NCBI GenBank assembly: GCA_944472155.2
Contig: OX235277.1
Location: 32,746,804 to 32,810,803, forward strand
Length of the DNA: 64,000 nucleotides
Reading direction: 5' to 3'
Origin: Trichobilharzia szidati
Lineage: Eukaryota > Platyhelminthes > Trematoda > Strigeidida > Schistosomatidae
Shown here: positions 1-64,000 of the stretch, piece after piece
How the letters are laid out: each line of letters opens with the position of its first letter
Numbering within the stretch: position 1 is the stretch's first letter
Position numbers and translations under genes: made by a program
Notes under the pieces: model-generated
What the model was told of the DNA's origin: nothing
The model's database searches: none
Seen by the model: the letters and a program-made list of their open reading frames with translations, nothing else

Positions 1-750
1 TTGCAGTTCTTGTCGCAGGTTATATCGAGAATTGGGGACGGTTGCGCTTTGGTGTCATTGGAGAACCACTGGCTGATGAGTTGACTGATAATCTGGGGAT
101 CATCATGAATTATACCTTCATGTTCCAAGTGGCTAGTATTGTTGTCTTTACCCTTCTTCAGTCGTTTCTGCAAGATCTTGCAGAGTTTCTGAGTTTTAGA
201 GGTGCCCCCTAGGGCTTTATTTTCCTCGAGTTGTGCCTTCATTTTATGTCTCTCCTCAAGATTTTTAAAAGTTTCGTGTATCTGTTGTAATGCACTAAAT
301 TATTTATGTAAATAAAATTTCCTTTTCAGTTTCCTTAGTTATAATCACGTTTTGCGGTACATGAAAAGAGTTGGTGTCTTTAGGGTAGATTTTAGGGATG
401 CGATTGTGTTTCTTACCGACCTGATTGTCATGTAGAAGGTATTAAGTGTTACTTCTCAGTTTTTATAGGTAAAATATTCATCGCAGTCTGAGCTTCTCAA
501 GAGTGCAGGTAGGAGTTCGCAGTCGACATCTCTATGGTCCCCATATTGATAGTAAACCGGGGAATTTTTAGGTGTGTGTTTAGTCGTTAGTTGAAGAAGT
601 AGAGTGCGGTACAGTGCATTGTGATCGCTGTTGTCGAGTTTATTCTCCACCTCTATTGAGTTTGGTTCTTTTTCGTGTCAGTGGATTAAGTCGATAATAT
701 TGTTATTTCGTGCTGGGAGGCGCACGCATAGCTGTATATATTTATCTCTA
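1..750. other. No gene recognised
   Basis: Only short frames, including a 64-codon minus-strand one at 456-650 with no recognisable motif. Probably old retroelement DNA. Confidence 0.4.
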
Positions 751-751
751 C

Positions 752-974
752 TGCGTCGGTGACGCAGAGGTGGAATGCTCACCGGCCACTCACGTGATCG
801 GAGTTTAATCCGCGGCTGATGCACTCACAAACCTCGCTTACCTGGTAATAATCCCAGCAAACATTGAGGTTGAGTGTGAGACTCGCAAACCCCACCCCGT
901 AGAAATAAAACCACAGCTGCTGAAACTTCGAAGCTTCAACTCGAAGCCATAGGTTCCTTAGAGCAGCCAGAGGA
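752..974 (+). mobile_element. tRNA-derived SINE, diverged
   Basis: Starts TGCGTCGGTGACGCAG and ends CTCGAAGCCATAGGTTCCTTAG. Layout and many bases match the SINE at 44529-44760 (tRNA-like head, AGCAAAC middle block, GAAACTTC block, AAGCC-TA-GTTCC tail). The B box is degraded. Confidence 0.6.
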
Positions 975-2829
975 ATAGAAAATATCTATTACTTGATGGT
1001 CGCGACTCCTGTGAAAACCACGCTAGCTGTTCATTACACCCACTCAACTCAGAATGCCACTCACGCAAACTGTAGAAATCAGCCAACATTAAGTAGTTGC
1101 ATACATAAGGAGGTTGGCACACAGACAATTAAAATCGAAGCACTTCGAAAGTGTGGTGCTCGAATATCCGTGAATGAAGGAGAGGATTAACCCGCAACTT
1201 GTTACAGGATTTCCCAGCAAGTTTGGTATTCGTGCCATTGAACTGGTTCGGTCGTTAAGTGGGCGCATTCGATTATGGGTTTTAAACAACACTAACAAGA
1301 TGACCGATTTAATGTGTTGCTGTCTAGAACAACGTGTCACTTATAACCACAATATCTAGATGAGTCACTCCATGAAATATGCTTACCGTAGGTTACCAGA
1401 CAATAAACGGGACTAATAAGTTATTCACAAGGTTGTCAACAACCGTATATACTATGGATTGACAATGCAGGAAAATAAAACGCAAAAGCGCGTGATGATT
1501 GTATATTTCACTGATGTTTAGAATATGGTTAGTCGTACAAAGTGTCGCAGTATCAGGCTTGACTCAACGAAATATGGGATTTAGATAATGTCACATAACA
1601 AATTGCTTGTTGTATTATAGTACATCCAACTGCTAGTAATGATTATGGTAAATATGCACTCACCCTATTTGCACGTGAGGCCGCCTATCGATTTCGTACT
1701 TTTGAAGCTAAACGTGATGTTTCTGAACGACAGAGTATAAGTATGCTGCCTACAGGTTTCTCTGGCGACGTTTTTCATTGTTTCGAACTGTTGTGTGGTG
1801 AAACTAGTAACATGCGTGAATCAGTCCCCTACGCCTTCTATGTTGCCAGGTAAGCAATACAGCATCAGTCGTCTCCTGTTTCGAAATTAATTTATTTCCT
1901 CAGGAATCTCCACTTTGCAAATGGAAACAGTGCATGAAAGTGTTACGAATGTCATGGGAACATACAACAACAGTGAGTATCTTTGTTTGCATCAGAAAGA
2001 CGCCAAATGTAGGTTAAACGTAGGCCATTGACTAACTACGAAACTGAACAGTTTTCAAAATGTCACTTTTCACACATACACCTAGTTAGGAATCAGTCTG
2101 ATATATTCGTAGGCTGAAATCAGTTTGTCAGTGTTTCCATTTTCAGCAGCCACAGTGTCCATTTTCTACATTAGTAGTGAATAAGCGGGCATAGGATTTA
2201 ACTCATCAACCTTGTTGAATATGTCGAACTAGAATACCTGATGAAATGGTTAAATACGTGTTTCATATGAAACCTGAATTATGCTCATTGGAAGACAGTA
2301 TGTGTGTGTGTGGGAGAAAGAGCTGTGAAATACCTGTTCCATCGGGTAATGACATAGCCAATTTTGCTTTGAGATGCGGTGCGTGTTTGAATGGTGTTGT
2401 ATATACACTTACAGTTTTACCAACAATCACTCACGTGTAAATGCCTTCATCTGTGCACATATGAATCAGTGCAGAAAGAAGATCGGAATGGATTGTCAGT
2501 AACTTACTTGCGAAGAATGTTTCATAGTATATGGTGGAGTAGGATATCGGCGTGTCTCCAGCTAAAAGTGAGGAAATTAATATGGTTTGAAAGGGTTCTT
2601 ACTGAAGAATAGACAATGACACCGAAATTTCTCCACAGAGTATTCTTTTATCTCAACCTTCCTTATTTCAATGGATTGGATGAAGTGAGTATCAGCAGTG
2701 ATAGACTAATCTTCATGCTGGAGACATATAGTATGAATGCCATGACGTTGATGCAGCGAAGACGGCAACGTCTCCTCAGTAATAATGATTAAAGCAGTCA
2801 ATTATCTCCTCAGTGTGCAACAAGTATTT
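975..2829. other. No gene recognised
   Basis: Scattered frames below 90 codons, no domain, no matching copy elsewhere in the window. Confidence 0.5.
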
Positions 2830-3160
2830 GAGTATGAGCTTTCAATCAGCACTAAACCATTGTTGTGCAATCCTCTAGGGAAATGAATGAGTGACATCCT
2901 AATTGATTGGATCGTGCTTCAGAGGCAACAACAATTTTGATTTATGTTGCACCAGAAAATCCTGCACAAAGAGTAAATAACTTGCTATAAAACTCAGTGA
3001 GAATCCTCTACTGTGTGCAAGTTAAGTTTCCAGACTAGAGATTGTGGTATAAAAATTCGAAATATCTTCTCAAATAAACCTTATCGGTTTTGACGAATGG
3101 AACAGACTGTCGAGAATATGTCCACTACATTCAGAAGTATGGAAGCACAAAGCAGCTGCA
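2830..3160 (+). repeat. Dispersed repeat, copy 1
   Basis: Aligns by eye with 12825-13142: shared blocks include CAATCCTCTAGGGAAATGAA, GACATCCTAATTGA and TCTACTGTG. No protein domain is visible. Confidence 0.55.
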
Positions 3161-3689
3161 TATAAGAGAGGAATGCGACACATAGTAGTCGTTGTTGGTA
3201 TCATGAATTTCCAGGTACTTGCCTTCACTTTCATTCAAACGCTTAGCTTCAGTTTGTCAATTGGCCTCACTGCGTGCCAGATTCACCAATGGAATGACAA
3301 TGAAGGGTATAGGTTATGCCATTAGACTGTTAGTAGATGGATACAGATGGCTCTGTATCATTTCATGCATCCAAACGATTGCACATATCATTGTAAGAGA
3401 AACTCGATAACGATGAATGTGGCTGATCTATAATGCAGAGTTTGTTTATTTGTAACGTATAGACACTATGAGTTTCTTCACCAACTAATGAACTAATACG
3501 AGAATTTTGATTGACTAAAGTGATTAGCCATTTTACAAATCATTTATGCCCATGTAACCTTCGATTATGACGAACCTTGTGATATGATGTGGAAAGTACT
3601 CCTAGTTCGCACACAGACGCAGGTATTTAGAGGTTCGGAGGTATTCCTCGAGTTTCTGATGTCTGTCACTGAATTGGTATTATCAGCCA
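3161..3689. other. No gene recognised
   Basis: AT-rich sequence between a dispersed repeat and a Gypsy relic; nothing visible. Confidence 0.5.
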
Positions 3690-4490
3690 GGCCCTACATT
3701 CATGCATATTTTTCAGCTTTTGCTGCTAATTAAATGCTACTGCTGAATCGCGGATTATCCCTCCTCCTGACCTCATGTTAGGAAATATTAGTTTGCTCCA
3801 CAGCGTGGCCATCACCAAACGATTCCCAATACTCTTGCAGCAGAGCCAGAGTGTCAGCTTGATCCTATGAACTGATGTGGGATTGGCAGTGATGTCCGCC
3901 GTAATAACCTTGGGTAGGTTACAGGCATAAGTACACTGGTTTTGACTAACAAATCCGCTAACTGCGAGATGATGTGCCGGTTTCCGAATCCAGAGTCTTC
4001 CTAAGTCAATCACAGAGCGTTGTGCAGTTAAGAAATCAACAACCAATATGACGTTCCGCCGCATTACATCAGTTGCAACAAAAGTGAGTGTAGGTGAATC
4101 CTTGATGGTCACGGGCAGGGTAACGCTGTCAATTACCCTGAAATGGGCTCTGTTGGGGGCAACTAGCAGCAGCTGATCAGCGAAAGGCTTAGGAATGGCC
4201 CTCAATCACTGTATAAACCCTGTGAGGACAGTAGAGGGTGGGACCTCAGTGTCAACTAGAAACGATACGTCTACTCCGATTATTTTACCCCTTAGAATGA
4301 GTGGTGATTACAAACACTGAATGAATAAAGATACGCTTAGGTATAGCCCACGTCGAGGTCTTCTTACATTGTTCCCACATCGCCATGCCCTACTACCGAG
4401 TCGGCGACAACAGTGACACCTGTCGGGGTTACCGTCTAGTTTGGAAGGGGTTGCGGTCTTTAATGCAGGCAGTTTATATAATACCCTGAA
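3690..4490 (-). mobile_element. Second Gypsy-like gag/protease relic (unpaired left flank)
   Basis: The minus strand shows a zinc-knuckle-like CHCCRRLGSRAWRC near 4400, then SFLVDTEVP near 4235 (the catalytic DTG read as DTE), then a frame 3726-4205 with VILVVDFLTAQRSVIDLGRL, typical of the end of retroviral-type proteases. A stop separates the catalytic motif from this frame. It differs from the Gypsy relic in the arms. Confidence 0.6.
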
Positions 4491-4861
4491 ATGATAGTCG
4501 GGTCAAATACATAGGTCAGAGTGGGGTAACGGGATCAGTCAGACTAGGGGAACACAAAAATCTAGGAAAGTCAACCCGAATAAGATAAGAAATTTGGTGA
4601 ATAGTTCAGCTATAGCATTGCACCACATGCAAATACACACAAACACACAATAGGATGGGATAAGATGACAGCTTTAAAATCTAATGTAGCATCGTGAAGC
4701 GAAAAATTGATAATGGAAGCTGTATTTATCGAATCAACTGCAAACATGTGTAAGAGGAGTGATTCAGTGTCTGTCCAAACGGACATCTGGAAAACTCTAC
4801 CACCCCTACGACGAATGGGAATGAGTGAAAAAAAGAAAGTTTCGAAGTTGCATGGTTATAG

Positions 4862-4970
4862 GAGATATGATTACGAACAATAAATTTCTTTTGAAATGTC
4901 ATCCAGTAAATAATGCTCTCTCACGGTGTGATATATATAATAAACAAATTCATATAGAAATAAATAACAC
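4862..4970 (+). repeat. Dispersed repeat fragment (GACGTTTCGA family)
   Basis: Reads GAACAATAAATTTC, a diverged core, GTCATCCAGTAAATAATGCT, GGTGTGATATATATAATAAAC. It matches 58690-58785 in order and orientation. Confidence 0.5.
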
Positions 4971-5204
4971 CACATTGCCACAGTTTCACACATATATATT
5001 TAACTTATTTCTGATGGTTTATTTGTTTATCGTTTCAGTTCAGCGGGTGGTGAGGCATATTGGTTACACAAAAATCGTGGACAAGATCTATTCACAGCTC
5101 TGTTCTAGCACACCTTGTTTGTAGTGAGAGTAAAAGCGATGCTGATAAAGCATGTAAAATTATTCATCGCATTCCTACTAATATTCATTTCATCTTTTGA
5201 GTTA

Positions 5205-5345
5205 GTCTTCTACATACAGATGAGATCATCGGAATCCATCTGAAGAAGCCAGTCAGGCCTGTGTGTTCAGAAGAAATTAGTTCAGCTCCTTTCCAAGCCT
5301 CGGCCATCAGTACATGAATGTAAAAATTGAAAAATATTCCCTCCT
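5205..5345 (+). repeat. Fragment of the 7.7-kb repeat
   Basis: Matches 7740-7880 in order (CTGAAGAAGCCAGTCAGG, TGTTCAGAAGAAATTA, GCCTCGGCCATCAGT, TCCCTCCTACTAAGCC), showing that this sequence is dispersed. Confidence 0.6.
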
Positions 5346-6455
5346 ACTAAGCCTTTTACAGATTATAATAATTTTAATAATAATAATAATTCATTTCTGG
5401 AAGAGAAACAAGCAGTTTTTACAGGCATGAACATATGTACCCTAATTAGAAATGACAGAATATATAATATGATTTGTTGATTTAAATTTATACTGAACAC
5501 TGGTTTATGTGGGAGAAACATTGAAAACAGTACAAATAACTAATTAGGTAATTTTTGAAATCTGATTTCGACCTAATAAGTTATAAGATATAGCGTTAAA
5601 ACTAGATTTTAAGTGAGAATATACCTGCTGCATGTCAATTTCACGCGGGAATTATAAATGATTACGTTAGGAGTAAAATGTGTAATGAGATAAAATCCAG
5701 TATAGTATTACTAAATAAGCTTTTTCCTCTTATTTTCCGGAAAGAAATGCTGACATAACTCTACTAGAAGACCTTTCAGCTGGGCTTGTTATTAACGATG
5801 ATAATTAGCTGTGTACCCGCGCACTTCAAGCAAAATACACACATCTCTCACGCCCTCTTCGGCTTCTTCCTTCTTTGGTTGTGGCTGTTGCTGTTGTGCA
5901 TTACAGATGTAGTGATAAGAAAACCTATATTATGTACACTGGTTAATGTTTTATTTTCTTTACTTGCAGGAAGATACTCAGGAGTCAATTATCTGGACCA
6001 GGAGATACAAGAATTTCAGAAACTAAACTTTAACGAAGACCAGTAAAGCTGTTAGACTCTGAGACTGAACTCTCGCATTTTTAAAAAGTTGACTTTGTGG
6101 AATGAACGTTCCCCCTACACAGCTCGTGTTCTGTTTTCATTGCCTGTGTGTCTGCTGCTTTGCTTGTCACAGGAGGTAAGTACACCTTGGTTCAGGTACT
6201 GAAGTGAAACATTAGACATGCAGAATGAGCAATCATTATCAGTGAATGATTCGGCAAACTTAAGCTATAAGCACCACTAACTACCAATCAGCGAATGACC
6301 TCGAACTCAATAATCACGTAAAAGAGGCAATTTTGTGTATAGAATACATACATTTATGAAAAGAATGCATGAAAACTGTATAAAAGTGTTACAGAGGACA
6401 TCTTTCTCTCACATGTGATAAAAATAGCTCTCAGTTTTAGGTTGGAGTATCAATA
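5346..6455. other. No firm gene; possible short exon
   Basis: Mostly AT-rich and featureless. At 5971-6046 a TTTTCTTTACTTGCAG acceptor precedes a short frame ending NFNEDQ and TAA, which could be a terminal exon, but no upstream exon can be tied to it. Confidence 0.35.
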
Positions 6456-6622
6456 GAGTGTAATTCCATTGTGGATAAAATTTATTTTGATAAAGTCTCA
6501 CAGTCTTATGCAGTAATATTTACTGAGCAATAAATTGTACTCGAAACGTCTCCAATAAATATTACTGTATGACAGTGTGAAACTTTATCAAAATAAATTT
6601 TATCCGCAGTGGAGTTATACTC
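6456..6622. repeat. Imperfect foldback of the GACGTTTCGA family
   Basis: Arms beginning GAGTGTAATTCCATTGTGG and ending with its imperfect complement near 6622 enclose a short middle with CTCGAAACGTCTCC. Related to the intron-4 foldback but decayed. Confidence 0.6.
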
Positions 6623-6897
6623 TGCGACAGTGCACAAGTTCTATTCTTATATCAACAGAGTAATTCAACCACTTTCTACGCATGTAATTATTTGGGTCTT
6701 CTAACTCTAGCAATAAGGCGAAGTTCAACAATAGCGTCCCAGGAGTGCAATCGCTTCAATGACCTTGAATGCATGCTAGTCGTTGGCTAACGGCACCTGT
6801 CATTATCAGTTCAAATTTCAATGCTATTCACCAGATAAGCGGCAAATTTCACTCTGATCACGTTTTTAAGTAATGCTGGGAAATGTGTTAATAGCTC

Positions 6898-7000
6898 GTT
6901 AGGGTTAGAATTAAGGTTTGGATAAGGGTTATCATTAGGGTTAGGATCAAGGTTAGGATTGCTGTTAGGGTCAGAATTAAGGTTAGCGTTACTATTAGGG
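6898..7000 (+). repeat. Degenerate telomere-like TTAGGG tract
   Basis: Several exact TTAGGG words (6899-6904, 6936, 6974, 6995 areas) and many one-off variants (TTAAGG, ATAAGGG) over about 100 bases. TTAGGG is the usual animal telomere repeat. The low-complexity Asn/Pro reading frame on the minus strand is a by-product. Confidence 0.65.
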
Positions 7001-7259
7001 ATAGATTTATAGTTGATGTCATTTATTTTAATTTGTTTTATTATCCACATTTTCCTGGTAAGTAGTCGTCGATCCTCTTACTGGAAACCATAGTAAGTCA
7101 ACCGAGGGCTTTGAGGAGGAATGCACAACAGGATAAGAAAGATAAGCGATTCGCAAATACAGCTAATAATCAGTCACCTCGGTGAATACATGTAGAGAAA
7201 CCAGTCTAACTTGGAAACTGATACACTTCATGATAGCTGGGACGTATTTTGAAGTTATG

Positions 7260-7560
7260 TTCTGGTGAGAGCTGTCTGATAGCCAAAATTGTTAGACAGC
7301 AATTTCCGTCAATCTTTACGTCCCAGATCTTGGTCATGAGAAAAACAAGGACAAAGACTTTGCGTGGGTGGATACGATTTGCAGATATATGGTCTGAACT
7401 TCAAAAAAACGGCCACAAAGTGATTACGGATTGACAACCAGTCAGAAGACGCTGTTTATCTGCTATAATAATGAATAATAATGTACATGAAAATTTATAA
7501 ATATCTGTTGATGTTCTCAATAAACGATCTCTTACCTGGCCCTTGTCTTCTGTCGTTAGA
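7260..7560 (+). mobile_element. Diverged solo LTR (left arm boundary)
   Basis: Begins TCTGGTGAGAGCTGTC and ends CTGGCCCTTGTCTTCTGTCGTTAGA, with AATAAACG about 40 bases before the end, matching the 326-bp LTR at 14841-15166 in layout and ends but strongly diverged inside. Confidence 0.65.
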
Positions 7561-7592
7561 ATATCAGCGAAAGATAACGTGTTTAATGTTTT

Positions 7593-7829
7593 TCATGCAT
7601 TTCCTTGTAGATATACGTCAGTTTTTGAGCTAAAATTCCTTATGTTTATGACTGGTCTGCTGAAGGTCACCCGTGCGTTTGCATCCCTTGAGACGCTGTT
7701 GTTGAAGTGTGCCCCAACCTTAATGTCGCCTTTACATACAGTTGACACCATCGGGCTCCCCCTGAAGAAGCCAGTCAGGTCTGTGTGTTCAGAAGAAATT
7801 ACTTCAGCTCCTTTCCGAGCCTCGGCCAT
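7593..7829 (-). other. Unidentified 78-codon frame in a dispersed repeat (left arm)
   Basis: Open frame starting MAEARKGAEVIS with DLTGFFRGSP and RDANARVTFSRPVINIRNF. It is next to the diverged LTR, and part of it recurs as a fragment at 5205-5340. The right-arm copy differs at about nine residues, which argues against strong constraint. It could be the edge of a retroelement frame; no family recognised. Confidence 0.3.
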
Positions 7830-7884
7830 CAGTTCATGAATGTAAACATTGAAAAATACTCCCTCCTACTAAGCCTTTCACAGA

Positions 7885-9667
7885 TTGTCGCTGTCATAAT
7901 CACATTATTATTCTGAACACTTCATCTTTAATTGCTTGTTATGCAGTCAGTTTGAGCACACGTTTGTTTCCTAATTACTCGTCGAAGATCCTCAAAATGC
8001 ACGTTGTGTAATCTACTGGTCCAAGCTTTCTTAAACATTTCCACCTTCCAATTGGAGCACTAATTTTCTTGGTTGATTACCACCACCATAACATGGTGAT
8101 ATTGACCAATTACTGCTGCAAGAAATGCCACTCATGAAGCGTGTATCATCTTCCAGTTCCCTTCTTCACTCTACTCAGTAGACGGATAGAGGGTGGAAGT
8201 GAGTGACACAGAACTCACATTTTGTCTATCAGCGGGTAATTATAGCTAATGGAAATCCAACTAGGAGTAATACTCGACATTCTTCTATGTATTCGAGAAT
8301 GAGGAGAACAATTTAGAGAGTAGGCACCAGGTGAAAATTTGAGAGCAACATAAGCTGATATCACACCTTTGGTTCACGAACAAGTCAGTCTCCTCACCAA
8401 AGTAAGGCAGGATTGGGTGGTAATAATTACTCAGTTCATATTGCCTTCCATACACTGATACGTAATCGGAAGTAGCTGGTCTTAAGTCGGCGTGACCAAG
8501 AGTGGGAAGATCTATACTGAATAACATACTTTACATTTGGAAGGGTTGTGCTTCAGTTTTTGGAAGAATTCCCTAGGTACTGCTCCATAACATAGATAAT
8601 AATGGTGTCACCAACAAACCAGTCCCGAAGGCAAGGTTGATTTGCCTGTGTGCTGTGAACAAACCTTTCAAGTCATGTCACCAAACAGTCTACTAGCAGT
8701 GAAGAAGTAGACGTCAGAACCACACCATATTTCTTCTCATGTATAACTGTGTGTTGAACTTGAATAAAGTGTTGGATGTGCTCACTGAATGAATGTTCAC
8801 AATAAACTAAATGAGGTGAAACGGAGCTCTTTGGTAGATGAAGTGTCTATTTAATATGTCTGAGTCACAGTTGAGAACATAGTTCTACAGGAATGAATAG
8901 TTGAAGCCAGCAGTATACAGTGGAGGATCATCAAGGATTATGTGTTATTGATTACCGATGTAATTGTCGGTTTGATTGCAAAATTGAACAGTTAACGTCT
9001 AAACGGTCGTTTACAGTAGAAAAACAGACTGAAACGACTACTGTTCCTACAATGTCAGTTGAAAGAGAGCAATAGAAAATTGACTTATATCAAGTCCCAA
9101 TCTATCCTAGTTTACTGGCTTGCTAAATTTCTAGCCGGTCACAACCCCAAGTATATAGGGAGGGTTTGAATTGGAGCTACTGACACCACCATACGAAACT
9201 AAACAAACTTCTACAGAAACTACAATGCACAATAAAACATTCAAAAATTCAAAATAAGAAAACTAAATTGTTCTACGCTAGAATTAGAGAGCCTCAATGA
9301 CGCGGGCCGGTGAAAAGTTTAGGTAGGCCAGTCAGCCGATGTATCTTCTCTGGATGAAAGCAGGAATAAGAATGGGGAAGTAAATTTTTGTGCAATGTAG
9401 GAGAATGGGAAGGTTTCCCAGGTAGGCAAAGAAACGGAGAGATATATTATAGAAGAGCTGAGAATCTGCGAGAATGGATAGAATGGATGTGGACCAACCA
9501 AATTCTACTCCGGTCACCCAGACGACACCCACTTGCACAGTGAGTGGCAGTGAGTGGTTACAATGATGTCACAACTGTCAGCCAAAGCCCTAATGCCATG
9601 GGAACGGATCTCCTCTTGCAGGATCATAACAACAAGCTTCAACTTAAATTAATTAATTAATTTTTTT
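7885..9667. other. No gene recognised (left outer arm)
   Basis: Paired with 61766-63540 at roughly 94-95% identity in a sampled stretch. Frames are short and are not kept in step between arms. Confidence 0.5.
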
Positions 9668-9822
9668 ATAGCTTAATTCCTCACAGTATTTTTGATACGA
9701 GTATGGAATTTTCAGCAATGTGATATCGGTAGGCCAAATTTAGCAGGCCGACCATGGATATCGGGTATGCGTCGGCCGGTGATTGAACCCCGGACCATGT
9801 GCATGGTCGGCGAGCGTACTGA
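9668..9822 (-). mobile_element. SINE head fused to LINE (left arm)
   Basis: The minus strand contains CGCTCGCCGACCATGCACAT and GGGGTTCAATC, the same tRNA-like middle and B box as the intron-5 SINE, but a different body. It abuts the broken LINE endonuclease at about 9822. Confidence 0.65.
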
Positions 9823-12470
9823 CGACTAACAGTCATCTAATGCTTCGCACCTATAAACAATGCGGAACAAGAGGAAAGGGGGGATTTTACTGACAATTAC
9901 AAAAACTGATGGACAACATCCCAAATGGTGACATGAAAATCCTCATGGGAGATATGAATACCGCACTGGGAGCGGACAATACGGGAAGAGAAACCACCAT
10001 GGATCGGGAGGCTCAGAGAAATGAATGATAATAGAAGACTCTTCACAGATTTCTGCGCCTTCAGTGAATTGGTGATCGGAGATAGTGTGTATAAGCAAAA
10101 GGACACACAGAGGACTATGTGGATTTCACCTGATGGACACAAATCCAGATAAACTTTATCTGAACTTCAGTAGAGACGAAGTTTTCTGGACACAAATTTG
10201 AGAAGGGGAGCAGATGACGGCTAAGACTATTATCTAAATCAAAGAATCCCCAAGATCAAGTCGAAAGCCTTCAGCGCAACCGGGAACAGACTACAATTCT
10301 ATTTCAACGCTCAGAAACCTAAAGACGAAAATAAAGAAGATGCCCTCACTGCAGCCATCAGAGCAAAGTTGGAGACACTACGTGGTTTCACTGAGGAGGC
10401 TTGCGTGGAAGAACGTTGGAACTCTCTGAAGGTGGTGTTCAAGGAAACGTGTGCAAGCGTTTCAGGAAGAAGGAATAGAGAAGACAAGAATGCCTGTCGA
10501 CGGCCACCTGGGGGCTAACAGAAGGGAGGAGAATGGTGAAACGGAATATGGAACAATACAAAGATGAATATCAGGAGAAGCTAAGTCCAGTGTACACTGC
10601 ACTGAATAAAGAAGAATGCCAGGAAAGACAAAAGACAATTCTGATACACACTGGAAATGACAGTGAAGCAGAACAGGCCGCAGGCAAAAGAAGCCTTGAA
10701 ACATGATATCAGATAACCATGTCTATCTGGGAAGAGATCAATTCAGGTGAAACCTATGAAAAGGTGTTCAAGGGAGCGTGATTACCGAAATGGAGAAAAA
10801 ATGAGACGATGAGCTGATCACTTCATAGGACTCTTGAATCAACCATCACCTGCTACCAGCCCAAGAACACTACCAACAGTACGCACAAAAGTCCCAGTGG
10901 ATACCAGTCTTCCAATGAAGGCAAAAATCCTACATTTGATCAAGCTACTGAAGTCCAGGAAGGTAGCAGAGCTGGACGGAATTCCTCTGGAAGCACTGAA
11001 AACGGACCCAGAGACTGCAGCAGTTATGCTGGTGTCATTGCTGCAAAAGGTTTGGAAGGAGGGAAAGGTACTTGCCGATGGAAGAAAGGCTACCTCGTCA
11101 AACTATCAAAAAAGTGCGATTTATACCATTGTAAGAACTGCTGCAGAATCGTGATCTTGTCCACGACAAGCAAAATACTGAGTCACATCATTGTGGAGAG
11201 AACGAAAGATGCACTGCATGGGGAACTCCGACATAAACAAGCTCGATTCAGAAGGGCAAATCATGTGAGGATCAAGTTGAAACTCTGCGCATCTTCATCG
11301 AACAAAGCATAGAACTGCAGTCAAACCTCTACCATAACTTTATGGTCTTCAAAAAGACCTTCAACAACGTTGACCATGAAGTAATCAGGAAATCACTTCT
11401 AGACTACGGTATGCTCCAAGTATTTATAAACCTCATTCAACAGCTATATGGCAATGTCACGTGTCAGGTGATCCCCAACGAAAGACTCAGCGAGGTGTTC
11501 GAGGTGAATAAATGAGTAGGACTAGGCTGCCTGCCTATTATCACCGATGATATCCGTAAATGTGATGGACTGCATTATGCATCAGACTGTGCGCAGGTAG
11601 TGAGAAGACAGGAATACGTTGGACCAACAAGAAGACGCTAAAAGACTTGGATTTCGTAAATGATTTATGTTTGATGTCACACAAAATCGAAGATTTGCGA
11701 GCGAAAAGCAAAAAGCTGGCTGAAGAAGTTGGCAGCGAAGGTAGGGCTCAAGATGAACAAAGAGGAGATGGACGTGGTGCAGATAACCAACCAACGACAC
11801 TAGAAAGCAATACCAATCACCATCAACAGGAGAGATTTGAAAGAGGTCACTTCCTTAACTTATCTAGGATGCATTGTTTCGACCACAGGCGAACAGCATG
11901 GATGGAGATGTCAAAGCCAGAATCGGAAGGGGCATGATACTCCTTCATCAATCTGAAACCATATTGGAAATCTTCTGCAGTCAGGGTAAGAAGCGAATTT
12001 CACACTTTCAACACCACTGTCAAGTTAGTCCTTCTATATGGGTCAGAAACGTGCACTGCGTGTCACGAAAAGGATTTTCAACAAGTCACAAGCTTATCAG
12101 CAGCTGCCTTCGCTACATACTAAAGATAAAATGGCGGGTTTGAAAGAATTAACAACAAAAGACTCTGGGAACAAACCAACCAAGAACAACCGCTCAACAA
12201 ATATGCAGAGGAACATGGAGATGAATCGGGCATATGTTGAGAAGGTCATTGAATGACATCGCGCGCGATGCAAGCCATCACTCGACTGGAAACCCAATGG
12301 GAAATGACAAGTGGGTCATTTGAGAGTGAAATGGAGTACATCATGCGAGGAAGAGATGAGAGATTATGGCAATCGTGAATCCAGCTGATGAGGGCAGTGC
12401 CAGATAGAACAAAGTGGAGACGTGCTGTTAAGGCCCTGCATTCCACTTGGAATCCAAAGGATTAATTATA
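9823..12470 (+). mobile_element. RTE-like LINE, broken (left arm)
   Basis: It starts inside the endonuclease domain (a broken LTVI-CFAP-NNA motif, then GDMKILMGDMNTALG near 9930) and runs through a reverse transcriptase with many stops and frameshifts (MKAKILHLIKLLKSRKVAEL near 10920, LDFVNDLCLMSHKIEDL near 11650) to a 3' end reading TTCCACTTGGAATCC. Same family as the central element. The catalytic YADD-type motif reads FVND, so it cannot be active. Confidence 0.82.
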
Positions 12471-12663
12471 CGGAAGAACAAACAATGCAACCGGGATTTA
12501 ATTACAGAATGAGAACCAGTCGGGATAAACTAGTCTGAAATTAGGCGGAAGACTGTATGGATAAAAGTATTTCCACCCCGTGTAAGGCGTCAACTTAACC
12601 CCATTTATACTGTTTTAATCAGCCAGTTATATACTCGATTTGCTACAAGGGATCACGCATATG

Positions 12664-12800
12664 CAATTCCATATTAGTTTGTTTATTAGATGTATCACAC
12701 AGTGAAACAGTATTATTTACTGGATGACGTTTCGAACAAAATTTACTGTTCATAATCATATCAATTATAATCACACAACTTCAAAACTTGAGTTTTATCG
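12664..12800 (-). repeat. Dispersed repeat fragment (GACGTTTCGA family, left arm)
   Basis: Contains ATCACACAGTGAAACAGTAT and GGATGACGTTTCGAACAAAA (plus-strand reading), the same ordered blocks as the foldback arms. The right-arm partner is at 58640-58785. Confidence 0.55.
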
Positions 12801-12824
12801 TTATCACGCATATGATTTTTGATC

Positions 12825-13142
12825 AATATGCACCTACTGCTGTACAATCCTCTGAGGAAATGAATGGCGACATCCTAATTGACTGGACTGTGCTTTCGTG
12901 GCAACAACACTAAGGCATGTGATACATTCTAGATTTCTATTTCAATTGAAAATCTTACACGCAGTGTAAATAAATAGTGATAAAATTCACTGAGGAATCT
13001 CTACTGTGCGCAGAATAATTTTTCAGAATAAAGATGATCTTTTGAAAATATGAAGCATTTTCTCAACCAAAGCTTTTCAGGTTTGATGAATGAACTAGAT
13101 TGTTGGGAATACATACACTGCATTCAGTCATATGGAAGTCAT
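12825..13142 (+). repeat. Dispersed repeat, copy 2 (left arm)
   Basis: Second copy of the 2830-3160 repeat, next to the Gypsy relic. The right-arm partner is at about 58300-58625. Confidence 0.55.
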
Positions 13143-13329
13143 ACCTGTTGTTGTCTACGTTGTTCAGTTGATAACTCACTGCTACCTGTTGTTCCGACGA
13201 TGTGATTCTGGAATGTGGAACTGGTGAGGAAATGAAATAATTTAAAATAACAAACAGTTTAGATTTGAACAAACCGTTCTTGTCATCAGTGATTTGATGT
13301 AAATCAGATAGTTGCCTGAATCTACTCTG

Positions 13330-15335
13330 AAAAAGTGCCTGCAAAGCCTTTGAGGCCTTTAAACAAAAAGACAAGAACTTACACTTGAACAATCCAAATA
13401 GAGGATTTATGGTTGTTAGTGCACTAGAAGCTTCTTCAAGAGGAATCTGCAAATAAGCATCTTTGAGATTGACTTTGGAAAAGTACTTTTAGCCATGTAG
13501 CTTGTAGAGAATGCCTTCAGCTTCCAGTGTAGTGCAACTTTGCTGTAGAAGGCGACTGTTGAGTGTAAGGCGGTAGTCACCACAAATTCTCGGTGTTTTC
13601 CTTTCAGCCTTCAGTGGAGTCACAATGGGAGTTGCTCAATTCGAAGATTCAGCTGGCATAAGTATGACCTGCCCATCAAACTCGTCTAACTCTTTCTTAA
13701 CTGCATCTCTTGAACCGTATGGAATCAGTCGGCGCTCTAGGAATACAGGATCATCCTCTACTTCAAGATGGATGGGATGAATCTTCATGTCACATACATA
13801 CTTAGAACATTGGAGAACTAATTCTCTGAACAGAGATTCATCAAACAATTCAGTGCAAAGTGAGATTTCGACATTCAACAATCTAAGGGCTTTTAATCTC
13901 AATAAAGATGGACCGTATTCACTAACAAGAAAGGGTATATTCACAAAACTACCACTGTTTGATTTCAAACCAATGTTAGTAGCACCAAAAAGAGGCAGTT
14001 TATGGCCAGTGACACCTGTAATGGAACGAGCAGTCGGGTCTACCTGAGCATGCTTACAAAGCAATAGTAAATCATTCCTAGAAATTCTAGATTCAATACT
14101 CCCAGTGTCTTTTATGATAAAAGAGTGAGACTTGTCTGAATTTGTAGTGAAGGTTCTGATCAGATGAAAGAGACATTGACTGCATTGCCAAGACAAATTG
14201 GGAGAATTATGAGTAGCATAAGTATTTGAACTCCGATAAACAGATATTATGTGACCGATTTCACCACATTTATTGTACTTAGCACTCCGAAAACGGCAAC
14301 TGCATCGCAGATGAATCTTTCCCCGTGAAAAACACGGTTGGATGATTTTGCTTTCGGTCTGCATTCTATTACGCGTGCATGACAGTTTCGATTTCATTTT
14401 ATGAACACTTGCATTGTCAACTATGGACAGCATGATATCACACACCGACGTAGTTGGGACTGGGTATTCACTGTTGGCATCTTCATATGCAATACATAAA
14501 TCCTTAGCATTTTCAAAGGTGCAGGAAGGAGTCCTGATCAACTCTTACTCTTACTTCGGAATACTGATTCCAGCAATTAGGCAATCACGTGGTTGAGTAA
14601 GGAGCTGATCTCCAAAGTTTCACTTTAAAGCTTGAATCTGAAGCTGGAGTATAAAGTTTCTAATCTTCCAGCTGATGGCATGAACAAACTTGTTGAACTG
14701 AGCCTTCTCTCGTGTTCCAAAAGTAGTTATGTAGAAGTGATCTGTTAGAAGTCCCCGAAGATTATCATTTGGCAGAGAAATTGGTTAATCTGGAAATGAC
14801 AGAGTTTTCACTAGACTGTATTTATCTAGCCCAGTCGTAGTGTAACAACAGAAGACAAGGGCCAGGCAACAGAACGTTTATTACGGAAAATCAACACATA
14901 TTTATAGATTTTGATGTGAAATATTGTAGGTTAGTGTTAGTAGAAAATACAGTCTGTTGATTGGTTGTTTCTCACACAAAGTTAACCTTGCATCTCTTGT
15001 GGCTGTGTCAGTTCTGTATCCGCCTGTTCATCTTGACCTTGTCCTCAATTACTGTTAACCAATTTGGCTAGCAACCATCTCTCACCACAACATGACTAAT
15101 ATTTGATACATAAACATTGACCTCAATTACTGTCAACCACTTGGCTAGTAGACAGCTCTCACCACAGTAGTAATAAAATGAGCTGAAATTTTGTCATCAC
15201 AAACATTTTTTGACATGCACCGTGCGACAAAGCATTCAAGACAATCGTCGATCTTCAACGGCGAACTGTTCACAGTAAACTTTCCAAGATCATTTAATTC
15301 CATAGCGACGCCAAAATGTAACCATTATTTGTAGT
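13330..15335 (-). mobile_element. Ty3/Gypsy retrotransposon relic (left arm)
   Basis: On the minus strand, GGCGTCGCTATG near 15301-15312 begins a gag (MESNDFGKFTVN), which continues across a nested solo LTR. Then come a zinc-knuckle remnant (KYNKCGEIGH near 14275), a protease with an IKDTGSIESRI motif near 14100, and the start of a reverse transcriptase (ERRLIPYGSRDAVKKELDEF near 13700, KVNLKDAYLQIP near 13450). Stop codons and loss of everything after the first reverse transcriptase blocks make it non-functional. The open frame 13636-14541 is the longest surviving piece. Confidence 0.82.
14841..15166 (-). mobile_element. Solo LTR nested in Gypsy gag (left arm)
   Basis: A 326-bp element reading TGTGGTGAGAG to GTTACA on the minus strand, flanked on both sides by the 4-bp target duplication CTAC (GTAG on +, at 14837-14840 and 15167-15170). 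Removing it restores the gag frame of the host element. It carries AATAAACG, a likely poly(A) signal, and an internal tandem duplication of about 50 bp near its 5' end. Confidence 0.82.
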
Positions 15336-15599
15336 AGTAGTATTTCCAAGTGACCGAATGACAAACAGGAAATCAACCAACAACACAGGGAGGAATGAAT
15401 TTGGGAATTTGTATTTGGCGAAATTATTTGTAATTCACATAACAAATATTAACAAAAACCCTTAAGTGGCGAAACGTCAGTAATAACAACATCGTTTTGT
15501 TTTTCATTGTATTTTTTGTGTAATTCCATAGAAATTTTGAAAACCAACGAAATGATCTGAGCAGATATGCTCATGCTACTTTCGCAGACGTTTTGGAAA

Positions 15600-16720
15600 G
15601 AAGGAATTTTACATACCGACTGAAAGAAAGTCTGTCTTATCAAACTACAAACAAGGAAAATTAGGCCATTGCGAAAACTGGTGCGAAATATACCGTAATC
15701 CATGCTGCCTAATTTTATAGAGACTGCAAGATGCTTCAGATTGCAAAGCTCCGCTAGAAACAAGCTCAATTCCGGAAATATATGTCATGTAAACATCAAA
15801 CTGTATCACTATACATCATCAACTGACTAAGCATTACATGGCAGTCAAATCTCTGATTCAACTTCATCGACTGTGTAAAATGTGTCGATGGCGTTGATCG
15901 TCGAGCGATTCGGGAACAACCTCAACACTACGGAGATCTCTGAATCTTCATGGAGTACCGGTCAACAGCTATATGATTATATCGCCTGTCAAGTAATTCT
16001 TAGTGGCAGTGCCAGTGTACACAAGAGTCAAATATCACTGTTGCTGTTCCAGCTTCTAGTTGACTGGACCGTGCAAACGACCAAGCGCAGCAAGAAGGTT
16101 GGTATACGTGTGACTGACGAGAAGCCACTGGAAGGTGTGAACTATGTGGATGACAAAGCTGTAACGTCACACACGCGTAAAGATATGTGGTAAAAAACCA
16201 ACAATTGGACGGAAGAAGAAGAAGCAAAGACAGCAATCAGAGCGAATACAGAGAAGTTAGAGGTGATGAAAACACCCAGATAACAACAACAGGCATCAAT
16301 AGCCATCTTTGGGAAAATACAAACATCGTTTTAACTACAAACAGCACAAGTGAGCGTGTCAAAGTTAAGATGGTAAAAGCATTAAACAGACATTCAGTAT
16401 TCTGTGAACAGCATGGAAATCTGTCACCACTGAGCGTCAGGAATGCAATTCTGATTTTCAACGCTAATTTCAAATCAGTAATCCTTTTTATTATAGACAC
16501 TTGCAGCATCACAGATAGCATTTGCCGATAAGCTGCTGCGAACTTTCATCAGCACCTGCCTCCTCTTAATATTGAAGTTCGGTTGGCCAGCAAGGAAACC
16601 ACTCCGAATCATCCAGAAATCAATCACCAAAATATATGCCAGGAGAAATGAACATAGATTGGATACATGCTGAGGTGACCATTGGCTGACCGCATGTGTC
16701 AGACAGGTCACAGTGAGGAC
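15600..16720 (+). mobile_element. Older RTE-like reverse transcriptase relic (left arm)
   Basis: Fragments of the same kind of reverse transcriptase in shifting frames: a VDRRAI segment near 15900, LLVDWTVQTTKRSKKVGIRV near 16050, and NYVDDKAVTSHT where the catalytic YADD motif should be. It is more decayed than the 9.8-12.5 kb LINE. Limits are approximate. Confidence 0.65.
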
Positions 16721-16724
16721 TTGA

Positions 16725-17521
16725 ATAGGTAGCGACGACTGCAGCTTGAGCCTGAGGATGACGTCGTGGAGATAGTGTAGGGTGGAAATGAAAGCTGGTA
16801 AACAATTATGGAGTCAGCTGAACAGCGCAAAATGAGTGAAGTGAAATGGATACGTGTTCCATAAAGGGTAGTGATGATATTAGTGATAGACATCGGAGAA
16901 GAGTATAGTGTATCAGTTTCATTTCTTCGCACTTTCTTAGCTGTGCAGAATGTGTTTCAATTATTGCACTCCATCAACACATCTGATTTCACCATAAGGA
17001 CGCTAAGGCATATTTCAAGTGTGTATATATTCTACAGTTTACAGTTCCAGTGAATATACTACATAATCTGACATTCTGTTTGTGTAATGGTCTTTTCAGG
17101 TAAATTAACTTCTTTTCAAGACTCTATTCCTAATTTCTTCATCTCTGTGTGTTTTTACTAAGCCTACTTACTGCTCAGATTATCACGCCACAAATACAGT
17201 TGGATACAAGTTGATTGTGGCGATAATCACCATTCATTGTCTACAAGTGAGCAAACTCTTTTCATTTTGGAGCTCATTCCTTTCACTTATTGTGGTAATG
17301 TTCTGTGTGTAGGAGTCTGAATAGTAATAATTCACTATACGATACTGAGTTTATGCCTTTGTCTGAGTAAACTTAATTTAAAGAAATGCTATTCATTGAA
17401 GAATATCGGATCATGTAGCATTTCACAGTCATCTGATGATAGTATGATTTTCTGTTAGACGCATCTTACGATAAATTTCAGTTTGTGAAATCTAAAACAA
17501 AAGCCTCAGTTAATTAGGACC
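16725..17521. other. Upstream region of left gene
   Basis: No coding motif. Could hold promoter and 5' UTR sequence; no specific site can be named. Confidence 0.4.
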
Positions 17522-17536
17522 TATATATATATATAC

Positions 17537-17568
<32 letters not shown>

Positions 17569-17577
17569 TAAATATAT
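17522..17577. repeat. AT microsatellite upstream of exon 1 (left copy)
   Basis: About 56 bases of TA/TG/CA dinucleotides ending some 27 bases before the start codon, so it lies in the 5' UTR or core promoter. The right partner is longer. Confidence 0.85.
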
Positions 17578-17604
17578 CGCTTCATAGGCTGGCGTATCTC
17601 CGCT

Positions 17605-17653
17605 ATGTTACTGCTTGTCCACTTCAAATGGTACCTATTAGCTTTCATATCCG
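17605..17653 (+). CDS. Exon 1, leader peptide start (left copy)
   Basis: ATG at 17605 begins MLLLVHFKWYLLAFIS, a hydrophobic secretory leader, and ends one base into a codon at a GTGAGT donor (17654). It reads in frame only if exon 2 begins at 18091. An acceptor at 18065/18066 gives an attractive ALLLSALL leader but is out of phase with this exon. The start lies about 30 bases after an AT microsatellite; no TATA box distinct from that microsatellite can be named. Confidence 0.65.
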
Positions 17654-20600
17654 GTGAGTTTTCGTGCAATGTTTTGATTGAATATTTTAAATTTCATTCT
17701 TTCAATAACAACAGGGTTTTAAAAGAGACATTAGGTTAGACGATACACGGATTAAACCCAGTGCGTATGTGTTATACTAAGCACACGATCGCCCGTAGGT
17801 TGATATTTGAATTTTTTTATATTTTGTTATGGTGTTGTGGGATTTAAATAACACTGAACTCAAAATGAAGGGGAATGGTATCGGTTAATTCCCAAGAGAG
17901 GGAATGGTTGAGGATGGACTTAAAGGAAAAATTAATTGTCATCGTCTTACTCTAAATAGCCAACCGGTTGCATCAGTTTTATTATGCTATGTGCTTTGAG
18001 GTGATATTTCAAGAATTATTTTCGATGGAAATTAGAAACTTGTTAGTCACTGTAAACATTTGCAGGCATTGCTTTTGTCTGCTTTATTAGTCACTCTACT
18101 GCCACAAGAGGAAGTTGAATGTTACAAGCCTGAATATCTTGAAGTCAATGCTGAAAAAGGTAAGTCTTCTGTAATTTGATATTTGTCGTTGAAGTAGGCA
18201 TAATTTGCGTGTATTATGATCTTAGAAAATACATCAGTTTTTTCATTATTTGTTAAGGCGTAGATAAGATGTTTGTGATGAAACTGACTAATTCCTGCTG
18301 GGTGTTGTTTCATGTAACAATGAATGCAAACTGATCTGATACTACTGGTTTAGTTCATGACTAGAAGCAGTTACTTGACGTGGAATACAAAACTTAGGTT
18401 TCGTGCGTACATGCACTCCTGGCGAATTAATTTTGCGCCAATTGTCCACTGGTAGAACTTTCGCAATTCATGCACTCCTAAACCTCAATCATCATCCTGT
18501 GGTGCGCCTGTTAAAGAGAAGAACTCCGGCCTAGGGCTCGCAACCACAACCAGTTAAGTATGCCACTGATACTGAATCTTCATAGCTCCAGCATGAAGCC
18601 ATTCTTTCCATTCGAAACACAACGGATCACAGAAATGCACTCGTTATCAGGTTTCATTGCCAGACTTGGTAAACACCACGTTCACTTCGGACACAAGTGA
18701 GATTTGATTTCTCTAAATGTCAAATAACGCAGTACTTTGCGCTTTAATATACAGCACTGTAATCCTGCTTGGATAAGCGTACCCTACAGGTAAACATCTA
18801 CCACTTGGCAGGTGAGTTGATAATTATGTGGTAATGGATTGACAAATCTGGCTAAATGAATGTCGACTACAGCTCCTTTCATTTTGTGTTTGATTTCAAT
18901 GATATTTTTGACAGAACTATACTGTTTCCAGACAAGTGGTTTTGCTTTTCAAACTCATTATGGCTTTTAAATAATGAGTTAATAAAAAGGCGTTATCAAA
19001 ATACTCTGATAAAGCTATTAGCATTAAGTAGCAAAATGTCAGTTGAAACAATATCGCTTTATGTTCCATTCATTGAGAAATAAAACACCTTTATTATAAT
19101 GAATATCATATATCCAATGCCCAAATTTTTTCAAACTGTTAAAACTGAACTTGGTTTGAACATATACAGTGAAAGGAATATTTGCAAAGATGTTCCAACA
19201 TAATTGGAAATTAAAGATAACCAGTTACGCAATGTAGAAAGTGTTAATTGGGTTAGTAACTCAAATAATAACATCAAATAAGTAAGTTGAGTGACGCAAT
19301 ACAATTGAAGAGTAGAATTGAATAGAATTCGACTCAAGTAGAACCAGAGTCAAGTTTGAATGGCAATAAGCATCTACAGATTCACTTGCTCGTGTGGAGA
19401 TAGGAATGTCTGCCGTATCCAGAGTTTGCTATCCAAACATATCATCTGACACTTACTCTCATGGTGGCATGAAGGCGGAAATTCTTAGAAACAGCCTTTT
19501 TAATAGTCTGAAGAAGACATTTCAAGCAGGCGCATTACGTATCATATTCTCCGGCAGACAGTTGATTCAGTCGAACGTTAACGCTTTCGGCCACCTCATT
19601 GTGTATTTATCAGATGACTTGCTCGTCGGGAGCAAAGTACACCAACCGTACGCAACGTCAAGTCCACAAGCGTATTCTGGGAAATTGACCAGCTTGGTTA
19701 GGCATACAAAAGAAGTTGGTTCAGTCCTAAATCTACACTGGACTTCATCTCGCTTAACACTGGATAAGTAAATCGTATGTTGATTACTTCCTTAAAGTGT
19801 TATTTTATCCCATCACCCCTTACTAAATTTCTAACCCTTACAACCAATGTTGTTAACTTGATTCTGGTTCAAATATCAGTTGAATGCTACTCAACCCATT
19901 CAGTTATATTGCGTCACTCGATCTAATTATTTAATATTATTTTAGTTTCTACTCAATTGACGCTTTCTACATTGTGTAACTGGTTATCTCAAATATAGAA
20001 TTCAAATGACATATTTTAGCAAATATTGCATTTCTTGCTAAGAACATTTATTATTCATATGCGACTAAGCCGCTTGAGAATGATATCACCGAAATATTTA
20101 CTCTTTGCTGAACTCCTTCTCCATATTACGACTCAATGAGTATTTCTAAATGGTTAAGAGTGAATGAAAGCCTGTGAAAGTTTCTGCCTACTTGTTGCCA
20201 TCATTTCAATTGTAGATTAATTAGCTGTTGAAATCATCATAACTGTATTTGAGGTCAATATATCTGAATGATTCTAACAACAGTGAAGACAGCATCCTAC
20301 TCCAAAGTTTTAATTCTCGATCTTCACTAACACTTCCTTGTGAAATTGTTTATTTCAGGAAGACGTAGAGCATTCTGGCTTCTTCAAGAAAAGACAGACT
20401 CCCTAGTATTCGGATGGAATCGATTCGATGAAAAAGGCATTTCAAAGCTGACTTTAGAACGAGAAATAGACTGGGCCTTTGATGATACTTTGGATCTCCC
20501 TTTGGTTGATATATCAGAATTCAATGTAATTGGGAAATCATGCGTAGCTGAAAAATACAATATACTTGCAAAGTCGTCAGGCGTATTTCGTTACTATGAG

Positions 20601-23600
20601 GAGGCGAGGAGGAGTCTGAAATACAAACGAGGTGAGTAGATTTAGTGCTGCAGACATTCGTGAACATACAACAGTCTATAGTTGGAACGAAGTAGTAAAA
20701 TATGTTCCTGCATGAATGACCGAAGAGGAAACCATATGAGTAAATAGTGTAGCATTTGCGCAACCGGTAGATACTGGACATTCAGGAAAACTAGAAGAGA
20801 CGTTCTCGGTCATCCCCACTTTCTCGGAAATCTATCTAGATTAGCTCCACTACATCTCCCATCAGTAGCTGGAGCATTAATAATGAGTACTAGAAGACCC
20901 AATGACTGTATACCGAGGAAGCATGTCGTACCGCTGTGTTTACCATGGCCTACAGTAAGACCAACAAATCATCTGAAAACATTGGCATTTTAAATTCCTG
21001 TCCCACACTTTTCTCTTTCTTTCATTTACAGACGTCTATTTAAGACCTTCTACTACCTAACGACCTTACTGGGTGTATCAACTTAGGTTTACGCAATGCT
21101 TTTTCAAACTTGATATTATATTTACACAATAGTGTTCACTCCACTTGATTAATTTCAGGTATCGTCTGATAAACGTGTGCTGATGGGACATTTGAGTTGA
21201 CACCAGCCCGTCATGTTTCTTTTCTCTGTTGTATTCATATTATCTCACAGATAACTGATCACAATCACCTTTGAATACCACACTTTCGTTGGCTACGTTA
21301 ATACTCACATTACTCAGTTATTCAACGTCATTCTATCGCATTTTCTCGTTGACCATACGTATTCCAAATGGTAATCGCAACTCACTCACCACTGCTATCA
21401 ATCCGTCTTGTGCGTCCACCATTCAGAATATTTTGTGAATAATCCAAGTTACCTGTTACTTACAGTGTTGTATGTTAAAATGAGTGGATTCATCATTGAA
21501 GAGCCTGAAGAAGAGTTCATTGAAAACAACTTTTCACCCTAGTTATTCTTCTTCCGAATAAATTATCAGGATACTGAAAAGAAGATACCAGGATGAAACT
21601 TATTATGATGCAGGTGAAACAGATGACTGAAAATTATTGACTTTAGAAAGTTCAAAGTCCTAGCTAATTTTTTGATACTTTAGAAGTGATAAAAGCTTCG
21701 TGATTCATCGACACTTTCTTTTCGCGTTCTTCATTGTTGATAATACTAATGTCCACCATGTACCTTATCACGTTGTGAATATTCACAATTTTCTCCCCAT
21801 TTTCAGTTCCGAGAGTTGTAGAAGTTGAATTCGAACCTGCGTCAAACAAAAGTCAATTGGTGAGATGGACGTTGGAAGGTTCTCCATGTCATTCCAAAGA
21901 TAGTATGATCATGTTCGAAGGACTAACTGATCAACCTCTCGAAATGACCATTGTTCCTATTGAAAGAACAGTAACTAAGAAAACAAGAAATTCGAAGGAC
22001 GTTGTCATCATCCTGGCGGCTTTCCATGACGGAAGATTCTCTCTACCGACTTCGGGTAACCAATTATATAATTACATACTCCGATTAATAATATCAGAAC
22101 AAGACAAATAAGTGAGCAGGGTTTATGCATGTGGCGATAAGAATACCGAAGGTAGTAATCTATTTATATGTAGACAATTCGATAAATAAATGAATTAGGT
22201 GAAATCTTAAAAAGCACGTAATACTAAAGGTGAAATGGACAGATAATAAGAGTGTAAATAAATACCATTAAAACAACACGAATATAATGTGAAATAAGAA
22301 AGGGTGTGAGGGTTTTAATTAGACTTTATCTAGGCCAAGGGAGAGACAAATGTAGAACAAACTTCCTTTCTATGCGAAGACTAGGATTGTTTTCTGAAAT
22401 TCATTTCTTTAGCTTTGGCCATGTGTAAAAGGTCGGTTCGTGTTCTGTTCGAAAGTTTCGATGAAATGCGATAGGTGACATTGAAGGCACTTCTTTTGTC
22501 CACTCGGTGATCGCTATCAATCAGACGAGTCAAAATAGAACTTCTCGCAGAGTTTATTCGACCTTTTCCGAACCATGAAGGAGGATGCTCAGTAATACGT
22601 TTGTTGAGCTGGACGCTATGTATAGCTTTTTACACAGGAGCAGCTAAATTTGTAGATACACATAGAAGTGATACAGTTAGATAGCTTGTTATTCGCTTGA
22701 GCAATCATGATTGGTAGGGAGGGAGGAAATGACAAAGAAAGGGTGGCGGCTGTATAAGTCCCTTTCACTACTCTCTCTGCTTCATTAACCTTTATTGCTT
22801 GTTTTAAATTCGTATCGGGAAATAAATGTTTCCAACTCTCGATAATGTTAGATTGCAATTTTTATATCTAAATCTATGTGAAGTAGCGTAAAGCCTGAAG
22901 AAGATCTAATTGAAAAGAACATTGTTCACTTATACGTCTTGTTCTAAAATTAAATATTTACTAAAATAGTATCTGAAGCCTAAAATCATTTCAATGATAA
23001 CACTAGATATGATGTAATATTGTGTGCAGAGGTGTACAGTACAGTACATAATCAATGCACTCATGCCGAGATGGTAGATATCTAGGTATCAGTAAAATGT
23101 TTGAGCATTGTGGAATAGATCAAATAAGTATAATTATATTTCGATGGTTTACACACAATGGTAATTGTTTTGCATTTCGGTAATATAATTCTGAATACAC
23201 AAAAATGAATGAACAAAAAATAAACTAGATATATTTGAGTACAAACCATAAATGTGTGAATTAAACAACAAAACAATTCAAACAGTTGGTGTGAACAGAG
23301 GCAGTTATTTTGTTCGAAATATTACCGAAAACACAAAACCTATCATCGTGTGTGAACTATTGAAATATAATTACACTTTATTTGTATGTATCTTTCTAAA
23401 TTGAGATCACTTGTAACGAATATCACAGAGAAACCAAGTGTAGAGACAGAATAAGTAGAAGTGGAAACGTAAATAACGGTTACATAGAGGAAAACGAGTA
23501 AGTGTTGGTTTGCAGGTATGTGATTGGCTACACGTCTGACCACTAGTTGGCATCAGTTGAAGGGCCGTTGGAAAGCCAGGGAGTAATGAACATCTGTTTG

Positions 23601-26600
23601 CTCCCAGTTTGGAACTCTCGATCAGTACGCACTCATCGAGGTTCGAATCAACGCCTCCTGGTTACTGAACTACCACGTCTTCTAATTCTCCTGTATTTGA
23701 TATCAACTCGTGGTCATTCAAAACCCTACAAGCCAAAACTATAAAATTATTTTGACTCTCACTGGTGACTGGATTACCTATGACACTGATCGGTGCTTGT
23801 GATGTATATTTATAGTGATTCGACAGAAGGTGGTCAGTGTTAGAATGTCTGAAGTGGAAAATGTCGATTTGGTTGATAGATGGTTAAGATTTAAAAGACA
23901 ACAAACAGGATAAAACAGAGTTGAAATCAAAGCTCCACAAATAGCAGTCAGGAGAATATAAGCAACCTATGAAATGTGAGAAAAGTAGGCGAGAAGTAGC
24001 AGTAAAATCAGAAACGATAACAATTTTGAAAGAAACCTGAATTCAGCAATCTGATTGAGGAAAAGAGATGGAAGAGTGAAAATGTCAACTGGGAAAAATA
24101 ATAGCGAAAACTGTAGTAAGCAAAAGTCGAAATGTTGTGCATGAAAATTATACCACAAAACGCCTATAGAAATGTTGAATTGGACTAAGTCAAGGAAAAC
24201 AGAGATATGACTTCACAGATTTTAATGTGAGGAAAATTATTCTAATGACGTTTCATCTAGCAGCACAAGCAACAACAGAAAACTGAGAAGAACCGCAAAA
24301 CAGATTGTGGACAAGGAAGATAAGCGAAACAACACAATTAGCACCGAACGACAACTATCAAAATTGTCACTATCAGATGAGGATATACACAAAAATGCCC
24401 AATAAAATAACAAACAAAATGAAAACTTGAACAAAATTAGTCCGAATTTCTAACAAGGTAAGAAAGAATAACAAATTAAATACCACCGAAAAACCAAAAG
24501 GGTACAGAAAAATAAGTAAAACAATATGGGACTAAAAGCGCTAACAGGCAGTTAGCAAAGAAACACCGACCACGACACATACAATCTCTCCGAGTGTAGG
24601 TGTTTGTTGTATCATTCCATAATGGATAAGATTTTATTTTGATAAATCACACAGTGTAGTACAGTTATATTAACTGATGACGTTTCGAGCACAAACTATT
24701 GCTCATATGATATTGATATGATTATGAGCAATAGTTTGTGCTCGAAACGTCATCAGTTAATATAACTGTACTACACTGTGTGATTTATCAAAATAAAATC
24801 TTATCCATTATGGAATTATACTCTACCACAGTGCCCAAGTTTTGTTGTATCATATCTGAGTGGTTCATCGCACTCACTGAATCATCACTCGCGAACACCT
24901 CACATTTCGGGCGAAATCGCCATCAACAATCCTCAGACAGGCTTGATATCCACCTGACACAATCTCTGTCGTCACGATAAGGATGAGTGCAGTGTATATT
25001 GACTGATTGATTGATTGATTGGAGAATGTAATCATCAGCAAACATCAGTAAGAGTACCACTGAAAACAAGGGAGAAATTGATAGACATTTCGTTCAAGTT
25101 TGGAACTACACAAAAGTACACACCAGCCAAGATTCCAACACCGACATGCTGCTAAATCACTCACTGAACTTCCCGCACTGCTTTCTTTTCCAGAATCTCC
25201 ACCGCCGTCAAACATCGAGGAAGAAAAAGTCGAGTCAGCGCCATCAGGTGAGTACATTTAACTTTCACTCATGTCACTTGTTAACGGATCGTTTGCAAGT
25301 ATACTCTCCTTATTTTATGAGGGACAATATTCATTGGTGGGTTTGAGGTGAGTTTTTTCTCTTATCTCCGGGATCACCTACTTTACATTCACTTTTTACT
25401 TATTTTTGATCGCTTAAATGAATTTTCTTCCGTGAGAGATAAGTAAGGGTAGTTATAATGAAAATAACGGAAATAAACTGTAAGAAATACACTGAAGCAA
25501 GTAAAATCACAAAGAGGTATTTCAGCGTCTTAAATATCTTGTTTTCCATTTACTCTAATTAAGATACCGGCTACACGAGTTGCGCTGTACACGAACGTTA
25601 GTGTTTCTCCTGCCACTGTGAAAAAACACTCGTCCTCCTGAGACCGGAGACAAGTCGAGACAATAAATTGACTGTTCAGAATACGAGACATATATTTCTG
25701 GATCAGGAAGATTTAGCGTCGAAGCCGATGCAGAATAAATAAAAAAATTCTTTCCATTCCTCCTCTTCGCCAATAAACCCAATGATGAAATACTCAGTAT
25801 ATTTGCAGGAGACACACTGCACACTTAATCATGTCAGTAGCCTACAACGATGTCAGGGATCAGATAAAAGAGAGAGAGAGTGGAAATGATTGAAAATGAA
25901 ATGTTGTCTACATAAGTAGAAATAGTTATTTTTTTAATTTTTATCCTTCACGTTCCCAGTGGAACATAGGGCTTCAAGCTAGTGGCTTGAAGTTTCTGTA
26001 GCAGTGTTTTTATTTTACAGAATGGGTTGCTAGCCTCATGCCCAACTTTTCCTCTTTACCATCCTTATTACTAGCTTAGCGAGGTAAAGCAGTGCGTCGG
26101 CCGGGGATCGAATCCCAAACCATGTGCATGGTCGGCGAGCGTTCTAACTGCTAAGTCACCGACGCACACAAAGTACAAATAGTAACATGTATAAATTAAA
26201 CGAGGAAACACTTTTTGCAGGAAGTCAGGAACAACATGAAAGTCCAGGAGAAGAAGAGGAAGAAGAAGAAGAAATAAACATTGGTGAGTCCAGAATGTAA
26301 ACGATGAACTGACTGCATGAAAAAAATGAAAGACATTCCTGTCGATGTTAATCCTGCTTCATGGTCTAACTACTAAATTCTGCATAAATGAAAAAAATTC
26401 TACGAAATTAAAAAGTAATCGAAGGAATTTTGTTCGAATCACAAAATAATGAGTGAACAATTTATAATAAAATTGTCTCAAAAACTCGTATAGTAACAGT
26501 GTAAATACACAATTACTACTATTTTTATAGTAGATTTCATTGACGATGTGATGATCAAGCAATTGTCAAATGACTGTTGACTGAATAGGAGAAATGGAGG

Positions 26601-29600
26601 CTTTTCCTGAGGCTAGGCAATAGACGAATATAAGTGAATGCTCAGTCGGAATGAAAATCATTAGCCATTAGAATGATGTGATTTTAAACAAGTGACGGTA
26701 AAAGTGTATACACACACCCAACCATCGAGAATAAACGCGCTCCAGAGATGTGACGTGAACGAGTGTACACCGATCGAGGCGATTGCATCGTAAAGGTGAA
26801 GTCAACATTCTTACTTGAATTGATGCATTTGTGGCTTCCTAATTCCCATACTTTTGATTTCCACTTTATTCAGAAGCTCCAGTTACCATGGCGGAAAAGA
26901 CGACAGCGGCTGTGGAATCCACGACACGTGAGTCCACTTCATTTCTCACTCATGAATGAAAAGACGCACACACAGATATAGAGAGAAATGGAGAGAGAGA
27001 TGGCGTGATTTGTCTGCAATATGTCACTCTTCACTCTCGATATTGGATAGATAAGTAGTGACATCTGTGATTTGTGAACTGGGCGATGCAGTCAGTATGA
27101 TTCCTGTCTGGATAGAGTGATCACATATGTTCACGTTGTACATCTGTGTGGAAGGCTTGACCAAGGACTAGAGATGAATTCTGAATGTAGGTGGAAGCGA
27201 TCATTTCGGCTTGAGGATGACAGATGAGAGGGAAGAGAATCAAGGTGTTTGAGAATACCACTATTCTATTCGGTAGAGTTGTAACGCGATGTGATGATGA
27301 AGCAAATGTCAACTGATTGATTGTTGGCCGAATGAAAGAAATGGAGGCGTTTACTGAGAGAGACTAGGCATTAGACGAATATACGTGAATACACAGTCGA
27401 AGTGGAAATCATTAACCACGGGAATGATGTGATTTTCAACAAGTGACAGTAACACTGTATACACCCAGCCAACCACCCACCCACAGAGGAAGACTGAACA
27501 CGCTCCAGACATCTCACGTGAACAAGTATACACAGAGCGACGTGACGATATCCTCGAGGTCAAGTCAACCTCCTTACATAAAATGATGCATTTGTCGATT
27601 TCTAATTCGGATGCATGTGATTTTCACCTTCTTCAGAAGCTGCAGTTACCACGGCGAAGGAGATGGCGTCGCCTGTAGAAACCACGACACGTGAGTCCAC
27701 TTCATTTCTCACCAATAACTGAAAAAGTCAGAGATGCAGATAGAGTTGGATAAAGCGAGAGAAAGGGAGAGAGAGAGAGAGTGAGCGGGAGACAGATGGC
27801 GTCATTTGTCTGCAATGTGTCACTACTCGTGAGACTGAACTGGTGAGTAGTGACATCTGTGATTTGTGAACTGGGCGATGCAGTCAGTATGCAATCTGCA
27901 AGTTGATTGCAGTTCCGATAGTCCCATCACACATGTTCTCGTCGTACATCTGTGTGCAAGGCTTGACGAAGGAGTAGAGGTGTATTCTGAATGTGGGTGG
28001 AAGCGATCATTTCGGCTTGAGGATGACAGATGAGAGGGAAGAGAATCAAGGTGTTTGAGAATACCACTATTCTATTCGGTAGAGTTGTAACGCGATGTGA
28101 TGATGAAGCAAATGTCAACTGATTGATTGTTGGCCGAATGAAAGAAATGGAGGCGTTTACTGAGAGAGACTAGGCATTAGACGAATATACGTGAATACAC
28201 AGTCGAAGTGGAAATCATTAACCACGGGAATGATGTGATTTTCAACAAGTGACAGTAACACTGTATACACCCAGCCAACCACCCACCCACAGAGGAAGAC
28301 TGAACACGCTCCAGACATCTCACGTGAACAAGTATACACAGAGCGACGTGACGATATCCTCGAGGTCAAGTCAACCTCCTTACATAAAATGATGCATTTG
28401 TCGATTTCTAATTCGGATGCATGTGATTTTCACCTTCTTCAGAAGCTGCAGTTACCACGGCGAAGGAGATGGCGTCGCCTGTAGAAACCACGACACGTGA
28501 GTCCACTTCATTTCTCACCAATAACTGAAAAAGTCAGAGATGCAGATAGAGTTGGATAAAGCGAGAGAAAGGGAGAGAGAGAGAGAGATTGAGCGGGAGA
28601 GAGATGGCGTCATTTGTCTGCAATGTGTCACTACTCGTGAGACTGAACTGGTGAGTAGTGACATCTGTGATTTGTGAACTGGGCGATGCAGTCAGTATGC
28701 AATCTGCAAGTTGATTGCAGTTCCGATAGTCCCATCACACATGTTCTCGTCGTACATCTGTGTGCAAGGCTTGACGAAGGAGTAGAGGTGTATTCTGAAT
28801 GTGGGTGGAAGCGATCATTTCGGCTTGAGGATGACAGATGAGAGGGAAGAGAATCAAGGTGTTTGAGAATACCACTATTCTATTCGGTAGAGTTGTAACG
28901 CGATGTGATGATGAAGCAAATGTCAACTGATTGATTGTTGGCCGAATGAAAGAAATGGAGGCGTTTACTGAGAGAGACTAGGCATTAGACGAATATACGT
29001 GAATACACAGTCGAAGTGGAAATCATTAACCACGGGAATGATGTGATTTTCAACAAGTGACAGTAACACTGTATACACCCAGCCAACCACCCACCCACAG
29101 AGGAAGACTGAACACGCTCCAGACATCTCACGTGAACAAGTATACACAGAGCGACGTGACGATATCCTCGAGGTCAAGTCAACCTCCTTACATAAAATGA
29201 TGCATTTGTCGATTTCTAATTCGGATGCATGTGATTTTCACCTTCTTCAGAAGCTGCAGTTACCACGGCGAAGGAGATGGCGTCGCCTGTAGAAACCACG
29301 ACACGTGAGTCCACTTCATTTCTCACCAATAACTGAAAAAGTCAGAGATGCAGATAGAGTTGGATAAAGCGAGAGAAAGGGAGAGAGAGAGAGAGATTGA
29401 GCGGGAGACAGATGGCGTCATTTGTCTGCAATGTGTCACTACTCGTGAGACTGAACTGGTGAGTAGTGACATCTGTGATTTGTGAACTGGGCGATGCAGT
29501 CAGTATGCAATCTGCAAGTTGATTGCAGTTCCGATAGTCCCATCACACATGTTCTCGTCGTACATCTGTGTGCAAGGCTTGACGAAGGAGTAGAGGTGTA

Positions 29601-30921
29601 TTCTGAATGTGGGTGGAAGCGATCATTTCGGCTTGAGGATGACAGATGAGAGGGAAGAGAATCAAGGTGTTTGAGAATACCACTATTCTATTCGGTAGAG
29701 TTGTAACGCGATGTGATGATGAAGCAAATGTCAACTGATTGATTGTTGGCCGAAATGAAAGAAATGGAGGCGTTTACTGAGAGAGACTAGGCATTAGACG
29801 AATATACGTGAATACACAGTCGAAGTGGAAATCATTAACCACGGGAATGATGTGATTTTCAACAAGTGACAGTAACACTGTATACACCCAGCCAACCACC
29901 CACCCACAGAGGAAGACTGAACACGCTCCAGACATCTCACGTGAACAAGTATACACAGAGCGACGTGACGATATCCTCGAGGTCAAGTCAACCTCCTTAC
30001 ATAAAATGATGCATTTGTCGATTTCTAATTCGGATGCATGTGATTTTCACCTTCTTCAGAAGCTGCAGTTACCACGGCGAAGGAGATGGCGTCGCCTGTA
30101 GAAACCACGACACGTGAGTCCACTTCATTTCTCACCAATAACTGAAAAAGTCAGGGATGCAGATAGAGTTGGATAAAGCGAGAGAAAGGGAGAGAGAGAG
30201 AGAGATTGAGCGGGAGACAGATGGCGTCATTTGTCTGCAATGTGTCACTACTCGTGAGACTGAACTGGTGAGTAGTGACATCTGTGATTTGTGAACTGGG
30301 CGATGCAGTCAGTATGCAATCTGCAAGTTGATTGCAGTTCCGATAGTCCCATCACACATGTTCTCGTCGTACATCTGTGTGCAAGGCTTGACGAAGGAGT
30401 AGAGGTGTATTCTGAATGTGGGTGGAAGCGATCATTTCGGCTTGAGGATGACAGATGAGAGGGAAGAGAATCAAGGTGTTTGAGAATACCACTATTCTAT
30501 TCGGTAGAGTTGTAACGCGATGTGATGATGAAGCAAATGTCAACTGATTGATTGTTGGCCCAATGAAAGAAATGGAGGCGTTTACTGAGAGAGACTAGGC
30601 ATTAGACGAATATACGTGAATACACAGTCGAAGTGGAAATCATTAACCACGGGAATGATGTGATTTTCAACAAGTGACAGTAACACTGTATACACCCAGC
30701 CAACCACCCACCCACAGAGGAAGACTGAACACGCTCCAGACATCTCACGTGAACAAGTATACACAGAGCGACGTGACGATATCCTCGAGGTCAAGTCAAC
30801 CTCCTTACATAAAATGATGCATTTGTCGATTTCTAATTCGGATGCATGTGATTTTCACCTTCTTCAGAAGCTGCAGTTACCACGGCGAAGGAGATGGCGT
30901 CGCCTGTAGAAACCACGACAC
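17605..30921 (+). CDS. Secreted repeat protein, micro-exon-type gene, left copy (12 visible coding exons)
   Basis: Proposed coding exons: 17605-17653, 18091-18159, 20359-20631, 21807-22055, 25194-25247, 26221-26283, 26874-26927, then five identical-type exons 27637-27690, 28443-28496, 29251-29304, 30060-30113 and 30868-30921. Every junction is GT-AG and every intron is phase 1, so all internal exons (69, 273, 249, 54, 63, 54, 54 nt) divide by three. Joined, they stay open for 360 codons: leader (1 to about 26), an unrecognised domain (about 28-213) with Cys27, Cys101, Cys158, several Trp and one N-glycosylation sequon at Asn144, an acidic/proline linker (214-252) with eight consecutive Glu, then 18-residue Thr-rich repeats. 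The architecture is known from fluke micro-exon genes, though these exons exceed the smallest of that class. A secreted, O-glycosylated product is inference. The 3' end is not visible and extra small exons in long introns cannot be excluded. Confidence 0.75.
18091..18159 (+). CDS. Exon 2, end of leader and mature N terminus (left copy)
   Basis: This 69-nt phase-1 exon follows a pyrimidine-rich TTTTGTCTGCTTTATTAG acceptor and ends at GTAAGT. It encodes VTLLPQEEVECYKPEYLEV and a few more residues; Cys27 is here. Thr18 is Ser in the right-arm copy. An alternative upstream acceptor (TTTGCAG, 18059-18065) would need a different first exon. Confidence 0.65.
19216..19988. repeat. Element with long terminal inverted repeats in intron 2 (left copy)
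   Basis: About 145-bp imperfect inverted repeats (19216-19360 and 19845-19988) both start GATAACCAGTTAC on their outer ends and share the GAGTGACGCAATA block. Between them is a frame (19394-19771) without recognisable homology. It could be a non-autonomous DNA transposon or two inverted terminal repeats of a retroelement. Confidence 0.6.
20359..20631 (+). CDS. Exon 3, first half of unrecognised domain (left copy)
   Basis: A 273-nt open exon between TTTATTTCAG and GTGAGT, residues 40-130. It starts with a basic GRRRAFWLLQ run, has Trp at 46, 59 and 78, Cys101, and ends with a basic, tyrosine-containing segment. Across the arms only Lys99 (Glu in the right copy) differs at protein level. No family recognised. 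Confidence 0.75.
21807..22055 (+). CDS. Exon 4, second half of unrecognised domain (left copy)
   Basis: A 249-nt exon between CCCATTTTCAG and GTAACC, residues 131-213. It contains VPRVVEVEFEP, the sequon Asn144-Lys-Ser, Trp151, Cys158 and a hydrophobic VVIILAAF strand near the end. The protein sequence is identical in the two arms, consistent with constraint or recent gene conversion. Confidence 0.75.
22056..25193 (+). other. Intron 4, long (left copy)
   Basis: About 3.1 kb containing the perfect foldback and otherwise AT-rich unique sequence. It is long enough to hide further small phase-1 exons, which could not be told from chance by eye. Confidence 0.5.
24614..24816. repeat. Perfect 93-bp foldback in intron 4 (left copy)
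   Basis: Arms 24614-24706 and 24724-24816 are exact reverse complements around a 17-base loop. Each arm includes TGATGACGTTTCGAGCACAA, the core of a dispersed repeat found elsewhere in the window. Transcribed as intron it would form a very stable hairpin. Confidence 0.88.
25194..25247 (+). CDS. Exon 5, proline/acidic linker (left copy)
   Basis: A 54-nt phase-1 exon between CTTTCTTTTCCAG and GTGAGT. With the shared base it encodes ESPPPSNIEEEKVESAPS, an unstructured-looking linker. It is identical in the right arm. Confidence 0.7.
25941..26166 (-). mobile_element. tRNA-derived SINE in intron 5 (left copy)
   Basis: The minus-strand head folds like a tRNA: TGCGTCG pairs with CGACGCA as acceptor stem, CCATG-CA-CATGG forms the middle hairpin and GGGATTCGATCCC the T arm (B box). 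The body ends in a tail resembling the 3' end of the RTE-like LINEs in this window. Confidence 0.8.
26221..26283 (+). CDS. Exon 6, polyglutamate linker (left copy)
   Basis: A 63-nt phase-1 exon between CTTTTTGCAG and GTGAGT. It encodes GSQEQHESPG, eight Glu, then INI. The GAA/GAG run is prone to length slippage, but both arms have the same length. A SINE sits just upstream in the preceding intron. Confidence 0.7.
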
Positions 30922-31369
30922 GTGAGTCCACTTCATTTCTCACCAATAACTGAAAAAGTCAGAGATGCAGATAGAGTTGGATAAAGCGAGAGAAAGGGGA
31001 GAGAGAGAGAGAGATTGAGCGGGAGAGAGATGGCGTCATTTGTCTGCAATGTGTCACTACTCGTGAGACTGAACTGGTGGAGTAGTGACATCTGTGATTT
31101 GTGAACTGGGCGATGCAGTCAGTATGCAATCTGCAAGTTGATTGCAGTTCCGATAGTCCCATCACACATGTTCTCGTCGTACATCTGTGTGCAAGGCTTG
31201 ACGAAGGAGTAGAGGTGTATTCTGAATGTGGGTGGAAGCGATCATTTCGGCTTGAGGATGACAGATGAGAGGGAAGAGAATCAAGGTGTTTGAGAATACC
31301 ACTATTCTATTCGGTAGAGTTGTAACGCGATGTGATGATGAAGCAAATGTCAACTGATTGATTGTTGAC
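26543..31369 (+). repeat. Left exon-bearing tandem array (founder unit plus five full units)
   Basis: One diverged unit, then five near-identical units with exon-to-exon spacing of 806, 808, 809 and 808 bp, then a partial unit cut by the N run. Each full unit holds a TTCTTCAG acceptor, a 54-nt exon encoding one QAAVTTAKEMASPVETTT repeat, a GTGAGT donor and a (GA)n tract of varying length. If the intron after any unit is retained, translation stops ten codons on. Introns are as conserved as exons, indicating homogenisation of whole units. Confidence 0.9.
26874..26927 (+). CDS. Exon 7, diverged founder-type repeat exon (left copy)
   Basis: A 54-nt phase-1 exon encoding EAPVTMAEKTTAAVESTT, clearly related to the array repeat. 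The surrounding intron also aligns with the array unit but is much more diverged, so this looks like the ancestral or edge unit from which the array was amplified. Met258 is Thr in the right copy, which matches the array repeat. Confidence 0.72.
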
Positions 31370-31865
31370 NNNNNNNNNNNNNNNNNNNNNNNNNNNNNNN
31401 NNNNNNNNNNNNNNNNNNNNNNNNNNNNNNNNNNNNNNNNNNNNNNNNNNNNNNNNNNNNNNNNNNNNNNNNNNNNNNNNNNNNNNNNNNNNNNNNNNNN
31501 NNNNNNNNNNNNNNNNNNNNNNNNNNNNNNNNNNNNNNNNNNNNNNNNNNNNNNNNNNNNNNNNNNNNNNNNNNNNNNNNNNNNNNNNNNNNNNNNNNNN
31601 NNNNNNNNNNNNNNNNNNNNNNNNNNNNNNNNNNNNNNNNNNNNNNNNNNNNNNNNNNNNNNNNNNNNNNNNNNNNNNNNNNNNNNNNNNNNNNNNNNNN
31701 NNNNNNNNNNNNNNNNNNNNNNNNNNNNNNNNNNNNNNNNNNNNNNNNNNNNNNNNNNNNNNNNNNNNNNNNNNNNNNNNNNNNNNNNNNNNNNNNNNNN
31801 NNNNNNNNNNNNNNNNNNNNNNNNNNNNNNNNNNNNNNNNNNNNNNNNNNNNNNNNNNNNNNNNN
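31370..31865. other. Assembly gap (496 N)
   Basis: A run of N sits exactly where the repeat array changes direction. The missing sequence may include more array units, the 3' ends of one or both genes and the 5' part of the central LINE. Its given length need not be the real length. Confidence 0.98.
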
Positions 31866-32913
31866 ACCCCAAATATTCATCAACCTTATTCAACAGCTAA
31901 ACGACAACGGCACATGCCAAGTGATCCACAACGGAAAACTCAGCAAGGCGTTTGGAGTAAACACAGGAGTCAGACAAGGGTGCTTATTATCACCAATGAT
32001 ATTCCTAATTGTGGTGGACTGGATTATGATTTAGACAGTGGGAAATGAGAAGACAGGGATATCCTGGACCGACGTGAAGAACCTAGAAGACCTGGATTTC
32101 GCGCGTGGATGATTTATGTTTGATGTCACACAAAATCGAAGACTTACAAGCGAAAACCGACCAACTGGTCGAAGAAGCAGCAAAGACAGGACTGCAGGTG
32201 AATATAGACAAGAGGGAGGTCATGAAAATCACCAACCAACAACGGCAGCAACATCCAGTGCAAATCACCATCAACGGGAGGGATTTGAAAGAGGTTACTT
32301 CATTCACTTATCTAGGGAGAATTGTCTCAACCACAGGAGGAACGGACGAGGATGTCAAATCGAGAATCGGGAAGGCGAGAAACACATTCATCAACCTGAA
32401 ACCAATCTGGAAATCTTCGTCACTCAGCATCAACAACAAAATTCGGATTTTCAATACAAACGTGAAGTCAATTCTGCTTTACGGATCAGAAACTTGGCGG
32501 GTCACCAAGAATATTTTCAACAGGTTGCAGACATTTATCAACAACTGTCTTCGCTCTATACTGAAGATTAGATATCCGGAAAGAATCACAAACAAGAAGC
32601 TATGGGAACAAACGAAACAGGAACCAATCGCACAACAAAAATGCAGGAGAAAGTGGAGATGGATCGGACACTCGCTGGGGAGGCCGTTGGGTGACATCGC
32701 GCGTCAGGCCCTCGAGTGGAACCCGAAAGAGAAGCGGCGAGTGGGACGTCAAAGGGTGACATGGAGGAGATCGTGTGAGGAGGAGATGACAAAGTATGGA
32801 ACAACATGGACGCAACTGAAAAGTACAGCACAAGACAGAAGCAAGTGGAGTCGTGCAGCTGAAGCCATATGTTCCACTAAGAACCCAAGGGAACAATAAT
32901 AATAATAATAATT
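31866..32913 (+). mobile_element. Central RTE-like LINE, 3' half, inactive
   Basis: Reverse transcriptase remnants begin at the gap: GVRQGCLLSPMIFLIVVDW near 31970, then a FADD-type motif and DLCLMSHKIEDL, and the conserved C-terminal region with YGSETWR, a Cys-rich segment and WNPKEKRRVGRQ, ending in NPREQ and an (AAT)n tail typical of RTE-clade LINEs. An in-frame TAG follows the VVDWIMI segment. Four extra bases split the FADD motif (32096-32110), so the frame is broken at the catalytic site. From 32105 to 32899 the C-terminal frame is open. The element lies in or beside the repeat array at the palindrome centre. Confidence 0.85.
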
Positions 32914-35900
32914 TTCAAACAACTTGATAACTTCCCTCTCATCTGTCATCCTCAAGCCGAAATGATCGCTTCCACCCACATTCAGAATACACCTCTACTC
33001 CTTCGTCAAGCCTTGCACACAGATGTACGACGAGAACATGTGTGATGGGACTATCGGAACTGCAATCAACTTGCAGATTGCATACTGACTGCATCGCCCA
33101 GTTCACAAATCACAGATGTCACTACTCACCAGTTCAGTCTCACGAGTAGTGACACATTGCAGACAAATGACGCCATCTGTCTCCCGCTCAATCTCTCTCT
33201 CTCTCTCTCCCTTTCTCTCGCTTTATCCAACTCTATCTGCATCTCTGACTTTTTCAGTTATTGGTGAGAAATGAAGTGGACTCACGTGTCGTGGCTTCTA
33301 CAGGCGACGCCATCTCCTTCGCCGTGGTAACTGCAGCTTCTGAAGAAGGTGAAAATCACATGCATCCGAATTAGAAATCGACAAATGCATCATTTTATGT
33401 AAGGAGGTTGACTTGACCTCGAGGATATCGTCACGTCGCTCTGTGTATACTTGTTCACGTGAGATGTCTGGAGCGTGTTCAGTCTTCCTCTGTGGGTGGG
33501 TGGTTGGTTGGGTGTATACAGTGTTACTGTCACTTGTTGAAAATCACATCATTCCCGTGGTTAATGATTTCCACTTCGACTGTGTATTCACGTATATTCG
33601 TCTAATGCCTAGTCTCTCTCAGTAAACGCCTCCATTTCTTTCATTCGGCCAACAATCAATCAGTTGACATTTGCTTCATCATCACATCACGTTACAACTC
33701 TACCGAATAGAATAGTGGTATTCTCAAACACCTTGATTCTCTTCCCTCTCATCTGTCATCCTCAAGCCGAAATGATCGCTTCCACCCACATTCAGAATAC
33801 ACCTCTACTCCTTCGTCAAGCCTTGCACACAGATGTACGACGAGAACATGTGTGATGGGACTATCGGAACTGCAATCAACTTGCAGATTGCATACTGACT
33901 GCATCGCCCAGTTCACAAATCACAGATGTCACTACTCACCAGTTCAGTCTCACGAGTAGTGACACATTGCAGACAAATGACGCCATCTGTCTCCCGCTCA
34001 ATCTCTCTCTCTCTCTCTCCCTTTCTCTCGCTTTATCCAACTCTATCTGCATCTCTGACTTTTTCAGTTATTGGTGAGAAATGAAGTGGACTCACGTGTC
34101 GTGGTTTCTACAGGCGACGCCATCTCCTTCGCCGTGGTAACTGCAGCTTCTGAAGAAGGTGAAAATCACATGCATCCGAATTAGAAATCGACAAATGCAT
34201 CATTTTATGTAAGGAGGTTGACTTGACCTCGAGGATATCGTCACGTCGCTCTGTGTATACTTGTTCACGTGAGATGTCTGGAGCGTGTTCAGTCTTCCTC
34301 TGTGGGTGGGTGGTTGGTTGGGTGTATACAGTGTTACTGTCACTTGTTGAAAATCACATCATTCCCGTGGTTAATGATTTCCACTTCGACTGTGTATTCA
34401 CGTATATTCGTCTAATGCCTAGTCTCTCTCAGTAAACGCCTCCATTTCTTTCATTCGGCCAACAATCAATCAGTTGACATTTGCTTCATCATCACATCAC
34501 GTTACAACTCTACCGAATAGAATAGTGGTATTCTCAAACACCTTGATTCTCTTCCCTCTCATCTGTCATCCTCAAGCCGAAATGATCGCTTCCACCCACA
34601 TTCAGAATACACCTCTACTCCTTCGTCAAGCCTTGCACACAGATGTACGACGAGAACATGTGTGATGGGACTATCGGAACTGCAATCAACTTGCAGATTG
34701 CATACTGACTGCATCGCCCAGTTCACAAATCACAGATGTCACTACTCACCAGTTCAGTCTCACGGGTAGTGACACATTGCAGACAAATGACGCCATCTGT
34801 CTCCCGCTCAATCTCTCTCTCTCTCTCCCTTTCTCTCGCTTTATCCAACTCTATCTGCATCTCTGACTTTTTCAGTTATTGGTGAGAAATGAAGTGGACT
34901 CACGTGTCGTGGTTTCTACAGGCGACGCCATCTCCTTCGCCGTGGTAACTGCAGCTTCTGAAGAAGGTGAAAATCACATGCATCCGAATTAGAAATCGAC
35001 AAATGCATCATTTTATGTAAGGAGGTTGACTTGACCTCGAGGATATCGTCACGTCGCTCTGTGTATACTTGTTCACGTGAGATGTCTGGAGCGTGTTCAG
35101 TCTTCCTCTGTGGGTGGGTGGTTGGCTGGGTGTATACAGTGTTACTGTCACTTGTTGAAAATCACATCATTCCCGTGGTTAATGATTTCCACTTCGACTG
35201 TGTATTCACGTATATTCGTCTAATGCCTAGTCTCTCTCAGTAAACGCCTCCATTTCTTTCATTCGGCCAACAATCAATCAGTTGACATTTGCTTCATCAT
35301 CACATCGCGTTACAACTCTACCGAATAGAATAGTGGTATTCTCAAACACCTTGATTCTCTTCCCTCTCATCTGTCATCCTCAAGCCGAAATGATCGCTTC
35401 CACCCACATTCAGAATACACCTCTACTCCTTCGTCAAGCCTTGCACACAGATGTACGACGAGAACATGTGTGATGGGACTATCGGAACTGCAATCAACTT
35501 GCAGATTGCATACTGACTGCATCGCCCAGTTCACAAATCACAGATGTCACTACTCACCAGTTCAGTCTCACGAGTAGTGACACATTGCAGACAAATGACG
35601 CCATCTGTCTCCCGCTCAATCTCTCTCTCTCTCTCTCCCTTTCTCTCGCTTTATCCAACTCTATCTGCATCTCTGACTTTTTCAGTTATTGGTGAGAAAT
35701 GAAGTGGACTCACGTGTCGTGGTTTCTACAGGCGACGCCATCTCCTTCGCCGTGGTAACTGCAGCTTCTGAAGAAGGTGAAAATCACATGCATCCGAATT
35801 AGAAATCGACAAATGCATCATTTTATGTAAGGAGGTTGACTTGACCTCGAGGATATCGTCACGTCGCTCTGTGTATACTTGTTCACGTGAGATGTCTGGA

Positions 35901-38900
35901 GCGTGTTCAGTCTTCCTCTGTGGGTGGGTGGTTGGTTGGGTGTATACAGTGTTACTGTCACTTGTTGAAAATCACATCATTCCCGTGGTTAATGATTTCC
36001 ACTTCGACTGTGTATTCACGTATATTCGTCTAATGCCTAGTCTCTCTCAGTAAACGCCTCCATTTCTTTCATTCGGCCAACAATCAATCAGTTGACATTT
36101 GCTTCATCATCACATCACGTTACAACTCTACCGAATAGAATAGTGGTATTCTCAAACACCTTGATTCTCTTCCCTCTCATCTGTCATCCTCAAGCCGAAA
36201 TGATCGCTTCCACCCACATTCAGAATACACCTCTACTCCTTCGTCAAGCCTTGCACACAGATGTACGACGAGAACATGTGTGATGGGACTATCGGAACTG
36301 CAATCAACTTGCAGATTGCATACTGACTGCATCGCCCAGTTCACAAATCACAGATGTCACTACTCACCAGTTCAGTCTCACGGGTAGTGACACATTGCAG
36401 ACAAATGACGCCATCTGTCTCCCGCTCAATCTCTCTCTCTCTCTCTCCCTTTCTCTCGCTTTATCCAACTCTATCTGCATCTCTGACTTTTTCAGTTATT
36501 GGTGAGAAATGAAGTGGACTCACGTGTCGTGGTTTCTACAGGCGACGCCATCTCCTTCGCCGTGGTAACTGCAGCTTCTGAAGAAGGTGAAAATCACATG
36601 CATCCGAATTAGAAATCGACAAATGCATCATTTTATGTAAGGAGGTTGACTTGACCTCGAGGATATCGTCACGTCGCTCTGTGTATACTTGTTCACGTGA
36701 GATGTCTGGAGCGTGTTCAGTCTTCCTCTGTGGGTGGGTGGTTGGCTGGGTGTATACAGTGTTACTGTCACTTGTTGAAAATCACATCATTCCCGTGGTT
36801 AATGATTTCCACTTCGACTGTGTATTCACGTATATTCGTCTAATGCCTAGTCTCTCTCAGTAAACGCATCCATTTCTTTCATTCGGCCAACAATCAATCA
36901 GTTGACATTTGCTTCATCATCACATCGCGTTACAACTCTACCGAATAGAATAGTGGTATTCTCAAACACCTTGATTCTCTTCCCTCTCATCTGTCATCCT
37001 CGAGCCGAAATGATCGCTTCCACCCACATTCAGAATACACCTCTACTCCTTCGTCAAGCCTTGCACACAGATGTACGACGAGAACATGTGTGATGGGACT
37101 ATCGGAACTGCAATCAACTTGCAGATTGCATACTGACTGCATCGCCCAGTTCACAAATCACAGATGTCACTACTCACCAGTTCAGTCTCACGAGTAGTGA
37201 CACATTGCAGACAAATGACGCCATCTGTCTCCCGCTCAATCTCTCTCTCTCTCTCTCCCTTTCTCTCGCTTTATCCAACTCTATCTGCATCTCTGACTTT
37301 TTCAGTTATTGGTGAGAAATGAAGTGGACTCACGTGTCGTGGTTTCTACAGGCGACGCCATCTCCTTCGCCGTGGTAACTGCAGCTTCTGAAGAAGGTGA
37401 AAATCACATGCATCCGAATTAGAAATCGACAAATGCATCATTTTATGTAAGGAGGTTGACTTGACCTCGAGGATATCGTCACGTCGCTCTGTGTATACTT
37501 GTTCACGTGAGATGTCTGGAGCGTGTTCAGTCTTCCTCTGTGGGTGGGTGGTTGGCTGGGTGTATACAGTGTTACTGTCACTTGTTGAAAATCACATCAT
37601 TCCCGTGGTTAATGATTTCCACTTCGACTGTGTATTCACGTATATTCGTCTAATGCCTAGTCTCTCTCAGTAAACGCCTCCATTTCTTTCATTCGGCCAA
37701 CAATCAATCAGTTGACATTTGCTTCATCATCACATCGCGTTACAACTCTACCGAATAGAATAGTGGTATTCTCAAACACCTTGATTCTCTTCCCTCTCAT
37801 CTGTCATCCTCGAGCCGAAATGATCGCTTCCACCCACATTCAGAATACACCTCTACTCCTTCGTCAAGCCTTGCACACAGATGTACGACGAGAACATGTG
37901 TGATGGGACTATCGGAACTGCAATCAACTTGCAGATTGCATACTGACTGCATCGCCCAGTTCACAAATCACAGATGTCACTACTCACCAGTTCAGTCTCA
38001 CGAGTAGTGACACATTGCAGACAAATGACGCCATCTGTCTCCCGCTCAATCTCTCTCTCTCTCTCTCCCTTTCTCTCGCTTTATCCAACTCTATCTGCAT
38101 CTCTGACTTTTTCAGTTATTGGTGAGAAATGAAGTGGACTCACGTGTCGTGGTTTCTACAGGCGACGCCATCTCCTTCGCCGTGGTAACTGCAGCTTCTG
38201 AAGAAGGTGAAAATCACATGCATCCGAATTAGAAATCGACAAATGCATCATTTTATGTAAGGAGGTTGACTTGACCTCGAGGATATCGTCACGTCGCTCT
38301 GTGTATACTTGTTCACGTGAGATGTCTGGAGCGTGTTCAGTCTTCCTCTGTGGGTGGGTGGTTGGCTGGGTGTATACAGTGTTACTGTCACTTGTTGAAA
38401 ATCACATCATTCCCGTGGTTAATGATTTCCACTTCGACTGTGTATTCACGTATATTCGTCTAATGCCTAGTCTCTCTCAGTAAACGCATCCATTTCTTTC
38501 ATTCGGCCAACAATCAATCAGTTGACATTTGCTTCATCATCACATCACGTTACAACTCTACCGAATAGAATAGTGGTATTCTCAAACACCTTGATTCTCT
38601 TCCCTCTCATCTGTCATCCTCAAGCCGAAATGATCGCTTCCACCCACATTCAGAATACACCTCTACTCCTTCGTCAAGCCTTGCACACAGATGTACGACG
38701 AGAACATGTGTGATGGGACTATCGGAACTGCAATCAACTTGCAGATTGCATACTGACTGCATCGCCCAGTTCACAAATCACAGATGTCACTACTCACCAG
38801 TTCAGTCTCACGAGTAGTGACACATTGCAGACAAATGACGCCATCTGTCTCCCGCTCAATCTCTCTCTCTCTCTCTCCCTTTCTCTCGCTTTATCCAACT

Positions 38901-41900
38901 CTATCTGCATCTCTGACTTTTTCAGTTATTGGTGAGAAATGAAGTGGACTCACGTGTCGTGGTTTCTACAGGCGACGCCATCTCCTTCGCCGTGGTAACT
39001 GCAGCTTCTGAAGAAGGTGAAAATCACATGCATCCGAATTAGAAATCGACAAATGCATCATTTTATGTAAGGAGGTTGACTTGACCTCGAGGATATCGTC
39101 ACGTCGCTCTGTGTATACTTGTTCACGTGAGATGTCTGGAGCGTGTTCAGTCTTCCTCTGTGGGTGGGTGGTTGGCTGGGTGTATACAGTGTTACTGTCA
39201 CTTGTTGAAAATCACATCATTCCCGTGGTTAATGATTTCCACTTCGACTGTGTATTCACGTATATTCGTCTAATGCCTAGTCTCTCTCAGTAAACGCCTC
39301 CATTTCTTTCATTCGGCCAACAATCAATCAGTTGACATTTGCTTCATCATCACATCACGTTACAACTCTACCGAATAGAATAGTGGTATTCTCAAACACC
39401 TTGATTCTCTTCCCTCTCATCTGTCATCCTCAAGCCGAAATGATCGCTTCCACCCACATTCAGAATACACCTCTACTCCTTCGTCAAGCCTTGCACACAG
39501 ATGTACGACGAGAACATGTGTGATGGGACTATCGGAACTGCAATCAACTTGCAGATTGCATACTGACTGCATCGCCCAGTTCACAAATCACAGATGTCAC
39601 TACTCACCAGTTCAGTCTCACGAGTAGTGACACATTGCAGACAAATGACGCCATCTGTCTCCCGCTCAATCTCTCTCTCTCTCTCTCTCCCTTTCTCTCG
39701 CTTTATCCAACTCTATCTGCATCTCTGACTTTTTCAGTTATTGGTGAGAAATGAAGTGGACTCACGTGTCGTGGTTTCTACAGGCGACGCCATCTCCTTC
39801 GCCGTGGTAACTGCAGCTTCTGAAGAAGGTGAAAATCACATGCATCCGAATTAGAAATCGACAAATGCATCATTTTATGTAAGGAGGTTGACTTGACCTC
39901 GAGGATATCGTCACGTCGCTCTGTGTATACTTGTTCACGTGAGATGTCTGGAGCGTGTTCAGTCTTCCTCTGTGGGTGGGTGGTTGGCTGGGTGTATACA
40001 GTGTTACTGTCACTTGTTGAAAATCACATCATTCCCGTGGTTAATGATTTCCACTTCGACTGTGTATTCACGTATATTCGTCTAATGCCTAGTCTCTCTC
40101 AGTAAACGCATCCATTTCTTTCATTCGGCCAACAATCAATCAGTTGACATTTGCTTCATCATCACATCGTGTTACAACTCTACCGAATAGAATAGTGGTA
40201 TTCTCAAACACCTTGATTCTCTTCCCTCTCATCTGTCATCCTCAAGCCGAAATGATCGCTTCCACCCACATTCAGAATACACCTCTACTCCTTCGTCAAG
40301 CCTTGCACACAGATGTACGACGAGAACATGTGTGATGGGACTATCGGAACTGCAATCAACTTGCAGATTGCATACTGACTGCATCGCCCAGTTCACAAAT
40401 CACAGATGTCACTACTCACCAGTTCAGTCTCACGAGTAGTGACACATTGCAGACAAATGACGCCATCTGTCTCCCGCTCAATCTCTCTCTCTCTCTCTCC
40501 CTTTCTCTCGCTTTATCCAACTCTATCTGCATCTCTGACTTTTTCAGTTATTGGTGAGAAATGAAGTGGACTCACGTGTCGTGGTTTCTACAGGCGACGC
40601 CATCTCCTTCGCCGTGGTAACTGCAGCTTCTGAAGAAGGTGAAAATCACATGCATCCGAATTAGAAATCGACAAATGCATCATTTTATGTAAGGAGGTTG
40701 ACTTGACCTCGAGGATATCGTCACGTCGCTCTGTGTATACTTGTTCACGTGAGATGTCTGGAGCGTGTTCAGTCTTCCTCTGTGGGTGGGTGGTTGGCTG
40801 GGTGTATACAGTGTTACTGTCACTTGTTGAAAATCACATCATTCCCGTGGTTAATGATTTCCACTTCGACTGTGTATTCACGTATATTCGTCTAATGCCT
40901 AGTCTCTCTCAGTAAACGCATCCATTTCTTTCATTCGGCCAACAATCAATCAGTTGACATTTGCTTCATCATCACATCGCGTTACAACTCTACCGAATAG
41001 AATAGTGGTATTCTCAAACACCTTGATTCTCTTCCCTCTCATCTGTCATCCTCAAGCCGAAATGATCGCTTCCACCCACATTCAGAATACACCTCTACTC
41101 CTTCGTCAAGCCTTGCACACAGATGTACGACGAGAACATGTGTGATGGGACTATCGGAACTGCAATCAACTTGCAGATTGCATACTGACTGCATCGCCCA
41201 GTTCACAAATCACAGATGTCACTACTCACCAGTTCAGTCTCACGAGTAGTGACACATTGCAGACAAATGACGCCATCTGTCTCCCGCTCAATCTCTCTCT
41301 CTCTCTCTCCCTTTCTCTCGCTTTATCCAACTCTATCTGCATCTCTGACTTTTTCAGTTATTGGTGAGAAATGAAGTGGACTCACGTGTCGTGGTTTCTA
41401 CAGGCGACGCCATCTCCTTCGCCGTGGTAACTGCAGCTTCTGAAGAAGGTGAAAATCACATGCATCCGAATTAGAAATCGACAAATGCATCATTTTATGT
41501 AAGGAGGTTGACTTGACCTCGAGGATATCGTCACGTCGCTCTGTGTATACTTGTTCACGTGAGATGTCTGGAGCGTGTTCAGTCTTCCTCTGTGGGTGGG
41601 TGGTTGGCTGGGTGTATACAGTGTTACTGTCACTTGTTGAAAATCACATCATTCCCGTGGTTAATGATTTCCACTTCGACTGTGTATTCACGTATATTCG
41701 TCTAATGCCTAGTCTCTCTCAGTAAACGCATCCATTTCTTTCATTCGGCCAACAATCAATCAGTTGACATTTGCTTCATCATCACATCGCGTTACAACTC
41801 TACCGAATAGAATAGTGGTATTCTCAAACACCTTGATTCTCTTCCCTCTCATCTGTCATCCTCAAGCCGAAATGATCGCTTCCACCCACATTCAGAATAC

Positions 41901-44150
41901 ACCTCTACTCCTTCGTCAAGCCTTGCACACAGATGTACGACGAGAACATGTGTGATGGGACTATCGGAACTGCAATCAACTTGCAGATTGCATACTGACT
42001 GCATCGCCCAGTTCACAAATCACAGATGTCACTACTCACCAGTTCAGTCTCACGAGTAGTGACACATTGCAGACAAATGACGCCATCTGTCTCCCGCTCA
42101 ATCTCTCTCTCTCTCTCCCTTTCTCTCGCTTTATCCAACTCTATCTGCATCTCTGACTTTTTCAGTTATTGGTGAGAAATGAAGTGGACTCACGTGTCGT
42201 GGTTTCTACAGGCGACGCCATCTCCTTCGCCGTGGTAACTGCAGCTTCTGAAGAAGGTGAAAATCACATGCATCCGAATTAGAAATCGACAAATGCATCA
42301 TTTTATGTAAGGAGGTTGACTTGACCTCGAGGATATCGTCACGTCGCTCTGTGTATACTTGTTCACGTGAGATGTCTGGAGCGTGTTCAGTCTTCCTCTG
42401 TGGGTGGGTGGTTGGCTGGGTGTATACAGTGTTACTGTCACTTGTTGAAAATCACATCATTCCCGTGGTTAATGATTTCCACTTCGACTGTGTATTCACG
42501 TATATTCGTCTAATGCCTAGTCTCTCTCAGTAAACGCCTCCATTTCTTTCATTCGGCCAACAATCAATCAGTTGACATTTGCTTCATCATCACATCGCGT
42601 TACAACTCTACCGAATAGAATAGTGGTATTCTCAAACACCTTGATTCTCTTCCCTCTCATCTGTCATCCTCAAGCCGAAATGATCGCTTCCACCCACATT
42701 CAGAATACACCTCTACTCCTTCGTCAAGCCTTGCACACAGATGTACGACGAGAACATGTGTGATGGGACTATCGGAACTGCAATCAACTTGCAGATTGCA
42801 TACTGACTGCATCGCCCAGTTCACAAATCACAGATGTCACTACTCACCAGTTCAGTCTCACGAGTAGTGACACATTGCAGACAAATGACGCCATCTGTCT
42901 CCCGCTCAATCTCTCTCTCTCTCTCTCCCTTTCTCTCGCTTTATCCAACTCTATCTGCATCTCTGACTTTTTCAGTTATTGGTGAGAAATGAAGTGGACT
43001 CACGTGTCGTGGTTTCTACAGGCGACGCCATCTCCTTCGCCGTGGTAACTGCAGCTTCTGAAGAAGGTGAAAATCACATGCATCCGAATTAGAAATCGAC
43101 AAATGCATCATTTTATGTAAGGAGGTTGACTTGACCTCGAGGATATCGTCACGTCGCTCTGTGTATACTTGTTCACGTGAGATGTCTGGAGCGTGTTCAG
43201 TCTTCCTCTGTGGGTGGGTGGTTGGCTGGGTGTATACAGTGTTACTGTCACTTGTTGAAAATCACATCATTCCCGTGGTTAATGATTTCCACTTCGACTG
43301 TGTATTCACGTATATTCGTCTAATGCCTAGTCTCTCTCAGTAAACGCCTCCATTTCTTTCATTCGGCCAACAATCAATCAGTTGACATTTGCTTCATCAT
43401 CACATCGCGTTACAACTCTACCGAATAGAATAGTGGTATTCTCAAACACCTTGATTCTCTTCCCTCTCATCTGTCATCCTCAAGCCGAAATGATCGCTTC
43501 CACCCACATTCAGAATACATCTCTACTCCTTCGTCAAGCCTTGCACACAGATGTACAACGAGAACATATGTGATCACTCTATCCAGACAGGAATCATACT
43601 GACTGCATCACCCAGTTCACAAATCACAGATGTCACTACTTACCTATCCAATATCGAGAGTGAAGGGTGACATATTTCAGACAAATCACGCCATCTCTCT
43701 CTCCATTTCTCTCTATCTCTGTGTGTGCGTCTTTTCATTCATGAGTGAGAAATGAAGTGGACTCACGTGTCGTGGATTCCACAGCCGCTGTCGTCTTCTC
43801 CGCCGTGGTAACTGGAGCTTCTGAATAAAGTGGAAATCAAAAGTATGGGAATTAGGAAGCCACAAATGCATCAATTCAAGTAAGAATGTTGACTTCACCT
43901 TTACGATGCAATCGCCTCGATCGGTGTACACTCGTTCACGTCACATCTCTGGAGCGCGTTTATTCTCGATGGTTGGGTGTGTGTATACACTTTTACCGTC
44001 ACTTGTTGAAAATCACATCATTCTAATGGCTAATGATTTTCATTCCGACTGAGCATTCACTTATATTCGTCTATTGCCTAGCCTCAGGAAAAGCCTCCAT
44101 TTCTCCTATTCAGTCAACAGTCATTTGACAATTGCTTGATCATCACATCG
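32914..44150 (-). repeat. Right exon-bearing tandem array (thirteen units plus founder)
   Basis: Thirteen near-identical units on the minus strand with exon spacing of 808, 810 or 812 bp, and 763 bp to the founder exon at 43767. The 2-bp spacing steps follow the number of CT repeats in each unit. A few single-base variants are shuffled among units. The array begins inside a unit straight after the (AAT)n tail of the central LINE. Short conserved frames on the other strand inside each unit are by-products of the homogenisation. Confidence 0.92.
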
Positions 44151-47100
44151 TCAATGAAATCTACTATAAAAATAGTAGTAATTGTGTATTTACACTGTTA
44201 CTATACGAGTTTTTGAGACAATTTTATTATAAATTGTTCACTCATTATTTTGTGATTCGAACAAAATTCCTTCGATTACTTTTTAATTTCGTAGAATTTT
44301 TTTTCATTTATGCAGAATTTAGTAGTTAGACCATGAAGCAGGATTAACATCGACAGGAATGTCTTTCATTTTTTTCATGCAGTCAGTTCATCGTTTACAT
44401 TCTGGACTCACCAATGTTTATTTCTTCTTCTTCTTCCTCTTCTTCTCCTGGACTTTCATGTTGTTCCTGACTTCCTGCAAAAAGTGTTTCCTGGTTTAAT
44501 TTATACATGTTACTATTTGTACTTTGTGTGCGTCGGTGACTTAGCAGTTAGAACGCTCGCCGACCATGCACATGGTTTGGGATTCGATCCCCGGCCGACG
44601 CACTGCTTTACCTCGCTAAGCTAGAAATAAGGATGGTAAAGAGGAAAAGTTGGGCATGAGGCTAGCAACCCCATCCTGTAAAATAAAAACACTGCTACAG
44701 AAACTTCAAGCCACTAGCTTGAAGCCCTATGTTCCACTGGGAACGTGAAGGATAAAAATTAAAAAAATAACTATTTCTACTTATGTAGACAACATTTCAT
44801 TTTCAATCATTTCCACTCTCTCTCTCTTTTATCTGATCCCTGACATCGTTGTAGGCTACTGACATGATTAAGTGTGCAGTGTGTCTCTTGCAAATATACT
44901 GAGTATTTCATCATTGGGTTTATTGGCGAAGAGGAGGAATGGAAAGAATTTTTTTATTTATTCTGCATCGGCTTCGACGCTAAATCTTCCTGATCCAGAA
45001 ATATATGTCTCGTATTCTGAACAGTCAATTTATTGTCTCGACTTGTCTCCGGTCTCAGGAGGACGAGTGTTTTCACAGTGGCAGGAGAAACACTAACGTT
45101 CGTGTACAGCGCAACTCATGTAGCCGGTATCTTAATTAGAGTAAATGGAAAACAAGATATTTAAGACGCTGAAATACCTCTTTGTGTTTTTACTTGCTTC
45201 AGTGTATTTCTTACAGTTTATTTCCGTTATTTTCATTATAACTACCCTTACTTATCTCTCACGGAAGAAAATTCATTTAAGCGATCAAAAATAAGTAAAA
45301 AGTGAATGTAAAGTAGGTGATCCCGGAGATAAGAGAAAAAACTCACCTCAAACCCACCAATGAATATTGTCCCTCATAAAATAAGGAGAGTATACTTGCA
45401 AACGATCCGTTAACAAGTGACATGAGTGAAAGTTAAATGTACTCACCTGATGGCGCTGACTCGACTTTTTCTTCCTCGATGTTTGACGGCGGTGGAGATT
45501 CTGGAAAAGAAAGCAGTGTGGGAAGTTCAGTGAGTGATTTAGCAGCATGTCGGTGTTGGAATCTTGGCTGGTGTGTACTTTTGTGTAGTTCCAAACTTGA
45601 ACGAAATGTCTATCAATTTCTCCCTTGTTTTCAGTGGTACTCTTACTGATGTTTGCTGATGATTACATTCTCCAATCAATCAATATACACTGCACTCATC
45701 CTTATCGTGACGACAGAGATTGTGTCAGGTGGATATCAAGCCTGTCTGAGGATTGTTGATGGCGATTTCGCCCGAAATGTGAGGTGTTCGCGAGTGATGA
45801 TTCAGTGAGTGCGATGAACCACTCAGATATGATACAACAAAACTTGGGCACTGTGGTAGAGTATAATTCCATAATGGATAAGATTTTATTTTGATAAATC
45901 ACACAGTGTAGTACAGTTATATTAACTGATGACGTTTCGAGCACAAACTATTGCTCATAATCATATCAATATCATATGAGCAATAGTTTGTGCTCGAAAC
46001 GTCATCAGTTAATATAACTGTACTACACTGTGTGATTTATCAAAATAAAATCTTATCCATTATGGAATGATACAACAAACACCTACACTCGGAGAGATTG
46101 TATGTGTCGTGGTCGGTGTTTCTTTGCTAACTGCCTGTTAGCGCTTTTAGTCCCATATTGTTTTACTTATTTTTCTGTACCCTTTTGGTTTTCCGGTGGT
46201 ATTTAATTTGTTATTCTTTCTTACCTGGTGAGAAATTCGGACTAATTTTGTTCAAGTTTTCATTTTGTTTGTTATTTTATTGGGCATTTTTGTGTATATC
46301 CTCATCTGATAGTGACAATTTTGATAGTTGTCGTTCGGTGCTAATTGTGTTGTTTCGCTTATCTTCCTTGTCCACAATCTGTTTTGCGGTTCTTCTCAGT
46401 TTTCTGTTGTTGCTTGTGCCGCTAGATGAAACGTCATTAGAATAATTTTCCTCACATTAAAATCTGTGAAGTCATATCTCTGTTTTCCTTGACTTAGTTC
46501 AATGCAACATTTCTATAGGCGTTTTGCGGTATAATTTTCATGCACAACATTTCGACTTTTGCTTACTACAGTTTTCGCTATTATTTTTCCCAGTTGACAT
46601 TTTCACTCTTCCATCTCTTTTCCTCAATCAGATTGCTGAATTCAGGTTTCTTTCAAAATTGTTATCGTTTCTGATTTTACTGCTACTTCTCGCCTACTTT
46701 TCTCACATTTCATAGGTTGGTTATATTCTCCTGACTGCTATTTGTGGAGCTTTGATTTCAACTCTGTTTTATCCTGTTTGTTGTCTTTTAAATCTTAACC
46801 ATCTATCAACCAAATCGACATTTTCCTCTTCAGACATTCTAACACTGACCACCTTCTGTCGAATCACTATAAATATACATCACAAGCACCGACCAGTGTC
46901 ATAGGTAATCCAGTCACCAGTGAGAGTCAAAATAATTTTATAGTTTTGGCTTGTAGGGTTTTGAATGATCACGAGTTGACAACAAATACAGGAGAATTAG
47001 AAGACGTGGTAGTTCAGTAACCATAAGGCGCTGATTCGAACCTCGATGAGTGCGTACTGATCGAGAGTTCCAAACAAGAAGCAAACAGATGTTCATTACT

Positions 47101-50100
47101 CCCTGGCTTTCCAACGGCCCTTCAACTGATGCCAACTAGTGGTCAGACGTGTAGCGAATCACATACCTGCAAACCAACACTTACTCGTTTTCCTCTATGT
47201 AACCGTTATTTACGTTTTCACTTCTACTTATTCTGTCTCTACACTTGGTTTCTCTGTGATATTCGTTACAAGTGATCTCAATTTAGAAAGATACATACAA
47301 ATAAAGTGTAATTATATTTCAATAGTTCACACACGATGATAGGTTTTGTGTTTTCGGTAATATTTCGAACAAAATAACTGCCTCTGTTCACACCAACTGT
47401 TTGAATTGTTTTGTTGTTTAATTCACACATTTATGGTTTGTACTCAAATATATCTAGTTTATTTTTTGTTCATTCATTTTTGTGTATTCAGAATTATATT
47501 ACCGAAATGCAAAACAATTACCATTGTGTGTAAACCATCGAAATATAATTATACTTATTTGATCTATTCCACAATGCTCGAACATTTTACTGATACCTAG
47601 ATATCTACCATCTCGGCATGAGTGCATTGATTATGTACATACGAGAGAGAGAAAATCTTTTCTATTACCCTGTACTGTACACCTCTGCACACAATATTAC
47701 ATCATATCTAGTGTTATCATTGAAATGATTTTAGGCTTCAGATACTATTTTAGTAAATATTTAATTTTAGAACAAGACGTATAAGTGAACAATGTTCTTT
47801 TCAATTAGATCTTCTTCAGGCTTTACGCTACTTCACATAGATTTAGATATAAAAATTGCAATCTAACATTATCGAGAGTTGGAAACATTTATTTCCCGAT
47901 ACGAATTTAAAACAAGCAATAAAGGTTAATAAAGCAGAGAGAGTAGTGAAAGGGACTTATACAGCCGCCACCCTTTCTTTGTCATTTCCCTCCCTACCAA
48001 TCATGATTGCTCAAGCGAATAACAAGCTATCTAACTGTATCACTTCTATGTGTATCTACAAATTTAGCTGCTCCTGTGTAAAAAGCTATACATAGCGTAC
48101 AGCTCAACAAACGTATTACTGAGCATCCTCCTTCATGGTTCGGAAAAGGTCGAATAAACTCTGCGAGAAGTTCTATTTTGACTCGTCTGATTGATAGCGA
48201 TCACCGAGTGGACAAAAGAAGTGCCTTCAATGTCACCTATCGCATTTCATAGAAACTTTCGAACAGAACACGAACCGACCTTTTACACATGGCCAAAGCT
48301 AAAGGAATGAATTTCAGAAAACAATCCTAGTCTTCGCATAGAAAGGAAGTTTGTTCTACATTTGTCTCTCCCTTGGCCTAGATAAAGTCTAATTAAAACC
48401 CTCACACCCTTTCTTATTTCACATTATATTCGTGTTGTTTTAATGGTATTTATTTACACTCTTATTATCTGTCCATTTCACCTTTAGTATTACGTGCTTT
48501 TTAAGATTTCACCTAATTCATTTATTTATCGAATTGTCTACATATAAATAGATTACTACCTTCGGTATTCTTATCGCCACATGCATAAACCCTGCTCACT
48601 TATTTGTCTTGTTCTGATATTATTAATCGGAGTATATAATTATATAATTGGTTACCCGAAGTCGGTAGAGAGAATCTTCCGTCATGGAAAGCCGCCAGGA
48701 TGATGACAACGTCCTTCGAATTTCTTGTTTTCTTAGTTACTGTTCTTTCAATAGGAACAATGGTCATTTCGAGAGGTTGATCAGTTAGTCCTTCGAACAT
48801 GATCATACTATCTTTGGAATGACATGGAGAACCTTCCAACGTCCATCTCACCAATTGACTTTTGTTTGACGCAGGTTCGAATTCAACTTCTACAACTCTC
48901 GGAACTGAAAATGGGGAGAAAATTGTGAATATTCACAACGTGATAAGGTACATGGTGGACATTAGTATTATCAACAATGAAGAACGCGAAAAGAAAGTGT
49001 CGATGAATCACGAAGCTTTTATCACTTCTAAAGTATCAAAAAATTAGCTAGGACTTTGAACTTTCTAAAGTCCATAATTTTCAGTCATCTGTTTCACCTG
49101 CATCATAATAAGTTTCATCCTGGTATCTTCTTTTCAGTATCCTGATAATTTATTCGGAAGAAGAATAACTAGGGTGAAAAGTTGTTTTCAATGAACTCTT
49201 CTTCAGGCTCTTCAATGATGAATCCACTCATTTTAACATACAAAACTGTAAGTAACAGGTAACTTGGATTATTCACAAAATATTCTGAATGGTGGACGCA
49301 CAAGACGGATTGATAGCAGTGGTGAGTGAGTTGCGATTACCATTTGGAATACGTATGGTCAACGAGAAAATGCGATAGAATAACGTTGAATAACTGAGTA
49401 ATGTGAGTATTAACGTAGCCAACGAAAGTGTGGTATTCAAAGGTGATTGTGATCAGTTATCTGTGAGATAATATGAATACAACAGAGAAAAGAAACATGA
49501 CGGGCTGGTGTCAACTCAAATGTCCCATCAGCACACGTTTATCAGACGATACCTGAAATTAATCAAGTGGAGTGAACACTATTGTGTAAATATAATATCA
49601 AGTTTGAAAAAGCATTGCGTAAACCTAAGTTGATACACCCAGTAAGGTCGTTAGGTAGTAGAAGGTCTTAAATAGACGTCTGTAAATGAAAGAAAGAGAA
49701 AGGTGTGGGACAGGAATTTAAAATGCCAATGTTTTCAGATGATTTGTTGGTCTTACTGTAGGCCATGGTAAACACAGCGGTAGGACATGCTTCCTCGGTA
49801 TACAGTCATTGGGTCTTCTAGTACTCATTATTAATGCTCCAGCTACTGATGGGAGATGTAGTGGAGCTAATCTAGATAGATTTCCGAGAAAGTGGGGATG
49901 ACCGAGAACGTCTCTTCTAGTTTTCCTGAATGTCCAGTATCTACCGGTTGAGCAAATGCTACACTATTTACGCATTTGGTTTCCTCTTCGGTCATTCATG
50001 CAGGAACATATTTTACTACTTCGTTCCAACTATAGACTGTTGTATGTTCACGAATGTCTGCAGCACAAAATGTACTCACCTCGTTTGTATTTCAGACTCC

Positions 50101-53100
50101 TCCTCGCCTCCTCATAGTAACGAAATACGCCTGACGACTTTGCAAGTATATTGTATTTTTCAGCTACGCATGATTCCCCAATTACATTGAATTCTGATAT
50201 ATCAACCAAAGGGAGATCCAAAGTATCATCAAAGGCCCAGTCTATTTCTCGTTCTAAAGTCAGCTTTGAAATGCCTTTTTCATCGAATCGATTCCATCCG
50301 AATACTAGGGAGTCTGTCTTTTCTTGAAGAAGCCAGAATGCTCTACGTCTTCCTGAAATAAACAATTTCACAAGGAAGTGTTAGTGAAGATCGAGAATTA
50401 AAACTTTGGAGTAAGATGCCGTCTTCACTGTTGTTAGAATCATTCAGATATATTGACCTCAAATACAGTTATGATGATTTCAACAGCTAATTAGTCTACA
50501 ATTGAAATGATGGCAACAAGGAGGCAGAAACTTTCACAGGCTTTCATTCACTCTTAACCATTTAGAAATACTCATTGAGTCATAATATGGAGAAGGAGTT
50601 CAGCAAAGAGTAAATATTTCGGTGATATCATTCTCAAGCTGCACAGTCGCATATGAATAATAAATGTTCTTAGCAAGAAATGCAATATTTGCTAAAATAT
50701 GTCATTTGAATTCTATATTTGAGATAACCAGTTACACAATGTAGAAAGCGTCAATTGAGTAGAAACTAAAATAATATTAAATAAGTAGATCGAGTGACGC
50801 AATATAACTGAATGGGTTGAGTAGCATTCAACTGATATTTGAACCAGAATCAAGTTAACAACATTGGTGGTAAGGGTTAGAAATTTAGTAAGGGGTGATG
50901 GGAGAAAATAACACTTTAAGGAAGTAATCAACATATGATTTACTTATCCAGTGTTAAGCGAGATGAAGTCCAGTGTAGATTTAGGACTGAACCAACTTCT
51001 TTTGTATGCCTAACCAAGCTGGTCAATTTCCCAGAATGCGCTTGTGGACTTGACGTTGCGTACGGTTGGTGTACTTTGCTCCCGACGAGCAAGTCATCTG
51101 ATAAATACACAATGAGGTGGCCGAAAGCGTTAACGTTCGACTGAATCAACTGTCTGCCGGAGAATATGATACGTAATGCGCCTTCTTGAAATGTCTTCTT
51201 CAGACTATTAAAAAGGCGGTTTCTAAGAATTTCCGCCTTCATGCCACCATGAGAGTAAGTGTCAGATGATATGTTTGGATAGCAAACTCTGGACACGGCA
51301 GACATTCCTATCTCCACACGAGCAAGTGAATCTGTAGATGCATATTGCCATTCAAACTTGACTCTGGTTCTACTTGAGTTGAATTCTATTCAATTCTACT
51401 CTTCAATTGTATTGCGTCACTCAACTTACTTATTTGATGTTATTATTTGAGTTACTAACCCAATTAACACTTTATACATTGCGTAACTGGTTATCTTTAA
51501 TTTCCAATTATGTTGGCACATCTTTGCAAATATTCCTTTCACTGTATATGTTCAAACCAAGTTCAGTTTTAACAGTTTGAAAAAATTTGGGCATTGGATA
51601 TATGATATTCATTATAATAAAGGTGTTTTATTTCTCAATGAATGGAACATAAAGCGATATTGTTTCAACTGACGTTTTGCTACTTAATGCTAATAGCTTT
51701 ATCAAAGTATTTTGATAACGCCTTTTTATTAACTCATTATTTCAAAACCATAATGAGTTTGAAAAGCAAAACCACTTGTCTGGAAACAGTATAGTTCTGT
51801 CAAAAATATCATTGAAATCAAACACAAAATGAAAGGAGCTGTAGTCGACATTCATTTAGCCAGATTTGTCAATCCATTACCACATAATTATCAACTCAAC
51901 TGCCAAGTGGTAGATGTTTACCTGTAGGGTACGCTTATCCAAGCAGGATTACAGTGCTGTATATTAAAGCGCAAAGTACTGCGTTATTTGACATTTAGAG
52001 AAATCAAATCTCACTTGTGTCCGAAGTGAACGTGGTGTTTACCAAGTCTGGCAATGAAACCTGATAACGAGTGCATTTCTGTGATCCGTTGTGTTTCGAA
52101 TGGAAAGAATGGCTTCATGCTGGAGCTATGAAGATTCAGTATCAGTGGCATACTTAACTGGTTGTGGTTGCGAGCCCTAGGCCGGAGTTCTTCTCTTTAA
52201 CAGGCGCACCACAGGATGATGATTGAGGTTTAGGAGTGCATGAATTGCGAAAGTTCTACCAGTGGACAATTGGCGCAAAATTAATTCGCCAGGAGTGCAT
52301 GTACGCACGAAACCTAAGTTTTGTATTCCACGTCAAGTAACTGCTTCTAGTCATGAACTAAACCAGTAGTATCAGATCAGTTTGCATTCATTGTTACATG
52401 AAACAACACCCAGCAGGAATTAGTCAGTTTCATCACAAACATCTTATCTACGCCTTAACAAATAATGAAAAAACTGATGTATTTTCTAAGATCATAATAC
52501 ACGCAAATTATGCCTACTTCAACGACAAATATCAAATTACAGAAGACTTACCTTTTTCAGCATTGACTTCAAGATATTCAGGCTTGTAACATTCAACTTC
52601 CTCTTGTGGCAGTAGACTGACTAATAAAGCAGACAAAAGCAATGCCTGCAAATGTTTACAGTGACTAACAAGTTTCTAATTTCCATGGAAAATAATTCTT
52701 GAAATATCACCTCAAAGCACATAGCATAATAAAACTGATGCAACCGGTTGGCTATTTAGAGTAAGACGATGACAATTAATTTTTCCTTTTAGTCCATCCT
52801 CAACTATTTCCTCTCTTGGGAATTAACCGATACCATTCCTCTCCATTTTGAGTTCAGTGTTATTTAAATCCCACAACATCATAACAAAATATAAAAACTC
52901 AAATATCAACCTACGGGCGATCGTGTGCTTAGTATAACACATACGCACTGGGTGTAATCCGTGTATCGTCTAACCTAATGTCTATTTTAAAACCCTGTTG
53001 TTATTGAAAGAATGAAATTTAAAAAATATTCAATCAAAACATTGCACGAAAACTCACCGGATATGAAAGCTAATAGGTACCATTTGAAGTGGACAAGCAG

Positions 53101-53106
53101 TAACAT
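33286..53106 (-). CDS. Secreted repeat protein, micro-exon-type gene, right copy (20 visible coding exons)
   Basis: Exons in transcript order: 53106-53058, 52620-52552, 50352-50080, 48904-48656, 45500-45447, 44474-44412, 43820-43767, then thirteen repeat exons whose low ends are 43004, 42194, 41386, 40576, 39766, 38954, 38144, 37334, 36524, 35714, 34904, 34096 and 33286 (54 nt each). Splice sites and phases match the left copy, and the joined frame is open for 504 codons. Protein differences from the left copy: Thr18Ser, Lys99Glu, Met258Thr, eight more repeats, and Thr to Ala in the repeat nearest the centre (VEATT). An in-frame ATG three codons upstream (53115) exists only here and would add MSA. 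As on the left, no 3' terminal exon is visible before the LINE. Confidence 0.75.
43767..43820 (-). CDS. Exon 7, founder-type repeat exon (right copy)
   Basis: Encodes EAPVTTAEKTTAAVESTT. It has Thr where the left copy has Met258, making it closer to the array repeat. Confidence 0.72.
44412..44474 (-). CDS. Exon 6 (right copy)
   Basis: The 63-nt polyglutamate exon, identical to the left copy; the SINE lies just upstream in transcript sense. Confidence 0.7.
44529..44760 (+). mobile_element. tRNA-derived SINE in intron 5 (right copy)
   Basis: Inverted partner of the left intron-5 SINE with the same acceptor-stem and B-box features, nearly identical to it. Confidence 0.8.
45447..45500 (-). CDS. 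Exon 5 (right copy)
   Basis: The 54-nt linker exon, identical to the left copy, with a GTGAGT donor. Confidence 0.7.
45866..46068. repeat. 93-bp foldback in intron 4 (right copy)
   Basis: Same 203-bp foldback as in the left arm, inverted. It is of the same length and arm sequence. Confidence 0.88.
48656..48904 (-). CDS. Exon 4 (right copy)
   Basis: A 249-nt phase-1 exon, protein-identical to the left copy, with the sequon at Asn144 and Cys158 kept. Confidence 0.75.
50080..50352 (-). CDS. Exon 3 (right copy)
   Basis: A 273-nt phase-1 exon. The translated sequence equals the left copy except for Glu at residue 99 next to Cys101. Confidence 0.75.
50723..51495. repeat. Element with long terminal inverted repeats in intron 2 (right copy)
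   Basis: Inverted partner of 19216-19988 at exactly mirrored coordinates. The internal frame is 50940-51317 on the minus strand, with a few residue changes. Confidence 0.6.
52552..52620 (-). CDS. Exon 2 (right copy)
   Basis: Phase-1 exon of 69 nt with the same acceptor and GTAAGT donor as on the left. It encodes VSLLPQEEVEC and following residues, with Ser in place of Thr18. Confidence 0.65.
53058..53106 (-). CDS. Exon 1, leader peptide start (right copy)
   Basis: Same 49-nt coding exon as the left copy, ending at GTGAG. An extra in-frame ATG at 53115 (ATGTCCGCT before the shared ATG) is present here, where the left arm has ATC. The adjoining AT microsatellite is longer than on the left. 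Confidence 0.65.
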
Positions 53107-53132
53107 AGCGGACATACGCCAGCCTATGAAGC

Positions 53133-53138
53133 GATATA

Positions 53139-53182
<44 letters not shown>

Positions 53183-53200
53183 ATATATATATGTATATAT
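53133..53200. repeat. AT microsatellite upstream of exon 1 (right copy)
   Basis: About 68 bases of the same dinucleotide tract, roughly 12 longer than in the left arm. Confidence 0.85.
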
Positions 53201-53989
53201 CGGTCCTAATTAACTGAGGCTTTTGTTTTAGATTTCACAAACTGAAATTTATCGTAAGATGAGTCTAACAGAAAGTCATACTATCATCAGATGACTGTGA
53301 AATGCTACATGATCCGATATTCTTCAATGAATAGCATTTCTTTAAATTAAGTTTACTCAGACAAAGGCATAAACTCAGTATCATATAGTGAATTATTACT
53401 ATTCAGACTCCTACACAGAGAACATTACCACAATAAGTGAAAGGAATGAGCTCCAAAATGAAAAGAGTTTGCTCACTTGTAGACAATGAATGGTGATTAT
53501 CGCCACAATCAACTTGTATCCAACTATATTTGTGGCGTGATAATCTGAGCAGTAAGTAGGCTTAGTAAAAACACACAAAGATGAAGAAATTAGGAATAGA
53601 GTCTTGAAAAGAAGTTAATTTACCTGAAAAGACCATTACACAAACAGAATGTCAGATTATGTAGTATATTCACTGGAACTGTAAACTGTAGAATATATAC
53701 ACACTTGAAATATGCCTTGGCGTCCTTATGGTGAAATCAGATGTGTTGATGGAGTGCAATAATTGAAACACATTCTGCACAGCTAAGAAAGTGCGAAGAA
53801 ATGAAATTGATACACTATACTCTTCTCCGATGTCTATCACTAATATCATCACTACCCTTTATGGAACACGTATCCATTTCACTTCACTCATTTTGCGCTG
53901 TTCAGCTGACTCCATAATTGTTTACCAGCTTTCATTTCCACCCTACACTATCTCCACGACGTCATCCTCAGGCTCAAGCTGCAGTCGTC
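53201..53989. other. Upstream region of right gene
   Basis: Inverted partner of 16725-17521 with few changes; no specific regulatory site recognised. Confidence 0.4.
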
Positions 53990-55115
53990 GCTACCTATTC
54001 ACATCCTCACTGTGATCTGTCTGACACATGCGGTCAGCCAATGGTCACCTCAGCATGTATCCAATCTATGTTCATTTCTCCTGGCATATATTTTGGTGAT
54101 TGATTTCTGGATGATTCGGAGTGGTTTCCTTGCTGGCCAACCGAACTTTAATATTAAGAGGAGGCAGGTGCTGATGAAAGTTCGCAGCAGCTTATCGGCA
54201 AATGCTATCTATGATGCTGCAAGTGTCTATAATAAAAAGGATTACTGATTTGAAATTAGCGTTGAAAATCAGAATTGCATTCCTGACGCTCAGTGGTGAC
54301 AGATTTCCATGCTGTTCACAGAATACTGAATGTCTGTTTAATGCTTTTACCATCTTAACTTTGACACGCTCACTTGTGCTGTTTGTAGTTAAAACGATGT
54401 TTGTATTTTCCCAAAGATGGCTATTGATGCCTGTTGTTGTTATTTGGGTGTTTTCATCACCTCTACCTTCTCTGTATTCGCTCTGATTGCTGTCTTTGCT
54501 TCTTCTTCTTCCGTCCAATTGTTGGTTTTTTACCACATACCTTTACGCGTGTGTGACGTTACAGCTTTGTCATCCACATAGTTCACACCTTCCAGTGGCT
54601 TCTCGTCAGTCACACGTATACCAACCTTCTTGCTGCGCTTGGTCGTTTGCACGGTCCAGTCAACTAGAAGCTGGAACAGCAACAGTGATATTTGACTCCT
54701 GTGTACACTGGCGGTGCCACTAAGAATTACTTGACAGGCGATATAATCATATAGCTGTTGATCGGTACTCCATGAAGATTCAGAGATCTCCGTAGTGTTG
54801 AGGTTGTTCCCGAATCGCTCGACGATCAACGCCATTGACATATTTTACATAGTCGATGAAGTTGAATCAGAGATTTGACTGCCATGTAATGCTTAGTCAG
54901 TTGATGATGTATAGTGATACAGTTTGATGTTTACATGACATATATTTCCGGAATTGAGCTTGTTTCTAGCGGAGCTTTGCAATCTGAAGCATCTTGCAGT
55001 CTCTATAAAATTAGGCAGCATGGACTACGGTATATTTCGCACCAGTTTTCGCAATGGCCTAATTTTCCTTGTTTGTAGTTTGATAAGACAGACTTTCTTT
55101 CAGTCGGTATGTAAA
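53990..55115 (-). mobile_element. Older RTE-like reverse transcriptase relic (right arm)
   Basis: Inverted partner of the 15.6-16.7 kb relic, with the same NYVDDKAVTSHT motif. A few substitutions separate the two. Confidence 0.65.
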
Positions 55116-55556
55116 ATTCCTTCTTTCCAAAACGTCTGCGAGAGTAGCATGAGCATATCTGCTCAGATCATTTCGTTGGTTTTCAAAATTTCTATGGAAT
55201 TACACAAAAAATACACTGAAAAACAAAACGATGTTGTTATTACTGACGTTTCGCCACTTAATGGTTTTTGTTAATATTTGTTATGTGAATTACAAATAAT
55301 TCCGCCAAATACAAATTCCCAAATTCATTCCTCCCTGTGTTGTTGGTTGATTTCCTGTTTGTCATTCGGTCACTTGGAAATACTACTATTACAAATAATG
55401 ATTACATTTTGGCGTCGCTATGGAATCAAATGATTTTGGAAAGTTTACTGTGAACAGTTCGCCGTTGAAGATCGACGATTGTCTTGAATGCTTTGTCGCA
55501 CGGTGCATGTCAAAGAATGTTTGTGATGACAAAATTTCAGCTCATTTTATTACTAC

Positions 55557-55882
55557 TGTGGTGAGAGCTGTCTACTAGCCAAGTGGTTGACAGTAATTGA
55601 GGTCAATGTTTATGTATCAAATATTAGTCATGTTGTGGTGAGAGATGGTTGCTAGCCAAATTGGTTGACAGTAATTGAGGACAAGATCAAGATGAACAGG
55701 CGGATACAGAACTGACACAGCCACAAGAGATGCAAGGTTAACTTTGTGTGAGAAACAACCAATCAACAGACTGTATTTTCTACTAACACTAACCTACAAT
55801 AATGTACATCAAAATCTATAAATATGTGTTGATTTTCCGTAATAAACGTTCTGTTGCCTGGCCCTTGTCTTCTGTTGTTACA
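55557..55882 (+). mobile_element. Solo LTR nested in Gypsy gag (right arm)
   Basis: Same 326-bp LTR and same CTAC target duplications (55553-55556 and 55883-55886) as on the left, so the insertion and its recombination to a solo LTR came before the arm duplication. Confidence 0.82.
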
Positions 55883-56907
55883 CTACGATTGGGCTAGATA
55901 AATACAATCTAGTGAAAACTCTGTCATTTCCAGATTAACCAATTTCTCTGCCAAATGATAATCTTCGGGGACTTCTAACAGATCACTTCTACATAACTAC
56001 TTTTGGAAGACGAGAGAAGGCTCAGTTCAACAAGTTTGTTCGTGCCATCAGCTGGAAGATTAGAAAGTTTATACTCCAGCTTCAGATTCAAGCATTAAAG
56101 TGAAACTTTGGAGATCAGCTCCTTACTCAACTACGTGATTACCTAATTGCTGGAATCAATATTCCGAAGTAAGAGTAAGAGTTGATTAGGACTCCTTCCT
56201 GCACCTTTGAAAGTGCTAAGGATTTATGTACTGCATATGAAGATGCCAACAGTGAATACCCAGCCCCAACTACGTCGGTGTCTGATATCATGCTGTCCAT
56301 AGTTGACAATGCAAGTGTTCATAAAATGAAATCCAAACTGTCATGCACGCGTAATAGAATGCAGACCGAAAGCAAAATCATCCAACCGTGTTTTTCACGG
56401 GGATAGATTCATCTGCGATGCAGTTGCCGTTTTCGGAGTGCTAAGTACAATAAATGTGGTGAAATTGGTCACATAATATCTGTTTATCGGAGTTCACATA
56501 CTTATGCTACTCATAATTCTCACAATTTGTCTGATCAATGCAGTCAATGTCTCTTTCATCTGATCAGAACCTTCACTACAAATTCAGACAAGTCTCACTC
56601 TTTTATCATAAAAGACACTGGGAGTATTGAATCTAGAATTTCTAGGAATGATTTACTATTGCTTTGTAAGCATGCTCAGGTAGACCCGACTGCTCGTTCC
56701 ATTACAGGTGTCACTGGCCATAAACTGCCTCTTTTTGGTGCTACTAGCATTGGTTTGAAATCAAACAGTGGTAGTTTTGTGAATATACCCTTTCTTGTTA
56801 GTGAATACGGTCCATCTTTATTGAGATTAAAAGCCCTTAGATTGTTGAATGTCGAAATCTCACTTTGCACTGAATTGTTTGATGAATCTCTGTTCAAACA
56901 ATTAGTT

Positions 56908-57615
56908 TTTCCCGGGCTACTGAAGAAAGACTATAACATATTACGCAGGATGTTAAATGTTGTCAGCAGAGTAAGCAACATGCCACTTAACCAGCTTGTT
57001 AATATTTTGGTTGACAGGCACATGGACTCATGTGAAAAATGGGCCAAATCCATCTTATCTAACTCACACCACCCTCTTCACTCACAACTCTCCCCTTGCA
57101 TCTCATCAGGTAAAACAAGAAGCCAATATAGAAAACTATATGCTCGCACCAGTAAATACAAAAACTCAACCATACCCTACTTAGCTCGTGTTCTGTGTGA
57201 TAAAGAAAGCATCAGGCGTGACACCTATAATTCATTAAATAGTCATTAGTACAACTGGATCTCATCTTTCCAACCCACTTCACCAATAGGTACAACATTT
57301 TCTTTCCTTCTGTTCCTTTTCTCTCTCTTCTTTTTCCGTTATGTGCTGCTTTGTCTCTTTCTCTCGCTTACGCCAGTTAATAAGACAGCTCCCACTTTTC
57401 TAACACCTGCAAACACTGTTTCAGCTTTACCTTTGCTACTGACATGCCAATGTATTGTCGTAATAATGAACTGCGGTTTCCTCAATCTATGTAGAATTCT
57501 ATTTATTGATAATGTACAAACTGGATGCAATACTGTAGTAAAAAATGCTGAGAATTCCATTCTGTATCACAAGTACTGTTTTGAAATAAAGCAAATTATT
57601 ATTATTATTATTATT
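56908..57615 (+). mobile_element. 5'-truncated non-LTR retrotransposon, right arm only
   Basis: About 708 bp absent from the matching site in the left arm. It carries the end of an open frame (NVVSRVSNMPLNQLVNILVD to YNSLNSH, stop near 57249), a pyrimidine-rich 3' UTR, GAAATAAAG and an (ATT)n tail, and is flanked by ATTAGTT duplications (56901-56907 and 57616-57622). The LINE family is not the RTE family seen elsewhere in the window, and I cannot name it. Confidence 0.8.
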
Positions 57616-58299
57616 ATTAGTTCTCCAATGTTCTAAGTATGTATGTGACATGAAGATTCATCCCATCCATCTTGAAGTAGAGGATGATCCTGTATTCCTA
57701 GAGCGCCGACTGATTCCATACGGTTCAAGAGATGCAGTTAAGAAAGAGTTAGACGAGTTTGATGGGCAGGTCATACTTATGCCAGCTGAATCTTCGAATT
57801 GAGCAACTCCCATTGTGACTCCACTGAAGGCTGAAAGGAAAACACCGAGAATTTGTGGTGACTACCGCCTTACACTCAACAGTCGCCTTCTACAGCAAAG
57901 TTGCACTACACTGGAAGCTGAAGGCATTCTCTACAAGCTACATGGCTAAAAGTACTTTTCCAAAGTCAATCTCAAAGATGCTTATTTGCAGATTCCTCTT
58001 GAAGAAGCTTCTAGTGCACTAAAAACCATAAATCCTCTATTTGGATTGTTCAAGTGTAAGTTCTTGTCTTTTTGTTTAAAGGCCTCAAAGGCTTTGCAGG
58101 CACTTTTTCAGAGTAGATTCAGGCAACTATCTGATTTACATCAAATTACTGATGACAAGAACGGTTTGTTCAAATCTAAACTGTTTGTTATTTTAAATTA
58201 TTTCATTTCCTCACCAGTTCCACATTCCAGAATCACATCGTCGGAACAACAGATAGCAGTGAGTTATCCACTGAACAACGTAGACAACAACAGATATGA

Positions 58300-58625
58300 C
58301 TTCCATATGACTGGATGCAGTGTATGTATTCCCAACAATCTAGTTCATTCATCAAACCTGAAAAGCTTTGGTTGAGAAAATGCTTCATATTTTCAAAAGA
58401 TCGTCTTTATTCTGAAAAATTATTCTGCGCACAGTAGAGATTCCTCAGTGAACTTTATCACAATTTATTTACACTGCGTGTAAGATTTTCAATTGAAATA
58501 TAAATCTAGAATGCATCACATGCCTTAGTGTTGTTGCCACGAAAGCACAGTCTAGTCAATTAGGATGTTGCCATTCATTTCCTCAGAGGATTGTACAGCA
58601 GTAGGTGCATATTGATTAAAAATCA
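58300..58625 (-). repeat. Dispersed repeat, copy 2 (right arm)
   Basis: Inverted partner of 12825-13142. Confidence 0.55.
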
Positions 58626-58639
58626 TATGCGTGATAACT

Positions 58640-58785
58640 ATAAAACTATAAAACTCAAGTTTTGAAGTTGTGTGATTATAATTGATATGATTATGAACAG
58701 TAAATTTTGTTCGAAACGTCATCCAGTAAATAATACTGTTTCACTGTGTGATACATCTAATAAACAAACTAATATGGAATTGCAT
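58640..58785 (+). repeat. Dispersed repeat fragment (GACGTTTCGA family, right arm)
   Basis: Inverted partner of 12664-12800, with TTCGAAACGTCATCCAGTAA and a CACTGTGTGAT block. Confidence 0.55.
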
Positions 58786-58984
58786 ATGCGTGATCCCTTG
58801 TAGCAAATCGAGTATATAACTGGCTGGTTAAAACAGTATAAATGGGGGTAAGTTGACGCCTTACACGGGATGGAAATACTTTTATCCATACAGTCTTCCG
58901 CCTAATTTCAGACTAGTTTATCCCGACTGGTTCTCATTCTGTAATTAAATCCCGGTTGCATTGTTTGTTCTTCCGTATAATTAA

Positions 58985-61594
58985 TCCTTTGGGTTCCAAG
59001 TGGAATACAGGGCCTTAACAGCACGTCTCCAATTTGTTCTATTTGGCACTGTCCTCATCAGCTGGGTTCACGATTGCCATAATCTCTCATCTCTTCCTCG
59101 CATGATGTACTCCATTTCACCCTCAAATGACCCACTTGTCATTTCCCATTGGGTTTCCAGTCGAGTGATGGCTTGCATCGCGCGCGATGTCATTCAATGA
59201 CCTTCTCAACATATGCCCAATTCATCTCCATGTTCCTCTGCATATTTGTTGAGCAGTTGCTCTTGGTTGGTTTGTTCCCAGAGTCTTTTGTTGTTAATTC
59301 TTCCAAACCCGCCATTTTATCCTCAGTATGTAGCGAAGGCAGCTGCCGATAAGCTTGTGACTTGTTGAAAATCCTTTTCGTGACACGCAGTGCACGTTTC
59401 TGATCCATATAGAAGGACTAACTTGACAGTGGTGTTGAAAGTGTGAAATTCGCTTCTTACCCTGACTGCAGAAGATTTCCAATATGGTTTCAGATTGATG
59501 AAGGAGTATCATGCCCCTTCCGATTCTAGCTTTGACATCTCCATCCATGCTGTTCGCCTGTGGTCGAAACAATGCATCCTAGATAAGTTAAGGAAGTGAC
59601 CTCTTTCAAATCTCTCCTGTTGATGGTGATTGGTATTGCTTTCTAGTGTCGTTGGTTGGTTATCTGCACCACGTCCATCTCCTCTTTGTTCATCTTGAGT
59701 CCTACCTTCGCTGCCAACTTCTTCAGCCAGCTTTTTGCTTTTCGCTCGCAAATCTTCGATTTTGTGTGACATCAAACATGAATCATTTACGAAATCCAAG
59801 TCTTCTAGAGTCTTCTTGTTGGTCCAACGCATTCCCGTCTTCTCACTACCTGCGCACAGTCTGATGCATAATGCAGTCCATCACATTTACGGATATCATC
59901 GGTGATAATAGGCAGGCAGCCTAGTCCTACTCATTTATTCACCTCGAACACCTCGCTGAGTCTTTCGTTGGGGATCACCTGACACGTGACATTGCCATAT
60001 AGCTATTGAATGAGGTTTATAAATACTTGGAGCATACCGTAGTCAAGAAGTATATCCTGATTACTTCATGGTCAACGTTGTTGAAGGTCTTTTTGATGAC
60101 GATAAAGTTATGGTAGAGGTTTGACTGCAGTTCTATGCTTTGTTCGATGAAGATGAGCAGAGTTTCAACTTGATCCTCACATGATTTACCCTTCTGAATC
60201 GAGCTTGTTTATGTCGGAGTTCCCCATGCAGTGCATCTTTCGTTCTCTCCACAATGATGTGACTCAGTATTTTGCTTGTCGTGGACAAGATCACGATTCT
60301 GCAGCAGTTCTTACAATGGTATAAATCGCACTTTTTTGATAGTTTGACGAGGTAGCCTTTCTTCCATCGGCAAGTACCTTTCCCTCCTTCCGAACCTTTT
60401 GCAGCAATGACACGAGCATAACTGCTGCAGTCTCTGGGTCCGTTTTCAGTGCTTCCAGAGGAATTCCATCCAGCTCTGCTGCCTTCCTGGACTTCAGTAG
60501 CTTGATCAAATGTAGGATTTTTGCCTTCATTGGAAGACTGGTATCCACTGGGACTTTTGTGCGTACTGTTGGTAGTGTTCTTGGGCTGGTAGCAGGTGAT
60601 GGTTGATTCAAGAGTCCTATGAAGTGATCAGCTCATCGTCTCATTTTTTCTCCATTTCGGTAATCAGGCTCCCTTGAACACCGTTTCATAGGTTTCACCT
60701 GAATTGATCTCTTCCCGGATAGACATGGTTATCTGATATCATGTTCCAAGGCTTCTTTTGCCTGCGGCCTGTTCTGCTTCACTGTCATTTCCAGTGTGTA
60801 TCAGAATTGTCTTTTGTCTTCCCTGGCATTCTTCTTTATTCAGTGCAGTGTACACTGGACTTAGCTTCTCCTGATATTCATCTTTGTATTGTTCCATATT
60901 CCGTTTCACCATTCTCCTCCCTTCTGTTAGCCCACAGGTGTCCGTCGACAGCATTCTTTGTCTTCTCTATTCCTTCTTCCTGAAACGCTTGCACACGTTT
61001 CCTTGAACACCACCTTCAGAGAGTTTCAACGTTCTTCCACGCAAGTCTCCTCAGTGAAACCACGTAGTGTCTCCAACTTTGCTCTGATGGCTACAGTGAG
61101 GGCATCTTCTTTATTTTCGTCTTTAGGTTTCTGAGCGTTGAAATAGAATTATGGTCTATTCTCGGTGGCGCTGAAGGCTTTCGACCTGACCTTGGGGATT
61201 CTTTGATATAGATAATAGTCTTGGCCGGCATCTGCTCCCCTTCTCAAATTTGTGTCCAGAAAACTTCGTCTCTGCTGAAGTTCAGATAAAGTTTATCTGG
61301 ATTTGTGTTCATCAGGTGAAATCCACATAGTCCTCTGTGTGTCCTTTTGCTTATACACACTATCTCCGACCACCAATTCACTGAAGAGTCCTCTATTATC
61401 ATTCATTTCCCTGAGCCTCCCGATCCATGATGGTTTCTCTTCCCGTATTGTCCGCTCCCAGTGCGGTATTCATATCTCCCATGAGGATTTTCATGTCACC
61501 ATTTGGGATGTTGTCCATAAGTGTTTGTAATGTCAGTAAAATGCCCCTTTCCTCTTGTCCCGCATTGTTTGTAGGTGCGAAGCATTAGATAACT
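58985..61594 (-). mobile_element. RTE-like LINE, broken (right arm)
   Basis: Inverted partner of the 9823-12470 element with the same truncation points and mostly the same lesions, which shows the LINE was already dead when the arms were duplicated. FVND occurs here too. Confidence 0.82.
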
Positions 61595-61765
61595 GTTAGT
61601 CGTCAGTACGCTCGCCGACCATGCACATGGTCCGGGGTTCAATCACCGGCCGACGCATACCCGATATCCATGGCCGGCCTGCTAAATTTTGCCTACCGAT
61701 ATCACATGCTGAAAATTCCATACTCGTATAAAAAGTACTGTGAGGAATTAAGCTATAAAAAGTTT
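61595..61765 (+). mobile_element. SINE head fused to LINE (right arm)
   Basis: Inverted partner of the 9668-9822 element, with the same junction to the LINE. Confidence 0.65.
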
Positions 61766-63540
61766 AATTAATTAATTTAAGTTGAAGCTTGTTGTTATGA
61801 TCCTGCAAGAGGAGATCGGTTTTGGCTGACAGTTGCGACATCATGGTAACCACTCATTGCCACTCACTGTGCAAGTGGGTGTCGTCTGGGTGACCGGAGT
61901 AGAATTTGGTTGGTCCACATCCATTCTATCCGTTCTCGCAGATTCTCAGCTCTTCTATAATATATCTCTCCGTTTCTTTGCCTACCTGGGAAGCCTTCCC
62001 ATTCTCCTACATTACACAAAAATTTACTTCCCCATTCTTACTCCTGCTTTCATCCAGAGAAGACACACCGGCTGACTGGCCTACCTAAACTTTTCACCAG
62101 TCCGCGTCATTGAGCCTCTCTAATTCTAACGTAGAACAATTTAGTTTTCTTATTTTGAATTTTTGAATGTTTTATTGTGCATTGTAGTTTCTGTAGAAGT
62201 TTGTTTAGTTTCGTATGGTGGTGTCAGTAGCTCTAATTCAAACCCTCCCTATATACTTGGGCTTGTGACCGGCTAGAAATTTAGCAAGCCAGTAAACTAG
62301 GATAGATTGGGACTTGATATAAGTCAATTTTCTATTGCTCTCTTTCAACTGACATTGTAGGAACAGTAGTCGTTTCAGTCTGTTTTTCTACTGTAAACGA
62401 CCGTTTAGACGTTAACTGTTCAATTTTGCAATCAAACCGACAATTACATCAGTAATCAATAACACATAATCCTTGATGATCCTCCACTGTATACTGCTGG
62501 CTTCAACTATTCATTCCTGTAGAACTATGTTCTCAACTGTGACTCAGACATATCAAATAGCTACTTCGTCTACCAAAGAGCTCCGTTTCACCTCATTTAG
62601 TTTATTGTGAACATTGATTCAGTGAGCACGTCTAACACTTTATTCAAGTTCAACAAACAGTTATACATGAGAAGAAATATGGTGTGGTTCTGACGTCTAC
62701 TTCTTCACTGCTAGTAGACTGTTTGGTGACATGACTTGAAAGTTTTGTTCATAGCATACTGGCAAATCAACCTTACCTTCGTGAATGGCTTGTTGGTAAC
62801 ACCGTTATTATCTATGTTATGGAGCAGTACCTAGGGAATTCTTCCAAAAACTGAAGCACAACCCTTCCAACTGTAAAGTGTGTTATTCAGCATAGATTTT
62901 TCCACTCTTCGTCACGCCGACTTAAGACCAGCTACTTCCGGTCAAGTATCAGTGTATGGAAGGCAATATGGACTGAGTAGTTATTACCACCCAAACCTGC
63001 CTCACTTTGGTGAGGAGAAGAAACTAACTGTGTTGTTCGTGAACCGAATGCGTGATATCAGCTTATGTTGCTCTCAAATTTTCACCTGGTGCCTACTCTC
63101 TAAATTGTTCTCCTCATTCTCGAATACATAGAAGAATGTCGAGTATTACTCCTAGTTGGATTTCCATTAGCTATAATTACCCGCTGATAGACAAAATGTG
63201 AGTTCTGTGTCACTCACTTCCACCCTCTATCCGTCTACTGGGTGGAGTGAACAAGGAGAACTGGAAGATGACACACACTTCATAAGTGGCATTTCTTGCA
63301 GCAGTAATTGGTCACTATCACCATGTCATGGAGGTGGTAGTCAACCAAGAAAAGCAGTGCTCCAATTGGTAGGTGGAAATGTTTAAGAAAGCTTGAACCA
63401 GTAGATTACACAACGCGCATTTTGAGGATCTTCGACGAGTAATTAGGAAACAAACGTGTGCTCAAACTGACTGCATAACAAGCAATTAAAGATGAAGTAT
63501 TCAGAATAATAATGTGATTATGACAGCGACAATCTGTGAA
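61766..63540. other. No gene recognised (right outer arm)
   Basis: Inverted partner of 7885-9667. Small indels shift frames relative to the left arm (for example near 63021-63050). Confidence 0.5.
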
Positions 63541-63587
63541 AGGCTTAGTAGGAGGGAGTATTTTTCAGTTTTTACATTCATGTACTG

Positions 63588-63824
63588 ATGGCCGAGGCTC
63601 GGAAAGGAGCTGAAGTAATTTCTTTTGAACACACAGACCTGACTGGCTTCTTCAGGGGGAGCTCGATGGAGTCAGCTGTATGTAAAGGCGACATTAAGGT
63701 TGGGGCACAGTTCAACAACAGCGTCTCAAGGGATGCAAACGCACGGATGACCTTCAGCAGACCAGTCATAAACATAAGGAATTTTTGCACAAAAACGGAC
63801 GTATATCTACAAGGAAGTGCATGA
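63588..63824 (+). other. Unidentified 78-codon frame in a dispersed repeat (right arm)
   Basis: Inverted partner of 7593-7829, also open over 78 codons, with changes such as SSMESA for SPMVST. Confidence 0.3.
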
Positions 63825-63858
63825 AAACACATTAAACAGGTTACCTTTCGCTGATATT

Positions 63859-64000
63859 CTAACGACAGAAGACAGGGGCCATGCAACAGATCGTTTATTG
63901 AGAACATCAACAGATATTTATAAATTTTTATGTACATTATTATTCGTTATTATTAGCAGATAAACAGCGTCTTCTGACTGGTTGTTTTCTAGCCGAAAGT
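63859..64000 (-). mobile_element. Diverged LTR, partial (window end)
   Basis: Inverted partner of the 7260-7560 LTR, cut by the window end. The last 14 bases no longer match the left arm. Confidence 0.6.

Follow-up and report, generated by a model that had tools for sequence, protein, structure and literature searches.

We analysed a 64,000-nucleotide stretch of DNA (the window) that contains two tandem arrays of a unit of about 810 bp. The source is a fluke, Trichobilharzia szidati, in keeping with the fluke origin implied by the original prediction. The arrays lie on opposite strands on either side of a 496-N scaffold gap and a fragment of a non-LTR reverse transcriptase, and both run into that region (Table 1). 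Moreover, both fall within the arms of an inverted repeat of approximately 98 kb centred on the gap. Each array sits inside a larger phase-1 gene, W on the left and W' on the right, that comprises a leader-like exon, a pair of exons modeled as fibronectin-III (FnIII) domains, acidic spacers and Thr-rich exons. Every internal exon that we found is in phase 1 and has a length divisible by three, as anticipated by the claim that the exons are symmetric. The leader of W exon 1 resembles that of the public gene model P0005; on the evidence of the same model, we dropped a start for W exon 2 at 18066 in favor of 18091. We found no transmembrane (TM) exon of W or W' within the window.

Table 1 Features of W, W' and the region between them (window positions)
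Feature	Positions	Strand	Details
W exon 1	17605..17653	+	start codon and hydrophobic leader MLLLVHFKWYLLAFIS, judged by eye; ends in phase 1
W exon 2	18091..18159	+	69 nt, phase 1; splice agrees with P0005
W exon 3	20359..20631	+	273 nt; first FnIII-like domain
W exon 4	21807..22055	+	249 nt; second FnIII-like domain
W exon 5	25194..25247	+	54 nt; spacer ESPPPSNIEEEKVESAPS
W exon 6	26221..26283	+	63 nt; acidic spacer GSQEQHESPGEEEEEEEEINI
W divergent first Thr-rich exon	26874..26927	+	EAPVTMAEKTTAAVESTT
W tandem array	27637..31369	+	canonical exon starts 27637, 28443, 29251, 30060, 30868; enters gap mid-unit
Scaffold gap	31370..31865		496 N; centre of inverted repeat
Non-LTR reverse transcriptase fragment	31866..32900	+	beside gap, inside last unit of right array; DUF6451; RVT_1 below its cut-off
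W' tandem array	32901..43057	-	13 canonical exons, 43057-43004 down to 33339-33286; starts 43057, 42247, 41439, 40629, 39819, 39007, 38197, 37387, 36577, 35767, 34957, 34149, 33339
W' divergent first Thr-rich exon	43767..43820	-	EAPVTTAEKTTAAVESTT; start 43820
W' exon 6	44412..44474	-
W' exon 5	45447..45500	-
W' exon 4	48656..48904	-	FnIII-like
W' exon 3	50080..50352	-	FnIII-like
W' exon 2	52552..52620	-	placed by tblastn, borders by analogy with W; no match in exact-string search
W' exon 1	53058..53106	-	leader

A fuzzy scan combined with an exon check confirmed that the arrays are real, with 6 exons of 54 nt on the left and 14 on the right. Five and 13 of these, respectively, belong to canonical units spaced 806-812 bp apart, reproducing both counts in the original prediction; the remaining exon in each array is a divergent first copy (EAPVT[M/T]AEKTTAAVESTT) located 763 bp from the next exon. 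Since the arrays run into the gap region at the centre of the inverted repeat, 5 and 13 are minimum counts. The predicted 54-nt phase-1 exon with intact splice borders was found in 20 of 20 copies, with the borders ...TTCAG/AA and C/GTGAGT. The canonical repeat is QAAVTTAKEMASPVETTT, with 5 T, 1 S and 1 P among its 18 residues, bearing out the Thr-rich product that had been proposed, and one of the 18 canonical copies carries a single residue change (T to A).

The units are highly homogeneous: in a set of 22, six of which belong to a third array lying beyond the window, complete units showed 0-5 substitutions per ~800 bp, with 10 variable columns overall. Canonical units contain a GA run in which most changes in unit length occur (8 of 9 indel columns), and a run of 18 purines is absent from three divergent units. 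TRF, with a longest period of 500, did not list the array. Antisense reading frames reach 90 codons in the canonical unit and 80-117 codons in divergent units, and are not decisive as to the transcribed strand.

Exons 3 and 4 (e3-e4) model as a fibronectin-III pair, in a weak fold model (pLDDT 49, pTM 0.39) with Foldseek TM-scores mostly between 0.2 and 0.5. Pfam and PDB sequence searches of e3-e4 returned no match above cut-off, and no FnIII profile matched by sequence; the domains may nonetheless be FnIII members. Two matches in these searches were dismissed, one to Cas3_HD (E 0.089) and one, from a single member, that was envelope-like (E 0.026), and a poor single-sequence fold of model P0002 (pLDDT 41) was set aside. 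In one paralogue pair, exons changed faster than introns. Exon 3 has a pooled pN/pS of 0.82 over 66 pairs; diversifying selection is therefore not general.

The domain exon has 21 matches in the genome, 19 of them inside 2.8 Mb, revealing a cluster of paralogues. One gap-free paralogue has additional juxtamembrane and TM exons, which predicts that the family encodes a membrane protein and not just a secreted mucin. Given the TM exon in paralogues and the two FnIII-like domains, we replace the "mucin-like secreted surface" of the original prediction with a membrane-anchored protein with a variable stalk: the Thr-rich stalk is retained, within a larger gene. Short secreted forms may also be made, as in model P0004, which ends just past the e6 donor without a Thr exon or TM and which we count against a stalk. 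We modeled gene A with 20 exons, the shortest of 48 nt; a half-length exon-3-like match at C7:32718766 was left out of this model. Exon skipping without a frameshift, as had been proposed, is seen between the public models P0002 and P0003 and between P0005 and P0008. We did not use P0001 to argue for the skipping of exon 2: its halves match exon-3 copies (L035 and L036) ~65 kb apart, which points to a probable fusion in the gene model. Protein searches with this family, limited by word and by length (E<=10, one at E<=1), returned matches from Trichobilharzia only. The canonical repeat was in no returned protein among the matches listed, a weak negative given that one search was limited to proteins of ~95-301 residues and scored a candidate list with an upper limit.

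Overall, we think it probable that the arrays encode the stalk of a Trichobilharzia family of type I membrane proteins, with length governed by the array and by exon skipping. The protein would comprise, in order, a leader, two FnIII-like domains, an acidic and Thr-rich linker, a TM helix and a short basic tail. In this model the Thr-rich exon and its intron form the ~810-bp unit, which would expand and contract and be homogenised by unequal exchange or conversion. Because phase-1 exons of a multiple of three lie in such a unit, array length would set stalk length, exon skipping could trim it, and copy number would be polymorphic. We infer that the window's own copies are spliced and that W and W' are membrane-anchored. 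The Thr-rich repeats are probably O-glycosylated, and the most likely role of the protein would be to show its FnIII heads at a variable distance from a host-facing worm or gland surface.

One rival account concerns how many loci there are and can stand alongside a membrane-protein stalk. As the arrays lie in inverted-repeat arms around a scaffold gap, they could represent two haplotypes or true duplicates, and we consider the matter evenly balanced: W and W' may be one locus seen twice, with haplotype contigs scaffolded tail to tail and arrays of at least 5 and at least 13 units as alleles. Consistent with this, the ~98-kb inverted repeat is colinear around the gap and covers 81% of the left side, the weighted identity of its arms is 96.9% (rising to 99.0% in the 8 kb adjoining the gap), and the interval between the two genes yielded no TM exon. 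However, a similar level of identity (roughly 94-99%) is seen among other segmental duplicates of the cluster, which occur in both orientations, and A and D, which would be the alleles, are separated by 22 nonsynonymous sites and 1 synonymous site in e3 and e4.

We consider it unlikely that the units are non-coding satellite DNA with a fossil exon, of which no more than the first copy or two matter, if any. The near-identity of the units would fit such a satellite, as would the omission of two perfect Thr exons from P0002 and P0003, models of the neighbouring gene E, which also counts against a stalk. The 54-nt exon likewise lacks clear purifying selection: in many of the 15 pairs compared, pN is close to pS or exceeds it, and this, too, weighs against a stalk. 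Compared with 54-nt flank windows, the exon is unusually conserved in two of five divergent copies (equalled by 1% and 6% of windows) and not in the other three (20%, 29% and 58%). Against a satellite, acceptor and frame are kept in 39 of the 40 Thr-exon copies found in a donor-seeded scan, P0005 splices in homologous Thr-rich exons, the units of its gene being ~31% diverged, and the copies in gene A alternate with other in-frame exons.

A further reading goes beyond a variable stalk, and we offer it only tentatively: these could be Trichobilharzia-specific receptors for host or self recognition, with diversifying FnIII heads and a heritable, individually variable stalk length set by copy number, independent of the S. 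mansoni polymorphic mucins (SmPoMuc). If the stalk explanation is true, a bird schistosome has a second gene family with the SmPoMuc device of a frame-neutral exon in a homogenising tandem unit, and the use of tandem-exon arrays to dial the length of surface proteins would be a recurrent schistosome strategy, not a single oddity. Such arrays also break assemblies and gene models: at the gap we recovered the 3' end of neither W nor W', and of the five models seen for the array family, P0005 contains the repeats and the other four (P0001-P0004) lack them.

Among known systems, FnIII-containing type I membrane proteins would share with the modeled product a tandem FnIII-like pair, by predicted fold, and a TM helix; the array family differs in its stalk of repeat exons and in giving no sequence match. 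The subtelomeric S. mansoni cluster of plexin domain-containing (CP391S-like) proteins is likewise similar, as far as PMC10900676 describes it, in its leader, C-terminal membrane domain, segmental duplication and variable exon make-up. Those proteins carry a PSI domain with a CxWC motif, unlike the array family, in which CxWC is absent from 9 of 9 proteins and PF01437 (PSI) had no match at E<=0.1 among 9 alignment members.

The original prediction also likened the arrays to micro-exon genes (MEGs) and polymorphic mucins. MEGs are described as small proteins (~10 kDa on average) whose central coding part consists mostly of exons <36 bp (PMC4671649); a wider exon range of 3-81 bp is given elsewhere (PMC10526429) and would take in the leader, spacer and Thr exons of the array genes. 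Symmetric short exons, Thr-rich stretches, a leader-like 5' exon, splice variants and, in some MEGs, a TM anchor are shared, and MEG-14, -29 and -32 are described as membrane-anchored and O-glycosylated (PMC4671649, PMC10526429). However, none of the 20 gene A exons is <36 nt, and there are exons of 273 and 249 nt; under the <36-bp rule in PMC4671649, the array gene does not qualify as a MEG.

The likeness to polymorphic mucins holds at the level of layout. As described in PMC2576457, SmPoMuc genes form a clustered family with 15 exons averaging 60 bp, in which a 27-bp exon 2 encoding 9-aa repeats directly follows the signal exon. The exon lies in ~1-kb repeat units that are >93-94% conserved and vary in length at an imperfect GA tract; as many as 20 copies in the genome, frame-keeping exon-deletion isoforms and assembly breaks in the array are reported (PMC2576457). 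The same account places a hammerhead ribozyme in the intron between exons 9 and 10; Rfam gave no match at its gathering threshold in the window, which lacks the 3' parts of W and W'. Although both have a short, symmetric exon within units of ~1 kb, variation in the GA tract, 1-20 copies and clustered paralogues, it is very improbable that the array genes are rearranged SmPoMuc homologues of the same repeat-exon family, given a repeat exon of 54 rather than 27 nt that follows two domain exons rather than the signal exon, the 273- and 249-nt exons, the predicted TM, and protein searches, limited by word and by length (E<=10, one at E<=1), that returned no Schistosoma protein. Set against that description, the array genes parallel SmPoMuc in their short exon and intron as a tandem unit of ~1-kb scale with a GA tract of variable length, clustered paralogues, frame-keeping skipped-exon forms and an assembly broken in the array. 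They differ in exon size, order and domains: an 18-aa repeat exon from the seventh exon onward, 20 exons in gene A, and a TM exon that follows in paralogues.

The left gene, W, and the right gene, W', each carry an array of threonine-rich (Thr) exons directed toward the assembly gap between them. A fuzzy scan and an exon check of the window bore out the basics of the repeat in the original prediction, finding 54-nt exons bordered by TTCAG/AA acceptors and C/GTGAGT donors. The first Thr exon in both arrays is a divergent copy lying 763 bp from the next; with these set aside, the canonical copies, spaced 806-812 bp apart, match the predicted five on the left and 13 on the right. Both arrays extend into the center of an inverted repeat, and both counts are therefore minima.

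Features of the window and of contig C7, which contains it
Feature	Position	Strand	Remark
W e1	17605-17653	+	start codon, hydrophobic leader
W e2	18091-18159	+
W e3	20359-20631	+
W e4	21807-22055	+
W e5	25194-25247	+
W e6	26221-26283	+	Thr exons next
Thr exons, left array	26874-30921	+	n=6
Thr exons, right array	43820-33286	-	n=14
Scaffold gap	31370-31865		496 N; center of inverted repeat
Contig C7			72,348,017 bp
Inverted repeat and gap region	C7:32680001-32882000		~98 kb colinear
Gene A	C7:32690295 to ~32722760	+	paralogue without gaps; whole plan present
Third array, F	C7:32934439-32939277

Exons e1-e6 of W, of which e3 and e4 are predicted to encode FnIII-like domains, all lie upstream of the left array. 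After e1, all W exons are phase 1 with lengths in multiples of three, and the joined frame is open; the W' exons placed by the exon check agree, with W' e2 placed by tblastn alone. The 3' ends of W and W' are absent from the window. Gene A continues from e1-e4 into e5-e6-Thr modules carrying 1, 1, 2, and 2 Thr exons, followed by a 48-nt juxtamembrane exon (a weak match, yet with splice sites at both borders) and finally a transmembrane exon with a short basic tail. Its model comprises 20 exons, none under 36 nt, and omits a half-length e3-like match at 32718766. Read-through of the W e6 donor (26284-26300) adds GESRM and then a stop. The public model P0004 ends likewise, possibly representing a short form without stalk or membrane anchor, or a model error.

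Frame, splice borders, and alternation with other in-frame exons all favor a coding Thr exon, as does public model P0005, which includes QAPVDTAKKMALAVETTT and its neighbors. In the genomic DNA behind P0005 (locus L046), one exon measures 54 nt and another 48 nt; a copy that has lost the usual acceptor uses a shifted one, giving 45 nt and keeping frame. A donor-seeded scan of 260 kb found 40 Thr exons with 10 distinct sequences, acceptor and frame being intact in 39. Against coding, pN is near or above pS in many Thr-exon pairs (sequence drift), the P0004 model runs past the e6 donor, and models P0002 and P0003 of paralogue E omit two perfect copies. Compared with flanking windows, the Thr exon is better kept than most in two of five divergent copies and not in the other three. 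The canonical repeat occurred in none of the proteins returned, one search being limited to proteins of ~95-301 residues.

Across e1-e4, exons are better conserved than introns between W and A (3/639 versus 71/4266 differences; p 0.015) and between W and W' (2/639 versus 49/4267; p 0.057). Paralogue D shows the opposite trend against W (26/639 versus 70/4253; p 0.0002), with 24 nonsynonymous changes and one synonymous change in e3 and e4 (p 0.024), p-values that are optimistic since D was chosen after ten pairs were inspected. Pooled pN/pS for exon 3 is 0.82 (66 pairs, 12 copies).

We compared 22 complete units (left array, four; right array, 12; F, six). They show 0-5 substitutions over ~800 bp, and eight of nine indel columns are located in a GA tract. 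Units W3 (left array), R01 and R10 (right array), and five F units are identical except at indel columns, F being compared as units only, whereas the introns of e1-e4 differ by 1.1% between W and W'. This cross-array identity suggests that the arrays have recently expanded and exchanged sequence with one another. The genome holds at least 53 unit matches (50 on C7, three on contig C372), a lower bound, as the window's right array is absent from the matches listed.

The predicted capacity to include any number of symmetric exons without a frameshift is upheld by their phase 1 and multiple-of-three lengths. Because the exon is frame-neutral, the frame would survive any copy number and any skipping; public models differ by frame-keeping skips of e5 (P0002/P0003) and e4 (P0005/P0008). 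Each Thr-exon copy adds 18 residues, seven of them S, T, or P, and the proteins would probably carry FnIII heads on a stalk of varying length and glycan load. We infer a host-facing function for the family.

Within the window, 7434-31367 is matched in inverted orientation by 63985-39318, with 96-99% identity. The inverted repeat spans all ~98 kb compared left of the gap, covering 81% colinearly at a weighted identity of 96.9% (single pieces, 72 to 99%). One candidate explanation is that contigs from two haplotypes were joined tail to tail around the gap; other parts of the cluster hold comparably similar duplicates, oriented either way, a point against such a mis-join. The alternative candidate is a genuine large palindrome. 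The center also holds a non-LTR fragment with DUF6451 (~31869-32901), adjoining the gap and bearing an AATAAT tail; related fragments at 11416-12369 and 58976-60030 are ~73% alike to it. Either arm carries a foldback (long hairpin) element (24609-24821, 45861-46073), the copies aligning in direct and inverted orientation alike. TTAGGG-like repeats form a short tandem at 6901-7005, internal to the contig.

Trichobilharzia szidati is a bird schistosome. Searching proteins with the predicted product gave four matches at E<=10, all from T. szidati, and a profile search returned nine at E<=1: eight from T. szidati and one from T. regenti (P0007), similar to P0006, a member without Thr repeats. No Schistosoma protein was among the matches; this kind of search, limited by length and by the need for shared 5-residue words, could miss distant or much longer relatives. 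Of the 21 genomic matches to exon 3 at E<=0.001, 19 lie within C7:32.69-35.49 Mb; the other two are at C7:27.7 Mb and on contig C1. Five exon-3 copies at C7:35338783-35402053, with identical scores and 79% identity to the window's exon 3, would be another recent expansion. Public protein P0001 is probably a fused gene model, because its two domain modules match exon-3 copies ~65 kb apart (L035, L036; C7:35.19-35.25 Mb).

The original prediction did not recognize the family, and titles and abstract openings in the T. szidati genome, gene-family, and FnIII literature contain no description of it. Tandemly repeated exons were reportedly described in S. mansoni by Davis in 1988. Of the predicted likeness to micro-exon genes and polymorphic mucins, the second part stands better. 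Micro-exon genes have a center chiefly of exons <36 bp (PMC4671649), which the array genes lack; the wider 3-81 bp range of PMC10526429 would fit their small exons, not e3 or e4. The plexin-domain CP391S-like cluster (PMC10900676) shares a leader, membrane end, and segmental duplication with the array genes, and its PSI/CxWC feature was not found in the array-family proteins. The S. mansoni polymorphic mucins (SmPoMuc) are the closest working analogue. Their exon order, exon size, and domains are all unlike those of the array genes, which we therefore do not class as SmPoMuc; SmPoMuc genes have a 27-bp exon 2 within ~1-kb units, with a GA tract differing between units and up to 20 genomic copies (PMC2576457).
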